The notes under the pieces are model-generated. The model was not told where the DNA came from. It saw only the letters and a list, made by a program, of their open reading frames with translations, and searched no databases. DNA of 64,000 nucleotides from Gigantopelta aegis (taxonomy: Eukaryota; Mollusca; Gastropoda; Neomphalida; Peltospiridae), in assembly GCF_016097555.1 (NCBI RefSeq), contig NW_024533072.1:1-64000 (forward strand). Direction: 5' to 3'. Of the stretch, positions 1 to 64,000 are shown piece by piece; the first letter of the stretch is position 1, and every line of letters begins with the position of its first letter. A program made the position numbers and the translations under genes.

Positions 1-989
1 TGAACCAAGTAGACTGCATCACTCGCCATTGCCTAGGATCTGGCAGCTGTTCTCTGACTATCCACGTTTTCATTCCTTCGTCATTCCTTGTACCATTTGA
101 TTCCATAGCTACTTTTTTGTCGCATCTGTTCCTCTCCTTTGTCAGGTGTAAACCACCGACTTGTCAGTTTCATAGCTTGTATCGCATACTCTTCAGGTGT
201 CATCTTGCTGTTGAATTTGAGGTTCCTCAGACTCTGCCTGCTTCCTTCTTCAGTTACAATGAAACGCTTCCGTAAACACCTCCTTGACTTCCGCGTACGT
301 CTCTCGTGTAAGTAAGGCCTCCCAAGCGTCCCTTGCCCTGCCTTGTAGCTTTGGTATCAGATGTACCACCCACTCATCTCTGGCACTTGATGTAACCGCA
401 TCATTCCTTCAACGTTTCCAAGAAGCTTTCGATAATCCTCACCTTCCTGTAGATGGCCATCTCGATGCGTGTTCTTTGAGGTGCGATCTGCTGCAACATC
501 TGCTGTGAGCTTGAGCTAGTGACCCATAGCTGCCGCTAATTGATCCATCTTTTCCTGTTCTTCCCTGAGATTACGTTCTTTTCTCTTCTTCCTCTCTTAG
601 ATCTATGTTCTCAGGGCTGATCTGGTAACTGCCGGGGTGAAAGAATTTTCTTCTCGAGTCGCTCACAGTTTCTCCTTCGATTGGTTCCAGAATAGGGTCG
701 GTCGTTTATCCTTACTATGTTGTGTTTTTCTGCCGTCGTCTTGGTAGGTTGCTCACAACTGTTCTTGCAATCCCACCGCATGCCACCAAATAATGTTACA
801 GAGTGACTAGAACTCGTCGTCTTAACGTTTAGTAATTGATAATAAATTTATAAAAACAGTCAATATCATAATAGAATGAGTGTTTGGTTCATTTACATCC
901 GGCCTGGATCACTTAGTACGGCTGGTCCACCTCGGTCGTGATCCGGGCAAGTGATCTCCTTGCTTCCGCTTCCGGTCTTCTCCGTCACA
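1..989 (-). mobile_element. Ty3-like LTR retroelement fossil, 5' part
   Basis: Read on the minus strand, a candidate LTR of about 196 bases (794-989) begins TGTGACGG and ends TGTAACA. It is followed within a few bases by a TGG-type primer-binding site (about 774-787). A Gag-like stretch with the pattern HLIPKLQGRARDAWEAL (about 255-385) is typical of Ty3-type Gag proteins. The rest lies beyond the window edge. The copy looks broken in the visible part (a few breaks). The base just outside the LTR joins directly to a fragment of the micro-exon gene's last exon (990-1170), so the element seems to have landed in a copy of that gene. Family assignment is by Gag pattern only. Confidence 0.6.
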
Positions 990-1175
990 AGGCTAAAGGG
1001 GAAATTATAAGTCCAAAACCCTTAAAACTGTGTACATGGTCATGTATTATTAGAGAGATGAGGAGTACATACTAATAAAAGATGTTTTTGAAAATCTCAC
1101 ATCCAACATATCTCACATCCTCCTCAAGATACATAGCTTGTCACATGGCCAGTACATGTGATAATTTAAGAATGG
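990..1175 (+). pseudogene. Fragment of the micro-exon gene's last exon
   Basis: This matches 8735-8910 in the intact-looking copy, including the stretch that reads LVHGHVLLEIEEYILIKDVF there. It is diverged and frameshifted, and the LTR element starts exactly at its left side. A further partial copy lies at 4690-4790. Confidence 0.5.
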
Positions 1176-1865
1176 TCGAATGTCGAATTACTTCGAACAA
1201 CCAGAATAATAATAGAATAACTACAACTCTTAACACATTAAATGTGATTCATTTGAAATGGTTCGAAAGTATCGAACTACAAATTCAAATATAATTGGAT
1301 TATTTAGTATAAAATAATCAAATGTTTATTATTGACACCCTTTGAAATCATAAGTAATAATGCGTTTCACGAAAGAAATGTATGTATGTGTACACATTAC
1401 ACTTAATGCACTTCTAAAGTGCAAACTGTTAAGTGTAAGAACTTCTTTTAATATGTTTTATTGTTTGTAATAATTTACATTGCCAAAAAGTTGCAGGTTC
1501 ATTAGTTCTTTTCTTTTCTACACAGTAAGTAATAGATTAAAAGCAAAGTTATAGATTAGCAAAAATTACATCGGCCTTGAATTCTGTGTGTCTGACGCTC
1601 TAATTTGAAAATCGCAATATGTTTAATTAGTAATTATGGTATCCGTTAGGCGAAAAAAGTATATTGTATTAAAACTTGGAGTAGGCAAAACCGTATAACC
1701 GTACGTTGAGTGACCTCAAGTCTTACTGAGTTCTGTTGTCTCTGGTTCTACTCAAACTACTTCAAACAATTAACAAGTAACGATATTAAAAGTATGTACA
1801 CATATACTACTATTATTTTGAAGTTGTTAGAATGCATCGAACTGCTTCCATATGTACTGTGAATG
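1176..1865. repeat. AT-rich tract with TTCGAA quasi-palindromes
   Basis: No gene is supported here. The tract carries scattered short motifs such as GGTTCGAAAGTATCGAACTA and GTTAGAATGCATCGAAC, plus the recurring phrase about acttcaaacaattacaataac. The same motif family continues through most of 1-13.8 kb. Confidence 0.5.
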
Positions 1866-1867
1866 TA

Positions 1868-1915
1868 GGTGCACGTGACCAACTACCATTTTGTGGTAGT
1901 TGGGTCACGTCCACT
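1868..1915. repeat. Hairpin GTGACCAACTACCA / TGGTAGTTGGGTCAC
   Basis: Two nearly perfect arms, about 15 bases each, are separated by a loop of about 5 bases, with CACGTG-like ends. Related hairpins or half-hairpins occur at 2888-2935, 4948-4965, 11268-11290 and 12650-12675. Those at 1.9, 11.27 and 12.66 kb lie just upstream of copies of the possible nuclease-like gene. Confidence 0.6.
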
Positions 1916-1930
1916 ACATTAATTATAGTC

Positions 1931-2767
1931 ATGGCTGATCCCGATCTAGTTCTAAAAGAGAACAAGTCCAAAGGTTGTTGGAGTAAAATATTTGACAATA
2001 TAAATATCATCATTGATGAAAAAACTAAAGGAAGATGTTGTTACTCGGGTTCGTTGAATCAATTACTCCAGCAGAATTTCTAAAGGCATCAGACTGTTTT
2101 TGTAAGACTTTTCTGCCTTGGCAGTGGATAGAATGATGGGAGGATGACATCAAACAAGCAATTTCATTATTACCATCGAACATGAAATGGGAAGATTTAC
2201 CACACATTCTAGTTGGATCAATTCCTAAATTTAAAAATATAGATGATTACCCCAATGTGATGATAACGAGATAGAGAACTTGAAGTCATGATACTATAGG
2301 GTAGAAACAATGCTTTCTATCATACTTGTCGGAAATGATGTATGTCACAAAGTTTTTACACTTCTGTTAGCCCTTTTTCCATATTGCAAAAAAGAGTTCT
2401 TAGTTCGGACTAAGCCAAGCTTCAAATGCCATCCTACTTTCACCGACTTTCTTATTAATGATGGTGAAGAAAAGTGTATTATAATAGAAGTAAAAGATGT
2501 TTTGCTATCTTGTGATCTCACTATACCATGTGACGAAGTTGTCCAGGTTTTGAGACAAGCACAAATTGTAATCCAGCATTTCAAAGTAAATGATGTAACA
2601 TGTTATTCACCAATTCACATGAGTGGTCATTTGGAATGGTAAAGAAAAAAGGAAACAAAATAGAAGTTGCATGGACAACTCATTTTCACGTTGTAGCTTA
2701 TCCAGAAGAGCTTGTAAAAGTATACCAAGTATTTAAAATCTTTTTACTTCATAATTTGAGTTTTTGA
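1931..2767 (+). pseudogene. Possible PD-(D/E)XK-like protein, copy 1
   Basis: I do not recognise the family by name. The start ATG (1931) gives MADPDLVLKENKSKGCW and a SKIFDNINIIIDE segment. After shifts of frame the text continues with KWEDLPHILVGSIPK (2180-2235), then a long open part (2310-2642) with LVRTKPSFKCHPTFTDFL and DGEEKCIIIEVKD, and ends with VAWTTHFHVVAYPEELVKVY before a stop near 2767. The D...E-x-K arrangement after a hydrophobic strand resembles the PD-(D/E)XK nuclease fold; that is inference. At least three frame changes break it, from decay or consensus error. A second copy lies at 11.3-12.2 kb and an N-terminal fragment at 12.9 kb. Confidence 0.45.
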
Positions 2768-3175
2768 GTCAATAATTTATGTAATAATATATATAAAGAA
2801 AGAAACATTTGTCAAAATACCTCATATAATGTTCGAATTCATCGAACTGTAATAAGTATATGTACTCATTACTGAAGTAAACACGATGTGTGCATGTGAC
2901 CAACTACAATTTGTTAGTTGGTCACGTGCAACTACATTAGTCTGTAATTGTTTGAAGTTCGACACTTTCAAACCATTTAAAAATCACATTATATATACGT
3001 GCATTTAATATAGTTATCGTAATTGTTTAGAGTTGTTAGCATTTTCAAACAACTTTATAATTATTATTAAGTAATGTTGCATACATTCAATATAGTTATA
3101 GTTTTATGTTTTAAAACAGTTAAAACGTATTTAACAAATTTCTGCATCAATGAAGCCGAGATATAAAAATTATAA
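2768..3175. repeat. AT-rich repeat tract
   Basis: No gene is seen. It holds a CACGTG hairpin (2888-2935) and several TTCGA...TCGAA motifs, with mostly A/T sequence between. Confidence 0.45.
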
Positions 3176-3946
3176 CTGCCCATAATATAACTATTACAAT
3201 ACTGAAAAGTTTATAAGTGGTTCGAAAGTGTCGAACAACTTCAAAAAACTAGAAGTCAGTATAACCAGTGGATAATATAGTTATAGTTATTATGTTGTTT
3301 AATTTGTTTAATGACTGTTTCAGGAGGAGAGATAATTTTCAAACACAACTCCAGTAAGGGTTATCATGTTGTTTAATGACTGTTTCAGGAGGAGGGAAAG
3401 ATTCTCAAGAGGAGAATTCTCAACACAACTCGTAAGAGCTATGCACACTGCATTGTTTATGTTGTTTACATTAAATGTAGTTATTCTAATTGTTCAAAAG
3501 TAGTTCAACACTTTCGAACCACTTAATATTAATCACAAGTAATGTGTACCTACTTTTAATATGGTTGTCAAACCAATTAACATTAAGTGGTTTGAAAGTG
3601 TTATTGTTCTTAATAAACTACATTAAGTTAACAACATATACACAATGCAGTGTGCATAACCCTTACTGAGTTGTGTTGAGAATTCTCCTCTTGAGAATCT
3701 TTCTTTTCATCCTCCTGAAACAATCATTAAACAACATCATAAACCCTTACTGAGTTGTGTTGAGAATTCTCCTTCCTCCTGAAACAGTCATTAAACAACA
3801 TTAAAACAACATAATAACTATATAGAACTATATTATCCACTGGTTATACTGAGTTCTAGTTTTTTGAAAGTTGTTCGACACTTTTGAACCACTTATAAAA
3901 CAACTTTTCTGTTAGTATTGTATAGTTATATTATGCAGAATAACTA
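3176..3946. repeat. Long inverted repeat, arms about 365 bases
   Basis: The left arm (about 3176-3535) and right arm (about 3577-3946) are reverse complements with small differences, separated by roughly 40 bases. Both arms include micro-exon-like blocks (GAGGAGGGAAAGATTCTC type) flanked by tttcag and gtaagg. In the right arm these blocks read on the minus strand. The outer ends share the quasi-palindrome TGGTTCGAAAGTGTCGAAC. Confidence 0.75.
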
Positions 3947-3965
3947 CATTTAATGTAACCCTTAC

Positions 3966-4105
3966 TAGCTAAACCCTAAACCTTAAACCTTAAACCCTAC
4001 AAGTTTTGGTTTGCTTGTAGGGTCTAGGGTTTAGGATTTAAGGTTAGGGTTTAGGGTTAGGGTTTTAGCTAAGTAAGGGTTTAGGGTTTAGGGTTTAGGT
4101 AAGCA
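3966..4105. repeat. Telomere-like interstitial repeat, inverted
   Basis: CCCTAAACC/CTTAAACC units (3966-4005) are followed by TAGGGTTTAGGG and TTAGGG units (4017-4102), so the block folds on itself around a CTACAAG...CTTGTAG stem. A shorter CCTAAACCTAAACC block is at 14075-14108. Sequence continues on both sides, so this is not a chromosome end. Confidence 0.7.
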
Positions 4106-4200
4106 TGTGACTAGCTGGTCACATGCATACCACCCTCTCTTGGAGACTTCATTAAATTGTGAATTGAACAATTGAAACACTATAATTAATGTAGTGCTAA
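4106..4200. repeat. Inverted partner of the 13.5-kb segment
   Basis: It carries the palindrome GCATGTGACTAGCTGGTCAC followed by TACCACCCTCTCTTGGAGAC. The reverse complement of this block occurs at about 13500-13560. Both copies lie within about 0.6 kb of a telomere-like block, which suggests ends of a larger rearranged unit. Confidence 0.55.
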
Positions 4201-6225
4201 TTGGAAGCAGTTCGATGCATTCAAACAACTTCAATAATAATAGTATATATGTGTACATACTTTTAATATGGTTACTTTGAAGTAGTTCGATACTTTCAAA
4301 CCATTTAAAATGAACAATTACAATAACTATATTAAATGTACACTGTGATTAATATTAAAATGTCGAACAATTTCGAAACAATTACAATAACTATATAATG
4401 CATGTAAACATTACATTTAATTCAATTTTTACATTAAATAAGCTTCACTATTATTTTGAAGTTGTTCAAATGCATCGAACTGCTTTCAAAATACGTACTC
4501 ATTAGTAATTGTTTATTCTAATTGATTGAAGTTTTTCGACACTTTTGAACCACTTATAAATTATGCAGTTAAAATGTTTTTTATATGAGTACTCTCATAT
4601 AATGTTCACCACATTTATTGTAATTATTTAAAATCATATGTAATGTTTATAATATATAAATATATATTATATTATAATATTATATTATGATTGTTCAGAA
4701 GATGTTTTTGAAGATCTCACTCATCCAACATATGGATATCCTCTCAAGATACATAGCTTCGTCACATGGCCAGTGAAAGACTTAAATTCGACACATTTTG
4801 AACCACTTATAAATTTTCTGCATTATACTGAGTTCTCCATTGTGTCTTGGTTCTCTGGTTATACTGAGTTCTCCATTGTCCTTGTATTTAGCACAATTAC
4901 TTACTCACAATAGATTACATTAAATGTATTACACTAAATACACAAGATGGTAGTTGGTCATGTGACTGGAAGCAGTTCGATGCATTCGAACATTATATTA
5001 GGTACACATTTGCACGAACAACTTATTATTAAGTAATGTGTGCATACATTCAAATTGGTGAGTACAAATGTTACATCATTTAGTTTCAAATGTTCAATTT
5101 CATTAGTTCTTCCTTAGTATTTGTGTTGTAGGAGTGGCTATCAAGCAAGCCAAACACAAATAAAGGTGTTTCTGTTTTTTTTTTTACGGATAGATCCGTC
5201 TGTTGGTGGTTCTACACGAATATTAATTGATTCTCTGGTTATACTGAGTCCATTGTCTTGGTTGTTTTGGTTCTCTGATTATACTGAGTTCTCCATTGTG
5301 TCTTGGTTGTTGTTCTCTGGTTATACTGAATTCTCATTGTGTCTTGTTCTCTGGTTCCAGGTTCTCTGTTCTATCTCTGGTTCTACTGAGGACTTCTCCA
5401 TTGTCTTGGTTCTCTGGTTCTGAGTTCTCCATGTTTTGGTTCTCTGGTTATACTGAGTTCTTACTGAGTTCTCCATTGTCTTGGTTCTCTGGTTCTACTG
5501 AGTTCTCCATTGTCTTGGTTGTCTTGGTTCTAACTTTGTCGAGACAGAGTACACATAGACTTCATAGTTATTATAGGAGTTTGAAGGCAATACGACAACT
5601 TCAAATAAAATCACAAGTATGTACACATACACTTTTGACAATTTCTAACAATTTAAATTTAATATTAAGTAGTTCGAAAGGGTTGAACTACTATGAAAAA
5701 TTTTAAATGTGTGCATAACAGAGTTGTTTTGCACTTCGAAAGTGCGAACAACTCTGAACAATATAAAACATTTAACTAATTATCTATTGCTTATATTATA
5801 TTTTGAGATTTTTTGAGTTCAAACTAAGATTGAATCACTTGAAATGTAATGAGTACATACATTTATTATATACTAGTTCAAAGCAGTTCGACACCTTTGA
5901 AATCATAAGTAATGCGTTGTTATCACAATTTACTTCAAACAATTATAACTATATCAAATGCAAATAGACATTATATGTGTTAAAAATTTAATTTAAATGT
6001 AGTTATATGAGTTTGACACATTCGAACTGCCTCCAACTAGTAAACATACATTTAATATAGTTCTTTTACTAGTTGGAGGCAGTTCTAAAAGTGTCGAAAT
6101 TTACCAATTCCAATGCCATATTAAATGCATATATTTCATTATATAATATAAAATCATAATTATAGTGATTATTACAAGTTTGAAGCAGTTAAGTAGTGAG
6201 TACAACAGCTAGATGAGTTGAATAA
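4200..6225. repeat. Repeat tract with 'TCTCTGGTTATACTGAG' minisatellite
   Basis: No gene is supported. At 4815-4885 and 5228-5525 a unit of about 35-45 bases (ggttctctggttatactgag + ttctccattgtcttg) recurs imperfectly roughly a dozen times. The same unit returns at 10970-11235. Open frames across it are by-products of the repeat. The remainder is AT-rich with TTCGA...TCGAA motifs, and 4690-4790 is a fragment of the micro-exon gene's last exon. Confidence 0.6.
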
Positions 6226-6229
6226 AACT

Positions 6230-8928
6230 GGGTACCTTTATCGTGGTCGAAAAGGAATCGTTGCCCGTTGAAAAGGTGACTTTTAGTGCACAAACTATAA
6301 TCAATATGTGTGTATTTATGTATTAAGGAACCAAAAGACGGTCTTTATACATCATTAACACCATCACATTCAACATTTAAGAGTGCAGGAAAATTTACCA
6401 CGGGTACGTATGTATGTATGTACATTACAACTTTTGTGCATCCAATAGAAACTCCGGTAACTGTCAGTAAAACACAGAAACACAGAGTTTAAGTCCATGT
6501 AATTTTTTTGCTAATATATAACTTTGTTACTTGTGCTGTTTTACTGTTGTAAAAAAGGAAAAGAGCTAAGGAACAAGAAACAAGATGCTCCGTAAGTAGT
6601 GATTAGGCTTTGTGTTGCTTTGAATGCTTTTGTAGAGTACAAGCATGAAAGGAGTTGAGGATAGTAGTGAAAGTTACCCAGTTGAGGATAGTAGTCAGAT
6701 TGATGATAGTTCACCAGTAAGGTGAATTAGTTGTTTTGTGATGCATTAAGTTTGTTGTAGAAAGGAAAAGAACTAATGAACAAGAACAACAAGAACATGG
6801 TCTGGTGGTAAGTAGTGATTAAGTAGTGATTAGCTTTTTTGTGTTGTTTTTAAATGAATGCTGTTGTAGAGTACAAGTATGAAGGAGTTGAGTATAGTAG
6901 TCAGGTTGATGATGATAGTTCACCAGTAAAGTAGTGAATTAGTTGTTTTTGTTAAGTTTGTACTGTTTTAGAAAAGGAAAAGAATTGAAGAACAAGATGG
7001 TCCCGTAAGTAGCTTTTTTGTGTGTTGCTTTTAAATGCGTTGTAGAGTAGCAAGTAAAGGAGTTGAGGATAGTAGTCAGGTTGATAGTTTACCAGTAAGT
7101 AGTGATTAGTGTTTTGTGTTGCATTGTAAATGCAGGAAAAAGTAATAGAAGTTGTAGTTAAAGTTCTGCAAGATGAAAGAGTGAGTGAGTCTTTCACATT
7201 GTGTTTTATCCCATAACAGGTTGTTTAGGAGTTATTAAAAAAAAATTTTGAGGAGATTTTACCACCACCAAGACTCGAAGGAACTAAAAAGATTAACTTG
7301 AGGTCACTCATTAGAAAAGAATTCGATTGCAAAGCACAAAACTTTTTCTGTCCTGTAAGTGACTAGTATTTATATTCAGACATTGTGTTCTTGGAGGATT
7401 GTTTTTGATTGGAGCTGCACTAGTGCATTGGATATATTTGACACAGAGATAAGATTCATGGTGACCTTGAAATTCCCTAATCTGTAAATAAATTTATTTG
7501 TTAAATTTTCACTCTAATTCACTCTAATTGTAGTAAGGGGTTATGCAACATGCATGTTTTTATGTTGTTTATTGCTTTTAGGAGGAGAACTCAGGAAAAG
7601 AAAGAGGAGAATTATTAACCACAGTTCAGTAAGGGTTATGACACTTGCATTGTTTATGTTGTTACATTAAATGTAATTGTTCAAAGTAGTTCAACACTTT
7701 CGAACTTAATATACGTCTTATATTTATCACAAGTAATGTGTCCATATGGTTACTGTAATTGTTTGAAGTTCGACACTTTCGAACCATTTAAAAATCACAT
7801 TTAATGTATACATGTTTATCGTAATTGTTCAATTTCAAAACAACTTATTATTAATTATATTATTAAGTAATGTGTGGATACATTCAATATAGTTATAGTT
7901 ATTAAGTTGTTTAATGATTGTTTCAGGAGGAGGAAAAGAGAGATTCTCCAGAGGGGAATTCTCAACACAACTCAGTAAGGGTTATGCATTGTTTATGTTG
8001 GTTACATTAAATGTAATTGTTCAAAGTAGTTCCAACACTTTCGAACCACTTAATATTAATCACAAGTAACGTGTACATTCTTTTAATATGGTTACTGTAA
8101 TTGTTTGAAGTTCGACACTTCGAACCATTTAAAAGTCACATTTAATATATACTGCATTTAATATAGTTATCATAATTGTTCAGAGTTGTTAGCACTTTCA
8201 AACATCTAATAATTAATAAGTTATAGTTAATGTATACATGCATTTAAGTAATGTGTGCATACATTCAATATAGTTTTATGTTGTTTAATGACTGTTTCAG
8301 GAGGAGGGAAAATAAGATTCTCAAGAGGAGAATTCTCAACCTAACTCGGTAAGGGTTATGCACACTGCATTGTTTATGTGTTTAATGATTGTTTCAGGAA
8401 AAGAAGAAAGAAGAGAATCAACACAACTCAGTAAGGGAATGCATTGTACCGTAAGTACTTATTTATGACTATTTCAGGGAGAGGAGACTTTAAGACGGAG
8501 ACGAAAAAACATACCAAGCTTGTAAGTAACCGTGTGAAACACCTTGTAAACAAGTGGTTGGCAAATGAAACATTACACACACTACATTGTTTGTGTTCCA
8601 TATTTTTCAAACTCATATGACATTAATCACAAGTAATGCATACATTATTTAAATTGTAATAAAGTAATGTGATTCTTTTTGTTTCAGAAAAAAAAGAATA
8701 CTGTGGAACTCCTTGATGATTTGAACATTGTGGCTAAAGGGAAATTATAAGTTTCCCAAACCAAAACTTGTACATGGTCATGTATTATTAGAGATTGAGG
8801 AGTACATACTAATAAAAGATGTGTTTTTGAAGATCTCACTCATCCAACATATGGATATCCTCTCGAGATACATAGCTTCGTCGCATGGCCAGTGAAAGAC
8901 CTAAATTACTCCAGCAGAATTTGTTAAA
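6230..8928 (+). CDS. Gene built from tandem micro-exons, unknown function
   Basis: I do not recognise the product. The segment holds a chain of short blocks, each bounded by an acceptor-like ...gtag or tttcag and a donor-like gtaagt/gtaagg. Two block types alternate: type A (about 6560-6594, 6762-6810, 6972-7003; KGKELMNKNNK-like) and type B (about 6638-6710, 6869-6925, 7047-7092; STSMKGVEDSSQ/IDDSSP-like). A longer exon (7228-7356) reads ELLKKNFEEILPPPRLEG and LRSLIRKEFDCKAQNF. Glu/Arg-rich exons follow at 7580-7630, 7925-7972 (EEEKRDSPEGNSQHNS), 8300-8348, 8397-8430 and 8479-8521. The last exon (from 8688) runs KNTVELLDDLNIVAKG, then LVHGHVLLEIEEYI and HSFVAWPVKDLNYSSRIC to a stop near 8925, with a frame change near 8747. 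Exon borders are by eye. The gene may be live or decayed. Confidence 0.45.
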
Positions 8929-8929
8929 T

Positions 8930-11290
8930 AAGTTTTTCTGTTAGAAAAGGAAAGAACTGAAGATTATTTTTACTACTTCAAACAATTATAATAACTATAA
9001 TGTAAACATTAATGTTTGAACCATGACTATAATTAATGTGTGTGAAGTGGCTATCAAACACGTGTTTTCCGTTTTTAATTAATTGTGATCCGTCTGTATG
9101 CACGAGGTCTTGCTTCTATTCTCTTGGTTCTATTCTGTTTCAAAGTTGTTCGACATTTAATATTAATCACAAGTGTACATTTAATATAGTTTATTGTAAT
9201 TGTTCATTTTAAATGGTTTGAAAGTATTGAATGTGGGCTACTTCAAACAATTACAGTAACCATATTAAAAGTATGTACTCATATACTACAATTATTTTGA
9301 AGTTTTGAAGTTGTTCGAATGCATCGAACTGCTTCCAACTAGCACTACATAATTATAGTCTGTTTTGCCCCTGCTCCTAGTTCTACAAAGGTGTGGAGTT
9401 GTTCGACACTTTTTGAACCACTTATAAACTTTTCTGCATTATACTGAGTTCTCTATTAATCACAAGTAATGTGTACATACTATTAATTAATATGGTTACT
9501 GTAATTGTTGAAAGTTCGACACTTTCGAACCATTTAAAAATCACATTTAATAGTTATCGTAATTGGTCAGAGGACACAAAGAGAGCATTGTGGTGTTGAG
9601 CCATCTTCCTTAATAAAGTCAAAAGTAGGAGGAGTTTCCCAATCCATTTGACTAATTTGGCTCAATGGAGGATGTCCACTTTCGAACCACTTAATATTAA
9701 TGTGGTTCGTACTTTGTAATGCATTCTACATTGGGAATAGAAGGATGGGAGGATAAGATCAAAATAATAGTAAGCTTATGTTAATGTAAAATGAACATAC
9801 CTTTTGTTCAATTGAGTGAACAAAAGGTCATGTTCAATAACAAACTAATGCAATTTTGTTCAACTCAATTGTCATTACCACAGGTTATTGAACATGACCT
9901 TTTACAACAATAGCTAGCAAGTATGTACTTCACAGTAATTTATATACTAGTTGGAAGCGTTCGATGCATTCGAACAACTTCAAAATAATAGTAGTATATG
10001 TGGTACATACTTTTAATATGGTTACTTTGAAGTAGTTCGATACTTTCAAACCATTTAAAATGAACAATTACAATAACTATATTAAATGTATGTAACCTTT
10101 AATATTAAAATGTCGAACAACTTTGAAACAATTACAATAACTATATTAAATGCATGTAAACATTACATTTAATTCATTTTTACATTACCTAAGCTTCACT
10201 ATTATTTTGAAGCTGTTCTTTGGGTTATTGTAATTGTATGTGATTTAATTATGTTAAATGTAAACATTACATTTGATTCATTTAAATAGTTCGAAGAGTT
10301 GAACAGTTCAGTTACAATAATGCAATTACATGTAATGTTTCGGTCGAATTCGAATGTCTAACAACTATGAACATTACGCTAACTATATTAAATGCACGTA
10401 TACATTAAAGTGTGATTTTTAAATGGTATCGAACAATTACAGGAACCATATTAAAGTATGTACACATTACTTGTGATTATATTAAGTGGTTCGAAAAGTG
10501 TTGAACTACTTTTAATATAGTTATTTTACTACTTCGAACATTATAATAAACTAATTAAATGTGTAACATTACATATGATTTAAATAATTTACAATAAATG
10601 TGTGAACATTATATGAGGTACTCATATAAAAAAAATTTAACTGCATAATTTATAAGTGGTTCGAAAGTGTCGAACAACTTCAATCAATTAGAATAAACAA
10701 TACAATAAACTCTATTTAAAGTTCACACATTTATTTAGTTATTTTTACTACTCAAACTAAATATTAGATAGCAAAAAATTACATTCAGTAGCTAATGAGT
10801 CCTCTCCAACACCTCCTCAAGATTTTTTTAATAATAGATTTTTATTTTATGGTACACTTTCAACCATTAGTTCTTCCTTAGTATTTGTGGTTGTAAGGAG
10901 TGCTATCAAGCAAGCCAAACACATGTTTTCCGTTTTTTTATGGATAGATCTGTCTGTGTGCATGAGGTCTTGAGTTCTCATTGTTTTGGTTCTGTTCTCT
11001 GGTTCTACTGAGTTCTCCATTGTCTTGGTTGTCTGGTTCTCTGGTTACACTGAGTCTCGACATCGTGTCTTGGTTCTCTGGTTCTGACTGAGCTTCTCCT
11101 TGTCTTCTTGGTTCTCTGGTTATACTGAGTTCTCCATTGTGTTTCTTGGTTCTCTGGTTATACTGAGTTCTATCGTGGTCTTGGTTCTCTGGTTTCTACT
11201 GAGTTCGTCTCCATTGCGTTGGTTCTCTGGTAATTTTTTTTTGAAGTGTTCGACACTTTTGAACCACTTATTAGTTGGTCACGTGCACTA
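8930..11290. repeat. Repeat tract with gene fragments
   Basis: No complete gene is seen. It contains TTCGA...TCGAA quasi-palindromes (many between 9140 and 10680), a stem near 9800-9900 in which ACCTTTTGTTCAA and GTTATTGAACATGACC pair with nearby complements, and short fragments of the nuclease-like family at 9354-9415 and 9720-9770. The 'TCTCTGGTTATACTGAG' minisatellite returns at 10970-11235. Confidence 0.5.
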
Positions 11291-11294
11291 CATT

Positions 11295-12192
11295 ATGTCT
11301 GCTCCTGCTCTATTTTCTCAAGAAGAAAACGCCAAAAGTTATGGAGGTGAAGTATTTGACCAAAATAAATATCACTGATGACCAAAGGAAGTTATGTTGC
11401 TCACTTCATTGAATCAATTACTCCAACGAATTTCTAAAGGGATCACGATTTTTGTAAGGCATTCTGCATGGCAGTAGTGTAGAAGGATTGGAAATTAGAT
11501 CAAAGAAGCAATTTTATCATTACAGGATGGGGATTCCATCACCATCAAACATGCCATTAGGTGATCTACTACATGTTCTAGTTGGATCACTTCCTGAATC
11601 TAAAAATATAGAGGATTACCCCCCAATGTCACGATACCGAGAGATAGAGGACTGAAGTTACAATACAATAGGGTAGAAAAAATCTTTAACTCACTACATT
11701 ATGTCTGCGCTGCTCCTGTTCCTATTTCTCACTTGCACTTGTCGCGAAAGTGATGTATGTCACAAATTTTGACACTTGCTGTTTTGCCCTTTTTCCATAT
11801 TGCCAAAAAAAATTCTGTCCTGCGGACTGAGCCAAGCTTCATGGGCCATCGATACTTTCACCGACTTTCTTATCCAAGTTAGTGCGTGAACAAAGTATGT
11901 TATAATAGAAGCAAAAATGTTGAGATATTCTTGCAGTCTCAAGAGAGTACTAACAAGTTGCCGCAGGTTTTTGAGACAGCACTAATTGTAATCCAAACAT
12001 TTCAAAGTAAATGATGTAGCCCTTTGTATACACAATTCTCTTGAGTGGTTTTGGAATGGCAAGAAAAAAAGAGACGAATAGAAGTTGGCGTACGGACAAC
12101 TCATTTTAACATTGAAATTTATCCTGAAGCGTCTTGTAAACGTATACCAAGTATTTAAAAATATTTTAACTTCATAAAGTTTGAGTTTTTGA
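11295..12192 (+). pseudogene. Possible PD-(D/E)XK-like protein, copy 2
   Basis: This second copy of the 1.9-2.8 kb gene begins MSAPALFSQEENAKSYGGEV and then follows the same order: FDQNKYH, the WEDLPH-like segment (about 11550-11600), the LFPYC and PSF...TFTDFL segment (about 11790-11870), and the region that encodes the E-x-K motif in copy 1 (about 11895-11920). It ends with a VYQVFK-like tail and a stop near 12192. It carries many more small insertions and deletions than copy 1. A CACGTG half-hairpin lies just upstream, as in copy 1. Low-quality consensus could explain part of the damage. Confidence 0.4.
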
Positions 12193-12890
12193 TTATTATA
12201 TATCATATATTCACTTGTCTGTACCACAGTTATGAACTGTTAGTGAGTATGTACTTTACAGTACATATTTAATATACGGAAGCAGGTTGCTTGCATTCCG
12301 AACAACTTCAAAATAGAAATAATAGTGAACTGTATGTAAATGTAAAAATATAATTAAATGTAATGTTGTACATTCAATTTAATATACTTATATTGTAATT
12401 GTTTTCGGAGTTTTTTCGAACATTTACATAAAGTGCAAAAAAAAAAAAAATAAAAACAAGTTACATTTATATAGTTTATTGTAATTGTTCATTTTCGATG
12501 GGTTGAAAGTATCGAACTACTTCAAATAACCATAGTAAAAATATTACACATATCCTACCTATTATTTTGAGTTTTGTTTTGAATGCATCGAACTGCTTCC
12601 AACTAGTCATTAACTATTTACTGTGAATTACACACATAACTAAAGGGTGTAGTTGCACGTGACCAACTACTATCATGTCTTGTCTCTCTGCTCCTAGTTT
12701 CTACAAAGGTTGTGGAGTGAAATGAACACTAAAGGAGATATTGTTACTCGGTTCATTCAATTTTTTAAAGTGATCATGGTGACCCTGAAATTCCTTACTA
12801 TCTGGTTAATTGGTTAAGTACTTATATTAGTATATATTTGAATTTTGTACAATTTTACATTATGTACTTTTCTATTGGGTATTTTTATAG
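12193..12890. repeat. AT-rich repeat tract
   Basis: No gene is supported. A short N-terminal fragment of the nuclease-like family lies at about 12675-12800, beside a CACGTGACCAACTAC half-hairpin (12650-12670). Confidence 0.4.
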
Positions 12891-12892
12891 TC

Positions 12893-12985
12893 ATGGCAAT
12901 GTCGTCTGCTCCTAGTGAAACTACTCCTAGTTCTAAAAGAAGAAGAGTCCAAAAGGTTGTGGAGCGAAATATTTGACAATGTGAT
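12893..12985 (+). pseudogene. N-terminal fragment of nuclease-like family, copy 3
   Basis: It reads MAMSSAPSETTPSSKRRRVQ and then lines up with the KxWSEIFDN segment of copies 1 and 2. SSKRRRVQK looks like a basic nuclear-localisation cluster (inference), which the other copies lack or have lost. The frame ends soon after 12985. Confidence 0.4.
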
Positions 12986-14240
12986 ATCAAGCCAATGTTA
13001 TCTCAAGCACTAAATAAAGAATTTATTAATAAATTGTATAAATTGTTGGAATTTATGGTGGGGGGGTGGAATCCCTGTTTCAAATGTGCAAACTACTACG
13101 AACAGTTCGATGTTACTCACTACTTGTTTTTTTATATTATGTACTTATATTATATTACTTATATTATTATATATTATATACTTATATTATATTATATTAT
13201 ATTATATATTCCTTTGTGATTATTTTTTAAACAATGTAGTGCAATGACCATGATACTTAAATGTATTGGCTTGTGTTCATGGATAGATATGATCATCAGT
13301 TTGTTCTTATTTTATTACATAACATATATCTCCTAACTAGCTATTATGTTGTAAGGTCATGTTCAGATCAACAGAGTAAATACTGACAATGAGGGCTTTT
13401 GGAATGCAAAGAAAAACAGTTGTCCTTTTGTGTTAAATGAGTCATCAGTCCAGTCAAGACCACCCTGCATATTAGTTGTTGTTCAATTTGTTCATGCAAA
13501 CTTTTAATGAAGTCTCCAAGAGAGGTGGTAAGCATGTGACCCAGCTAGTCACATGCGGGCGCACCTTAATGCATGGTGGTTTTCGACTGGATGACTCATT
13601 TTAACAAAGTACAATAATGACCATTACCGTGTAAATACAAACCATTACATAGGATGCACATTGTTTAAATTATTTATACTTGCTAACACTCTGAACATGA
13701 CGATAACTATAATTAAATGCACGCTAGATGTGATTTTGAACTGGTGTCGAAAGTGTCGACTTCAAACACAGAAACCAATTAACAGAAGTATGTACCAACG
13801 AACCGAGTAATGAAAGTATGTTACAAGTTCATTTCAAAACCATAAAAGTCCTTGAAAGTGCTTTATAAAAATTTTTGAGGAAGTATTGTAGCTGATCCAG
13901 AAGGAAGGCCTTGTAAGAAACCAATGTGTTTAAAAAAAAATTATAACTGCTAATATAACTATACAATACGGACAGAAAAAGTTTTATAGAGTGGTTTCCT
14001 GCGAGTTTAACTTTAACAGTAGCTGGACTCAAGCCATACTAAGATCTTCATGTGGTGAGTACATTGGTAATTCCCTAAACCTAAACCTTAAACCCCTAAA
14101 ACCTACACCCATTTGAACCTGTCTACCAGTGAGGTCAGTGGACACTGAAAACTGTAAGCAATGACCCGTAAAAGTCTCCCAATACACTGAAGTCTTCACA
14201 TTGTATAACAGAAGAGAGTCTATTAGATGCCCTTTTAACG
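12986..14240. repeat. Non-coding, low-complexity and rearranged sequence
   Basis: No gene is seen. It holds a TATTA-type low-complexity run (13137-13212), the segment inverted relative to 4.1 kb (13500-13560), and a short CCTAAACC telomere-like block (14075-14108). Confidence 0.45.
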
Positions 14241-17200
14241 AGTAACGTGGACCTTATCATGGCTTGACTTCATCTCATCAACGGCATTCGTCTGGGATTG
14301 GTACCTGTTCAACTGGGTTACCATCTTCAAGGATCAATTATTTCAGGTACATTCCACATAAGGGATTAGATATTTAAAATCATATGTTTGGCTTCCTCTG
14401 GATGGTATATCTGGCTGGTTTGCTAACCCCAGGACAGTTGACCCAGCCCTCCAATCATAAGTAAGCTTCTGATCTCTCCCAGTCTATTTTGGACGCACTG
14501 TTTCCATTTCTTGGTGAGACCCTTATCCAAATAAAGACCTGTCTTTAGAGATCTAGAAAGCATAGGTTGTTGGCGGGACATCTCTGTTGCAGAGTCACTG
14601 ATAATGTTCCGTAACCAAGTCTAGACAACAATAGTTGCTGAAAGCCAACTCCACCCTCTGAAATAGTTTCTTGTGGTGGTGGGGACGACTCTCGTCTTTG
14701 ACTCAAAATTCTCATGCCAAGCTTTTGTTTTTTTTATTTTTCCCCCCCCCCCCCCCCCCCAACCGTTTACAAAAATCAAACTCTCCATTTGTCCTCTACA
14801 TATCAGTACACAACAGTGTACATACACATTTTGTTTTTTTTTTTGGGTTTTTTTGGCCCCTGATATGTATCTGGAGGAGCATCACAGTACCCATGCAGCT
14901 TTGCAAACCTGCTTTATTGTGTAACTACCAATTCTCCTCAGTATAGTACTAGAACTGAACACAGGTTCATGCTAATTCTTGCAAACCTGTTACGAGTACA
15001 CTCCAGTCCCTCTAGTAAGTTCTGCTGCAAGAGGTTCATCCTATTCTAGTTTTGCCTCACACATGCCTTTAATAATAACTTAAATTGAACATTAACAGAG
15101 ATTACGAACCCCAAGAGTCATAGAAACTTGGCATAGACGTCCAACTATGTTTTCTCTTTGTGGGTTCCAACGTGCTCCATACTATGTGCCAATGTCTGGT
15201 AGATCGAAGACCAGTTTGGTCATGTATGAAGTTCCAACAAACTCTGCACAGATCTTTTCGTGTCTCCTCTCCATGAGGATCACTCTTGCCTCCAAGGACA
15301 GATTTACGTAAAATTTATAAGCACTTGGGGGTATCAACATTGAATACATCCCAAATCGAGTACCTCCTTCTTCAATGTCAATCTGTTCCATCAGACTTCT
15401 AGAGATGGAACAAATGTTACGCATATTCAACCACCTCCTTCGGCCAATCTTAATTTAAACACGCGTTACAATTTGAAGGCAGCTGCAATCACGATCTTCA
15501 CCGTAGGCAAATTCATCGACATAGATGAGTTGTTAGACTGATTGACAAAACTTGGAGCCTCATGCATATACGCTCCGATAATCTTTCAACTGTTGCGTTG
15601 AGCAAGAATTGACTAGAAGATACTCCCAAATGCTACTTGGGTAAAGCGGCAGCACCACAACATTTGGCTATGCTTAATGACATCACTACCATCAGAATAC
15701 TCAATGCCTCGTTGATCTCTCTTCGCCATCGATATCATCAGAAATGCCTTCTCGATATCACAGCAAGTGCCCACCTTACTGAAGATCGAAACTCATCAAA
15801 AATGTCCATGCATGTTTTGTTGGGTCCAAATGGTTCGGACCGTATGCATCCAAATCGGTAGAGGAGAGACAGCTTTGGTCTTGCTGATGCTCGTAGACAA
15901 TGCGAAGCGCTTGGTCGGTCTGCTTCTCCCCGTTGTATACCAGCATGATGTTGGAGATAGTGAACTTTACCAACATCTCATATTCCTGGTTTTGTCAACA
16001 ACTTCTATATTCCTTGGGTCAATTGATCCTGTATGACAGCATTGTATGCTTAGGAGGGTTTTGTGGTCATGTTTTGAGTCACTTGAGAAGGCTAGTCATC
16101 GTCGTGTCTCAGGCATGTTATCTGCTTGTAACAGGAAGGCTGTGACTCCTTCCATGAAGGCAAACTTCAATACCTATACTAATTAATATAGACTGTTTAT
16201 TGAACTCACTGTACAACGGAAGAGTCACTGTTACACAGACGCATTATGATTCCAGATCTTCAGAATGTCTTCAAACCTGCATCTAAGTCCTGATTCTCGG
16301 CATTGGCATAGTACTGTGAATCAAACGCTCAAAATATTAGTTGACACGATGTTGACAATAGTATCTTCTTGATGCTTAGTTTTCTTCTGCTAGACAGATA
16401 ACACCCATCTAGCAAACTTACTTCGAATAGCTGTTGACCAGACTCGCCCTCTAATATGAATCCTGCCTGTGACAAGGTCCTCCAATAGATGTTGCAGACC
16501 GATAAGAATAGCAACCTCCAAGTTGGCACTGTCACAGTAGGAGTCTGGTCCTAGCCTAAACCATAAAGGTGTTCATATTGTTATCTTTCCTTCCTCTCTA
16601 CAACCAGCTGTGGGCTTGATTGAACAATGACCACAAATTAGTTACCACAACCAATTATTGGGGTGATCTCTAAGCCTGCGCCACACTTGGGTAGTGCACC
16701 TCTAGAATTTCTCACATCATATGCTTGTCTTCTGCCATCCTCAGTGGCACCAAATGTCTTAATTGAAAAGTTTCTCTACACTCACATTCTTAACGTAATC
16801 CTAGACCGCCCCTTACTTTGTTACAAGGCTTACATATGACCTTTGGCTAGCCATTATCTAATATAGCGCCTCACCTTCATAGTTTTATGTGGTTCCTGAG
16901 GATTGTAGACTAATGTCCTTGGCTTGTGTGAAGTAACACTGGTGTCCTAGATGTTATTACAGGCATTGATACGGTAATGATTTGTTGTGGGAGGAAAGGT
17001 GTAATCTTGGTGAGTGTAGTGCTCGAAGTGGTGATCCTCGTTGAAGTGATGGTCCTTATGGGTACATATACCCATTAGGTGTCTTCCATTGCAATCGCAA
17101 TACCGACCCACCCTTCATGCCTGAACGACAATCTCTGCTAATATGGTGCCGTTTCAGGGCAAACAAAACATCCCCTGCCTTCTTAAGGATCGTGCTTTCA

Positions 17201-18621
17201 CTGGTCTCCCACATTTGTTACTGTCCTTACAAGTATTGGTATGAATGAGACTGGGCTACAATATAAACAGTTGGTCCTGATTCTCTAGTAAGCAGTACTG
17301 CCACAGTGGGGGATCTCTGCTCTGTCTCTTTGGCAATACGTTTGGGGTCTGTCGCTGCTCTTTCTCTGGCATCTATCTCTCCTGTTCCATGGACCGTCAT
17401 CGCAAGTGTGTTGAGGTCCCATTCATCATTTTTAACATGTCTTACTGATGATCAAACGAAATTCTGAGGGAAGTTGGGTGGGCCAACAATTAGACAGGAA
17501 GACAACAAACTGCCATATGTCCTGCTGGCGGAATTTCCTAGGGACTGTTAGTCTCTCCCTCAGCTGAGATTCTACCAGGTCAAATAAAATGTCTCAGTCC
17601 TTTCAAATTGCTGCGCGATGAAACAGCATCGAGATTGGAGAAAAATATCCATATTGTTTGCTAATAATTTGCTGCTTATTCCCAAACCTTCTCTGAGGTG
17701 TCTACTTGCTTCGTCATAATTCGCAGACATCAGAGTTCAGACCCTGAGATTTGTTCGCAGCAGAATGACGCTCGGAGGACAGAGTTCAAATAATTAAAAA
17801 ACTTACTTTCGACGTTCGAGAGTTCATTATTGCTGTGAATAGCTGAATCAAACAAGTTCCGAAAGGTAAATTCAAATTGGTTGACATCCCCATTGAATTT
17901 CTTCAAGTCTATCATTGGTAACTTAACCTTGGGTCCAGGTGATTGTGAGAGGTTGCGCTCATCTCTGTCTGTCTCAAGAAAGGGTCTATTCTTGTGGTGG
18001 GAGTGGAGTTCCTTCTTCCAACCGCGAGACCACTAAGTGATATTACGGTCACGTAAGATTCGGGTCCGAGAGTCAGCTTGTCTATGTTGATTATGGCCGA
18101 GGGAATCTGTCGCCTGAAGGAGTCCGCCTTGCTCGATTTCGTCTTCTAATTGTCTCGCCAAAATCGCATTCAAAATGTCTTCGTCAAGTTTCTTAAGGAC
18201 TATCCAATTTCTTTGGAGAGAGTTAGGTGTTGTTTGACCCAATTTCGAGGAGTTAGGCTTCACCTGTCTAGTAGCGGGCCTCATATACCTGTGAGATGGT
18301 TTTTGTGACTGATCCCCGGGGACCAGCATGTATCCTCTTTCTTTCGACTAACCGCTTCTGTTTCAGCCATTGTGAATAACAGACTCTAACTTCTCAAGTA
18401 TCCGTTTCGGCTGGACCATGTAATAGAGTTCAACACAAATTAGTTAGAGTTGTTCAGATTAGAAGAACCCTTTTTTTCTTTGAGAGGATTCACACATCAA
18501 CAAATAGATATTCACAAAAGGAATTTTTGGCCAACGTGGTCTCTCTCAAGATCACGTGAATATATATATATTGATTACATGAATAATAATCAGTCACAAT
18601 TGAATATTATAATCTCTTACA
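14240..18621 (-). mobile_element. BEL/Pao LTR retrotransposon fossil
   Basis: Read from 18621 downward: a candidate 5' LTR (18419-18621, TGTAAGAG...TTACA), then a TGG primer-binding site (about 18405-18418). Gag follows, with LKKLDEDILNAIL (about 18180-18230) and KKFNGD...FDSAIHSNNELSNV (about 17815-17905), and a Cys/His knuckle region near 17100-17200. Reverse transcriptase has ALRIVYE and a downstream YVDEFAYGE box (about 15480-16000), and an RNase H side has VQNRLGEIRSL and PDIPSRGS (about 14390-14520). The order and motifs are those of BEL/Pao elements. It is broken, with well over ten breaks, so not recent. It sits inside the first unit of the 18.6-35 kb tandem array. A C run lies at 14743-14760. 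Confidence 0.7.
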
Positions 18622-18949
18622 ATAATTTCTATTCAGTGTACAAGGTATATAAGTTAAAGTTATGACAACAGGTCATTCTGAATGATGGTTACTCAAAGTC
18701 TAGGCTAATTTAATCCCGTGAGTGGAATGCAGGTGTGCTCCAAAAGTATATTTAGTCTAATAACTTTATTGACCTTGTAGAATAACATTATTGTGGTTGT
18801 CATATATAGCATTCATCGCTCATAATATTTATTTATTAGTGGTGTGGCGCTATAATCTTGCAGTGCGCCTAATTGGATATAGGTTGACTCATTTTATTCT
18901 ATATGTGTGATAACTATATATAGATGTACTAGCTGTAGTTTGGAGATAG

Positions 18950-19660
18950 AAGCAGATATGGAACTAGTATGGTGGTGTTCAAAACATCGCAGCCAAGCTT
19001 CAATGGAATGGGTCACAGTATTAATAAATACTCTAAGAGACCAAAATTACCTTTCCTATTGGATGTTGTAAACACTACATGTAATCAACTCATAGTGACT
19101 GATGTTCAATATAGTAATGACGGTTTATCAGATGTTGTTAATGTATTCTTGAATACAAAGTAAGATTGGACAGTTTTTACATCTAAAGCTGTAGTTTATA
19201 GTGGAGATGGATGGAATGTTTTTCGAAGCTCAGGTCAAGTAGGCAATCCAGTTCAAAATTCGTAAAGGAGCTTATAAAACTTCAAATAGAGCTGTCTAAG
19301 TCTTCAGATGAATATGGTATAGAGATAGATAAAGTATCTCTTCAATTTTACTGTTTTTCTGTCAATGTCAATAATCAATGTCCTGAGTCAGCTATAAAAG
19401 TAGATGGGAGGATCAATTACTGGCAGTACAGCTACTACTGATACAGCAACTACTGGTAGCACACCTACTACTGGTGGCACAGAGAGTGATAAACCTGACA
19501 CAGAAGGCCTTACTTTAACAGATAGATTTTCAATAGCAGGCAACTATTGGAGGTTTGTGGGTGTTTGCTGTAGCAATTGCTGGTGTTTTGTTACGGTATG
19601 GTTTGGTACTTAAAATGCTATATCAAGAAACGAAGACAGTTAATAAAACATGTGTGATTA
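18950..19660 (+). CDS. YSNDG-domain membrane protein, array copy 1
   Basis: The product is a small cell-surface protein of unknown function. The frame gives NTTCNQLIVTDVQYSNDG (19070-19125), DGWNVFRSSGQVGNPVQ (19205-19258), SSDEYGIEIDKVSLQF (19295-19345), and a Thr/Ser-rich stalk TATTDTATTGSTPTTGGTE (19425-19480). After the stalk come PDTEGLTLTDRF and a C-terminal hydrophobic segment with VAVAIAGVL before a short tail. The domain has the layout of a CBM6/35-like beta-sandwich (AE at the start, YSN in the middle, an EID strand at the end); this is inference. Several small indels break the frame. No clear signal peptide exon was found. The tail looks fused to that of the second lobe seen in units 2 and 3. 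Confidence 0.5.
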
Positions 19661-19734
19661 ATTATAATATCATACCCAAAAAACATGTGGCATATTGTTC
19701 AACATTATTATTTTGTTCTGTGGTTTGTGAGGTT

Positions 19735-19815
19735 AGAATAAATAATTCAATTATATCTTCACATTATATATTTTCAAAAGCATATTAAAAAAACAATTTT
19801 TTGCCATTTGAGAGA
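19735..19815 (-). pseudogene. Decayed ADAL last-exon copy, unit 1
   Basis: On the minus strand this matches the last ADAL exon around 35066-35125 (QMARESFQYAFE in the intact gene) but is mutated and has stops. The same remnant lies at 23975-24035 and 29890-29950, showing that the duplicated unit included the 3' end of ADAL. Confidence 0.6.
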
Positions 19816-19849
19816 GATATTGTTAGTTAGATGGAGCAATTAGTTAGAT

Positions 19850-20820
19850 GGAGGCAATTACTTTTCCAATGTTATTTGGTCAATTTCAACTCCATAATAG
19901 TCTGTGTAAGTACTACAATTTTAATTACGTGAGTTCCATTGGATACTGAAGTCATTTTAACAATAGGTCCAGTTCTTAAAAAAGACATTCCACAGAGTAC
20001 CCCAACGTCTGATTTTGATCTTGTTTGAAACTGTCCAAGAAAAGTTCATTCACAAGAAACGACACACGATCTGAATTACCATCATTGCTGTGACCATTGT
20101 TTTTGATGTGCAACAAAACAGGATTTTCTGTTAATGCTAAATAAGTTTGATTGTTTCTCCACTATGTAGCCATACTGTACTGTCATTTGAATGCAGGCAC
20201 TTCGAAACCTAGAGTACCAGTAAATATTCCATTTTCAGCTCCAAACTAAATGGTATCATAGTAGGATTAAGCAGAGGTTTGGTGTTGAGGTAGGTGTAGG
20301 GTTTGGTGTTGAGGTAGGTGTAGGGTGTGGTGGTTGGGTAGGTGTAACACAATTGTACAGTGCATTTCTAATGTTATTTGTCAATTTCAACTCCATAGTA
20401 GTCTGTGTAATCAGCTACAATATTATTGTATGAGTTCGCAATAGATAATGCTATTATTACCAATAGGTCCAGTACTTAAAAATACGTTCCACAGGTGACC
20501 CAATTAGATTTTGATCTTGTTCGAAATTGTCAAGAAAAAACTCCATTCACTTGATTGACACACGATCTGAATTGCCATCATTACTGTAGACTGCGTTCGT
20601 TATTCATTTCATTGAACAAGGTCTCTTCCGTTGTTAAACTAAGTACGATCGTTTCTCCACTATGTAACATCCACTGTTCTGGTCATTTGATGCAGCACTT
20701 CGGAACATACGAGTACCCGAGGTTGTTCCATATTCTGCTTTTTATCTATTGTCAGTGCACTACAGTTGCAGTGCAGTTGTAGAAATGTCACAAACGACTA
20801 TGAGAGGACAGCTTAAACAT
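19850..20820 (-). CDS. Secreted/surface YSNDG-domain protein, unit 1 (shortened)
   Basis: The minus-strand start (20818-20820) gives MFKLS, then a hydrophobic run like that of the other copies (LSIVVVTFLHLH in unit 3) and a CNCSALT-like cleavage area. Domain 1 (about 20360-20740) has LFNEMNNE, WNVF and a DYYGVEID end. It is followed by a Pro/Thr linker (PTPTSTPN repeats, 20275-20345) and domain 2 (about 19860-20230), which has FRSA and TVWLHS-like residues. The part for domain 3 and the membrane anchor present in units 2 and 3 is lost here. The domains are related to the plus-strand protein of the same array. Several small indels break the frame. Confidence 0.5.
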
Positions 20821-21117
20821 TGTCAAATGCGAGTGGGTCTTGCGACGCGGTTACACGGATTATATAAACGACTAGAAGGCCACACCCATAATCAATATCC
20901 CAACTTCGAATGCTCAACTGGATTTTAGTACGACTTAGACATACTTTTGTCTACAACTACCAAATTATCTAATTGAATATAATACGATAAAACAATTAAC
21001 CTGATATTAGAATAGAAGAAAGAAGTTTTTAAATATTACTCTAATATATCTGAGCAGATTGTGATTAGAAAAAACATAGCTCATTAATAAACTAGTTTTA
21101 ATGCCAGGTAAATACAC

Positions 21118-21215
21118 TAAATATATATATATATATAATGTATGTATGTATGTGTATGTATGTATGTATGCAATGTACATATGTAGGTGTGTATGTGTGT
21201 GTCAGTGTGTGTAAT
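21118..21215. repeat. (AT)n/(GTAT)n microsatellite
   Basis: Runs of TA followed by TATG and GTGT repeats. The counterparts in units 2 and 3 are at 26880-26985 and 32672-32775. Confidence 0.8.
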
Positions 21216-21819
21216 ATATAAATATGACTTTCTATATTTAATCAATATATCCATTGTTAAATGCACACATGGTAACTCTTACATTGTGTTCATATAAGCC
21301 TATGATATATGATATATATTATAAACAATTAGGTTTACTCAATATGAATTATACATATACATTGAGGTTAAAAAATAGAATTCTATTTAAGAGTACAAAG
21401 TACAGAGTTAGGATTATGGAAACAGGTTATAACTGAATAATGTTTAGTCTATATTTCCTGTATAGAGTGTAAATATAGTTAACTCTGTTAACTTTGTAGG
21501 ATACATGTTATTTATTGATTACAATCTGTTTCAAAAAGTCATATAGTTGTTTTAGGTGGTTTGTCATCAAAATTGCTATGTAGAATATGTAATATATATG
21601 TTATTGAATTTCTTATCATGGTTCAACAATTGAACCTTGAATAGAAATTCCATAGTAAGCAAGGTAGATGATAATTCATTTTCCTATGTTAGTGAACCTT
21701 ATTCCATTCTTTTCATAGTATAGAGTTGATGGATAACAAAAACCCAAAAAACTAGCTCATGAATGGTCCCGATTAAACCGTTTATATTAAAAACACTATG
21801 TAAACATTGTGATACTCCC

Positions 21820-21915
21820 TCACCTTCCAATTGGCTAAAAGCGTTCGTACGCTTCTAGACCCTTCTCCTCCGATCAGCTTATCTAAAAGGAGGAGGGGCT
21901 AGCTCACTAGACTAC
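21820..21915. promoter_or_regulatory. Conserved CCAAT plus hairpin block, unit 1
   Basis: CCAATTGGC is followed by AAGCGTTCGTACGCTT and an inverted repeat CTTCTCCTCC...GGAGGAGGGG, then GCTAGCTCAC. The block is kept better than its surroundings in three units (27665-27755, 33450-33540) and lies between divergent YSNDG genes. A shared promoter is inferred. Confidence 0.4.
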
Positions 21916-22549
21916 ATTCTTATAATCTATTTATTCATCTAGTGACTGTGGTTTACAAGCAGCTGCTATAACAAATAGTAGTACAGTCAAAAGTATCAAA
22001 TTATATAATTAATTAATTATAATTAATCATACCATTTTATAATATCATAGAAATTTTATATTATTTCATAGGATACTTGTTCAATATTATATTTTTATTT
22101 TGGTTGTGAGTTTATATTTTTATCAAAGTGGTAATCAACTACCAAACTTTTACTCTGAATACCTTCCATTGCTGTTAAAAATATAATTTCTATTCAAGTG
22201 TACAAGGTATATAGTAAGGTTATGACAAAAGGTCATTTCTGAATGATATTTTCTCAGAAAGACCAGTAGCATCCTACGTCAAACGGAGGAGGGAGGGAGT
22301 AGTTAGTCCCGTGAGTGGAGTACAGGGGTACAATTCCCAAAAGTATGTCAGTGTAATAACTGTCTTGACTTTATAGGACATATGTTAATCTAGTAGTCGC
22401 CACTCTGGCCTTCAGTGCTTTTATAACTTATTTATTTGTAGTGGTGAACAACTACATCTTGCAGTGTGCCTAATGGATTATGAGGTTGACTGTCTTATTC
22501 TATATGTGATAAACTATATGGATGTACTAGCGTAGGTTGGAGATTAGAG

Positions 22550-23250
22550 CAGAACATGGAACTAGTACTGGTGGTGTTGAAAAATATCGCAGCCAAGCTT
22601 CAGGTGGAGTCACAGTATTAATAAATACTCTAAGAGACAAATATACCTTCTCAGTGGAAGTTATAAAACATACATGTATCAATCATTTACAGTGACTGAT
22701 GTTCAATATAGTAATGATGGTTATCAGATGTTGTTAATATATTTTTAAATACAAGTAAGATTGGACAGTTTACATCTATAAGCTGTTAGTTAAATAGTGG
22801 AGAAGGGATGGAATGTTTTTCAAAAGCTCAGGTCAAGTAGGCAATCAGTTCCACTTCATAAAGGAGTTATAAAGCTACAAATACAACTGTCTGAGTCTTC
22901 AGATGAATTTGGTATAGAGATAGATAAAGTATCTCTTCAATTTACTGTTCTTCTGTCAATGTCAATAATTCAAGTCCTGAGTCAGTTATAAATGTAGATG
23001 GAGGATCAATTACTGGCAGTACAGATTACTACTGATACAGCAACTACTGGGTAGCACACCTACTACTGGTGGCAAGACGGTGATAAACCTGATACAGAAG
23101 GCCTTACTTTAACAGAGATATTTGCAAATAGCAGGGAACTATGGGAGTTTAGTGGGTTGTTGCTGTAGCAATTGCTGGTGTTATTACCACTTGTACTTAA
23201 AATGCTTATAGGAAAAAAGTAAAAGAAAGTGATTCAACAAAGATCTTGTT
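22550..23250 (+). CDS. YSNDG-domain membrane protein, unit 2
   Basis: This full-length counterpart of the 18.95-kb gene reads AEHGTSTGGVEKYRSQASGG at 22551-22610, then VTDVQYSNDG (near 22690-22720), GWNVF (near 22810), LQIQLSESSDEFGIEIDKVS (22880-22940), the TTDTATTG stalk (23025-23060), PDTEGLTLT (near 23085), and a C-terminal VAVAIAGV membrane segment with a basic KCYRKK-like tail. It is a probable single-pass surface protein with an outward domain on a Thr-rich, possibly O-glycosylated stalk (inference). Several one-base indels disturb the frame. The YSNDG domain occurs once, against two to three times in the opposite-strand protein. Confidence 0.5.
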
Positions 23251-23569
23251 TTGATCCACAGTATTTACTTGTGGCTATATTTTTTGTTAGACTTAAAGAA
23301 TTAAACTGAATACCATAAAATTTATATCTCAACTTTTTGAAGAATTTAAATTTTATCAAAATTAGTAATAATAATATATTATATGTAAATTGTACTGAGA
23401 TAATTTTCTCAGATTCTTATAGTCAAAGCTTACAATAACTGCCATACCTTTATTTAATATAGACATACGTTTTTAAGTGTCATTCTAAGTATCTTGTTAA
23501 ATAAAATTCGTACAATTGCATGTGATTAACTGTATGAAACAATGCATTTAAACTTTGACTTATAAACTT

Positions 23570-24365
23570 TAGTTTTCGAAGGTCGAGTTAAATAGGTCTC
23601 CAGTTCAAGTACTTCAAGGAACCAATCAACTACAATTATGGCTAAAATTTACAGATGAATATGGTGTTCAGTTAGATAAGATATCTCTACAATTTAATAC
23701 ATATCTCTATGAATGAGATATCTTAAGTCTACTAAAAATTGTGTCTACAAAATTTAGTAATTTCAATGCATTTTGATTTAACTTGTGTGCTTGTAACAGC
23801 CTGCTGGTGTTATTACCGGTTGGTACTTCAAATGCTATAGAAACAAAGACAGTAGTAAACATGTGATTTATTTATAATGTCATACCCAAACATTTGTGGC
23901 ATATTTGGTTAACATTAATATTTTGTTCTGTGGTTTGTGAGTTTTATATTTTAAAAATTAGAATAATAATTCAATTATATCATCACATTATATATTTTCA
24001 AAGGCATATTAAAACAATTTTTTGCCATTTGAGAGAGACATTTGTTAGATGTAGATGGAGTGGAACATGGAACTAGTACTGGAATATTGGCCAATTGGAA
24101 GTCAAAAAACATCACAGCCAAGATGTTCAAATGGGCCACAGTGATAATGAATACTCAAAGAGACAATATTACATTCCAATTGGAAGTTATGAGCACTACA
24201 TGTAATAGGAAAACAACTCTCAGTAACTGATGTTTCAACATTGGAGAAATATTGAGTAATGATGGTTTATTCAGATGTTGTTGTGTCTTTTGAATACAAG
24301 TAAGATGGACTAGTTTACATCTAAACCTGTAGTTAATAGTGGAGATGGATGGAATATAAAGCTCA
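23570..24365 (+). pseudogene. Partial YSNDG gene pieces and ADAL remnant, unit 2
   Basis: The 3' half of a further gene copy lies at 23570-23880: SSQIGNPVQV-like text, FTDEYGVQLDKISLQF, and a GWYFKCYRNKDSSKHV-like tail without a stalk. An ADAL last-exon remnant follows (minus strand, 23975-24035). A 5' half of another copy is at 24050-24365 (EHGTSTG, NTQRDNITFQLEVMSTTC, NSGDGWN). Neither half makes a whole domain gene. Confidence 0.55.
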
Positions 24366-24870
24366 TAAAACATAGTGAAAACAAGTTTCGGTTCTGAATG
24401 ATGTTTAACTCAGAAGACCATAGCATCCAAAATCAAAACAAGGAGGAGGGACTAATTAGTCCCGTGAGTGGAGTACAGGTGTGTGCAATTCTTGCTTATT
24501 CCAAAAGTATGGGTCAGTGTAATAACTATCTTGATTTACCTTTTTATAGTAGTGCCACTATGGGCCTTCACTGTTTTTATAATTTATTTATATTAGTTGT
24601 GAATTGCCTATTTCATCAATATGAGGTTAATTCATTTTGAATTCTATATGTAATAATTATATATGAATGTACTAGTTGTTAAATTGGAGACAGAGCAGAA
24701 CATGTACATGGTTGGTGGCAGCAAGCTTCAAATGGACCCACAGTACTAATAAATCTCTAAGAGCCAAAATTATCTTCCTATTGACTGCCTCAAATTGGTT
24801 CATTCATTTCTAATTACTATTATTAGAACTTGTATAAAAATATAACAAGCTCAATCAAATACTACATCAT
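24366..24870. other. Repeat of upstream region, unit 2
   Basis: 24370-24785 repeats the leader region found before the full gene (gttctgaatgatg, cccgtgagtggagtacaggt) and a short piece of the gene start near 24700-24780, then stops. No gene is supported. Confidence 0.45.
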
Positions 24871-26574
24871 TCTAAAAATATTCCTATGACATGTTCACAT
24901 TAACAAATACATGTATGAGTAAAAAAGACTTAAAAAAGTGTGCAGGCTACAATACAACAAGACTGTCAGAAATAAAATCACAAACATGTAGATAAACAGT
25001 TCTTTTACTACTGCTAGAAGTTGGAGGTGACTAGATTTGAAGTCAGTAGTTGAACTATAAGATAGATACAAAAGTTGGAGGTGATCTATAGTTAAACTCG
25101 ACGATATTTGTGCAGTTACTTTCCAAACGTTATTGTATCGATTTCATACACTCCATAAAAGTCAGTGTAGTTGGCTATAATTTTCATAACGTAGATTCCA
25201 GTAGATAAAAGTGTTTATATTACCAATTGTTCCAGTACTTATAAAAGTGTTCCACAGGTGACCATAATTTGATTTAGTCTTCTTGTTTTAAAACATCCAA
25301 AAGAAATTCTATCAAATAGAACACACACATGATCAATATTACCATCATTGCTATAGACAATGTTCTTGATTTGTATTAAACAGAACATTTCTGTGTGTAA
25401 TATTTAGACGAAATACAATAGTTCTTTGTCATGTAGCCATACTGTTATATAATTGGATGCATTACTTCGATACCTCTGAATACCAGAGGATGTCCCATCT
25501 TCAGCTTCTAGAGATGTCAGCTTTATTTACTAGAGTTTTGAATTATATCGTAAATAGAAAACAACATGGTAGAACTGATATTGAGTAGGTGCCATGTATT
25601 TGCAATTACTTCCAATGTTATTGGTCAATTTCAACTCATAATAGTCTGTGTAAGTAGCTACAATTTTAATTTACGTGAGTTCCATTGGATACTGACAGTC
25701 ATTTACCAATTGGTCCAGTTCTTAAAAAGACATTCCACAGGGTACCCCAGTCTGATTTTGATCTTGTTTGAAACTGTCCAAGAAAAGTTCATCCACAAGA
25801 ACTGAAACACGATCTGAATTTACCATCAATTGCTGTAGGACATGTTTTTGATGTGCAAACAAGCAAGATTTTCCCGTTAATGCTAAATTAAGTTGATTGT
25901 TTCTCCACCTATGTAGCCATACTGTACTGTCATTTGATGCAGCACTTCGAAACCTATGAGTACCAGTAAATATTCCATTTTCAGCTTCCAAAACTAAATG
26001 GTATCATAGTTAGGATTAAGCAGGGGGGTTGGTGTTGAGGTAGGTGTAGGGTTTGTGTTGAGGTAGGTGTAGGGTGTGGTGTTGGGGTAGGTGTAACAAT
26101 TGTAACAGTGCATTTCTAATGTTATTTTTGTCAATTTCAACTCCATAGTAGTTCTGTTAATCAGCTACAATCTTATTGTATGAGTTCCAATAGATAATGC
26201 TATGTGTATTACCAAGGTCCAGTTACTTAAAAATACGTTCCACAGGTAGCCCCAATTAGATTTTGATCTTGTTCGAAACTGTCCAAGAAAAACTCCATTC
26301 ACTCTGAGTGAAACACCGATACTGAATTGCCATCAATTACTGTTAGACTGCGTTCGTTATTCGCATTGAATCACAAGTCCTTCGTTGTTAAAACTAAGTA
26401 CGATCGTTTCTCACTAGATGTAACCCACATGTTCGGTCATTTGATGCAGCACTTCGGAACATACGAGTACCCAAGGTTGTTCCATATTCTGTTCTTTATC
26501 TATTTGTCAGTGCACTACAGTTGCAGTGCAGTTGTAGAAATGTCACAACGGACTATGAGAGACAGCTTAAACAT
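24870..26574 (-). CDS. Surface protein with three YSNDG domains, unit 2
   Basis: Read from the ATG at 26572-26574: a signal-peptide-like start, domain 1 (about 26110-26480; SNWGYLWNVF, DYYGVEIDK), and a Pro/Thr linker (26025-26100). Domain 2 (about 25600-25991) has AENGIFTGTHRFRSAASN, VWLH, NSDRVSVLVDELFLDSF and YYGVEIDQITLEV. Domain 3 (about 25100-25520) has RYRSNASNY, IVYSNDGN and TDFYGV. A strong hydrophobic segment IYMFVILFLTVLLYCSL (about 24945-25000) is the likely membrane anchor, giving a type I surface protein of three related domains (inference for topology). Several small indels break the frame. The gene is the opposite-strand paralogue of the one-domain gene. Confidence 0.5.
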
Positions 26575-28030
26575 TGTCAAATGCGAGTGTGTCTTGCGAC
26601 GCGGGTACACGGATTATATAAAACGACTAGAAGGCAACACCCTAATCAATATCCCAACTTCGAATGCTCACTGGATTTTAGTACGACTTAAACATACTAT
26701 ATTGTCTACAACTCCTACCAAATTATACTAATTGAATATAATACGATAAAATAATTTACCTGATATTAGATATGAAGAAAGAAGTTTTTTAAATATTACT
26801 CTAATATATCCAAGCAGATTGTGATTAGAAAAACATAGCTCATTAATAAACTAGTTTTAATGCCAGGTAAATCACTACCCATATATCTATATATATATAT
26901 ATGTATGTAGTATGTGTATGTATGTAGTATGTATGCATGTACAATATGTAGGTGTTGTATGTGTGTGTCAGTGTTGTGTGTGTAATATATGAATATAGTG
27001 ACCTTTCTATACTTAATCAAATATCATTGTTAAATGCACACATGGTAACTCTTACATTGTGTTCATATAAGCATATCTGATATGATATTAGATTATAAAA
27101 CAATTAGGTTTACTCAATATGAATATACATATACATTGAGGTTGAAAATGAAGAATTTCTATTTAAGAGTACAAAGTACAGAGTTAGGATTATGGAAAAC
27201 AGGTTATAACTTTTTTACTGAGGTTTAAGTCTATTTCCTGTACGAGAGTGTAAATATAGTACACATTGTATTAATTTACCTGTGATAGAGGTGTACAAAC
27301 TACTAATGAGTTTAAACTCTGTTTTTTAACTTGTAGGATACATGTTATTATTGATTACAATCTGTTTCAAAAGTCATATAGTTTTTTCAGTTGTTTGTCA
27401 TCAAAATTGCTATGTAGAATATGTATATATATGTTATGTGAATTTCTATTCATGGTCATGGTTCAACATTGACCTAGAGAAAACCCATAGTAAGCAAGTT
27501 GTAGATGATAATATCATTTTCCTATGTTAGTGAAACTATTCCATTCTTTTCATAGTCATAGAGTTGATGGATAACAAAAAAAACCAAAACAAACTAGCTC
27601 ATGCAATGGTCCACGATGTAAACGTTTTATATTATAAACACTATGTAAACATTGTGATACTCCCGCACATTCCAATTGGCTCAAAAGCGTCGTACGCTTC
27701 TAGACCCTTCTCCTCCGATCAGATTATCTAAAAGGAGGAGGGGCTAGCTCAATAGACTTACATTCTTATAATCTATTGATTCATGCTAGTGACTGTGTTT
27801 ACATAGCAGCTGATATTACAAATAGTAGTACAGTCAAAAAGTATAATTATATAATTAATTAAATTATAATTAATCATACATTGGATAATATCATAAGAAC
27901 ATTTATAGTTATTTCATCGACGCCTTGTTCAATATTAATAGTTATTTGGTTTTGTGAGGTTATATTTTTATCAACAGTGGTAAATCAACTACCACACTAT
28001 ATACTCTGAATATTCCAGTGCTTTAAAAAT
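26575..28030. other. Intergenic part of unit 2
   Basis: It matches 20821-22180 of unit 1: microsatellite at 26880-26985, AT-rich tract, and the conserved CCAAT/hairpin block at 27665-27755. No gene is supported. Confidence 0.5.
27665..27755. promoter_or_regulatory. Conserved CCAAT plus hairpin block, unit 2
   Basis: It holds CCAATTGGC, AAGCGTCGTACGCTT, and CTTCTCCTCC paired with GGAGGAGGGG. It is a counterpart of 21820-21915, between the minus-strand gene ending upstream and the plus-strand gene at 28.4 kb. Confidence 0.4.
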
Positions 28031-28399
28031 ATAATTTCTATTCAAGTGGTACAAGGGTTATAGTTAAGGTTATGACAAAAGTCATTCTGGAATGATAGTT
28101 TCTCAGAAGTAAAGTAGCATCCTACGTCAAAGGAGGAGGGAGTAGTTAGGCCCGTTGATGGAGACAGGTGTACAATTCCAAAAAGTATGTCAGTGTAATA
28201 ACTGGTCTTGACTTTATAGGACATATGGTTCAGCGGAGTAGTAGCCACTTATGCGCATCAGTGATTTGATAACTTATTTATTAGTGGTGAAAACTAACTA
28301 CTCTGCAGTGTGCCTAGTTGGAGTATGAGGTTGACTTCGTCTATTCTATCTGTGGAAACTATATATGGGATGTACTAGCTTGTAGGTTGGAGATAGAAG

Positions 28400-29110
28400 C
28401 AGAACATGAACTAGTACTGGTGGGTTGAAAAAATATTGCAGCCAAGCTTCAGTGGGTGGAGGCACGCAGATCATTAATAAAACTCTAAAGACAATATTAC
28501 CTCTCATTGGAAGTTATAAACACTACATGTATCACAACGTACAGTGACTGCATGGTCAATATAGAATGAGGGTTTATCAAGGCTGTTAATATAAAGGGGA
28601 ACAAGTGGTTCTTAAATACAAGTAAGATTGGACAGTTTACTCTAAAGTTGTAGTTAATAGTGGAGAGAGACGGATGGAAATGTTTTTCAAAGCTAGGTCA
28701 AGTAGGCAATCCAGTTCCACTTCCCTAAAGGAGTTATAAGCTACAAATACCAATGTCTGAGTCTTCAGATGAATATGGTATAGAGATAGATAAAAGTATC
28801 TCTTCAATTTACTGTTTCTTGGTTCAATGTCAATAATCAATGTCATGAGTCAGTTATTAAAAGTAAGATGGAGGATCAATTACAAACTGGCCAGTACAGC
28901 TACTTGATACCAGGCACCTATGTAGCACATACCTACTGGTGGTGTCAAAGACGGTGATAAACATGATACAGAAGGCCTTACTCTTTAACAGATATACTTT
29001 GCCAATAGCAGGCACTATTGGAGGTGTAGTTGGGTGTTGCTGTAGCATTGCTGGTTGTTAGTACACTTGGTACGTAAAATGCTATAGGAAAAAGTCAGAA
29101 AGTGATTCAC
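28400..29110 (+). CDS. YSNDG-domain membrane protein, unit 3
   Basis: Same plan as the 22.55-kb gene: a GTSTGG start region, a diverged SNDG segment (near 28545-28575), SKIGQF (near 28625), GDGWxVF, SSDEYGIEID (near 28755-28795), a disturbed Thr stalk (28900-28960), and a C-terminal VAVA-like membrane segment near 29030. This copy has the most indels of the four, so it is either a pseudogene or poorly determined sequence. It is kept here as a gene because the whole plan from domain to membrane segment can be followed. Confidence 0.4.
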
Positions 29111-29449
29111 AAGATCTGTGTTGATCCACAGGATTGTTACTTTGGGCTATAGTTTTTTTAGACTTCAAAGAATTAAACTGAAATACACCATAAAATAGAT
29201 CTCAACTTTTTAGAGATTTAAATTTTATCAAAATTAAGCGAATAATAATGATATTATATGTAAATTGTACTGAGACATTTTCCTCAGATTTCTATAGTCA
29301 AAGCCTTACAATAATGCATACCTTTATTACTATAAACATACGTTTTAAGTTAATGTCATAAGTATCTTGTTAAAATAAAATTGGGGCCCCCCAAAAAAAC
29401 ATTGGCATGTGATTAACTGTATGGAACAATGCAATTAACTTTGGACTTA

Positions 29450-30240
29450 TAACTTTAGTTTTTCGAAGGTCGAGTCAAATAGGTAAATCCAGTTCAAGTA
29501 ACTTCAAGAACCAATCAACTCCAGTAATGGCTAAAATTACAGATGAATATGGTGTTCAGTTAGATAAAGATATCTTACAATTAATACATATCTTCTATGA
29601 ATGAGGCGATATTAAGTCTACTAAAAAATTCAGTGTCCTACAAAAATTTAGGTAAGTTCAATGATTGTGATTTCACTTGTTGCTGTAACAGCTGCTGGTG
29701 TTAATTAAGGTTGGTACTTCAAATGCTATAGGAAAAACCAAAAGACAGTAGTAAAACTGTGGATTTAGGTTATAATGAAGTCATACCAAAACATTTGTGT
29801 GGCTAGTTGTTTAACATTAATAATTTTGTTCTTTGGTTTGTTGAGTTTTATAATCATTTAAAAAATTCAGAATAAATACTTCAATTATAAATCAGCACAT
29901 ATATATTTTCAAAGGCATATAAAAACAATTTTTTGCCATTTGTGAGAGAGAAATTTGTTAGTTAGATGGAGTGGAACATGGAAACTAGTACTGGAAGTGT
30001 TCAAAAAACATCACAGCCAAGCTTCAAATGGGGCCCAGTGGATATGAATACTCAAAGAGGGACATCTTACATCCAATTTGGCAGTTATGAGCACTACTGT
30101 AATCAACTCTCAGTAACTGATGTTCAATATAGTACTTGATGGTTTATCAGAGGTTGTTGTTTCTTCTGAATACAAGTAAGATTGGACAGTTTAATCTAAA
30201 CCTGTAGTTCATAGTGGAGATGGATGGAATACAGCTCAAA
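29450..30240 (+). pseudogene. Partial YSNDG gene pieces and ADAL remnant, unit 3
   Basis: It mirrors 23570-24365: a 3' half with a TDEYGVQLDK segment (about 29530-29580) and a KCYRK-like tail (to about 29790), the ADAL last-exon remnant (minus, 29890-29950), and a 5' half at 29965-30240 with GTSTG and STTCNQLSVTDVQYS-like text. Both halves are incomplete. Confidence 0.5.
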
Positions 30241-30700
30241 AACCTAGTGACAAAAAAGTTCCCGTTTCTGAATGATGTTTACTCATGAAGACCATAGCAT
30301 CCAAAATCAACAACAAGGAGGAGGGGACTAATTATTCCGTGAGTGGAGTTACAGGTGTGCAATTCTTGACTTATTCAAAAGTATGTCCAGTGTAATAACG
30401 GTCTTTCCCTTTTTATAGTAGTAGCCACTATGGGCTTCTACTGTTTTTTATAGAATTTATTTATTTATTAGTTGTGAATGCCTAATTCAATATGGTTAAT
30501 TCCTTTAATTTATATGTAAGCCTTATATATTAGTGTATGAGTTTAAATTAGGAGACAGAGCAGAACCATGTACTGGTGGTTGCAGCCAAGCTTCAATGGA
30601 CCCACATACTAATACCTACTCTAGAGCCAAAATAGACGGCCTAGGAAATTGGTTCATTCATTTCTAATTATATTATTAGAACTGATAAAATTACAACAAT
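30241..30700. other. Repeat of upstream region, unit 3
   Basis: It repeats 24366-24870, again ending in a short gene-start piece near 30560-30620. No gene is supported. Confidence 0.4.
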
Positions 30701-32376
30701 CCAAATTCTACAACATTATATGACATGTAAACATTAAACAAACTACATGTATTGAGGTAAAAAGACTAAAAAAGTGGAGTTGCAGCTAAATAAAGACTGT
30801 CAGAAAGAACAAAAACTGTAGCATACAGTTCTTACTACTGCTAGAAGTTGAGGTGGAACCTAGAATTGAAGTAGTAGTTGAACTATTAAGATAGATACAA
30901 CGTTGGAGGTGATCTATAGTAAACAAATCGACGATTATTTGTGCAGTTTCCTTCAACAGTTATTGTTCGATTTTCAATCCATAAAAGTCCGGTTAAGGGG
31001 TTTTTGGGGGGGGGGGGGGGGGCTTATAATTCATAACGTAGAGCCAGTAGATAAGTGTTTATATTCCAATTGTTCAGTACTTATAAAAAGTGTCCACAGG
31101 GTACCATAATTTGATTTAGATCTGGTTTTTAACACCACCAAAAGAATTCTATCAAATCTAGAACAACACATGATCATATTACATCATTGCATAGACAATG
31201 TTCTTGATTGTTTAAAAAGAACATCTGTTGTTGTAATATTAGGACGAAATACAAATAGTCTCTTTGTCATGTAGCCACATATGTTATATATTGGCTGCAT
31301 TACGTCGATACTCTGAATACGGGATGTCCATCGTCGTCTAGAGATGTTGTCAGCTGTATCTACTAGCGTTTTAATCTATCGTAAATAGAAACAACATGGT
31401 AGAAATGATATTGATGAGGGGCATGTATTTGCAAGTACTTCCTATGTTATTTGGTCAATTTCAAACTACATAATAGTCTGTGGACGTAGCTACAATTTTA
31501 ATTACGTGAGTTCCATGGATACTGAAGTCATTTGACCAATTGGTACAGTTCTTAAAAAAGACATCCAGGGTACAACAGTCTGATTTTGATCTTGTTGGAA
31601 CGTCCCAAGAAAGTTCCCTCCACAAGAACTGAAACCGATTGAAGTCACATCATTGCTGTAGAACATGTTGTTTGATGTGCAACAAGCAAGATTCCGTAAT
31701 GCTAAAATAAGGTTGATTGTTCTCCACTATTAGACATACTGTACTGTCATTGGATGCAGCACTTCGAACATATGAGTACCACAGTAAATATTCAATTTCA
31801 CTTCAAAACTAATGGTATCATAGTAGGATTAAGAAGAGGGTGTGGTGTTGGGGGTAGTAGGTTGGTAGGGTTTGGTGTTGAGGTAGGTGTAGGGGTGTGG
31901 TGTTGGGTGGGTGTAACAAGGTACAGTGCATTTCAATGTTATTTGTCATTCAACTCCATAGTCGTCTGGTAATCGCTACAATCATTGTTAGAGTTAAGAT
32001 AGAAAGCTACTGTGTGATTCCCAATAGGTCAGTACTAAAAATACGTTACACCGAGTTAGCCCCAATTAGAATTTTGATCTGTGCGAAAAGGTCCAAGAAA
32101 AACTACTTCCACTATGTTGAAAACACGACTGAATTGCAATCATACTGTAGAACTGCGTTCGTTATTCGCATTAACAAGGTTCCTTCGTTGGTACACCTAG
32201 TTACGATCGTTTTCTCTATGTAACCACACTGCTCGGGCATTGGATGCAGCACTTCGGAAACATAAGAGTACCCAATGTTGTTCCATATTTGCTTCTTTAT
32301 CTATTGTCAGTGCACTACAGTTGCAGTGCAAGTGTAGAAATGTCACAACGACTATGGAGAGACGCAGCGTAAACAT
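30700..32376 (-). CDS. Surface protein with three YSNDG domains, unit 3
   Basis: The start (ATG at 32374-32376) gives the clearest signal peptide of the family: MFTLRLSIVVVTFLHLHCNC followed by SALTIDKE. Domain 1 follows (to about 31920), then the Pro/Thr linker with GVGV-type decay on the other strand (31835-31920), domain 2 (about 31440-31790) and domain 3 (about 30940-31350). A G run of about 20 bases (31003-31022) interrupts domain 3. The anchor region near 30780-30830 is blurred. Indels are dense. The plan is that of the unit 2 gene. Confidence 0.4.
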
Positions 32377-33838
32377 TGTCAAATGCGAGTGTGTCTTGCG
32401 ACGCGGTACACGGATTATATAAAAACGACTGAAGGCCACACCCATAATCAATATCCCAACTTCGAATGCTCACTGGATTTTAGTACGACTTAAAACATAC
32501 TATGGTGTACAACTACCAAATTATCTAATTGAATATGAATACGATAAAAAACAATTAACTTGATATTAGAATAGAAGAAAGAAGTTTTTTAAATATTACT
32601 CTAATATTATCCAAGTAGATTTGATAAGAAAAACATAGCTCATTAATAAAACTAGTTTTAATGCAGGTAAATACACTTATATATATATTATATATATATG
32701 TATGTATGTATGTGTAGGTATGTATGTATGCATGTACATTGTAGGTGTGTATGTGTGTGTCAGTGTGTGTAATATATAAATATATGACTTTCTATACTTA
32801 ATCAATATAGCATTGTTAAATGCACCCCTGGTAACTTTACATTGTGTTCATATAAGCATAATGATATATGATATATATTGATAAAGAATTAGCGTTTACT
32901 CAATATGAATATACATATACATTTGAGGTTGAAAATAGAAGAATTTCTATTTAGAGTCCAAAGACAGAGTTAGGATTATGAAAAAACAGGTTATAACTGA
33001 ATGATGTTTTTAAGTCTATATTTCCTGTATAGAGGATGTAAATAGGTCCACATGTATTAATTTACTTTTGAAATAAACAAGTACATGTATACAATCTACT
33101 AAGGAGTTAACTCTGTTAACTTTGTAGGATAATGTTATTTATTGATTACAAATCTTTTCAAAAGTCATATAGTTTGTTTTCAGGTGTTTGTCATCAAATT
33201 GCTATGTAGAATATGTATATATTGTTATTAAATTTGTATTCATGCAGGGTTCAACAATTGAACCTGAATAGAAACTCCATAGTAAAGCAAGGTAGTTGAT
33301 GACAATATCATTTTCCTATGTTAGTGAACCTTATTCCATTCTTTTCATAGTATAGAGTTGATGGATAACAAAAACCAAAAAAACTAGCTCATGGGTCCAC
33401 GATTAACAGTTTATCTAAATACTATGTAAAAATTGTGATACTCCCTCACATTGCCAATTGGAATAAGCCTCATACGCTTCTAGATCCTCCTCCTCCCCAT
33501 CAGCTCTATCTCAAAAAGGAGAAGGGGCTAGCTCACTAGAACTACATTCTTATAATGCGTATATAATTGTATTCATCTAGTGGGTGTGGTTTACATAGCA
33601 CTGCTATGACTGATACAAATAGTAGTACAGTCAAACATATCAACTGATTATGAAATAATTAATGATTAATTCATGCATTTTTATAATATCATAAGAAATT
33701 TTATATTTATGTCATAGACTATTTGTTCAATATTAATATTTTATTTTTGTGGTTTGTGAGTTTATATTTTTATCAAATGGTAATCAACTACCAAACTTAT
33801 GCTCTGAATACTTCCATTGCTGTTAAAAATGGCTTAAT
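32377..33838. other. Intergenic part of unit 3
   Basis: It matches 26575-28030, with the microsatellite at 32672-32775 and the conserved block at 33450-33540. No gene is supported. Confidence 0.5.
33450..33540. promoter_or_regulatory. Conserved CCAAT plus hairpin block, unit 3
   Basis: This is the third copy of the block: GCCAATTGG, TCATACGCTTCTAGA, and CTCCTCC paired with an AAGGAGAAGGGG arm that has one change. It lies upstream of the array's last YSNDG gene. Confidence 0.4.
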
Positions 33839-34244
33839 TTCTTTTCAAGTGTACAAGGTATATAGTTAAGGTTATGACGAAAACGGAAGGTCATTTCTGA
33901 ATGATGGTTTCTCAGAAGACCAGTAGTATTCTACGTCAATGGAGGAGGGACTAATAGTCCCGTGAGTGGAGTACAGGTGTACAATTCGGTTGTTTATTCT
34001 AAATTTGGAATAAAAGTATGTCAGTGTAATAACTGTCGAGTTTTACTTTGTAGGACGTATGTTATTCTAGTGAGTAGTCGGGGGGGGCCAATACGGGCTT
34101 TCAGTGCTTTCATAATTTATTGGTTAGTGTGGTGAACACTACATACATCTTGCAGTGAGCCTAACGGGGGATATGAGGTTGAGACTCGTTTTATTCTATA
34201 TGTGATAACGATATATAGATGTACTAGCTGGTAGATGGAGATAG

Positions 34245-34990
34245 AAGCCGAACATGGAACTAGTACTGGTGTGTTCAAAAATATCGCAGTTAAGCTTCAG
34301 GTGGAGTCACAGTATTAATAAATTAACTCTAAGAGACAATATTACCTTCTCATTGGAAGGTTATAAACACTTCATGTAATCAACTCACAGTGACTGATGT
34401 TCAATATGGTAATGATGGTTTATTCAAATGTTGTTAACCGTATTCTGGAATACAAGAAAGATTGGACAGTTTACATCTAAAGCTGTAGTTAATAGTGGAG
34501 ATGGATGGAATGTTTTTCATAGTTCAGGCCAAGTAGGCAATCCAGTTCAAATTAATAAAGGAGTTTATAATCTACAAATACACAACTGTCTGAGTCTTCA
34601 GATGAATATGGGTTAGGGAGAGATGGATAAAGTATCTCTTGCAACTTTTACTGTTCTTCTATCAATGTCAATAATCAATATCCTGAGTCAACTATAAAAG
34701 TAGATGGAGGGTCAATTACTGGCAGTACTGCTACTACTGATTACATCAACTACTGGGTAGGCACACCTACTACGGTGGTGGCCCAGCTATTGATGGTGGC
34801 ACAGAAGATGATACACCTGATGGATATGAATTATAGCAAGGCACTATTGGAGGTTTAGTGGGTATTGCTGCAAGCAATTACTGGTGTTATTCCACTTGGC
34901 TACTTAAAAATGCTATAGGAACCGAAGACAGTAACAAACAACGTGATTTAATTTATAATATCATAGCTAAAAATATTTGTGATGTATTTG
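34245..34990 (+). CDS. YSNDG-domain membrane protein next to ADAL (array end)
   Basis: This is the last and single copy beside the intact ADAL gene, perhaps closest to the founding arrangement. It reads EHGTSTG, TLRDNITFSLE, NQLTVTDVQYGNDG, SKIGQFTSKAVVNSGDGW (34460-34515), NVFHSSGQVGNPVQI (34510-34555), a disturbed DEYGxEID, VDGGSITGSTATTD (34700-34745), a Thr/Gly stalk (to about 34805), a GTIGGLVGIAA-like membrane segment, and a KCYRN tail. Its 3' end converges on ADAL, whose stop lies at 35066. A few indels break the frame. Confidence 0.5.
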
Positions 34991-35065
34991 TGCAACATTA
35001 ACATAACCATTTTTTGTTCTGTGGTTTGTGAGTTATATTTCTAATAATCAAAATACACAATTCAA

Positions 35066-37135
35066 TTATATTATCACATTATATCTTTCAAAAGCATATT
35101 GAAAAGATTCTCTTGCCATTTGACAGAGGTCTCCATCACTTAGACCAAATGCTCAGCAGCAATATGATATTCTTCACTGAGGGAGGTAGCAAATACAACC
35201 TTTATCATCAGTCTAAAGGAACAATGGTAGACCAATAATAAAATATATTAAGGACCTCTCAAAAAATCATAGGCATATCTTAAAGCTTATCATGGTCCAC
35301 TTTCTAACTTCATTTTAGAATATAGCTACTACAATATTTTGCATATCTTTTGTTTCTACTGATGATATTAAAGGTTCACAAAGCATGAACAGGAGAGCCA
35401 GTACCTCATATGATTTCCTACCTATGCATTCCTTGTACAAATATGTGTAAACTTTAAATACTGTACAATTTTTATACGCCATATATGTTGGATAATTAAA
35501 AAGCTAAGTAGTAATTTAATTAAGTATAATTATAGCTGACTCTTTTTAAAATACTAAATGATTCATTAACAGGTTGCAGTCATTATGCTAAAGCCAAACA
35601 AATACTTTTAAAATGGTAAATCCAATTAAGTCATACTAAATGCATGTTCCTATATTGTAGTCTAAACCAGTCCAATATGTACATGAATACTTACACTGAT
35701 GACACATGGATGTCCTTTGTCCCTCCAAAATTTCAATTGATGCTGGTCATAACTTGATACAGTTCTAGCTTTGATATTAGAGGTAAGACAAATCTCTATG
35801 ATGAGAAATAACTACTAGTAACAATGGACAAAATTTAAATGGTTTATATTATCTACTAAACTGACCAATTGGTATTTTATTGTCCAAAACACTTTGTACA
35901 GCTGGTGAAAAGATTCCTTGAGGACCAAGATGAAGGAAAGTAGCCATGACCAATACGATCAGGAGAAAACTGTAAGCACAATTCTGAATCCTCCTCTCGA
36001 TCTGGTCTCTATAAAAAGTGTCTCATGAAATTTTATTAATAGTCTATAATATATACCTCAGGGCAATATGAACTGATAGTTTTAAACCTTGATGTTTAGC
36101 TTCTTCTAGGGACAGAGACAATTTCACGAGTATTACCAGCCTTTAAACACATAACATTATTAATACAAAGAGACTGATATTACCTTAGGATCACCACTTA
36201 AATCAATACCTACTAACTCTCCCTTGGACTCACACATCACTTAATGTACTATAGTTATGAGCTAATTTCAATGTATCATAAGCTTCTGACACTGACTGAC
36301 GACGATCAATAGATAACAGCATCTAGTGGAAAATTAAAATTTAACTGTAGACATGTCTTTGCCATACTTCTGTTAGTCTATCCATTCATTCATACCTAAC
36401 GTCATATCATTAGTACACAGTGGTATGGCCTTTTGTATTCCATTTATAACAGCATCAATATAACTTTGTTTTGTCATTCCTAATATCATACATTATATAA
36501 CAAGATGTTATTAGAAAAAATCAATGTAATACCTGACTCGATATTAGGTCGAGGTGTAGTTCTTAGCTCTAAATACTTTACATTGTCCTCAGCAAATTCC
36601 TTCACTACATCACAAGCAACCTAAATAAAATTATTATCTATTAATATAACTAGTTAATGATAAGGTACATAACTCACTGTAGCAAGTGGCTTCTTCATTG
36701 TCTACTACAGAATGTATTATCGTAAACATTTCAAAAGCACTAAAAGGAAATTAAAGCCGGCTACTTTTCTCAGCTTAAAACTTCAGAAACACATTAGAGT
36801 TGTACATACTGGTATTTTATGTAGGGACTTGTGCATATTTTGACTCTTCCTATCCCCAGTTCTGCATACCAAGTAGGTACAGGAATGTGACTTACCTGTG
36901 TCCAATTGTCGTTGCTCTCCTTTATTGATGACCACTTGCCATATCTCTGGTATTGTGTCTCCTTTACCTTGTAATTTAACTTCTGGACTTCATATCTAAA
37001 GGACAGCCATGTATCAATACTGATAGAGCCATTTAAAGTGGGCATGAAGCTCCTAAGGAGGGAAGTTTAGGTAGTTAATACAATAGTATATTTACCGCTT
37101 TAGACAGACGTCTACAATATTCTAGGTGAAGACAT
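35066..37135 (-). CDS. ADAL: Adenosine deaminase-like protein (N6-methyl-AMP deaminase)
   Basis: The family removes the N6-methylamino group from N6-methyl-AMP to give IMP, using a zinc-dependent TIM barrel in the cytosol. Minus-strand exons by eye: start MSSPRIF (37135); ELHAHLNGSIS with the metal-binding His pair (about 36896-37058); VINKGEQRQLD; AFEMFTIIHSVVDNEE (near 36720); VKEFAEDNVKYLELRTTPRP (36540-36610); GMTKQSYIDAVINGIQKA (36420-36480); DRRQSVSEAYDTLKLAHNY (36260-36310); VGIDLSGDP (near 36205); EEAKHQGLKLSVHI (36065-36115); DRIGHATFLHLGPQGIFSPA (35890-35970, with a frame change); SYDQHQLKFWRDKGHP (35705-35755); TDDKG...EEYHIAAEHFGLSDGDL (35130-35215). It ends SFQYAFERYNVII. One- or two-base indels occur (for example in HAHLNG). 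The last exon overlaps the array's duplicated zone. Confidence 0.85.
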
Positions 37136-37212
37136 GTTGCATGTGTAGTGGAGGTGTGTCTCTTAACTTCCGCTATTAGAGGAAACTAAGGAAGAAGCTA
37201 GGTTATTTTATC
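37136..37212. promoter_or_regulatory. Bidirectional promoter region, 77 bases
   Basis: This is the only space between the ADAL start (minus) and the glucose-6-phosphate 1-epimerase start (plus). Both directions must therefore use this stretch or sequence inside the genes. No TATA box is obvious; TTCCGCTATTAGAGGAAAC forms an imperfect inverted repeat. The function is inferred from position. Confidence 0.5.
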
Positions 37213-38645
37213 ATGGCTGCTACAATTGAGCAGAAAGTGAAAGAGATCCGTAGAGATGACAAAACTTTGCTGTTGGTCAATTTGCATGGTAAGTTTGATT
37301 TGTGTAATGCAATGAGGGATTTCACTCTTTTATTAGGAGCTACTCTTTTATCCTGGATTCAAGATGGTACAAGATGATCTTTGTCAGGTGTGAACAATAT
37401 TCCAAATAACTATTGTATATTTATTATGATAATGCAGCAAGAAGGCTGTATTTGATAACAAGAAAGCTATCCGTGGAGGGGATACCCAGTTGTTTTCCGT
37501 AAGAAACTCATATTATTGTTCCATGTTATCCTCTAATATATCCTAGCTTGCTTTGGACCTTGGATTTGGGCCACAACATGGTTTTGCACGTACTTCATCA
37601 TGGTCTGTGCATCAAGAGCCCACATGGTAAGCTATCGATAAATTAATGTATTAATAATAGTTGGTAATGATTATGTAATAGTGATGTAATATAGTATTAA
37701 TATGTCTAGGATGGAGATAGAAATGCAGTAGCATCATTTGAACTTAGAGATAATGACAACACTCGTAGCATGTGGGATAACAAGTATGTATAAAACATTA
37801 ATAAGTATAAGTGCATTAGGCCTTTTGAGAGGGGTGTGGTAGAACATTTCTATGGAAGTATGTTAGAGAATACACCTTTCTTCACATTTCCAGATTTAGT
37901 TTAGTCTATAACAGTTACTGTTAAAGCTGATAGTCTCATTACTGAGCTCTCAGTAAAGAACCTCAATGGTAATATTCTTCTTTCATTAATTAATCATTAT
38001 GGTGGTCTCTTAATTAGACAATGATTCCTTTAGTTTTACTTGGTTACTTCATACCTATTTTCTTACACCTGATGTCACACAGATTGGAATATCTGGTTTG
38101 GGGTGGATATGACATATATTGATAAGGTACACGCCCTTTATAATTACAACATAATGACTTCATTGAATACATGATTAGGTTGATGGTGGAAAAAGAAAAA
38201 CAGGAAATGAATGACCCAATTGCAATAACTGGTTTTACTGACAGGTGTGACCAGTTTCAATAAATAATTAATATTCCTTATTAGGGTTTATAAAGGAGCC
38301 AAGAGGATCATTTGATCACAAATGTATCTGGCAACAAAACAATATGTTTAAAGAAATCAGGATTTCCGACACAGGTAATATAAATGTGATCATTGAGTTG
38401 ATGTAATGTGTAAACAAAGTTGTTTGGAAACCCTTGGAGTGAAAAGCTAAGGCCATTGGGAGACTTTGAAGATGATGAAGTAAGATTTGCTAACAGATAC
38501 TTACCGATATTGTTAAGTAATCTCTTTAGTATCCTACTATGTATGTGTAGAGGCAGTTATGTTGCTGAGCCCTATAGTTTGACAGCTTGTGCCTTCCTAC
38601 TCTTCCTCTCAGACATTACAGGCAGGACTGAGAAATAAGTTTTGA
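37213..38645 (+). CDS. Glucose-6-phosphate 1-epimerase (hexose-6-P mutarotase)
   Basis: The family interconverts the alpha and beta anomers of glucose 6-phosphate through an aldose-1-epimerase-type beta-sandwich. Exons by eye: MAATIEQKVKEIRRDDKTLL (37213-37288); ELLFYPGFKMVQDDLCQ (37337-37387); KAVFDNKKAIRGGIPVVF (37438-37498); FGPQHGFARTSSWSVHQEP (37547-37626, frame slip); AVASFELRDNDNTRSMWDNK (near 37712-37785); FSLVYTVTVKADSLITELSV (near 37890-37967); FSFTWLLHTYF...QIGISGLG (38028-38127); the VDGGKRKTG exon (38179-38246); VYKGAKEDHLITN (38285-38375, frame slip); NPWSEKLRPLGDFEDDE (38421-38481); and YVAEPYSLTA...GLRNKF to the stop (38643-38645). RGGIPVVF and QHGFAR hold the substrate-binding Arg and the catalytic His of the family. 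Frame slips in three exons could be consensus errors. Confidence 0.85.
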
Positions 38646-38820
38646 ATTAATAATTTCTTATTTTTCATAAAATTTGTGTAGATAGCTAGATACAATTAAA
38701 ATTTTAATTACCATCTATTATAATTTAAAATCAATGAGTATTGCTCATGAGATTCCATATTTTTGGCAGTATTATTGTGATAAATACAAGTTTTAACACC
38801 TTGAACTTGTACAGCCTCAA
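38646..38820. other. AT-rich spacer
   Basis: No gene is seen between the epimerase stop and the next plus-strand start. Confidence 0.5.
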
Positions 38821-40438
38821 TGGGTAATACTCTTAGTAGAGATGAGAAAACAGCAGCTTCAACCATATCTAGAGGGCTTCAATCCAGCCTTACTTTCAGT
38901 TATTATTTGGGATACAATAAAGGAAGTCAGTCAAGATGATGACCAAGATGAGTTTGGTATACACTTAGTACACCAGATGAAGTTAAAATGTATGGCAACT
39001 CCCACTGTGACATTTTGGATGACAATGGCCTGCAAAAACTTCCACGCAAGATATTCCTACAAATTCTACAATTTGTAGCTGAGACAACTTTAGAGAATTA
39101 CACATGGCTTATGACTTGGAACATTCTCCAAACTTCAATCTGGAGTGTTCAGACTTGAATTAGCATTGAAGAATCTAGTCAATGAATAGATACATTAGAT
39201 GATGATGAAGATGTTAAACAATATCGAGAGAGAATTGAAAGTGAAACTGAATCAGAGAATAAAAACAATGAACAAGACCAGTTCCTAATACTACTATTAT
39301 AAAACAAATTCGTGAACGCAGAGGATCTTGTAGTTGGATTACTGCAGATAATGAAGAGGATGAAACTATTGTAAACGATCTCCCTGAGATATTGATTCAC
39401 CAAGCAACCTTACAACCAACCAGTCCAACTAGTTCACCAAACAAGTCCATATTAACAGTCCAACTAGTTCACCAAACAAGTCCATATTAACAAGTCCAAC
39501 TAGTTCACCAAACAAGTCCATATTAACAAGTCCAACTAGTTCACCGAACAAATCCATATTAAGAAGTTCAACTAGTTCACCAAACAAGTCCATATTAACA
39601 AGTTCAACTACTACTCCAAACAAACCCCAGACTTTAAAGAAAACTAGTTCAGGACAAAGTTCAGACAGTGAATCATTGTCACCAATCAAAGAGGAAAGCC
39701 TTGATGATGTCTTTCTGCCTAACAATATATCTGAGGCTCCAAAAATGACCTCTTTGACAAAATGTGGTAAGAGTGTATCAATAGGTTGGTGAGTGAGAAT
39801 GATGAAAATGATTATATACCAATAAGAGACAACGTAGAAGGAGTAGTGACGTGGAATTGAGGGCGGTGTCAGTAGGTTGGTCGAATGAGATGGATGAAAA
39901 TGACTATGTATTATCTAAAGGTCATCGTAGGAGGAGCAGTGAACGTGGAATTGAGGGTGTGTCAGTAGTTGGTCAATGAGACGGATGAAAATGACTATGT
40001 ATTATCTAAAGGTCATCGTAGACGTAGGAGGAGCAGTGAACGTGGAATTGAGGGGTGTGTCATTAGGTTGGTTGAATGAGACAGATGAAAATGACTATGT
40101 ACTATCTAGAGGTCATCGTAGAAGGAGCAGTGGACGTGGAATTGAGGGTGTTGTAGAAAGACTCCCTGAATTCGTGCACGATATGAGAAAGGATCTCAAT
40201 GGATTCACAAGATGAGGAAAAGAAGTTAGAGCTAAATTTCAACGTGTTAGAACAAAGTTACGTGCACTCTCCATATTTAAAAGCACCAACAATTATACCA
40301 GTCATTGAAGAAAATGACTCAGAAGATAGGACAGGTAGAAGGCCTTCACTCAATACAATATCTACATCACTCATTCCAGTGTTGACAGTGTATCAAGTGC
40401 CTCATCTGAAAAATGAAACTCATTTTTACAAAAATTAG
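38821..40438 (+). CDS. Unknown Ser/Thr-rich protein with two repeat blocks
   Basis: I do not recognise it. A possible start is MGNTLSRDEKTAASTISRGL (38821), whose N-terminal Gly could be myristoylated (inference). With frame slips the text continues TPDEVKMYGNSHCDILDDNG (38975-39035), LPRKIFLQILQFVAETTLEN (39037-39100), DVKQYRERIESETESENKNN (39210-39270), and IKQIRERRGSCSWITADNEE (39300-39360). Repeat block 1 (39418-39625) is a 12-residue unit NKSILTSPTSSP, about five copies. Repeat block 2 (39830-40150) has about four copies of a roughly 40-residue unit, GHRRRSSERGIEGVSVGW plus NETDENDYVLSK. The end is open as PTIIPVIEENDSEDRTGRRP to a stop at 40436. The charged, low-complexity make-up suggests a disordered protein. 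It converges on the GON4-like gene. Confidence 0.45.
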
Positions 40439-41046
40439 AGAAACATTAAGTATATGTATGTAAAAATTGAATAGATTTAAGTAATTCCAATTGTCAGCTT
40501 GAGACAATGATAATACTGATGATGTCATTTCTTGTTCTTTTACATATAGAAACCAAAAATGTTTACTTATTCACTAAGCCATGTTCTGGCACACATTGAT
40601 TAAGACTTTACTGCTAAATGAAGTATTAATAAATTGATCTTTAAATATTCATATATAGAGATATACTATATACAGCACACAACAAGTGATATGGATGATA
40701 ATTATATATTAAAAACACAGCAATCATTTGGGAGTAGTCATGGACTGATATAATGCTAATAGATCATGATATCTGGAGGTCACCTAGAGAGAGAAATAAT
40801 ATCAGTAACAATTCTAGAAACAAAACGATTTCAGAGAAATATGAACAGTTGTTTAGAATGAAGAGATCAAAATCTATTTATACCTCTCAACACTTCGGTA
40901 AGTTGTTTAGCTACTTCTGGGCCCTTTTAACACTATTTGCTTGTCCATAAATGACTGCAAAATAAGACGATCTCTTCTCTCTAGTAAAACAAGTTTAAAG
41001 AACTAGTTTTTTTTTGTTTTTTTTTTTTTTTATCTAATATTTTCTC
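40439..41046. other. Intergenic between convergent genes
   Basis: It is mostly AT-rich. A small open piece (40753-40950) reads RSPRERNNISNNSRNKTISE and KYEQLFRMKRSKSIYT before a gtaagt, so it could be a further exon of the plus-strand gene, but nothing confirms this. A T run lies at 41008-41031. Confidence 0.35.
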
Positions 41047-44000
41047 TTACCTACTCCAAGTTGATGCAGAAACACTTTGACAATTTGTACTAATAGATTC
41101 AAACCTCAACAGCAGCAGTAGTGTCATTATCTTTATACTAGTAGATTCCTTATTAATAATTTTGTCAATACCAGTCTGATCAACTTCTGGTTTATCAATT
41201 ATAGAGTATATATTAGTAGTATCTCTAATACTAGAAGTATCCCCAATATTAGTAGTATCTCCAATATTAGTAGTATCTCCAATATTAGTAGTATCTCCAA
41301 TACTAGAAGTATCTCCAATATTGGCCTTGTTAGTCACTTTCCTTGTCACACTCTGTTGTAAGTAATAAGTGTCCTGTAGATTGTGAACTAGTCCATCAAT
41401 ATTTTGTTCATCATATAAATGTTGGCCAGTCTTTGTACTAGTAGTGTCCTTTATATCTAGAGCAGCAGATTGTGTTTCCATTTGTGGAGAATATGGAGTC
41501 ATTGTCCAATCGTCTGGGATTGTTGTTTCTTCAAAGTCATCTCCCTTCTGCAAACGATATCGTGACAAAATGTTAAGTGCTAGTTAAGAGATGAGAATTA
41601 TTTACTGTTGTATAGTTATAGAATAGACAAAGTAACTTCCTCAAAATCATCATAAGAACTAAAACAAAAAAAGATGAATTATATAAAAATAAATCTTTAC
41701 TTTAATGCACTCTTCTTAGCAGGTATGTTCCATGAATAAAATGTTTTATGTCTTCCATAAATCTTCATGTGCCTGCATCATTGGTCCTAAGTTATCCATA
41801 ATCTAATAAAGTCACAGTATATAGAATTAGAATATAACAGAACATTGTCATACTTGTTGTCTTGTGATGTCCTGTTGAGAGCCAAGAATCTTCATTCTTG
41901 ACAGAAGCTCATCTAACTGTAATGGTGTCTCAGCATATTTTGTGCTATTATGAGATGAAATGACATTAAATTGATAAGCTATTCTTATTCTAATTTATTA
42001 ACAAAAGCTTTAAACTTGTTCAAATTCTATTTTCTCAGCCATCTAAAGATAGAGTTAATAATAACAATATTGGATATGATTGTCATTTTTTTTACAGATT
42101 AACTTGAAGAGCATCTTTTGGATCTAAAATGCCATAAATAACTTTATCAAATGTGGCCAAGGTTGTAGAAGAGGTTGAACTTCAATATACAGCTACTATA
42201 AAGAAGAAAAATAGAAAAAAAATCAAAAACACATTTATAAATAATACAAATGCAGTTTCTTACTTTGCCAGGTGACCACTCCTTCTTACGTGCTTTTATC
42301 AGTAGCTTCAAAAAGTTACTATAGACATCAGGATCATCCATTACAGTAGCCTACAAAAGTAGAGAACATTATCAATAACAACGAAACAATTACTAGAGCC
42401 TACCTACCTCACTTCAGTGAGATAATTATAGGCATATCTAGCAGTTGGATCAGATGCTCACAGTACACATGAAAGTAACTAGAATGTATTAATTCTATTA
42501 CCTCTAGTCCAGCCATATAAAGTAGCTGGTTATAATTAGCATCAGGTGATTGAGGTATTTTACAGAGATCACTGATATCATTAACAGGTTGTTTTAGTAA
42601 TGGCGGAGTAAGTGATGGCTGTTTCTTTCTACCTCTTCTCCCACATCTTTCTCCACACTTCCTCGTGGTCGACGACCTAGTCTCTGGTCTTGTTCGTCCT
42701 TTGTCTGGTTCTTTGATTCTTTTGCATCAGATTCCAAAGCAATCATTTGTCCTGTTAAATTTCTTTTACTTCCAATAGATAATTCAACTATTATTGATAT
42801 TGACTGATTTGGAGGCAAAGTCTGCCAGTTTTCTCATTGTTGGAATTGTTTTTCACGTTTTCTCAGCATCAGCCTTTTCTTTCTGTACTCTTTTTTCATG
42901 ATATAGCTACATTGAAAGAGTATACCCCTAGTAATAATAGCACATTATGACTCACTGAGACCCAATGAGGCATTTTAATTTTGTCAGTGTCACCAGATTG
43001 ATCATCTCTTGTAGAGCTCTCTTGTTGAAAAGGTATTTTTACTATACCAGTCCTCTTGAAATACTAAAAAATACACCATCATATTATAATATATGACATC
43101 TAAGGAGTATATATGAAATATTTGCAAGTTTAATACTACTAATTATATTTTATATAGTTACAGAGATACAAATATTGTATTTCCATCAGTTTGCAGAACA
43201 AATACTTTTAAAATAAATTACATCATTGAGTTTCATATATGGAGTTTAATTTACATACCTTTATAACATTATCTGCTTGTTTCTGCTGAACATTTGTTTC
43301 TTGCTGACACATAAGTATGAGGGTTGAGTTGATGTGACTTTCATACTATAGAAGTGTATACATAAACATTATTACTATACTAATTGAATATTACTGTAGT
43401 AGTGATATATTGACATTACTGTAAGTAGTGAATTATATTCATTATAGTGTGAATTATTGACTGTAAGTATGAATATATTGACATTATATTGAATGCCATA
43501 TATGACATTTATTACTGTAAATTAGTATTGAATATTGACATTATTACTGTAAGTAGTGAATATATTGACATTATTACTGTAAGTAGTGAATATATTGACA
43601 TTATTACTGTAAGTAGTGAATATATTGACATTATTACTGTAAGTAGTGAATATATTGACATTATACTGTAAGTAGTGAATATATTGACATTATTACTGTA
43701 AGTAGTGAGTATATTGACATTATTACTTGTAAGTAGTATGTGAATATTACTTGATATTATATTACATTACTGTAGTAGTGAAGTATATATGACATTATTA
43801 CTGTAAGTAGTGAATATATTGACATTATTACTGTAAGTAGTGGAATATTGACTTATTACTGTAAGTAGTGGACATTATTACGGTAAGTGAAGTGAATTAT
43901 TGACACATTATTACTGTTACTGTAAGTAGTGAATGACATTATTACTGCTATAGTATTGAATATATTGACATTATTACTGTAAGTAGTGAGTATATTGACA

Positions 44001-45354
44001 TTATTACGTAAGTAGTGAATATATTGACATTATTACTGTAAGTAGTGAGTATATTGACATTATTACTGTAAGTAGTGAATATATTGACATTATTACTGTA
44101 AGTATGAAGATATTGACATTATTACTGTAATATGATATTGACATTATTACTGTAAGTAGTGAGTATATTGACATGAATTACTGTTGACATTATTACTGTA
44201 ATAGTTAGATATATTGACAATAGTACTGTAAGTAGTGATATATTGACATTATTACTGTGACATATATTGACATTATTACTGTAGTAAGTATATGACATTA
44301 GTGAGTCTCTGATATATTGACATTATTACTGTAAGTAGGGAGTATATTGACATTATTACTGTAAGTAGTGAATTATATAGGAAATTACAGTGATTACTGT
44401 ATTACTGGAAGTAGTACTCTATTGACATTTAGTTACTGAGTATGATATTGACATTATTTACTGAAGTAGTGAGTATAGTGGACATTATTACTGTAAGTAT
44501 GAGTCTATGGACATTATTAATGTCGTAGTGAGTAATTGACCTTATTTACTGTAGTGTGTAATGACAGTATTACTTAAGTATTGAGTATCTTGGACATTAT
44601 TACTAGTGAGTATATTTGACATTACATATTACTGTAAGTAGTGAGGTTATGGACATTACTTGTTTGTGTTTTCGTTGGTAGAAGTTTTCTCTTGAATAAT
44701 TTCCAAGCTGATGAACCATAATGATCCATTCCAAGTACAAGAAGACTAGACCCAGAGACAGACAATGAAACAATGGATTAAGAAACAAATAAGGAATGTG
44801 TTCAAATATACAATGGACTCTTACTAATCTGAAACCTTGAAAATTGCCAAAAATTAGACAAGATTTAACAAAATGTTAGATTAGTGCAAACTATATTAAC
44901 AGCACAAAAAAAATCTTGTAAGACTAGAAACTGCCAAAGTTGGCAACTTAAGACCACACCTCTTCTAGGTACCTATCTGGAACAAGTACATTACCAAGAG
45001 TTGAAGTTGTGGTTTGGTTCATGTGTAATGTATTACTTAGTAATGGTGCAACAATCGAAACAGTTCACTATAATTCAGATTATTTTGGTCCCATTGCGTG
45101 TAATGAGGGTCCGTATATCTTAATAACTTACTAGTCTTCTGTTGTAGTGAAATACCTGATGTCTGTGATGTGTGAGCCTTCAACTGGATCTACATAATGG
45201 AGAGGATAGTAATGCTGTTATTATTAAATATTATTAGTCTTACATAATCCTATATCAGGAAGACATTGAGGATATTGCCAGAACAGACCATGTGTCATCA
45301 GTATATCTTGAACAACATCTGGGATTTTAGGAGGAGTTCCATATGCTGTGTGTG

Positions 45355-45394
<40 letters not shown>

Positions 45395-45406
45395 GGAGGG
45401 AGACGG

Positions 45407-45476
<70 letters not shown>

Positions 45477-46644
45477 TAATCACTACTAAGTATTTTTATA
45501 TACCTGTTATAAGTCAACAGCATCATTATCAAATGGATTATATTTCTGTAATAATCCACGAGCTTCTTCTTTCTGCAGGGACATACATTACAGGACTAGT
45601 CTTGCCTAGAACATAGGAAGGAGATTGAAAGAGATCCACTATTAAAATATCATTCTTACCTTCTTTTGATTCTTCACACCACTTTAATATTTCCTCCTGA
45701 ACACATACAAATACATATCAATAATAATAATATATATACATATGTAGCAACAACATACAATAGCTTGAGCTGAAATTTGTGACAGGGAAAACTAAAGATG
45801 GTTCAAATCGTGTCATTATAAAAGTCTGCATTAATAGCTGAAAATGCTATGACATATCATTCACATGACAATCACATGATGACATGTTACCTGTTGTACT
45901 TGATCCCATAATTGGAGTGACTGGTCTCTTACAAATAGAAAGTATTGTCAGTATCATTCTCCTTCTCCTATCCTACAACACCCACCATCTCTTCATCATT
46001 GGACTTCTCTGTAGTTGGAGTTTTGTGATAACTGAGTATGACTTAGCACTGGTAAACGAAGACTATTAAAGAATACAACATCAACAATCACTATAAACTT
46101 ACCCTAATGATTCCAGTAGGTAAGCACTTGTTGATCAACACCAAGTAACCCCCATTGTTTATCACTTAACATGTCCTCTCCAAGACCACCAAGTGAAGGG
46201 AGGCTATATGATACTATTAAGATCAGTATTGAATACTCCGCTATTCTGTAAAATAGATGTTTCAGTAAACATTAAAATAAGGCCTAAAATATTATGCCTA
46301 AAAATATGATTAAGGATTGTAATATGTATATGGTTAACATGATACTAGAATGTAGTACAAAATGTATGTAAATATTGTTAAATAAATTACATGTAATTAT
46401 TATGTAACACTACAAATTAACTCACTGGATTAAGGAGTTCCTCTATCAGTTCATCAACTCCTTCTCTATTATCAATATATATAACAAGTTTTTAATAAGA
46501 GGTGCAGTTCACTTACGAGGTATCTTTACTCCTCTGTCAGTACGAAACTCTCCTTATCATCTTTAAGTTGTTTCTGCCCAAAAGTTATAACTCAGCATCA
46601 TCTTCTTGATCTTCTAATTCTGATGGTTGAGAACCTAGAGGAGG

Positions 46645-46735
<91 letters not shown>

Positions 46736-46753
46736 AGAGGAGGAGAGAGAGAG

Positions 46754-46802
<49 letters not shown>

Positions 46803-49143
46803 CAACTTCATTACAGTAGCTGTATTACAAGACTAACTTTGAGGATTCATGAGATCTGCTAACCATCTCTGCCATTCAAATCATCTTCATCTAATTCACT
46901 AGTAATAGTGGGTGTGGCTAAGTAATCTTCATAGGAAGGACATCAGGTGGATTGAAAGATGCTATATTCAAGACAAATGGTTGCCATGGAAATAAAAGTA
47001 GGTTTGATTATTTTGATACCTTCAATATCTTCAATATCAGTGTTAACAAGAGGAAACTTTGATCTGGTTCTTCGAGCAATTTCACCTTCACTTTCCTGAG
47101 AAAACCACACCCACACTCAAAGCACATGCATGTGTAATCATATACCTGTTCAGTTTGTTGTGATGAGTCAGCATTTGATGAATGAGTTTGTTGATGAGGA
47201 GATTTCAAAGGAGACAGAATAACATCAGATAATGATGCCAACAATGACGCAGCTTCTTGAATAATTTGATTATCATTGTCTAAGAGAGAGAAATAAGAAT
47301 ATTAGAGTGTGGATAGAACTTACCAACAGTACTGTCAGTAAGTGACTGAGATAATGTCATAGGTAGATTAGTAAGGGATATTGTAGTAGAGGTGACTGGT
47401 TTATTAAGTGGAGGATCAGTAGTAGATTGTAGGTGTTGATTTATTAGTAGAGTCAGCAAAAGCTACTGGTTGTCTTGTAATGTCTACATGTTCTTGTTAG
47501 TATCAATGGTTATAGAGTGAGTGGTGGAGATACTGGTAGCTGGGTACTGATGATTCAATAGTAATATTACTAGTAGTAATAGATTTACTAGATAGTGGTG
47601 TGTATGGTGTGAAATAGACTCTGAAGGAATAATCTGTTGTACAGTAGAAACTTAATTGAGTACTTTGTTCGAATTAATGGTGGTTGATTTGAAGTAGTGA
47701 CGGAGTTAGTGTCAGATTGAACATCTTGTTCTCTCATTGATGTCATCATGTGTGTGGGAGTAGTGATATTATCGTATTGTTTCATTCTCCTTTCTTTATC
47801 AGTCTCCATATCCTCCTCATCAACACCATGTCCTCCTACTTCCTCCTCTACTTCCTCTTGCCCTTCTTCTTCTTCTACTTCCTCTTGCTCTTCTGCTTCA
47901 TTTCCTAGTTCACTTTCAGTAAGTGTATCCTATTAATATAACAGTAACACTGGAATCTACACACAATATAACCACACCTCTATATCTCTACTTGTTTCTC
48001 TACCAGGAGTGTACTCATCATCATCAGATGAGTCCTCAGAGAAATGTCATATCCAATAATGAAATGGATTTCTAATAATAGGGTAACAACATTTTCAATT
48101 ATAAATAGGGTTTCTAATAATAGTAACAACAACTATAAACAATATTAATATAAACATGTGCTAAGTACTTACTGGTTTTATTAAAGGTAGTTTACAAGGA
48201 GAAATACCAGATGATTGCCAGCTAAACTAGACTAATATAAACATTAATAATGTATGTTATATTACTATATAAGTCACTAGTTTGTCTGGACTAAGGTTGA
48301 CATCACTGACTGATGAAACAACAGCTTGACGCACACGTGATCGTGTTAATCGTGGTTCCTACATATAAAGAAATAATCTATAAGTACAACTATACCATTG
48401 AGTTATTGACTACTATAATACTAACTTATACAATTGACTATACAACTATTCTATATGTATTATTAGATAAAGTCCATTGACCCATTAACATACTATTGCA
48501 TTCAAGACTAGTACTTACAAAGGGAATTATATCTTCATCATTATCAATGGGTGTGTCTTCCTCATCTGCCAATTTTCTTAGCCATGGCAAACAACTCTTT
48601 TATCTTCAGTACATGCTAGAAAATGGGTGTGGTTAGTGGGTGGAGTCACAACAACACATACATGTATAATACTTTTCACATTTTGAACTGTGAGGTTTCT
48701 TAGTGCAGCTCTTTCTTCAAGTGTCTTATCAATATCTATCTCATTATCATTGTCACATCTGGGTCCTCTCTATCTTCTTGTTGTGGTATTCTATCAGGAT
48801 TCTATAAAATGAAGTCATATTGATTTACCAGTTAATAACTCTTAAACAATGACATACATGTAAAATAAATGTCTTTTGTTATCATATTGTAACCTGAAGT
48901 AGAACTAATTGATATTACATCTTTAATAAGTAACGACACCATATATCATGAATTTACTACAGTTTAGGCGCAAAATTAATAATATTAAATTATTATTATT
49001 GTATATTGTTGTCAGTAGAAGTATTACTATATATACTACTCCTCGTTCTCCTCGCCATGGTCTTCACTGTATGCTTCTTCCTCAGGTGATTCAGTCGCTA
49101 TCTCTATCTCTTCACTTTCAAGACATTCTATTTGTTCAGCCAT
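41047..49143 (-). CDS. GON4L: GON4-like nuclear transcription regulator
   Basis: GON4-like proteins act in the nucleus as transcription co-regulators and carry C-terminal PAH-type helices (as in Sin3) and, in vertebrates, a Myb-like end. Read from MAEQIECLESEE (49143): DIDKTLEERAALRNLTV (48680-48800); VLKIKELFAMAKK (48540-48620); PRLTRSRVRQAVV (48290-48360); DSSDDDEYTPGRE (48000-48050); an acidic Glu run (47800-47930); RRTRSKFPLVNTDIEDIE (47020-47095); EWQRWLADLMNPQ (46845-46890); a SFRTDRGVKIPR exon (46525-46560); REGVDELIEELLN (46440-46485); LLVLGMDHYGSSAWKLFKRK (44690-44760); NVIK|YFKRTGIVKIPF (43030-43280); KCGRRGRKKQPSLTPP (42600-42660); a PAH-like part with DPTARYAYNYLTEV, DDPDVYSNFLKLLIKARKKE and YIEVQPLLQPWPHL (42110-42450); then DELLSRMKILGSQQDI (41860-41920). 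The last long exon (41047-41568) holds DDFEETTIPDDW and a GDTTNI repeat. At least 20 short exons; several frame slips. Confidence 0.8.
41216..41330. repeat. 18-base coding minisatellite in GON4-like
   Basis: The 18-base unit agtatctccaatattagt recurs about six times in frame on the minus strand, giving GDTTNI/GDTSSI repeats in the last exon. Confidence 0.8.
43330..44660. repeat. 30-base minisatellite filling a GON4-like intron
   Basis: The unit is about gtagtgaatatattgacatt + attactgtaa, roughly 40 copies. It is cleanest at 43530-43730 and 43960-44130 and blurred towards 44.6 kb. It lies between the exon with KRKLLPTKTQTS (right) and the exon with NVQQKQADNVIK (left), so the array is almost the whole intron. 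On the minus strand each clean unit includes ttcactacttacag, an acceptor-like sequence. Confidence 0.85.
45355..45474. repeat. (GA)n microsatellite
   Basis: About 120 bases of GA with a few GGAG interruptions inside a GON4-like intron. Open frames across it (RERERE / SLSLSL) are by-products. Confidence 0.9.
46640..46800. repeat. (GA)n microsatellite
   Basis: About 160 bases of GA with short breaks, again inside a GON4-like intron, between the WQRWLADLM exon and the SFRTDRG exon. Confidence 0.9.
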
Positions 49144-49491
49144 TATTAATTAAAATAGGCGGGTCAATTAAACAATTGAGTAATAAATAATAATTAAGTA
49201 ACCTTCTTTCTATTTAATGCCTATCTCTAATTAGTTATTGGCAGTTTATCCAAGTTGCCCTGTCTGGTAAGTTGTTAGTGTACAAATTTAATATCTTGTT
49301 AATTTATACTGCGATATTGTTACGTACTTGACGCCAATATTATAAAAATCGTAATTCGACTCTACCACACCATACTTCATCATATGACCTACCATATATG
49401 GTCATTATAACGAGTATAGGAATGTCCCCAGTTATTTTCAGTCTTGTTTTAGCTTCTACTCTGTGGACTTGTAGTAGCTGTACGTCACAAT
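49144..49491. promoter_or_regulatory. Divergent promoter region GON4-like / SLC12
   Basis: This stretch of 348 bases lies between the minus-strand GON4-like start and the first plus-strand SLC12 exon. It holds taatatcttgttaatttata-like AT sequence and a CATATGACCTACCATATATG near-palindrome (49381-49400). Regulation is inferred from the head-to-head layout. Confidence 0.4.
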
Positions 49492-49661
49492 ATGTCTAAT
49501 ATTGAACTAAATACTCTTCCAGTAACTGAGAGTACTGATCCATCAATTTGTCGTAACAATAGTCTGAGGTCAGTCATTATTATCATATCATAATGCCATC
49601 ATTATAACTGTCTTTTCTGCCTGTAGTATTCCTATAATTAATTTGGATCATGTTATTCATG

Positions 49662-49705
<44 letters not shown>

Positions 49706-51507
49706 ATATATATATAGTATGTATGTAATGTAATAACCAATTTTTTTGTTTTCATCTTTTTAATATATTATTGTATGTAACTTATAGGATGCATATAGCA
49801 CCAATAAATTTATTAACTCTAACTACAAGCAGTATGACAATAGGTGTGATGACAATGCTCTTCACTAGCTTGTTTTTATAGCGTAGATTGGGGAAACTTT
49901 TGTGTTGCAAAAAGTTTCATGTAACAATTAACATGTTTAAAACAATTTCGGACACAAGAGGCATGTACGAAAATTGTTAACCTCTAAATTTTAGAAAGTA
50001 TAGCACATTGAGCACTATGAATGAATATGGTAATGATCATTTTATTTGAGGCTATCCTGTATATAATTCTATAAAAGAGAAATGCAGGGCTGCAGTAGCA
50101 TCATGATGACTAGCATATTTGACAATTTTAGCTCGCATGTCTTAACTGTACAGCTGATAAGGTCCACATTTTCTTGACACGCTTTTCATGACCTTCCTAA
50201 CTCCTTCATTGTCTGAGCAATTACTGTGGCTATATGGAGGATAATAGAACCTTTTGAATCATTTGTAAATTTCAAATATCTCAAAAAGAGGCATCTGCCA
50301 TTGTGTAAAAGTGAACTACATACCATAAATATGTGTAATAATATATTATTTATATTAGTGTGTTTAAATTTCATACATTGTTCATTGTTAGAACTTTTTA
50401 TAAACACTGAAACTTTCCAGATCTACTGTATCTCTATCATTCTACAGCTATTAGTCTTCCTCTGATACTGTTACTAAATCTGTAATCTTTATAACTATCT
50501 CTTTATTTTTATAACTATCTCTTAATCTTTATAACTATATATATCTTTATTGTTTTATTGTGAAGTCAGTATCTTCCGAAGTTATAGGATGAATTTTTTA
50601 ATAATAGTTTTGTTATTTTTAGATATTGTAGCTTAATTAATAATAGATAGCAAAAGTTAAATGAATTCTTATTAACTCACCTTGTTACTATAGTAATTAT
50701 CTTCTTTATCAAGATAGATCATTGATATTTTTTTATAGTATAATTACTTTTAATTAAATATTACATTAGGTTTCAAGTTGGGATGTTGAAGAAAGTCGTC
50801 CACAATCATTACATGATGAACTAGCCAGTAGTCCATCAGCTGCTGAAAAACTATATCCAGTATGGTCTACCATACTTCTGAAGCTGTCCCAACTACCCTT
50901 TACTATCGAGATCAAGGAGAAGATAAGGGAATGCCTCGACCTTCATGGATGCTCTCGATCAGGCAATGAACACCACAAATCTAGACAACATTCTGAAGAG
51001 GTTTGTATATTCTAATACAATAGTATATTATAATATATATAACCTGGGGACCATTATACTTAATATTAAGTTGATATGACTATAGTATAATATTGAGTAT
51101 GTATAGTACATGTTATATGTCATTGTTAGGATGCTACTGATGAGGTTGAGGGTGGAGAGGAAATTGAGAGACCAAAATGGTGGCAGCAATGTTGTCATAG
51201 AGATAGGAATAAAGAGAAGAAACCTAAGAAATTAGGATGGATCATGGGTGTACTGGTAAAGTGCATTATAACCTTATTAGATCACACGACATATACTCCC
51301 TCTCTTTATCACAGGTTCGTTGTCTCCTCAATATTTTGGGTGTCATGTTATTTATTAGACTTAGTTGGGTTGTTGGTCAAGCTGGAATTGGACTTGCTTC
51401 AGTTATCATTCTCCTTTCTACTGTAGTTACCATATTAACTACATTATCAATGTCTGCTATTTGTACAAATGGGGAAGTGAAAGGGGGTGGAGCTATTTAT
51501 CTGATAT

Positions 51508-51539
<32 letters not shown>

Positions 51540-54500
51540 GTTTAGGTCCAGAGTTTGGTAAATATTATCATACTAAATTATTATTATTGTATATAATTAT
51601 ATTTATTAGGAGGAGCTATTGGAGTTATATTTTCATTAGCTAATGCAGTAGCTGTTGCTCTTTATATAGTGGGTTTTGCTGAGACTCTTACAGAACTATT
51701 AATGGTAAGAAATGAATGGATAGATAGATGGATTATTAGATTTGTCCACACAACACAGACTGTGATATACAATGTTTCTATTATTATAGCGTAATGACAG
51801 TCTGATACCTGGTTTATCTGAGATCAATCATATCAGACTATTTGGATTTATTACTGCATTAATATTACTTGGAATAGCAATGATAGGATTAGACTGGGAA
51901 TCAAAAGTAAGAGAGCTAATATTATTAGTAATATCACTCACTTTCTGTCTGTCTGTCTCTCTCACCTCTCTCTCTCTCTCTCTCAGATTCAAATCGTTCT
52001 ATTGGTAATATTGATCATAGCTCTGTTAGATGCTATTATTTGTTCCTTTATACCTCGTCATTGTGGATAATAGGATTACATTACAAGGATTTACTTATTA
52101 TAGTTGTAAGTCAGGCTCATTAAAATGAATTGAATTTCATGTTTCTCACAGCTACAACATTTATGGAAAATTTTGTCCCTGATTTCAAGGAGAAAGCTTT
52201 TCACTGTTTTTTCAGTTTTCTTTCCAGCAGCTACTGGTATATTAGCTGGAGCCAATATATCTGGAGATTTGAAGGTAAACATCAATACTAGCAACATCAT
52301 GAAAACAAAATAGATATTACAAAATTTTTTGCACTTCTTTTTCTCTTAAATAGAATCCTCAGACAGCTATTCCCAAAGGAACACTTCTTGCTATTATTAT
52401 TACTAGTACTGTATATCTGGGTGTGGCTTGGATGTTAGGATTTAATGTGTTACGATATGCACCTGGTACTCCTGATGATTATTTTCAGGTATCATGGGTA
52501 CATTTACATGTGCTGAGAGTGACAATATCACATTCTGTGATAATAATATGTATAATATATCCAAATTTCCAAATTATGCTGACTCCTGTATTGACTGTTC
52601 TAATATAACTTGTTCATATGGAAATGGAGCTGATGGATTGAGAACACTGTGTGCTCGAATAATAACTGTGGTTTTGGACTTATACCTTATTTTCAAGTAA
52701 GTGGACATTACTTGGGTATATTTTACTCCCCCCCCCCACACACACACAGATAATGGAAATGATATCAGCATTTGGTCCTATTGTAACAGCTGGTATTTTT
52801 GCTGCTACACTCTCTTCTGCTCTGGCTAGTCTTGTCAGTGCACCTAAAGTATTTCAGGTCAGTATCACTTAATCTAAGTTCATATATTATATATTGTTAT
52901 AGCGTGTTTGTCAGGACAAGATCTTTCCATTTATTGAATGGTTTGGTAAGGGAGGTTGGAAGGGTACTGGTAATGAACCTATCAGAGGTTATTTCCTGAC
53001 TATTATTATAGCACTGGCTTGTATTGCTATTGGTAAGTACATGTAACATGTACAATACAAGTATATTATTAATGCTCTCAGTAACATATGTGATATATTT
53101 TGTAGGTGACCTAAATACTATAGCACTGCTTATTCTAACTTCTTTTTAATGGCCTATACTCTTATTAACTTTTCATGTTTTGCTGCCTCTTCACTAAGAG
53201 TCCAGGTAAGAGTACTTTAAGAGTAGTGGATAATTCTCTCTCCTCCTCTTGTCCCTGACTCTCTCTAGGTTGGGCGTCCAGCATTCAAGTTTTTATTCTC
53301 ACTGGTAGCATTATTTGCAGCTGCTGTATGTCTAGCTATTATGTTTGTCATCAGTGGTGGGCAGCTTTAATAACACTAGTAGCAGTGGGAGCTCTTTATT
53401 TATTAGTATACTGGAGAAAACCAGGTATATGATATTAGAGAATGATATAATACTCTCTCTCTCTGTGTTCTCTCTCTCTCTCTCTCTCTCCTCTCTCTCC
53501 AGATATTAACTGGGGTTCTAGTACTCAAGCTTTTCTTTATCATTACTCTTTGAAAAATCTCCTAACACTTGAGGAAACTAGAAGATCATGTCAAAAACTT
53601 TAGGTCACTAGACTCAATTCTATATTAATTTATATCTCCTAAAGACCTCAGTTTTTAGTATTAACTGGTCCTCCTTCATCTCGTCCTGATATGACTTATT
53701 TTTTTCCATCAAGTATCACACAGTAGTTGTACTATGATCTGTGGACAAGTGTTACTGGTTAGCAAAACACATTTATCTAGTAGATATATATAATATCATT
53801 ACCTTTTAGGGTGAATACACTACTAACAGAAGAATTCTTCTAAGTACACAACAGAGAAAGTGGTTGAGAAGTAAAAAAAGGTAAAGTTCCTTACACCATT
53901 TATTGATGTATTTAATGTTTGTTATAGATCAGGCATTCCATAACATTGTAAATGCTAAATCATTGAGAGAAGGAGCACAGAGTCTACTACAAGTAAAGAT
54001 TATAAATGATTGTTTTTTGTTGTATATCTTTGTTTTCACAAGACATTTATTTTAAGATGTATATTACTCTCTCTAGTTATCTGGTCTTGGTAAGTTACGT
54101 CCTAATACTTTAGTGATTGGTTTTAAGAGTAACTGGAAGACCTCTTCACAAGAAGACATTGAAGAATATGTCAATATATTACAGTAAGTGATTATATGAA
54201 GAATGGAGTGTATATTTCTTGTATAGTGATGCATTTGATCTTCAGTTTGGTGTAGTGATCTTTCGTTTAAAGCTGGTTTTGTTGTCACTGATGATGACAA
54301 ATGTTTACCATCTCATTCTACTGGTCCTATTCAACCACAAGATAACAGTGGAAAGAGTAGAGTTGTTATTAACGAACAGACCTTCTGATGATTCTCCTCC
54401 ACTAGGATCAATAGGAGGACAAAGAGATAGTATTCAACCATTAATACCTTCCTCTTCACCTAGTCTAGCTGACTCGTAAGAAACTTATTATATTTATATG

Positions 54501-55738
54501 ACATCATGTTCTTTTGACCTCTTAGTTATAGTCATGGTTTTACTGAGGTACCACTGGATACTGAAGAATCACCATCTCTCTCTTTTACAGCTGCTGTTAA
54601 TTTATCAGTGAGATCAGTACACAGTTATCAACGTATTGAGGAAGAAGAGGAGATAGTTGAAAAAGATTTAGAAGAGACAGTCACTAGATAGCTATGTACT
54701 TGCTATGGAAAGTGGAGATATGTAAGAAAAGAATAAACAATTTTAATGATCTATATATCAATCATATTGTTTATTATTACTAGTTACATTGTATTGTTAA
54801 TAATAAATTTATTATCTGTTTTATTTTTAGTCACCAGGTTGATGATGATAGCTCTCGTCCATCCTCAAGTGTTCCCATCTCTTCAAATGTTCCTGATATT
54901 ATCACTGTGCCATCACGATTTGAGAAGAAGCAGGAGAATGGTTTTTATTGATGTGTGGTGGTTATATGATGATGGAGGTGAGTGTCTAGTAGTAGTAATA
55001 GTTAGTATATGTTTATCTCCTGATATAGGACTAGCTATCTTACTTTCCTTTTCTTCTATCACGTCATAAATTATGGAAGAATTGTAAACTTCGTATTTTT
55101 GTAGCAGGATCTTCTCGTAACATTGACAGTGCAAGTTTGAGGTAAGAAGTTTGATGGTTTATAAAATACTCGATCTCTTATCATCTCTCTTAAGGATGAC
55201 CTCTCTACTTCGTAAATTTCGTATTTGATTTCTCCTGATGTTCTTGAAGTTACTGGTATTAATAACAGACCTTCTAAAGACAAGTACACACTTACTAGTC
55301 AATGATATAGATGTGTAATGTACAAACTATCATTACTGTCTTAGTTCTAACTCCATGTGTTAGAGATATACTGTTAATGACTTGTCTACTATTTTCTCTA
55401 GTATTGATCGTTACTTAGCTCTTCCATTAGATGAAGGTATTGATGAATTTAGTTTAGACAAGAAGACACTCAAACAAATCAGATTAGGAGAAATGTTACA
55501 TAATCATTCATCTGAAGCTAGACTGATTGTAATGGTAAGTGATATATATTACATACTTTGTTCATCTAATATAATATGATCTTGTTTATATAGTACTATA
55601 CCAGTACCTCAACGAGGTGGATCCTGTAGACAGTACCTGAGTTGGTTAGAGAGTCTTAGTTATAATTTTACCTCCTATACTACTGTATGAGAGGAAACCA
55701 AACATCAGTACTTACCTTTTACTCCTAAGGGGTGTGTC
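49492..55738 (+). CDS. NKCC/NCC-type cation-chloride cotransporter (SLC12)
   Basis: The product is a plasma-membrane transporter carrying Cl- with Na+ (and K+ in the NKCC branch). A tentative first exon [16 protein letters not shown] (49492-49568; its phase does not join cleanly) precedes exons at about 50770-51000 ([20 protein letters not shown]), 51130-51255, 51315-51557 ([20 protein letters not shown]), 51610-51704 ([20 protein letters not shown]), 51791-51906, 51987-52105, 52152-52274 ([19 protein letters not shown]), 52354-52698 (loop with several Cys), 52750-52857 ([20 protein letters not shown]), 52903-53032, 53106-53205, 53269-53424, 53503-53603, 53645-53757, 53810-53880, 53928-53992, 54077-54183 ([13 protein letters not shown]), 54227-54475, 54526-54721, 54831-54977 ([11 protein letters not shown]), 55028-55141, 55195-55282 and 55402-55534 ([38 protein letters not shown]), then a last exon ending TFYS after a slip. 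The ISGDL motif, Cys loop and FYS end favour NKCC/NCC over KCC. A 30-G run (51509-51538) sits where ISRSLGPEF is expected. Confidence 0.9.
49664..49715. repeat. (TA)n microsatellite
   Basis: About 50 bases of TA repeats in the first intron area of the SLC12 gene. The stretch 49570-50769 is otherwise AT-rich intron with no supported exon. Confidence 0.85.
54032..54500. repeat. Source copy of a duplicated SLC12 segment
   Basis: It is nearly identical to 58120-58587. It covers the end of one intron, the [10 protein letters not shown] exon, the next intron and most of the following exon up to its donor. Confidence 0.85.
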
Positions 55739-56223
55739 TGGTTTACAAGAGTGATTATTGTATTGTCTATTATTCAATGTCTTGATCTTTTTTTAATTAT
55801 TTTAATTATAGTATGTACTCTAATATTAATATGTTTATTAACTATATAGATCCTTACATGATGTATTTCTTATTCCTACTATCTGTTAACTTCGTAGCTC
55901 ACCTCTAAAAATTAATCAATAATGAATTGATAGATGTAGAACATAGTATAAATATATTGACAAAATTATATAATATATATATATTGGATTGAATTGAACA
56001 GAATCTAAAGCTATAAAGAGGCAAAGTTTTGAAGTGCAGAGAAGATTCCTTTTGGAAGGGAATTTGATGTAGCTTTAGAAATTATACTTTGGTATGCAAG
56101 ACCGTCAGTCACATGATAGAAGCATTTTGATTGGTTGGTAGAACCTCCAAGTTTGAATATGAGTTAGCCACTCTCCTTCTTGCTGAGAGACTATCATAGG
56201 GACTTTCCTGTCTTTTGTTAAAT
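55739..56223. other. Spacer with a possible decayed death-domain piece
   Basis: It is mostly AT-rich. 56000-56060 weakly resembles the 56340-56410 part of the next gene (CKE...EVQRRF), which hints at an older partial copy; the match is too short to be sure. Confidence 0.35.
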
Positions 56224-58030
56224 ATGAGTCACAGTCTTACTGTTGCTAACTTTTTATTAGCATTAGAAAAGGAGAATGATTGGCGTACACTGGGTATCTT
56301 TATGGATATAGAAGATTGTATATTGGATGAAATTGAACGTCTATATGGTCCAAGGAGTCCAAAGATGTAAAGAGGAATATTTAAAGGTTTAAAACGCAGA
56401 GAAAAGTACCCCACATGGGAAGAGATTACTGAGGCTTTGGACAAAATGAGAAATCATGCTCTTGCAATGGAAATTCGTGGCAACTATTGTTTAAAATCAT
56501 TTACTACAATACCAACTCCTGAATTAAGTATTAATAGTGACAGCACAGATGTTACTCCTAGCCGGCATCATGAATCATTTGATGATACAAAAATGTATTT
56601 AGTTAAAGAAAAAACTGTGAGAGAACTGGAAACTTTACGCTCAAGTTTGGCAAATTAGTGGATGATGTAAGAAGGCAACTCATATCAATAAAATAACAGT
56701 ACAAAGCTTAAGAACTTATTCTCAAGTCTATTTGCAACTGGAGATGCCTTCTGAATTCACTTCTATTAACAAATTTTTTGAGACTCTAATTCCACATTTT
56801 TGTTTTATTCAGTACTATTGTCTTGAGGATTTAGTTGCTAGATTTTTAGGAGATTGTAAATCCATTAAGGCAGCATTTGAAAACTACAAGAAAGAATTAG
56901 TGAAATTTAAAAAGTCAGCTCCCATCAAAAGTCTTTGTAATCAAATATCACTGGAGATGTCTCAAGGAACTAGAAGTGTTGAACTGAAATTAATGGGGTT
57001 TTGGTCCAATGTCACTATCGAAAGGTTTGAGAAGTTAGTAAAATATCTCATTCAAAAACCAGAAACTCATCTTGGTAGAATATCTGTTCGAGATGGTTGT
57101 GTACTTATTAGTTGGTCTGTTCTTCCTAATGTGTTAATTGAGGACTTAGTTACTGGTTTAGTTTACTATAAAGAGTTTATGTCTTCAGTTGGTATTATTT
57201 CTCTAGTGGTATGTGGTAGAGTTATTTTTAAAAGGGATTTACCTCGGGATTTAAGCATTTCAATTGATAAAGTTCTCTTAAGAGCTTTTAAGGTTGGATC
57301 AATTGATGCAGTCAATCTTATTCTATCAGTGGATGAAAATAACATTTCAATATTAGGCCTAGATACACTACTTTTTACTGCTAGTAAAAATGGATTCACC
57401 ACAATTTGCTCTGCTTTCCTTCAGTATGGAGCAAACCCTAACATACTGACTAAAGATATCACGCCTTTAATGATAGCTAGTCAAAATTGTCATCATGAAA
57501 TTATAGACCTGTTATGGAAGTATGGAGCTGAGGTCAATTATATTGGACCTTCTGGACATACAGCACTACACATGGCTTGTTATGGAAATCATATCAAAGC
57601 AGTAGAGACATTGTTATTACTGGGTGCTGATCCTTATATAACTGATATGTTTGGTCATACTCCAGCATATTATGCTACTGATAAAACATTAACAAAAATT
57701 ATCAAGATACTATCAGTCGATATGAGTTATATTCTACCTTTGACTATGATATCTCAACATTATCATCACTACCACAACCATTATCATTACCTACCTTTGA
57801 TAGATCTCCTCTCCTATCATCATACAAATCACCTTATAGCCAATTTGATGTGATAGTTGAATTGTCACCACAGTCATTTGATGTTGCTACTTCATCTACT
57901 TTGAATATATTTTTAGTCAGAATATACCTGTTCAGGACTATTTTACTCTTTTACATTGTTCTTCTTCTTCTAATCATACATCTAGAAGCTCTATTAGTTC
58001 TATTGTATCCAGATGTAGTGCATATTGACT
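56224..58030 (+). CDS. DEATH-ankyrin repeat protein (with frameshifts)
   Basis: The product is probably an intracellular signalling adaptor. The start MSHSLTVANFLLALEKEN (56224) opens a death-like domain: WRTLGIFMDI, CILDEIE, then after a slip near 56367 CKEEYLKV and KYPTWEEITEALDKM (to about 56450). A linker (LETLRSS, KLVDDVRRQLISI; two slips near 56650 and 56695) leads to a long open part 56732-57853. Its first half, MPSEFTSINKFFETLIPHF, CFIQYYCLEDLVARFLGD and GRISVRDGCVLISWS, matches a middle domain I associate with sponge death-domain proteins. Ankyrin repeats follow (57280-57710): LFTASKNGFTTICSAFLQYG, PLMIASQNCHHEIIDLLWKY and GHTALHMACYGN, about four repeats. Past 57720 another frame stays open (DRSPLLSSYKSPYSQFDV). 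It appears to be intronless. About four slips mean either a recent pseudogene or consensus errors. Confidence 0.7.
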
Positions 58031-58119
58031 TACTTCATGTAGTAAGTTTATATACATAATCTTTGTATAATAATGCAACCTATACATACGTATGAAATAG
58101 TATTTATTGTAACATTATA

Positions 58120-58587
58120 TTTTCATAAGACATTTATTTTAAGATGTATATTACTCTCTCTAGTTATCTGGTCTTGGTAAGTTACGTCCTAATACTTTAG
58201 TGATTGGTTTTAAGAGTAACTGGAAGACCTCTTCACAAGAAGACATTGAAGAATATGTCAATATATTACAGTAAGTGGGTATATGAAGAATGGAGTGTAT
58301 ATTTCTTGTATAGTGATGCATTTGATCTTCATTTTGGTGTAGTGATCTTTCGTTTAAAAGCTGGTTTTGTTGTCACTAATGATGACCAATACTTACCATC
58401 TCATTCTATTGGTCCTACTCAACCACAAAATGACAATGGAAAGAGTAGAGTGGTTACTGATGAACATACTTCTGATAATTCTCCTCCACTAGAATCAATA
58501 GGAGAACAAAGAGAGAGTATTCAACCATTAATACCTTCATCTTCACCTAATTTAGCTGACTCATAAGAAATTTAGTACATTTATATT
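58120..58587 (+). pseudogene. Duplicated fragment of the SLC12 gene
   Basis: It copies 54032-54500 in the same orientation, including the intron. Text: [20 protein letters not shown], then [20 protein letters not shown] and SLIPSSSPNLADS. The donor gtaaga at the end of the second exon has become ataaga here. No flanking SLC12 exons follow; satellite DNA starts about 20 bases later. It is probably not functional. Confidence 0.85.
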
Positions 58588-58606
58588 CTACCATATTCTG
58601 TTGATA

Positions 58607-61600
58607 GTAAAATATTATGAAAAACTCACTGGAAGTTTCTTGATCAATGGTACCTCTTGATTGATGGTAGAATTCTCTTTTCTATCCAATACGACACAGT
58701 AAAATATTATGAAAAACTCACTGGAAGTTTCTTGATCAATGGTAGTTCTTGATTGATGGTAGAATTCTCTTATCTATCCAAAGCAACATAGTAAAATGTG
58801 ATTAAAACTCACTGGAAGTTCCTTGATCAATGGTACTTCTTGATTGATGGTATAAAATTATCTTTTCTATCCAATGCGACATAGTAAGATGTTATGAAAA
58901 ACTCACTGAAAGTTCCTTGATCAATGGTAGTTCTTGATTGATGGTAGAATTCTCTTTTCTATCCAATGCTACACAGTAAAATATTATGAAAAACTCACTT
59001 GAAGTTCCTTGATCAATGGTAGTTCTTGATTGATGGTAGAATTCTCTTATCTATCCAAAGCAACATAGTAAAATGTGTTTAAAACTCACTGGAAGTTCCT
59101 TGTTCAATGGTACTACTTAATTGATGGTAGAATTCTCTTATCTATCCAAAGCAACATAGTAAAATGTGTTTAAAACTCACTGAAAGTTCCTGATCGATGG
59201 TACTTCTTGATTTATGGTATAAAATTATCTTTTCTATCCAACGCAACATAGTAAGATGTTATGAAAACTCACTGGAAGTTCCTTGATCAATGGTAGTTCT
59301 TGATTGATGGTAGAATTCTCTTATATATTCAAAGCAACATAGTAAAATGTGTTTAAAACTCACTTGAAGTTCCTTGATCAATGGTACTTCTGATTGATGG
59401 TATAAAATTATCTTTTCAATCCAATATGACATACTAAAATATTATGAAAAACTCACTGAAAGTTCCTTGATCAATGGTACTTCTTGATTGATGGTATAGA
59501 ATTCTCTTATCTATCCAAAGCAACATAGTAAAATATTATGAAAAACTCAATGGAAGTTTCTTGATCAATGGTAGTTCTTGATTGATGGTACAATTCTTTT
59601 ATCTATTCAAAGCAACATAGTAAAATGTGTTTAAAACTCACTGGAAGTTCCTTGATCAATGGTACTTCTAGATTGATGGTAGAATTCTCTTTTCTATCCA
59701 ATGCAACACAGTAAAATATTATGAAAAACTCACTGGAAGTTTCTTGGTCAATGGTACTTCTTGATTGATGGTAGAATTCTCTTTTCTATCCAAAGCAACA
59801 TAATAAAATGTGTTTAAAACTCACTTGAAGTTCCTTGATCAATGGTAGTTCTTGACTGATGGTACAATTCTCTTATCTATCCAAAGCAACATAGTAAAAT
59901 GTGTTTAAAACTCACTGGAAGTTCCTTGATAAATGGTACTTCTTGATTGATGGCAGAATTCTCTTATCTATCCTAAGCAACATAGTAAACTGTGTTTAAA
60001 ACTCACTTGAAGTTCCTTGATCAATGGTAGTTCTTGATTGATGGTAGAATTCTCTTTTCTATCCAATGCGACACAGTAAAATATTAAGAAAAACTCACTG
60101 GAAGTTTCTTGGTCAATGGTACTTCTTGATTGATGGTAGAATTCTCTTATCTATCCAAAGCAACATAGTAAAATGTGATTAAAACTCACTGAAAGTTCCT
60201 TGATAAATGGTAGTTCTTGATTGATGGTAGAATTCTCTTTTCTATTCAATGCGACACAGTAAAATATTATGAAAAACTCACTGGAAGTTTCTTGGTCAAT
60301 GGTACTTTTTGATTTATGGTAGAATTCTCTTATCTATCCAAAGCAACATAGTAAAATGTGTTTAAAATTCACTGGAAGTTCCTTGATCAATGGTACTTCT
60401 TGATTGATAGTATAAAATTATCATTTCTATCCAACGCAACATAGTAAAATGTGTTTAAAACTCACTGGAAGTTCCTTGTTCAATGGTACTTCTTGATTGA
60501 TGGTAGAATTCTCTTATCTATCCTAAGCAACATAGTAAAATGTGTTTAAAACTCACTTAAAGTTCCTTGATCAATGGTACTTCTTGATTTGATGGTAGAA
60601 TTCTCTTATCTATCCAAAGCAACATAGTAAAATGTGTTTAAAACTCACTGGAAGTTCCTTGATCAATGGTACTTCTTGATTTGATGGTAGAATTCTCTTA
60701 TCTATCCAAAGCAACATAGTAAAATGTGTTTAAAACTCACTTGAAGTTCCTTGATCAATAATACTTCTTGATTAATGGTAGAATTCTCTTTTCTATCCAA
60801 AGCAACATAGTAAAATGTGTTTAAAACTCACTGAAAGTTCCTTGATAAATGGTAGTTCTTGATTGATGGTAGAATTCTCTTTTCTACTCAATGTGACACA
60901 GTAAAATATTATGAAAAACTCACTGGAAGTTTCTTGGTCAATGGTACTTCTTGATTTATGGTAGAATTCTCTTATCTATCCAAAGCAACATAGTAAAATG
61001 TGTTTAAAACTCACTGGAAGTTCCTTGTTCAATGGTACTTCTTGATTGATGGTAGAATTCTCTTATCTATCCTAAGCAACATAGTAAACTGTGTTTAAAA
61101 CTCACTGGAAGTTCCTTGATCAATGGTACTTCTTGATTGATGGTAGAATTCTCTTTTCTATCCAAAGCAACATAGTAAAATGTGTTTAAAACTCACTTGA
61201 AGTTCCTTGATCAATGGTACTTCTTGATTGATGGTAGAATTCTCTTTTCTATCCAATGCGACACAGTAAAATATTATGAAAAACTCACTGGAAGTTTCTT
61301 GGTCAATGGTAGTTCTTGATTGATAGTAGAATTCTCTTATCTATCCTAAGCAACATAGTAAAATGTGTTTAAAACTCACTTGAAGTTCCTTGATCAATGG
61401 TACTTCTTGATTGATGGTAGAATTCTCTTTTCTATCCAAAGCAACATAGTAAAATGTGTTTAAAACTCACTGGAAGTCCTTGATCAATGGTAGTTCTTGA
61501 TTGATGGTAGAATTCTCTTTTCTATCCAAAGCAACATAGTAAAATGTGTTTAAAACTCACTTGAAGTTCCTTGTTCAATGGTACTTCTTGATTGATAGTA

Positions 61601-61916
61601 GAATTCTCTTATCTATCCAAAGCAACATAGTAAAATGTGTTTAAAACTCACTGGAAGTTCCTTGATCAATGGTAGTTCTTGATTGATGGTAGAATTCTCT
61701 TTTTCTATCCAATGCGACATAGTAAAATATTATGAAAAACTCACTGGAAGTTTCTTGGTCAATGGTAGTTCTTGATTGATGGTAGAATTCTCTTTTCTAT
61801 CCAATGCGACATAGTAAAATATTATGAAAAACTCACTGGAAGTTTCTTGGTCAATGGTAGTTCTTGATTGATGGTAGAATTCTCTTTTTGATCCAATGAG
61901 ATGTAGTAAAATCAGT
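58607..61916. repeat. 92-base satellite, about 36 copies
   Basis: The unit is about 91-93 bases, one strand reading gtaaaatgtgtttaaaactc, actggaagttccttgatcaa, tggtacttcttgattgatgg, tagaattctcttatctatcc, aaagcaacata. Two variants mix along the array: one with AATATTATGAAAAACTC and CCAATGCGACACA, the other with AATGTGTTTAAAACTC and CCAAAGCAACATA. Each unit holds an internal direct repeat, TTGATCAATGGTA and TTGATTGATGGTA, 17 bases apart. No long open frame runs through it. Confidence 0.95.
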
Positions 61917-64000
61917 ATTAGAAATATGAAAAAAATAATAGCTGAAAAGTAATGTCAATTTGGATCACAATAACTTCCTTTATTAACAAACCTGTGTCCA
62001 CTAGAATGAATGGAAGCTATAGAAAAGAAACTAAAGATAAATAAGGCCCGAAGATAGTGACTCGTGAAAAGCTTATTAAATTAGAAAATATGCAAAGCAA
62101 TACAAAATTTATATTCTCAAAAAGTTCAAAATTGGAAATAAACTAGAAAACTAAGGTGTCTTTTAATCCTCAATGTCAGTATAATGTGAGGCAATATTCA
62201 AAAATAGGCCATATTTGAGAAGAAAATGAAACATATACACACTGTCTTTAAATGCTCAATTAAATCAACAAAATTGCTTCATAATGAATGCCAAACATAA
62301 AATACGTGACGTTTTAATAGCATGCACTATATATGCCAACATTTAAATGTCTTGAATGTCCAAACTCATAAATGTAAGCTGTCTTTTAGTCCAATAATGC
62401 TAAGCTGTCTTTAGCTTAATAACTATAAGTTGTCTTTAAATGCCAGAGACCTGACCTCAATAATATTCTCTTTAGTTATTATGATAAACTATCTTTAAAA
62501 GCCCATGTTCAATAAATAATGAATGCCTTGTGCTATCTTTGCAATAAGCTGTCTTTGAAGCTCTCTGTAAGTCACCAATAGTCAATGAAATATTACAAAA
62601 CTAATGATAACTTAATACTAATCTGAAGATGATGAATTGATATTTGATCATAGCAATTAATTCAGAAGCAATATCAGAAAAGCTCTTGAAGCTAATGCTC
62701 ACAGTGCAATGCAGTAACAGCAATAAACATAATAGAGTAATAGAAACTAGTCCTCATGTACTACGGGTACACAAAGGTATCACTAGTTTCTACAATACAT
62801 TATATATTAGGACTTCCATCTCCTTATAATGAACTGTATTAGTGCCTAGTTCTGTTATAGAATGTAGTAGTACAGTTACTGTCACATAGCGTACAGTTAC
62901 TAAACAAAAAGACAAGGTAACTCACAGTTTTGAAGGAAGACAAGCAAGACAAGACAAGCCACAACAACAACAACAAATAAAATTAAATAATACAGAGGTG
63001 TATGTGGACATAATACACCCAGTAAAAGCTGGGGAAAAACTATAGACCCAGTAAAAGCTGGGTTGACTTAGGTCACCCAGAAAAATCTGGGTAAAAAGTA
63101 GATGGGCCACAAAAAAACTAGCCTACATGCTCAAAATGTATCAATTATCTAGACCTAAGAAAACTAGGAGCACATGATACCTTGTTGATCATGCACTCCT
63201 ATCAAAAACAAAGATAGATGACCCAGTCTATAAAAACTAAGTGGTGGCCCAGTCTACAAAAAACTAGATGGCCCAGATACCGTCAGGGTCAAAGCCAAGC
63301 TATGGGGCAGAAATGATTCTCTTACCGAAGCGAACACACAGTGATAACCCAACTGAGCACAAACAAATCCCTTAGATACAGCGGTGTATCAACAAATGGA
63401 CTTGTAACAGAACATAGGGAGATGGAAGTCTATATTGTCATGTGTCGTTAACATGCAAGTCTTCACTTTAGTCCATCATATGTATGTTGTCCATCATGCA
63501 ACTACCCAATACATGAGACAGTGTACACTACATACATGAACAGACTTACAGGTTACAAATAATAACCAACAATACAATATCCCTCAATAAAATCACAACT
63601 ACTCCAGAGTGGTACACAACATGATAGCTCACAATAACAGAGGTAAGTGACGCAATTAAATCCAAAGTTTTAATTGTCCTATAGATATAAAAATAAAAGA
63701 TACACACTGGATGATAGAAAAACAGCTATCAGGGGCTAAACCAGTTATTGCAATGATACATATATAGAAAAATGATTTTAAAACAAGAATAATATTTAAC
63801 CCTCACAAATATATAGATTAATTATTTTAGTTATTTCTAACAAAGTGCATTTCTTTTTTGGGATGCTTCACATTCACAATTAATGTACTAATTGAAATAC
63901 TACAGTTATACATAAGACCTATCATGAATGTAACTTTATACTAATAAACACACTAATATTAAGGGAGAATGAAGACAGCTCTATACTAGTTGACAACATA
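61917..64000. other. Non-coding AT-rich end of the window
   Basis: No gene is supported. It holds a loose repeat around AAGCTGTCTTTAAATG (about eight occurrences, 62240-62560) and the hairpin cluster at 63018-63091. The open frames at 62644 and 62922 look random. Confidence 0.5.
63018..63091. repeat. Three hairpins at exact 29-base spacing
   Basis: CCCAGTAAAAGCTGGG occurs at 63018-63033 and 63047-63062, and CCCAGAAAAATCTGGG at 63076-63091. The third keeps its stem by a change in the loop only. Decayed CCCAGTCTA...ACTAGATGG forms continue to about 63280. Confidence 0.75.

Follow-up and report, generated by a model that had tools for sequence, protein, structure and literature searches.

An amplified cluster of surface-protein genes in a contig of the Gigantopelta aegis assembly

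Modules of carbohydrate binding module family 6 (CBM6; Pfam CBM_6) typically carry an Asn before the last Asp. Acidic residues at the two ends of the module bind a structural calcium ion, and the fold is a jelly-roll beta-sandwich. CBM_6 and CBM35-like modules (2w3j is presumably one of the latter) are attachments of enzymes. Sponge aggregation factors and cnidarian allorecognition loci are clustered and variable surface families of sessile animals, and allorecognition-type loci are highly polymorphic between individuals and control the self/non-self response. For tandem, diverging proteins of the surface or matrix, the published account of Amphimedon allorecognition provides a comparison (PMC5450542).

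Here, we describe an amplified cluster of surface-protein genes that is real in the window analysed, the first 64,000 nucleotides of contig NW_024533072.1 in the Gigantopelta aegis assembly. By analogy, its products may be likened to sponge aggregation factors and to the proteins of cnidarian allorecognition loci, which are also tandem and diverging. Our preferred reading, for which we judge the chances about even, is that of a fast-evolving, tandemly amplified animal extracellular family of CBM6-like (galactose-binding-like) modules that likely bind glycans or glycoproteins, seen through an error-rich window. Unlike the enzyme attachments, the array proteins are animal, stalked and membrane-bound.

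The array and its two genes

The initial annotation had proposed an amplified unit of about 5.8 kb, and both self-BLASTN and repeat families agree, placing units at 18.7-35.1 kb. By self-BLASTN, 21488-29090 aligns with 27326-34921 at 82.6% identity over 8037 columns, and shorter copies carry the array out to 18710 and 35128. Many of the spacings between repeat copies fall within 5.74-5.88 kb in the repeat-family analysis. In the following list, unit limits are alignment limits, coordinates of genes A and B and of the truncated pieces are approximate, and gene A copies were traced by frameshift-tolerant alignment.

18710..35128, no strand: tandem array, unit about 5.8 kb (self-BLASTN, repeat families)
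18710-21487: partial unit 1
21488-27325: unit 2
27326 to about 33104: unit 3
about 33105-35128: partial unit 4
18881..19636, plus: gene A copy 1, with signal peptide, one domain, Thr-rich stalk and hydrophobic anchor (14 frameshifts, 0 stops)
22480..23218, plus: gene A copy 2 (18 frameshifts, 0 stops)
28325..29100, plus: gene A copy 3 (24 frameshifts, 0 stops)
34173..34931, plus: gene A copy 4 (14 frameshifts, 3 stops)
19864..20820, minus: gene B copy 1, with signal peptide, domain 1, Pro/Thr linker and domain 2 (22 frameshifts, 2 stops)
25610..26574, minus: gene B copy 2, with signal peptide and domains 1 and 2 (30 frameshifts, 1 stop)
31445..32364, minus: gene B copy 3, with signal peptide and domains 1 and 2 (31 frameshifts, 0 stops)
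25073..25508, minus: third B domain, unit 2 (3 frameshifts, 1 stop)
30940..31310, minus: third B domain, unit 3 (7 frameshifts, 3 stops)
23574..23698, plus: truncated type-A domain in unit 2, second half (20/43 identical, 1 frameshift, 1 stop)
24045..24358, plus: truncated type-A domain in unit 2, first half (frameshift-tolerant alignment)
29458..29648, plus: truncated type-A domain in unit 3, second half (26/64 identical, 4 frameshifts)
29974..30268, plus: truncated type-A domain in unit 3, first half (alignment doubtful past 30268)

The pair of genes on opposite strands that had been claimed for each unit is present in the window, with A on the plus and B on the minus strand. Gene A has a signal peptide, a single domain, a Thr-rich stalk and a membrane anchor. 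Gene B has a signal peptide and two or three domains, and the third is found in the two full units (2 and 3). The domain number that had been expected of B thus stands, but the anchor expected along with it is not cleanly read in the window, and B is probably anchored, to judge from two copies on contig C1296 of the same assembly. Four read-through models have a signal-peptide-like start, a Ser/Thr-rich stretch and a C-terminal hydrophobic stretch, as judged by Kyte-Doolittle hydropathy only.

Truncated type-A pieces are also present in units 2 and 3. The piece at 24045..24358 is followed by sequence that resembles the region upstream of gene A (22237-22650 aligns with 24392-24777), and near its counterpart in unit 3, self-BLASTN aligns 22236-22448 with 30265-30478.

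Descent of the genes and copies outside the window

In a tree of 26 domain rows, the 12 A rows form one clade (support 95/99), the 11 B rows form another (98/98), and the B domain positions cluster across units. The rows do not include the truncated type-A sequences, whether from the window or from C1296 (9.6, 11.4 and 30.8 kb), two pieces on contig C3540 or a fourth chromosomal match (L044). Given the two supported clades and this clustering of B positions, both genes are older than the amplification of the unit, in agreement with the earlier proposal that A and B are paralogues that split beforehand. That proposal also held that one of them must have been inverted before amplification. Opposite strands are seen in the present unit but are not a rule of the family: on the plus strand of C1296, B lies at 7183 and 10034 and A at 9613 and 11446, and on its minus strand, B lies at 29510 and A at 30834 and 31626, in each case in the same direction. 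Inversion before amplification is therefore only one of the possible sequences of events.

Nor is the family single-copy outside the window. C1296, a cleaner contig, holds 17 of the 33 family matches, some of which are halves of a single domain, and both it and C3540 carry further copies that are more diverged. Three chromosomal relatives on contigs C7 and C8 (L032, L035 and L037), with intact frames and 30-36% identity to the domain, share with the array proteins the domain and a signal-peptide-like start. They differ in being dispersed, single-domain secreted proteins with no such array as far as seen, and the one that was checked is devoid of a C-terminal hydrophobic anchor (Kyte-Doolittle).

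C7 and C8 also differ in composition from the window contig. The window is CpG-poor, and its composition is unlike that of five of six chromosome pieces of the same assembly. In view of this and of the assembly size (1.15 Gb), the window contig may come from a second organism in the assembly, and a sponge origin of the array is plausible.

Frame breaks in the window

All A and B copies of the window contain frameshifts, and neither intact genes nor function can be read directly from these copies. Gap runs between units, mostly of single bases, number 5.7-8.0 per 100 bases. Their density is 8.0 in a mostly non-coding 8-kb alignment and 5.8 and 9.1 in A genes. A duplication at 54/58 kb of the same contig, of similar divergence (7.2% mismatches), has only 0.4 gap runs per 100 bases. 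Therefore, the frameshifts look like sequence error, and the window looks like an error-rich rendering of the locus.

Uncorrected sequence, together with the small size of the contig (105,892 bases), would also suit an assembly artefact, in which reads from a single locus, or from two haplotypes, were strung together into apparent units. We regard this as improbable, because the units differ from each other by 3.7-8.6% of bases, counted more than three positions away from gaps, because unit 1 is laid out differently, without the middle part of the repeat, and because further, more diverged copies exist on C1296 and C3540.

It is also possible, though unlikely in our estimate, that the array is decayed: repeated unequal exchange would have left mostly pseudogenes on the contig, and the functional genes would lie in other parts of the genome. 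The frameshifts in all window copies, the three stops in A copy 4 and the truncated pieces fit such decay, as do an extra base at the same site in two close A copies of C1296, the A copy at 47 kb of that contig (11 frameshifts and 4 stops) and its B copy at 10 kb (10 frameshifts and 1 stop). However, the density of gap runs is about the same in mostly non-coding sequence as in A genes and near zero in the 54/58 kb duplication, and on this ground a pseudogene array was placed behind the main reading. Moreover, frameshifts are fewer on C1296 (1-11 in A copies; 1, 10 and 2 in B copies), and all 21 pairs of A copies there have a dN/dS below 1 (0.24-0.84). The dN/dS table comprises 11 A copies; the truncated pieces missing from the tree are missing here too, as are C3540 and all B copies. 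Coding-type constraint is thus shown for the cleaner C1296 copies, while some decay is possible in view of the stops in A copy 4 and in the 47-kb copy.

The module and its possible role

The marks YSNDG, WNVF and G-EID, which had been noticed in both genes, all fall within a single alignment of 15 domain copies with five invariant columns. Of the 14 rows that reach the start of the domain, 9 have EAE there. At its end, the last Asp is invariant in the 15 rows, many of which end in E-x-D, and it is preceded by an invariant Glu at the place where CBM6 modules usually have Asn.

A profile search, which the initial annotation had recommended, gave a CBM_6 (PF03422) match that is full-length and collinear but weak, with natural copies below the curated Pfam cut-off of 28.9 bits. 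A natural copy at 39 kb of C1296 matches profile positions 1-123 of 125 (E 0.0088, 16.8 bits), and 7 of the 15 members give a match with E no higher than 1 (best E 7.2e-4). The mechanical consensus of the 15 rows covers the same profile positions, 1-123 of 125, at E 2.9e-4, and mechanical consensuses score 21.6 and 21.2 bits, both below 28.9. Only a consensus composed by hand, and hence biased, passes the cut-off (30.1 bits). The reversal of the 15-row consensus and two shuffles of it did not match CBM_6, nor did consensuses of the A rows alone, the B rows alone or the three chromosomal rows. The domain thus looks like a CBM6-type module below threshold.

The first PDB profile match is a carbohydrate binding module (E 0.014, not significant), antibody fragments score like sugar-binding modules in a second PDB profile search, and a PDB search with one read-through protein gave three matches, none related (best E 1.8). 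Five NCBIfam families each match 1 of the 15 members (best E 0.014). Matches to Mid2, Adeno_E3_CR2 and MGC-24, below cut-off and wholly or mostly within the stalk and anchor, were discarded, as was DUF1390 (36 residues, below cut-off), a probable chance match. Rfam gave no matches at the gathering threshold in the window, L009-L013 and L015, and ARAGORN predicted no genes in the window. Relatives were confirmed neither among 107 prokaryotic pattern matches (one query) nor among 5 and 4 viral ones (two queries), in scans that find close relatives only. We recognised no description of the domain family in the literature searched, although one may still be in print. At cut-off, the versions of Pfam and NCBIfam used here leave the module unassigned.

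Type A would present one module on a Thr/Ser-rich stalk, held by one membrane helix that bears a short basic tail, and type B two or three modules with a Pro/Thr linker between them, probably with a hydrophobic anchor at the end. At the cell surface, the most likely working mode would be to bind glycans or glycoproteins, monovalently for A and multivalently for B. Copies would multiply by unequal exchange between repeats, leaving truncated pieces behind. The repeat structure and the homology of the A and B domains are shown, and we infer the fold, glycan binding, the anchoring of B and the exchange mechanism. A less probable alternative, slightly ahead of wholesale decay, is that these are structural or matrix proteins, in which the modules on their stalks act in adhesion or matrix assembly by touching other proteins and not by recognising glycans. 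It would agree with the failure of every natural member to reach the CBM_6 cut-off, and with the invariant Glu that precedes the last Asp, a residue that is uncommon there in CBM6 modules that bind sugar.

Tandem, diverged surface-protein genes, a feature of allorecognition-type loci, are present in the array. It is conceivable, but improbable, that A and B form a genetically linked recognition pair, in which A would be a membrane receptor with one module and B its partner with several modules of the same family, co-amplified in one convergent unit so that matched variants travel together, as in a self/non-self locus of a sessile animal. A recognition role of the array proteins is likewise something that we infer. 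The window illustrates that an unpolished contig can mask a gene family behind apparent frameshifts. Should its copies prove to be both expressed and polymorphic, the array would become a candidate locus of surface recognition in a sessile animal.

Organization of the tandem array

The surface-protein family is real, tandem and diverging. The initial annotation had the cluster coordinates and the 5.8-kb unit size right: on self-comparison of the window, 21488-29090 and 27326-34921 align in one piece over 8037 columns, with 82.6% identity, the array reaches 18710 and 35128 through shorter matching parts, and many repeat copies are spaced by 5.74-5.88 kb. The window with the array is bases 1-64000 of C909, a contig 105,892 bases long; the whole assembly comprises 5216 contigs and 1,149,253,464 bases. 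Gene A was placed by frameshift-tolerant protein-to-DNA alignment, using a model based chiefly on a cleaner C1296 copy; C1296 is another small contig of the assembly.

Domain genes in the array
18881, 22480, 28325, 34173 (+): gene A starts, from frameshift-tolerant alignment
20820, 26574, 32364 (-): gene B starts; signal-peptide-like start, domain 1, Pro/Thr linker, domain 2
25508, 31310 (-): starts of a third B domain, downstream of domain 2

Gene A has a signal-peptide-like start and a single domain (about 135 residues), followed by a stalk rich in Thr, a hydrophobic stretch and a short basic tail. No end of gene B can be read from the window copies. Of the C1296 B copies, one finishes in a hydrophobic tail without a cytoplasmic part and another has a helix with a charged tail, as judged by Kyte-Doolittle hydrophobicity alone. 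Type-A half-domains are also present in units 2 and 3, where the first-half pieces continue into sequence found elsewhere upstream of an A gene; such truncated pieces would be the pattern expected from unequal exchange.

The left end of the array adjoins a DUF1759 match (17733-18032, minus strand, E 9.2e-6, 26.2 bits against a cut-off of 25.4), in a stretch of raised G+C (0.42-0.43 at 14-18 kb). DUF1759 occurs in BEL/Pao retroelements. An integrase-core-like fragment on C1296 (16042-16326, plus strand; rve E 2.9e-5, below cut-off) may represent a retroelement between A genes.

Domain identity and relatedness of the two genes

In profile searches the domain, for which a sugar-binding-like fold was first suggested, looks like a CBM6-type module, mostly below threshold. 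One of four read-through proteins matches CBM_6 (carbohydrate binding module family 6) over nearly the full profile (positions 1-123 of 125, E 0.0088), but this natural copy reaches 16.8 bits, below the Pfam cut-off of 28.9. At E up to 1, CBM_6 is found in seven of 15 alignment members (best 7.2e-4), and mechanical consensuses match it at 2.9e-4 (15 rows) and 3.7e-4 (the 12 small-contig rows). Consensuses built from A rows only, B rows only or chromosomal rows only draw no CBM_6 match from Pfam, and neither do the controls, the reversed consensus and two shuffles. A consensus composed by hand, and hence biased, exceeds the cut-off at 30.1 bits; a second one gives only E 0.037. The top match in a PDB profile search is a carbohydrate binding module (E 0.014); with the hand-made consensus, beta-agarase modules (E 0.69 and 0.75) score about the same as antibody fragments. 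Collinearity and the agreement among these weak hits tentatively suggest a CBM6-like domain.

Fifteen domain copies are alignable, with five invariant columns. In a tree of 26 rows, drawn with a midpoint root and with 12 of 23 inner branches open and the three chromosomal rows as long branches, all 12 A rows fall together with support of 95/99, and the 11 B rows make up a second clade at 98/98. Within B, the domains sort by position: domain-1 rows of different units cluster with those of two C1296 copies (89/88 for the 5 rows), the domain-2 rows of three units join at 100/99, and the domain-3 rows of two units at 99/96. This clustering argues that the A and B genes, and also the arrangement of several domains in B, predate the amplification. 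The proposal that A and B are paralogues inverted before amplification is thus upheld as to an early split of two supported clades, but its inversion part rests on an orientation seen in the unit only: A and B lie on opposite strands in the window, yet neighbours in the same orientation also occur on C1296, so that opposite orientation is a trait of the window unit and not of the family.

For the domain, all 21 pairs of C1296 A copies have a Nei-Gojobori dN/dS of 0.24-0.84; when window copies are included (55 A pairs), the ratio is above 1 in two pairs (1.01 and 1.32), both involving the 22-kb window copy. These values, from pairs that share branches and are not independent, suggest weak coding-type constraint and are no evidence of positive selection.

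Probable sequence error and possible decay

Frameshifts number 14, 18, 24 and 14 in the window A copies and 22, 30 and 31 in the B copies. The seven longer C1296 A copies have, by position, 4, 2, 1, 2, 5, 7 and 11, the last (47 kb) with 4 stops as well, and the C1296 B copies at 7, 10 and 29 kb have 1, 10 and 2. Between units, gap runs occur at 5.7, 6.8, 7.8 and 8.0 per 100 aligned bases; most are a single base long (74/90, 87/106, 99/122 and 439/573), and mismatches more than 3 bases away from any gap amount to 3.7-8.6%. When only A genes are compared, the two alignments have 5.8 and 9.1 gap runs per 100, with mismatches of 10.7% and 6.6%; for two pairs of repeats within the first 13 kb the gap-run values are 3.0 and 7.6. 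In this first part, 3181-3935 can also be aligned with its own reverse complement (800 columns at 82.5%), and related pieces occur elsewhere within the 13 kb.

A tandem-duplicated piece further right (54033-54517 and 58120-58604, plus strand; weak SLC12 match, E 0.0063; copies 92% identical) has 7.2% mismatches, yet only 2 gaps in 486 columns. Given this contrast with the dense single-base gap runs of the array, the window's left part most likely consists of uncorrected reads and says little on gene intactness. Next to the duplication lies a satellite-like tandem array (58621-61896) of about 36 copies; its period is about 91 bases, with 183 and 274 as further periods.

Some true decay is possible as well, since two close C1296 A copies have one extra base at the same site, and stops are present in window A copy 4 and the C1296 47-kb copy. 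The frame break common to the two copies (about 13301 and 31393) falls at the same residue, beside a run of A, and may be either a shared mutation or a repeated homopolymer error.

Origin of the contigs and possible role

A protein search of the assembly with an E limit of 1 gave 33 domain matches, including halves of a single domain (9 on C909, 17 on C1296, 3 on the small contig C3540, and 1 and 3 on the chromosome-size C7 and C8). Identity is 30-36% for the four chromosomal matches, of which three have open frames of 277-299 codons and the fourth (E 0.006) a stop. The window, the remaining C909, C1296, C3540 and C3580 have a G+C of 0.32-0.34 and a CpG observed/expected ratio of 0.27-0.38, and four other small contigs have ratios of 0.19-0.32, whereas five of six chromosome-size pieces lie at 0.87-1.03 and one (C4) at 0.33, in a small, non-random sample with four of the six picked for a matching domain. 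Within the window, 4-kb bins have ratios of 0.34-0.69 up to 36 kb and of 0.15-0.33 beyond that point; the drop roughly coincides with the change from error-rich to cleaner sequence.

Searched as DNA, one 1.5-kb array piece matches chromosome-size contigs in its microsatellite part only, and a 1.2-kb piece at 53.9 kb matches C909 only. An SLC12-type transporter exon in the window (51330-51509, plus strand; AA_permease E 7.9e-11), which contains a run of G, has an 82% identical counterpart on contig C2, inside a 363-codon open frame. Together, the CpG contrast, the DNA searches and the C2 counterpart suggest, without proving, that the small contigs derive from a second organism; a sponge origin is plausible. 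Two sponge assemblies in the literature, of 169.4 and 217.17 Mb, are much smaller than the 1.15 Gb of this one.

Ankyrin-repeat genes on C909
56371-57850 (+), window: member of a repeated set of ankyrin-repeat genes
68328-71690 and 89208-95282, beyond the window: further members of the set (loci L050, and L052 and L053), the one at 68328 with a weak CARD_2 match ahead of its repeats

The frame at 56666-57850 matches Ank_2 (E 3.7e-33); at 68328 the CARD_2 match has E 0.002, which is below cut-off, and the ankyrin repeats after it were identified by eye. One study describes a large expansion of Death-like plus TRADD-N proteins in Amphimedon, commonly with ankyrin repeats, and reports the like for other marine groups, among them molluscs and cnidarians (PMC8195603). 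The CARD_2-preceded gene resembles the Amphimedon architecture as described there.

The module of the family is unassigned at cut-off by the profile libraries searched. That A and B form a co-amplified receptor-partner pair for self/non-self recognition appears very improbable. As secreted, stalked and anchored proteins with one to three sugar-binding-like modules, A and B would be suited to the extracellular binding of glycans or glycoproteins, a role that fits their predicted anatomy.
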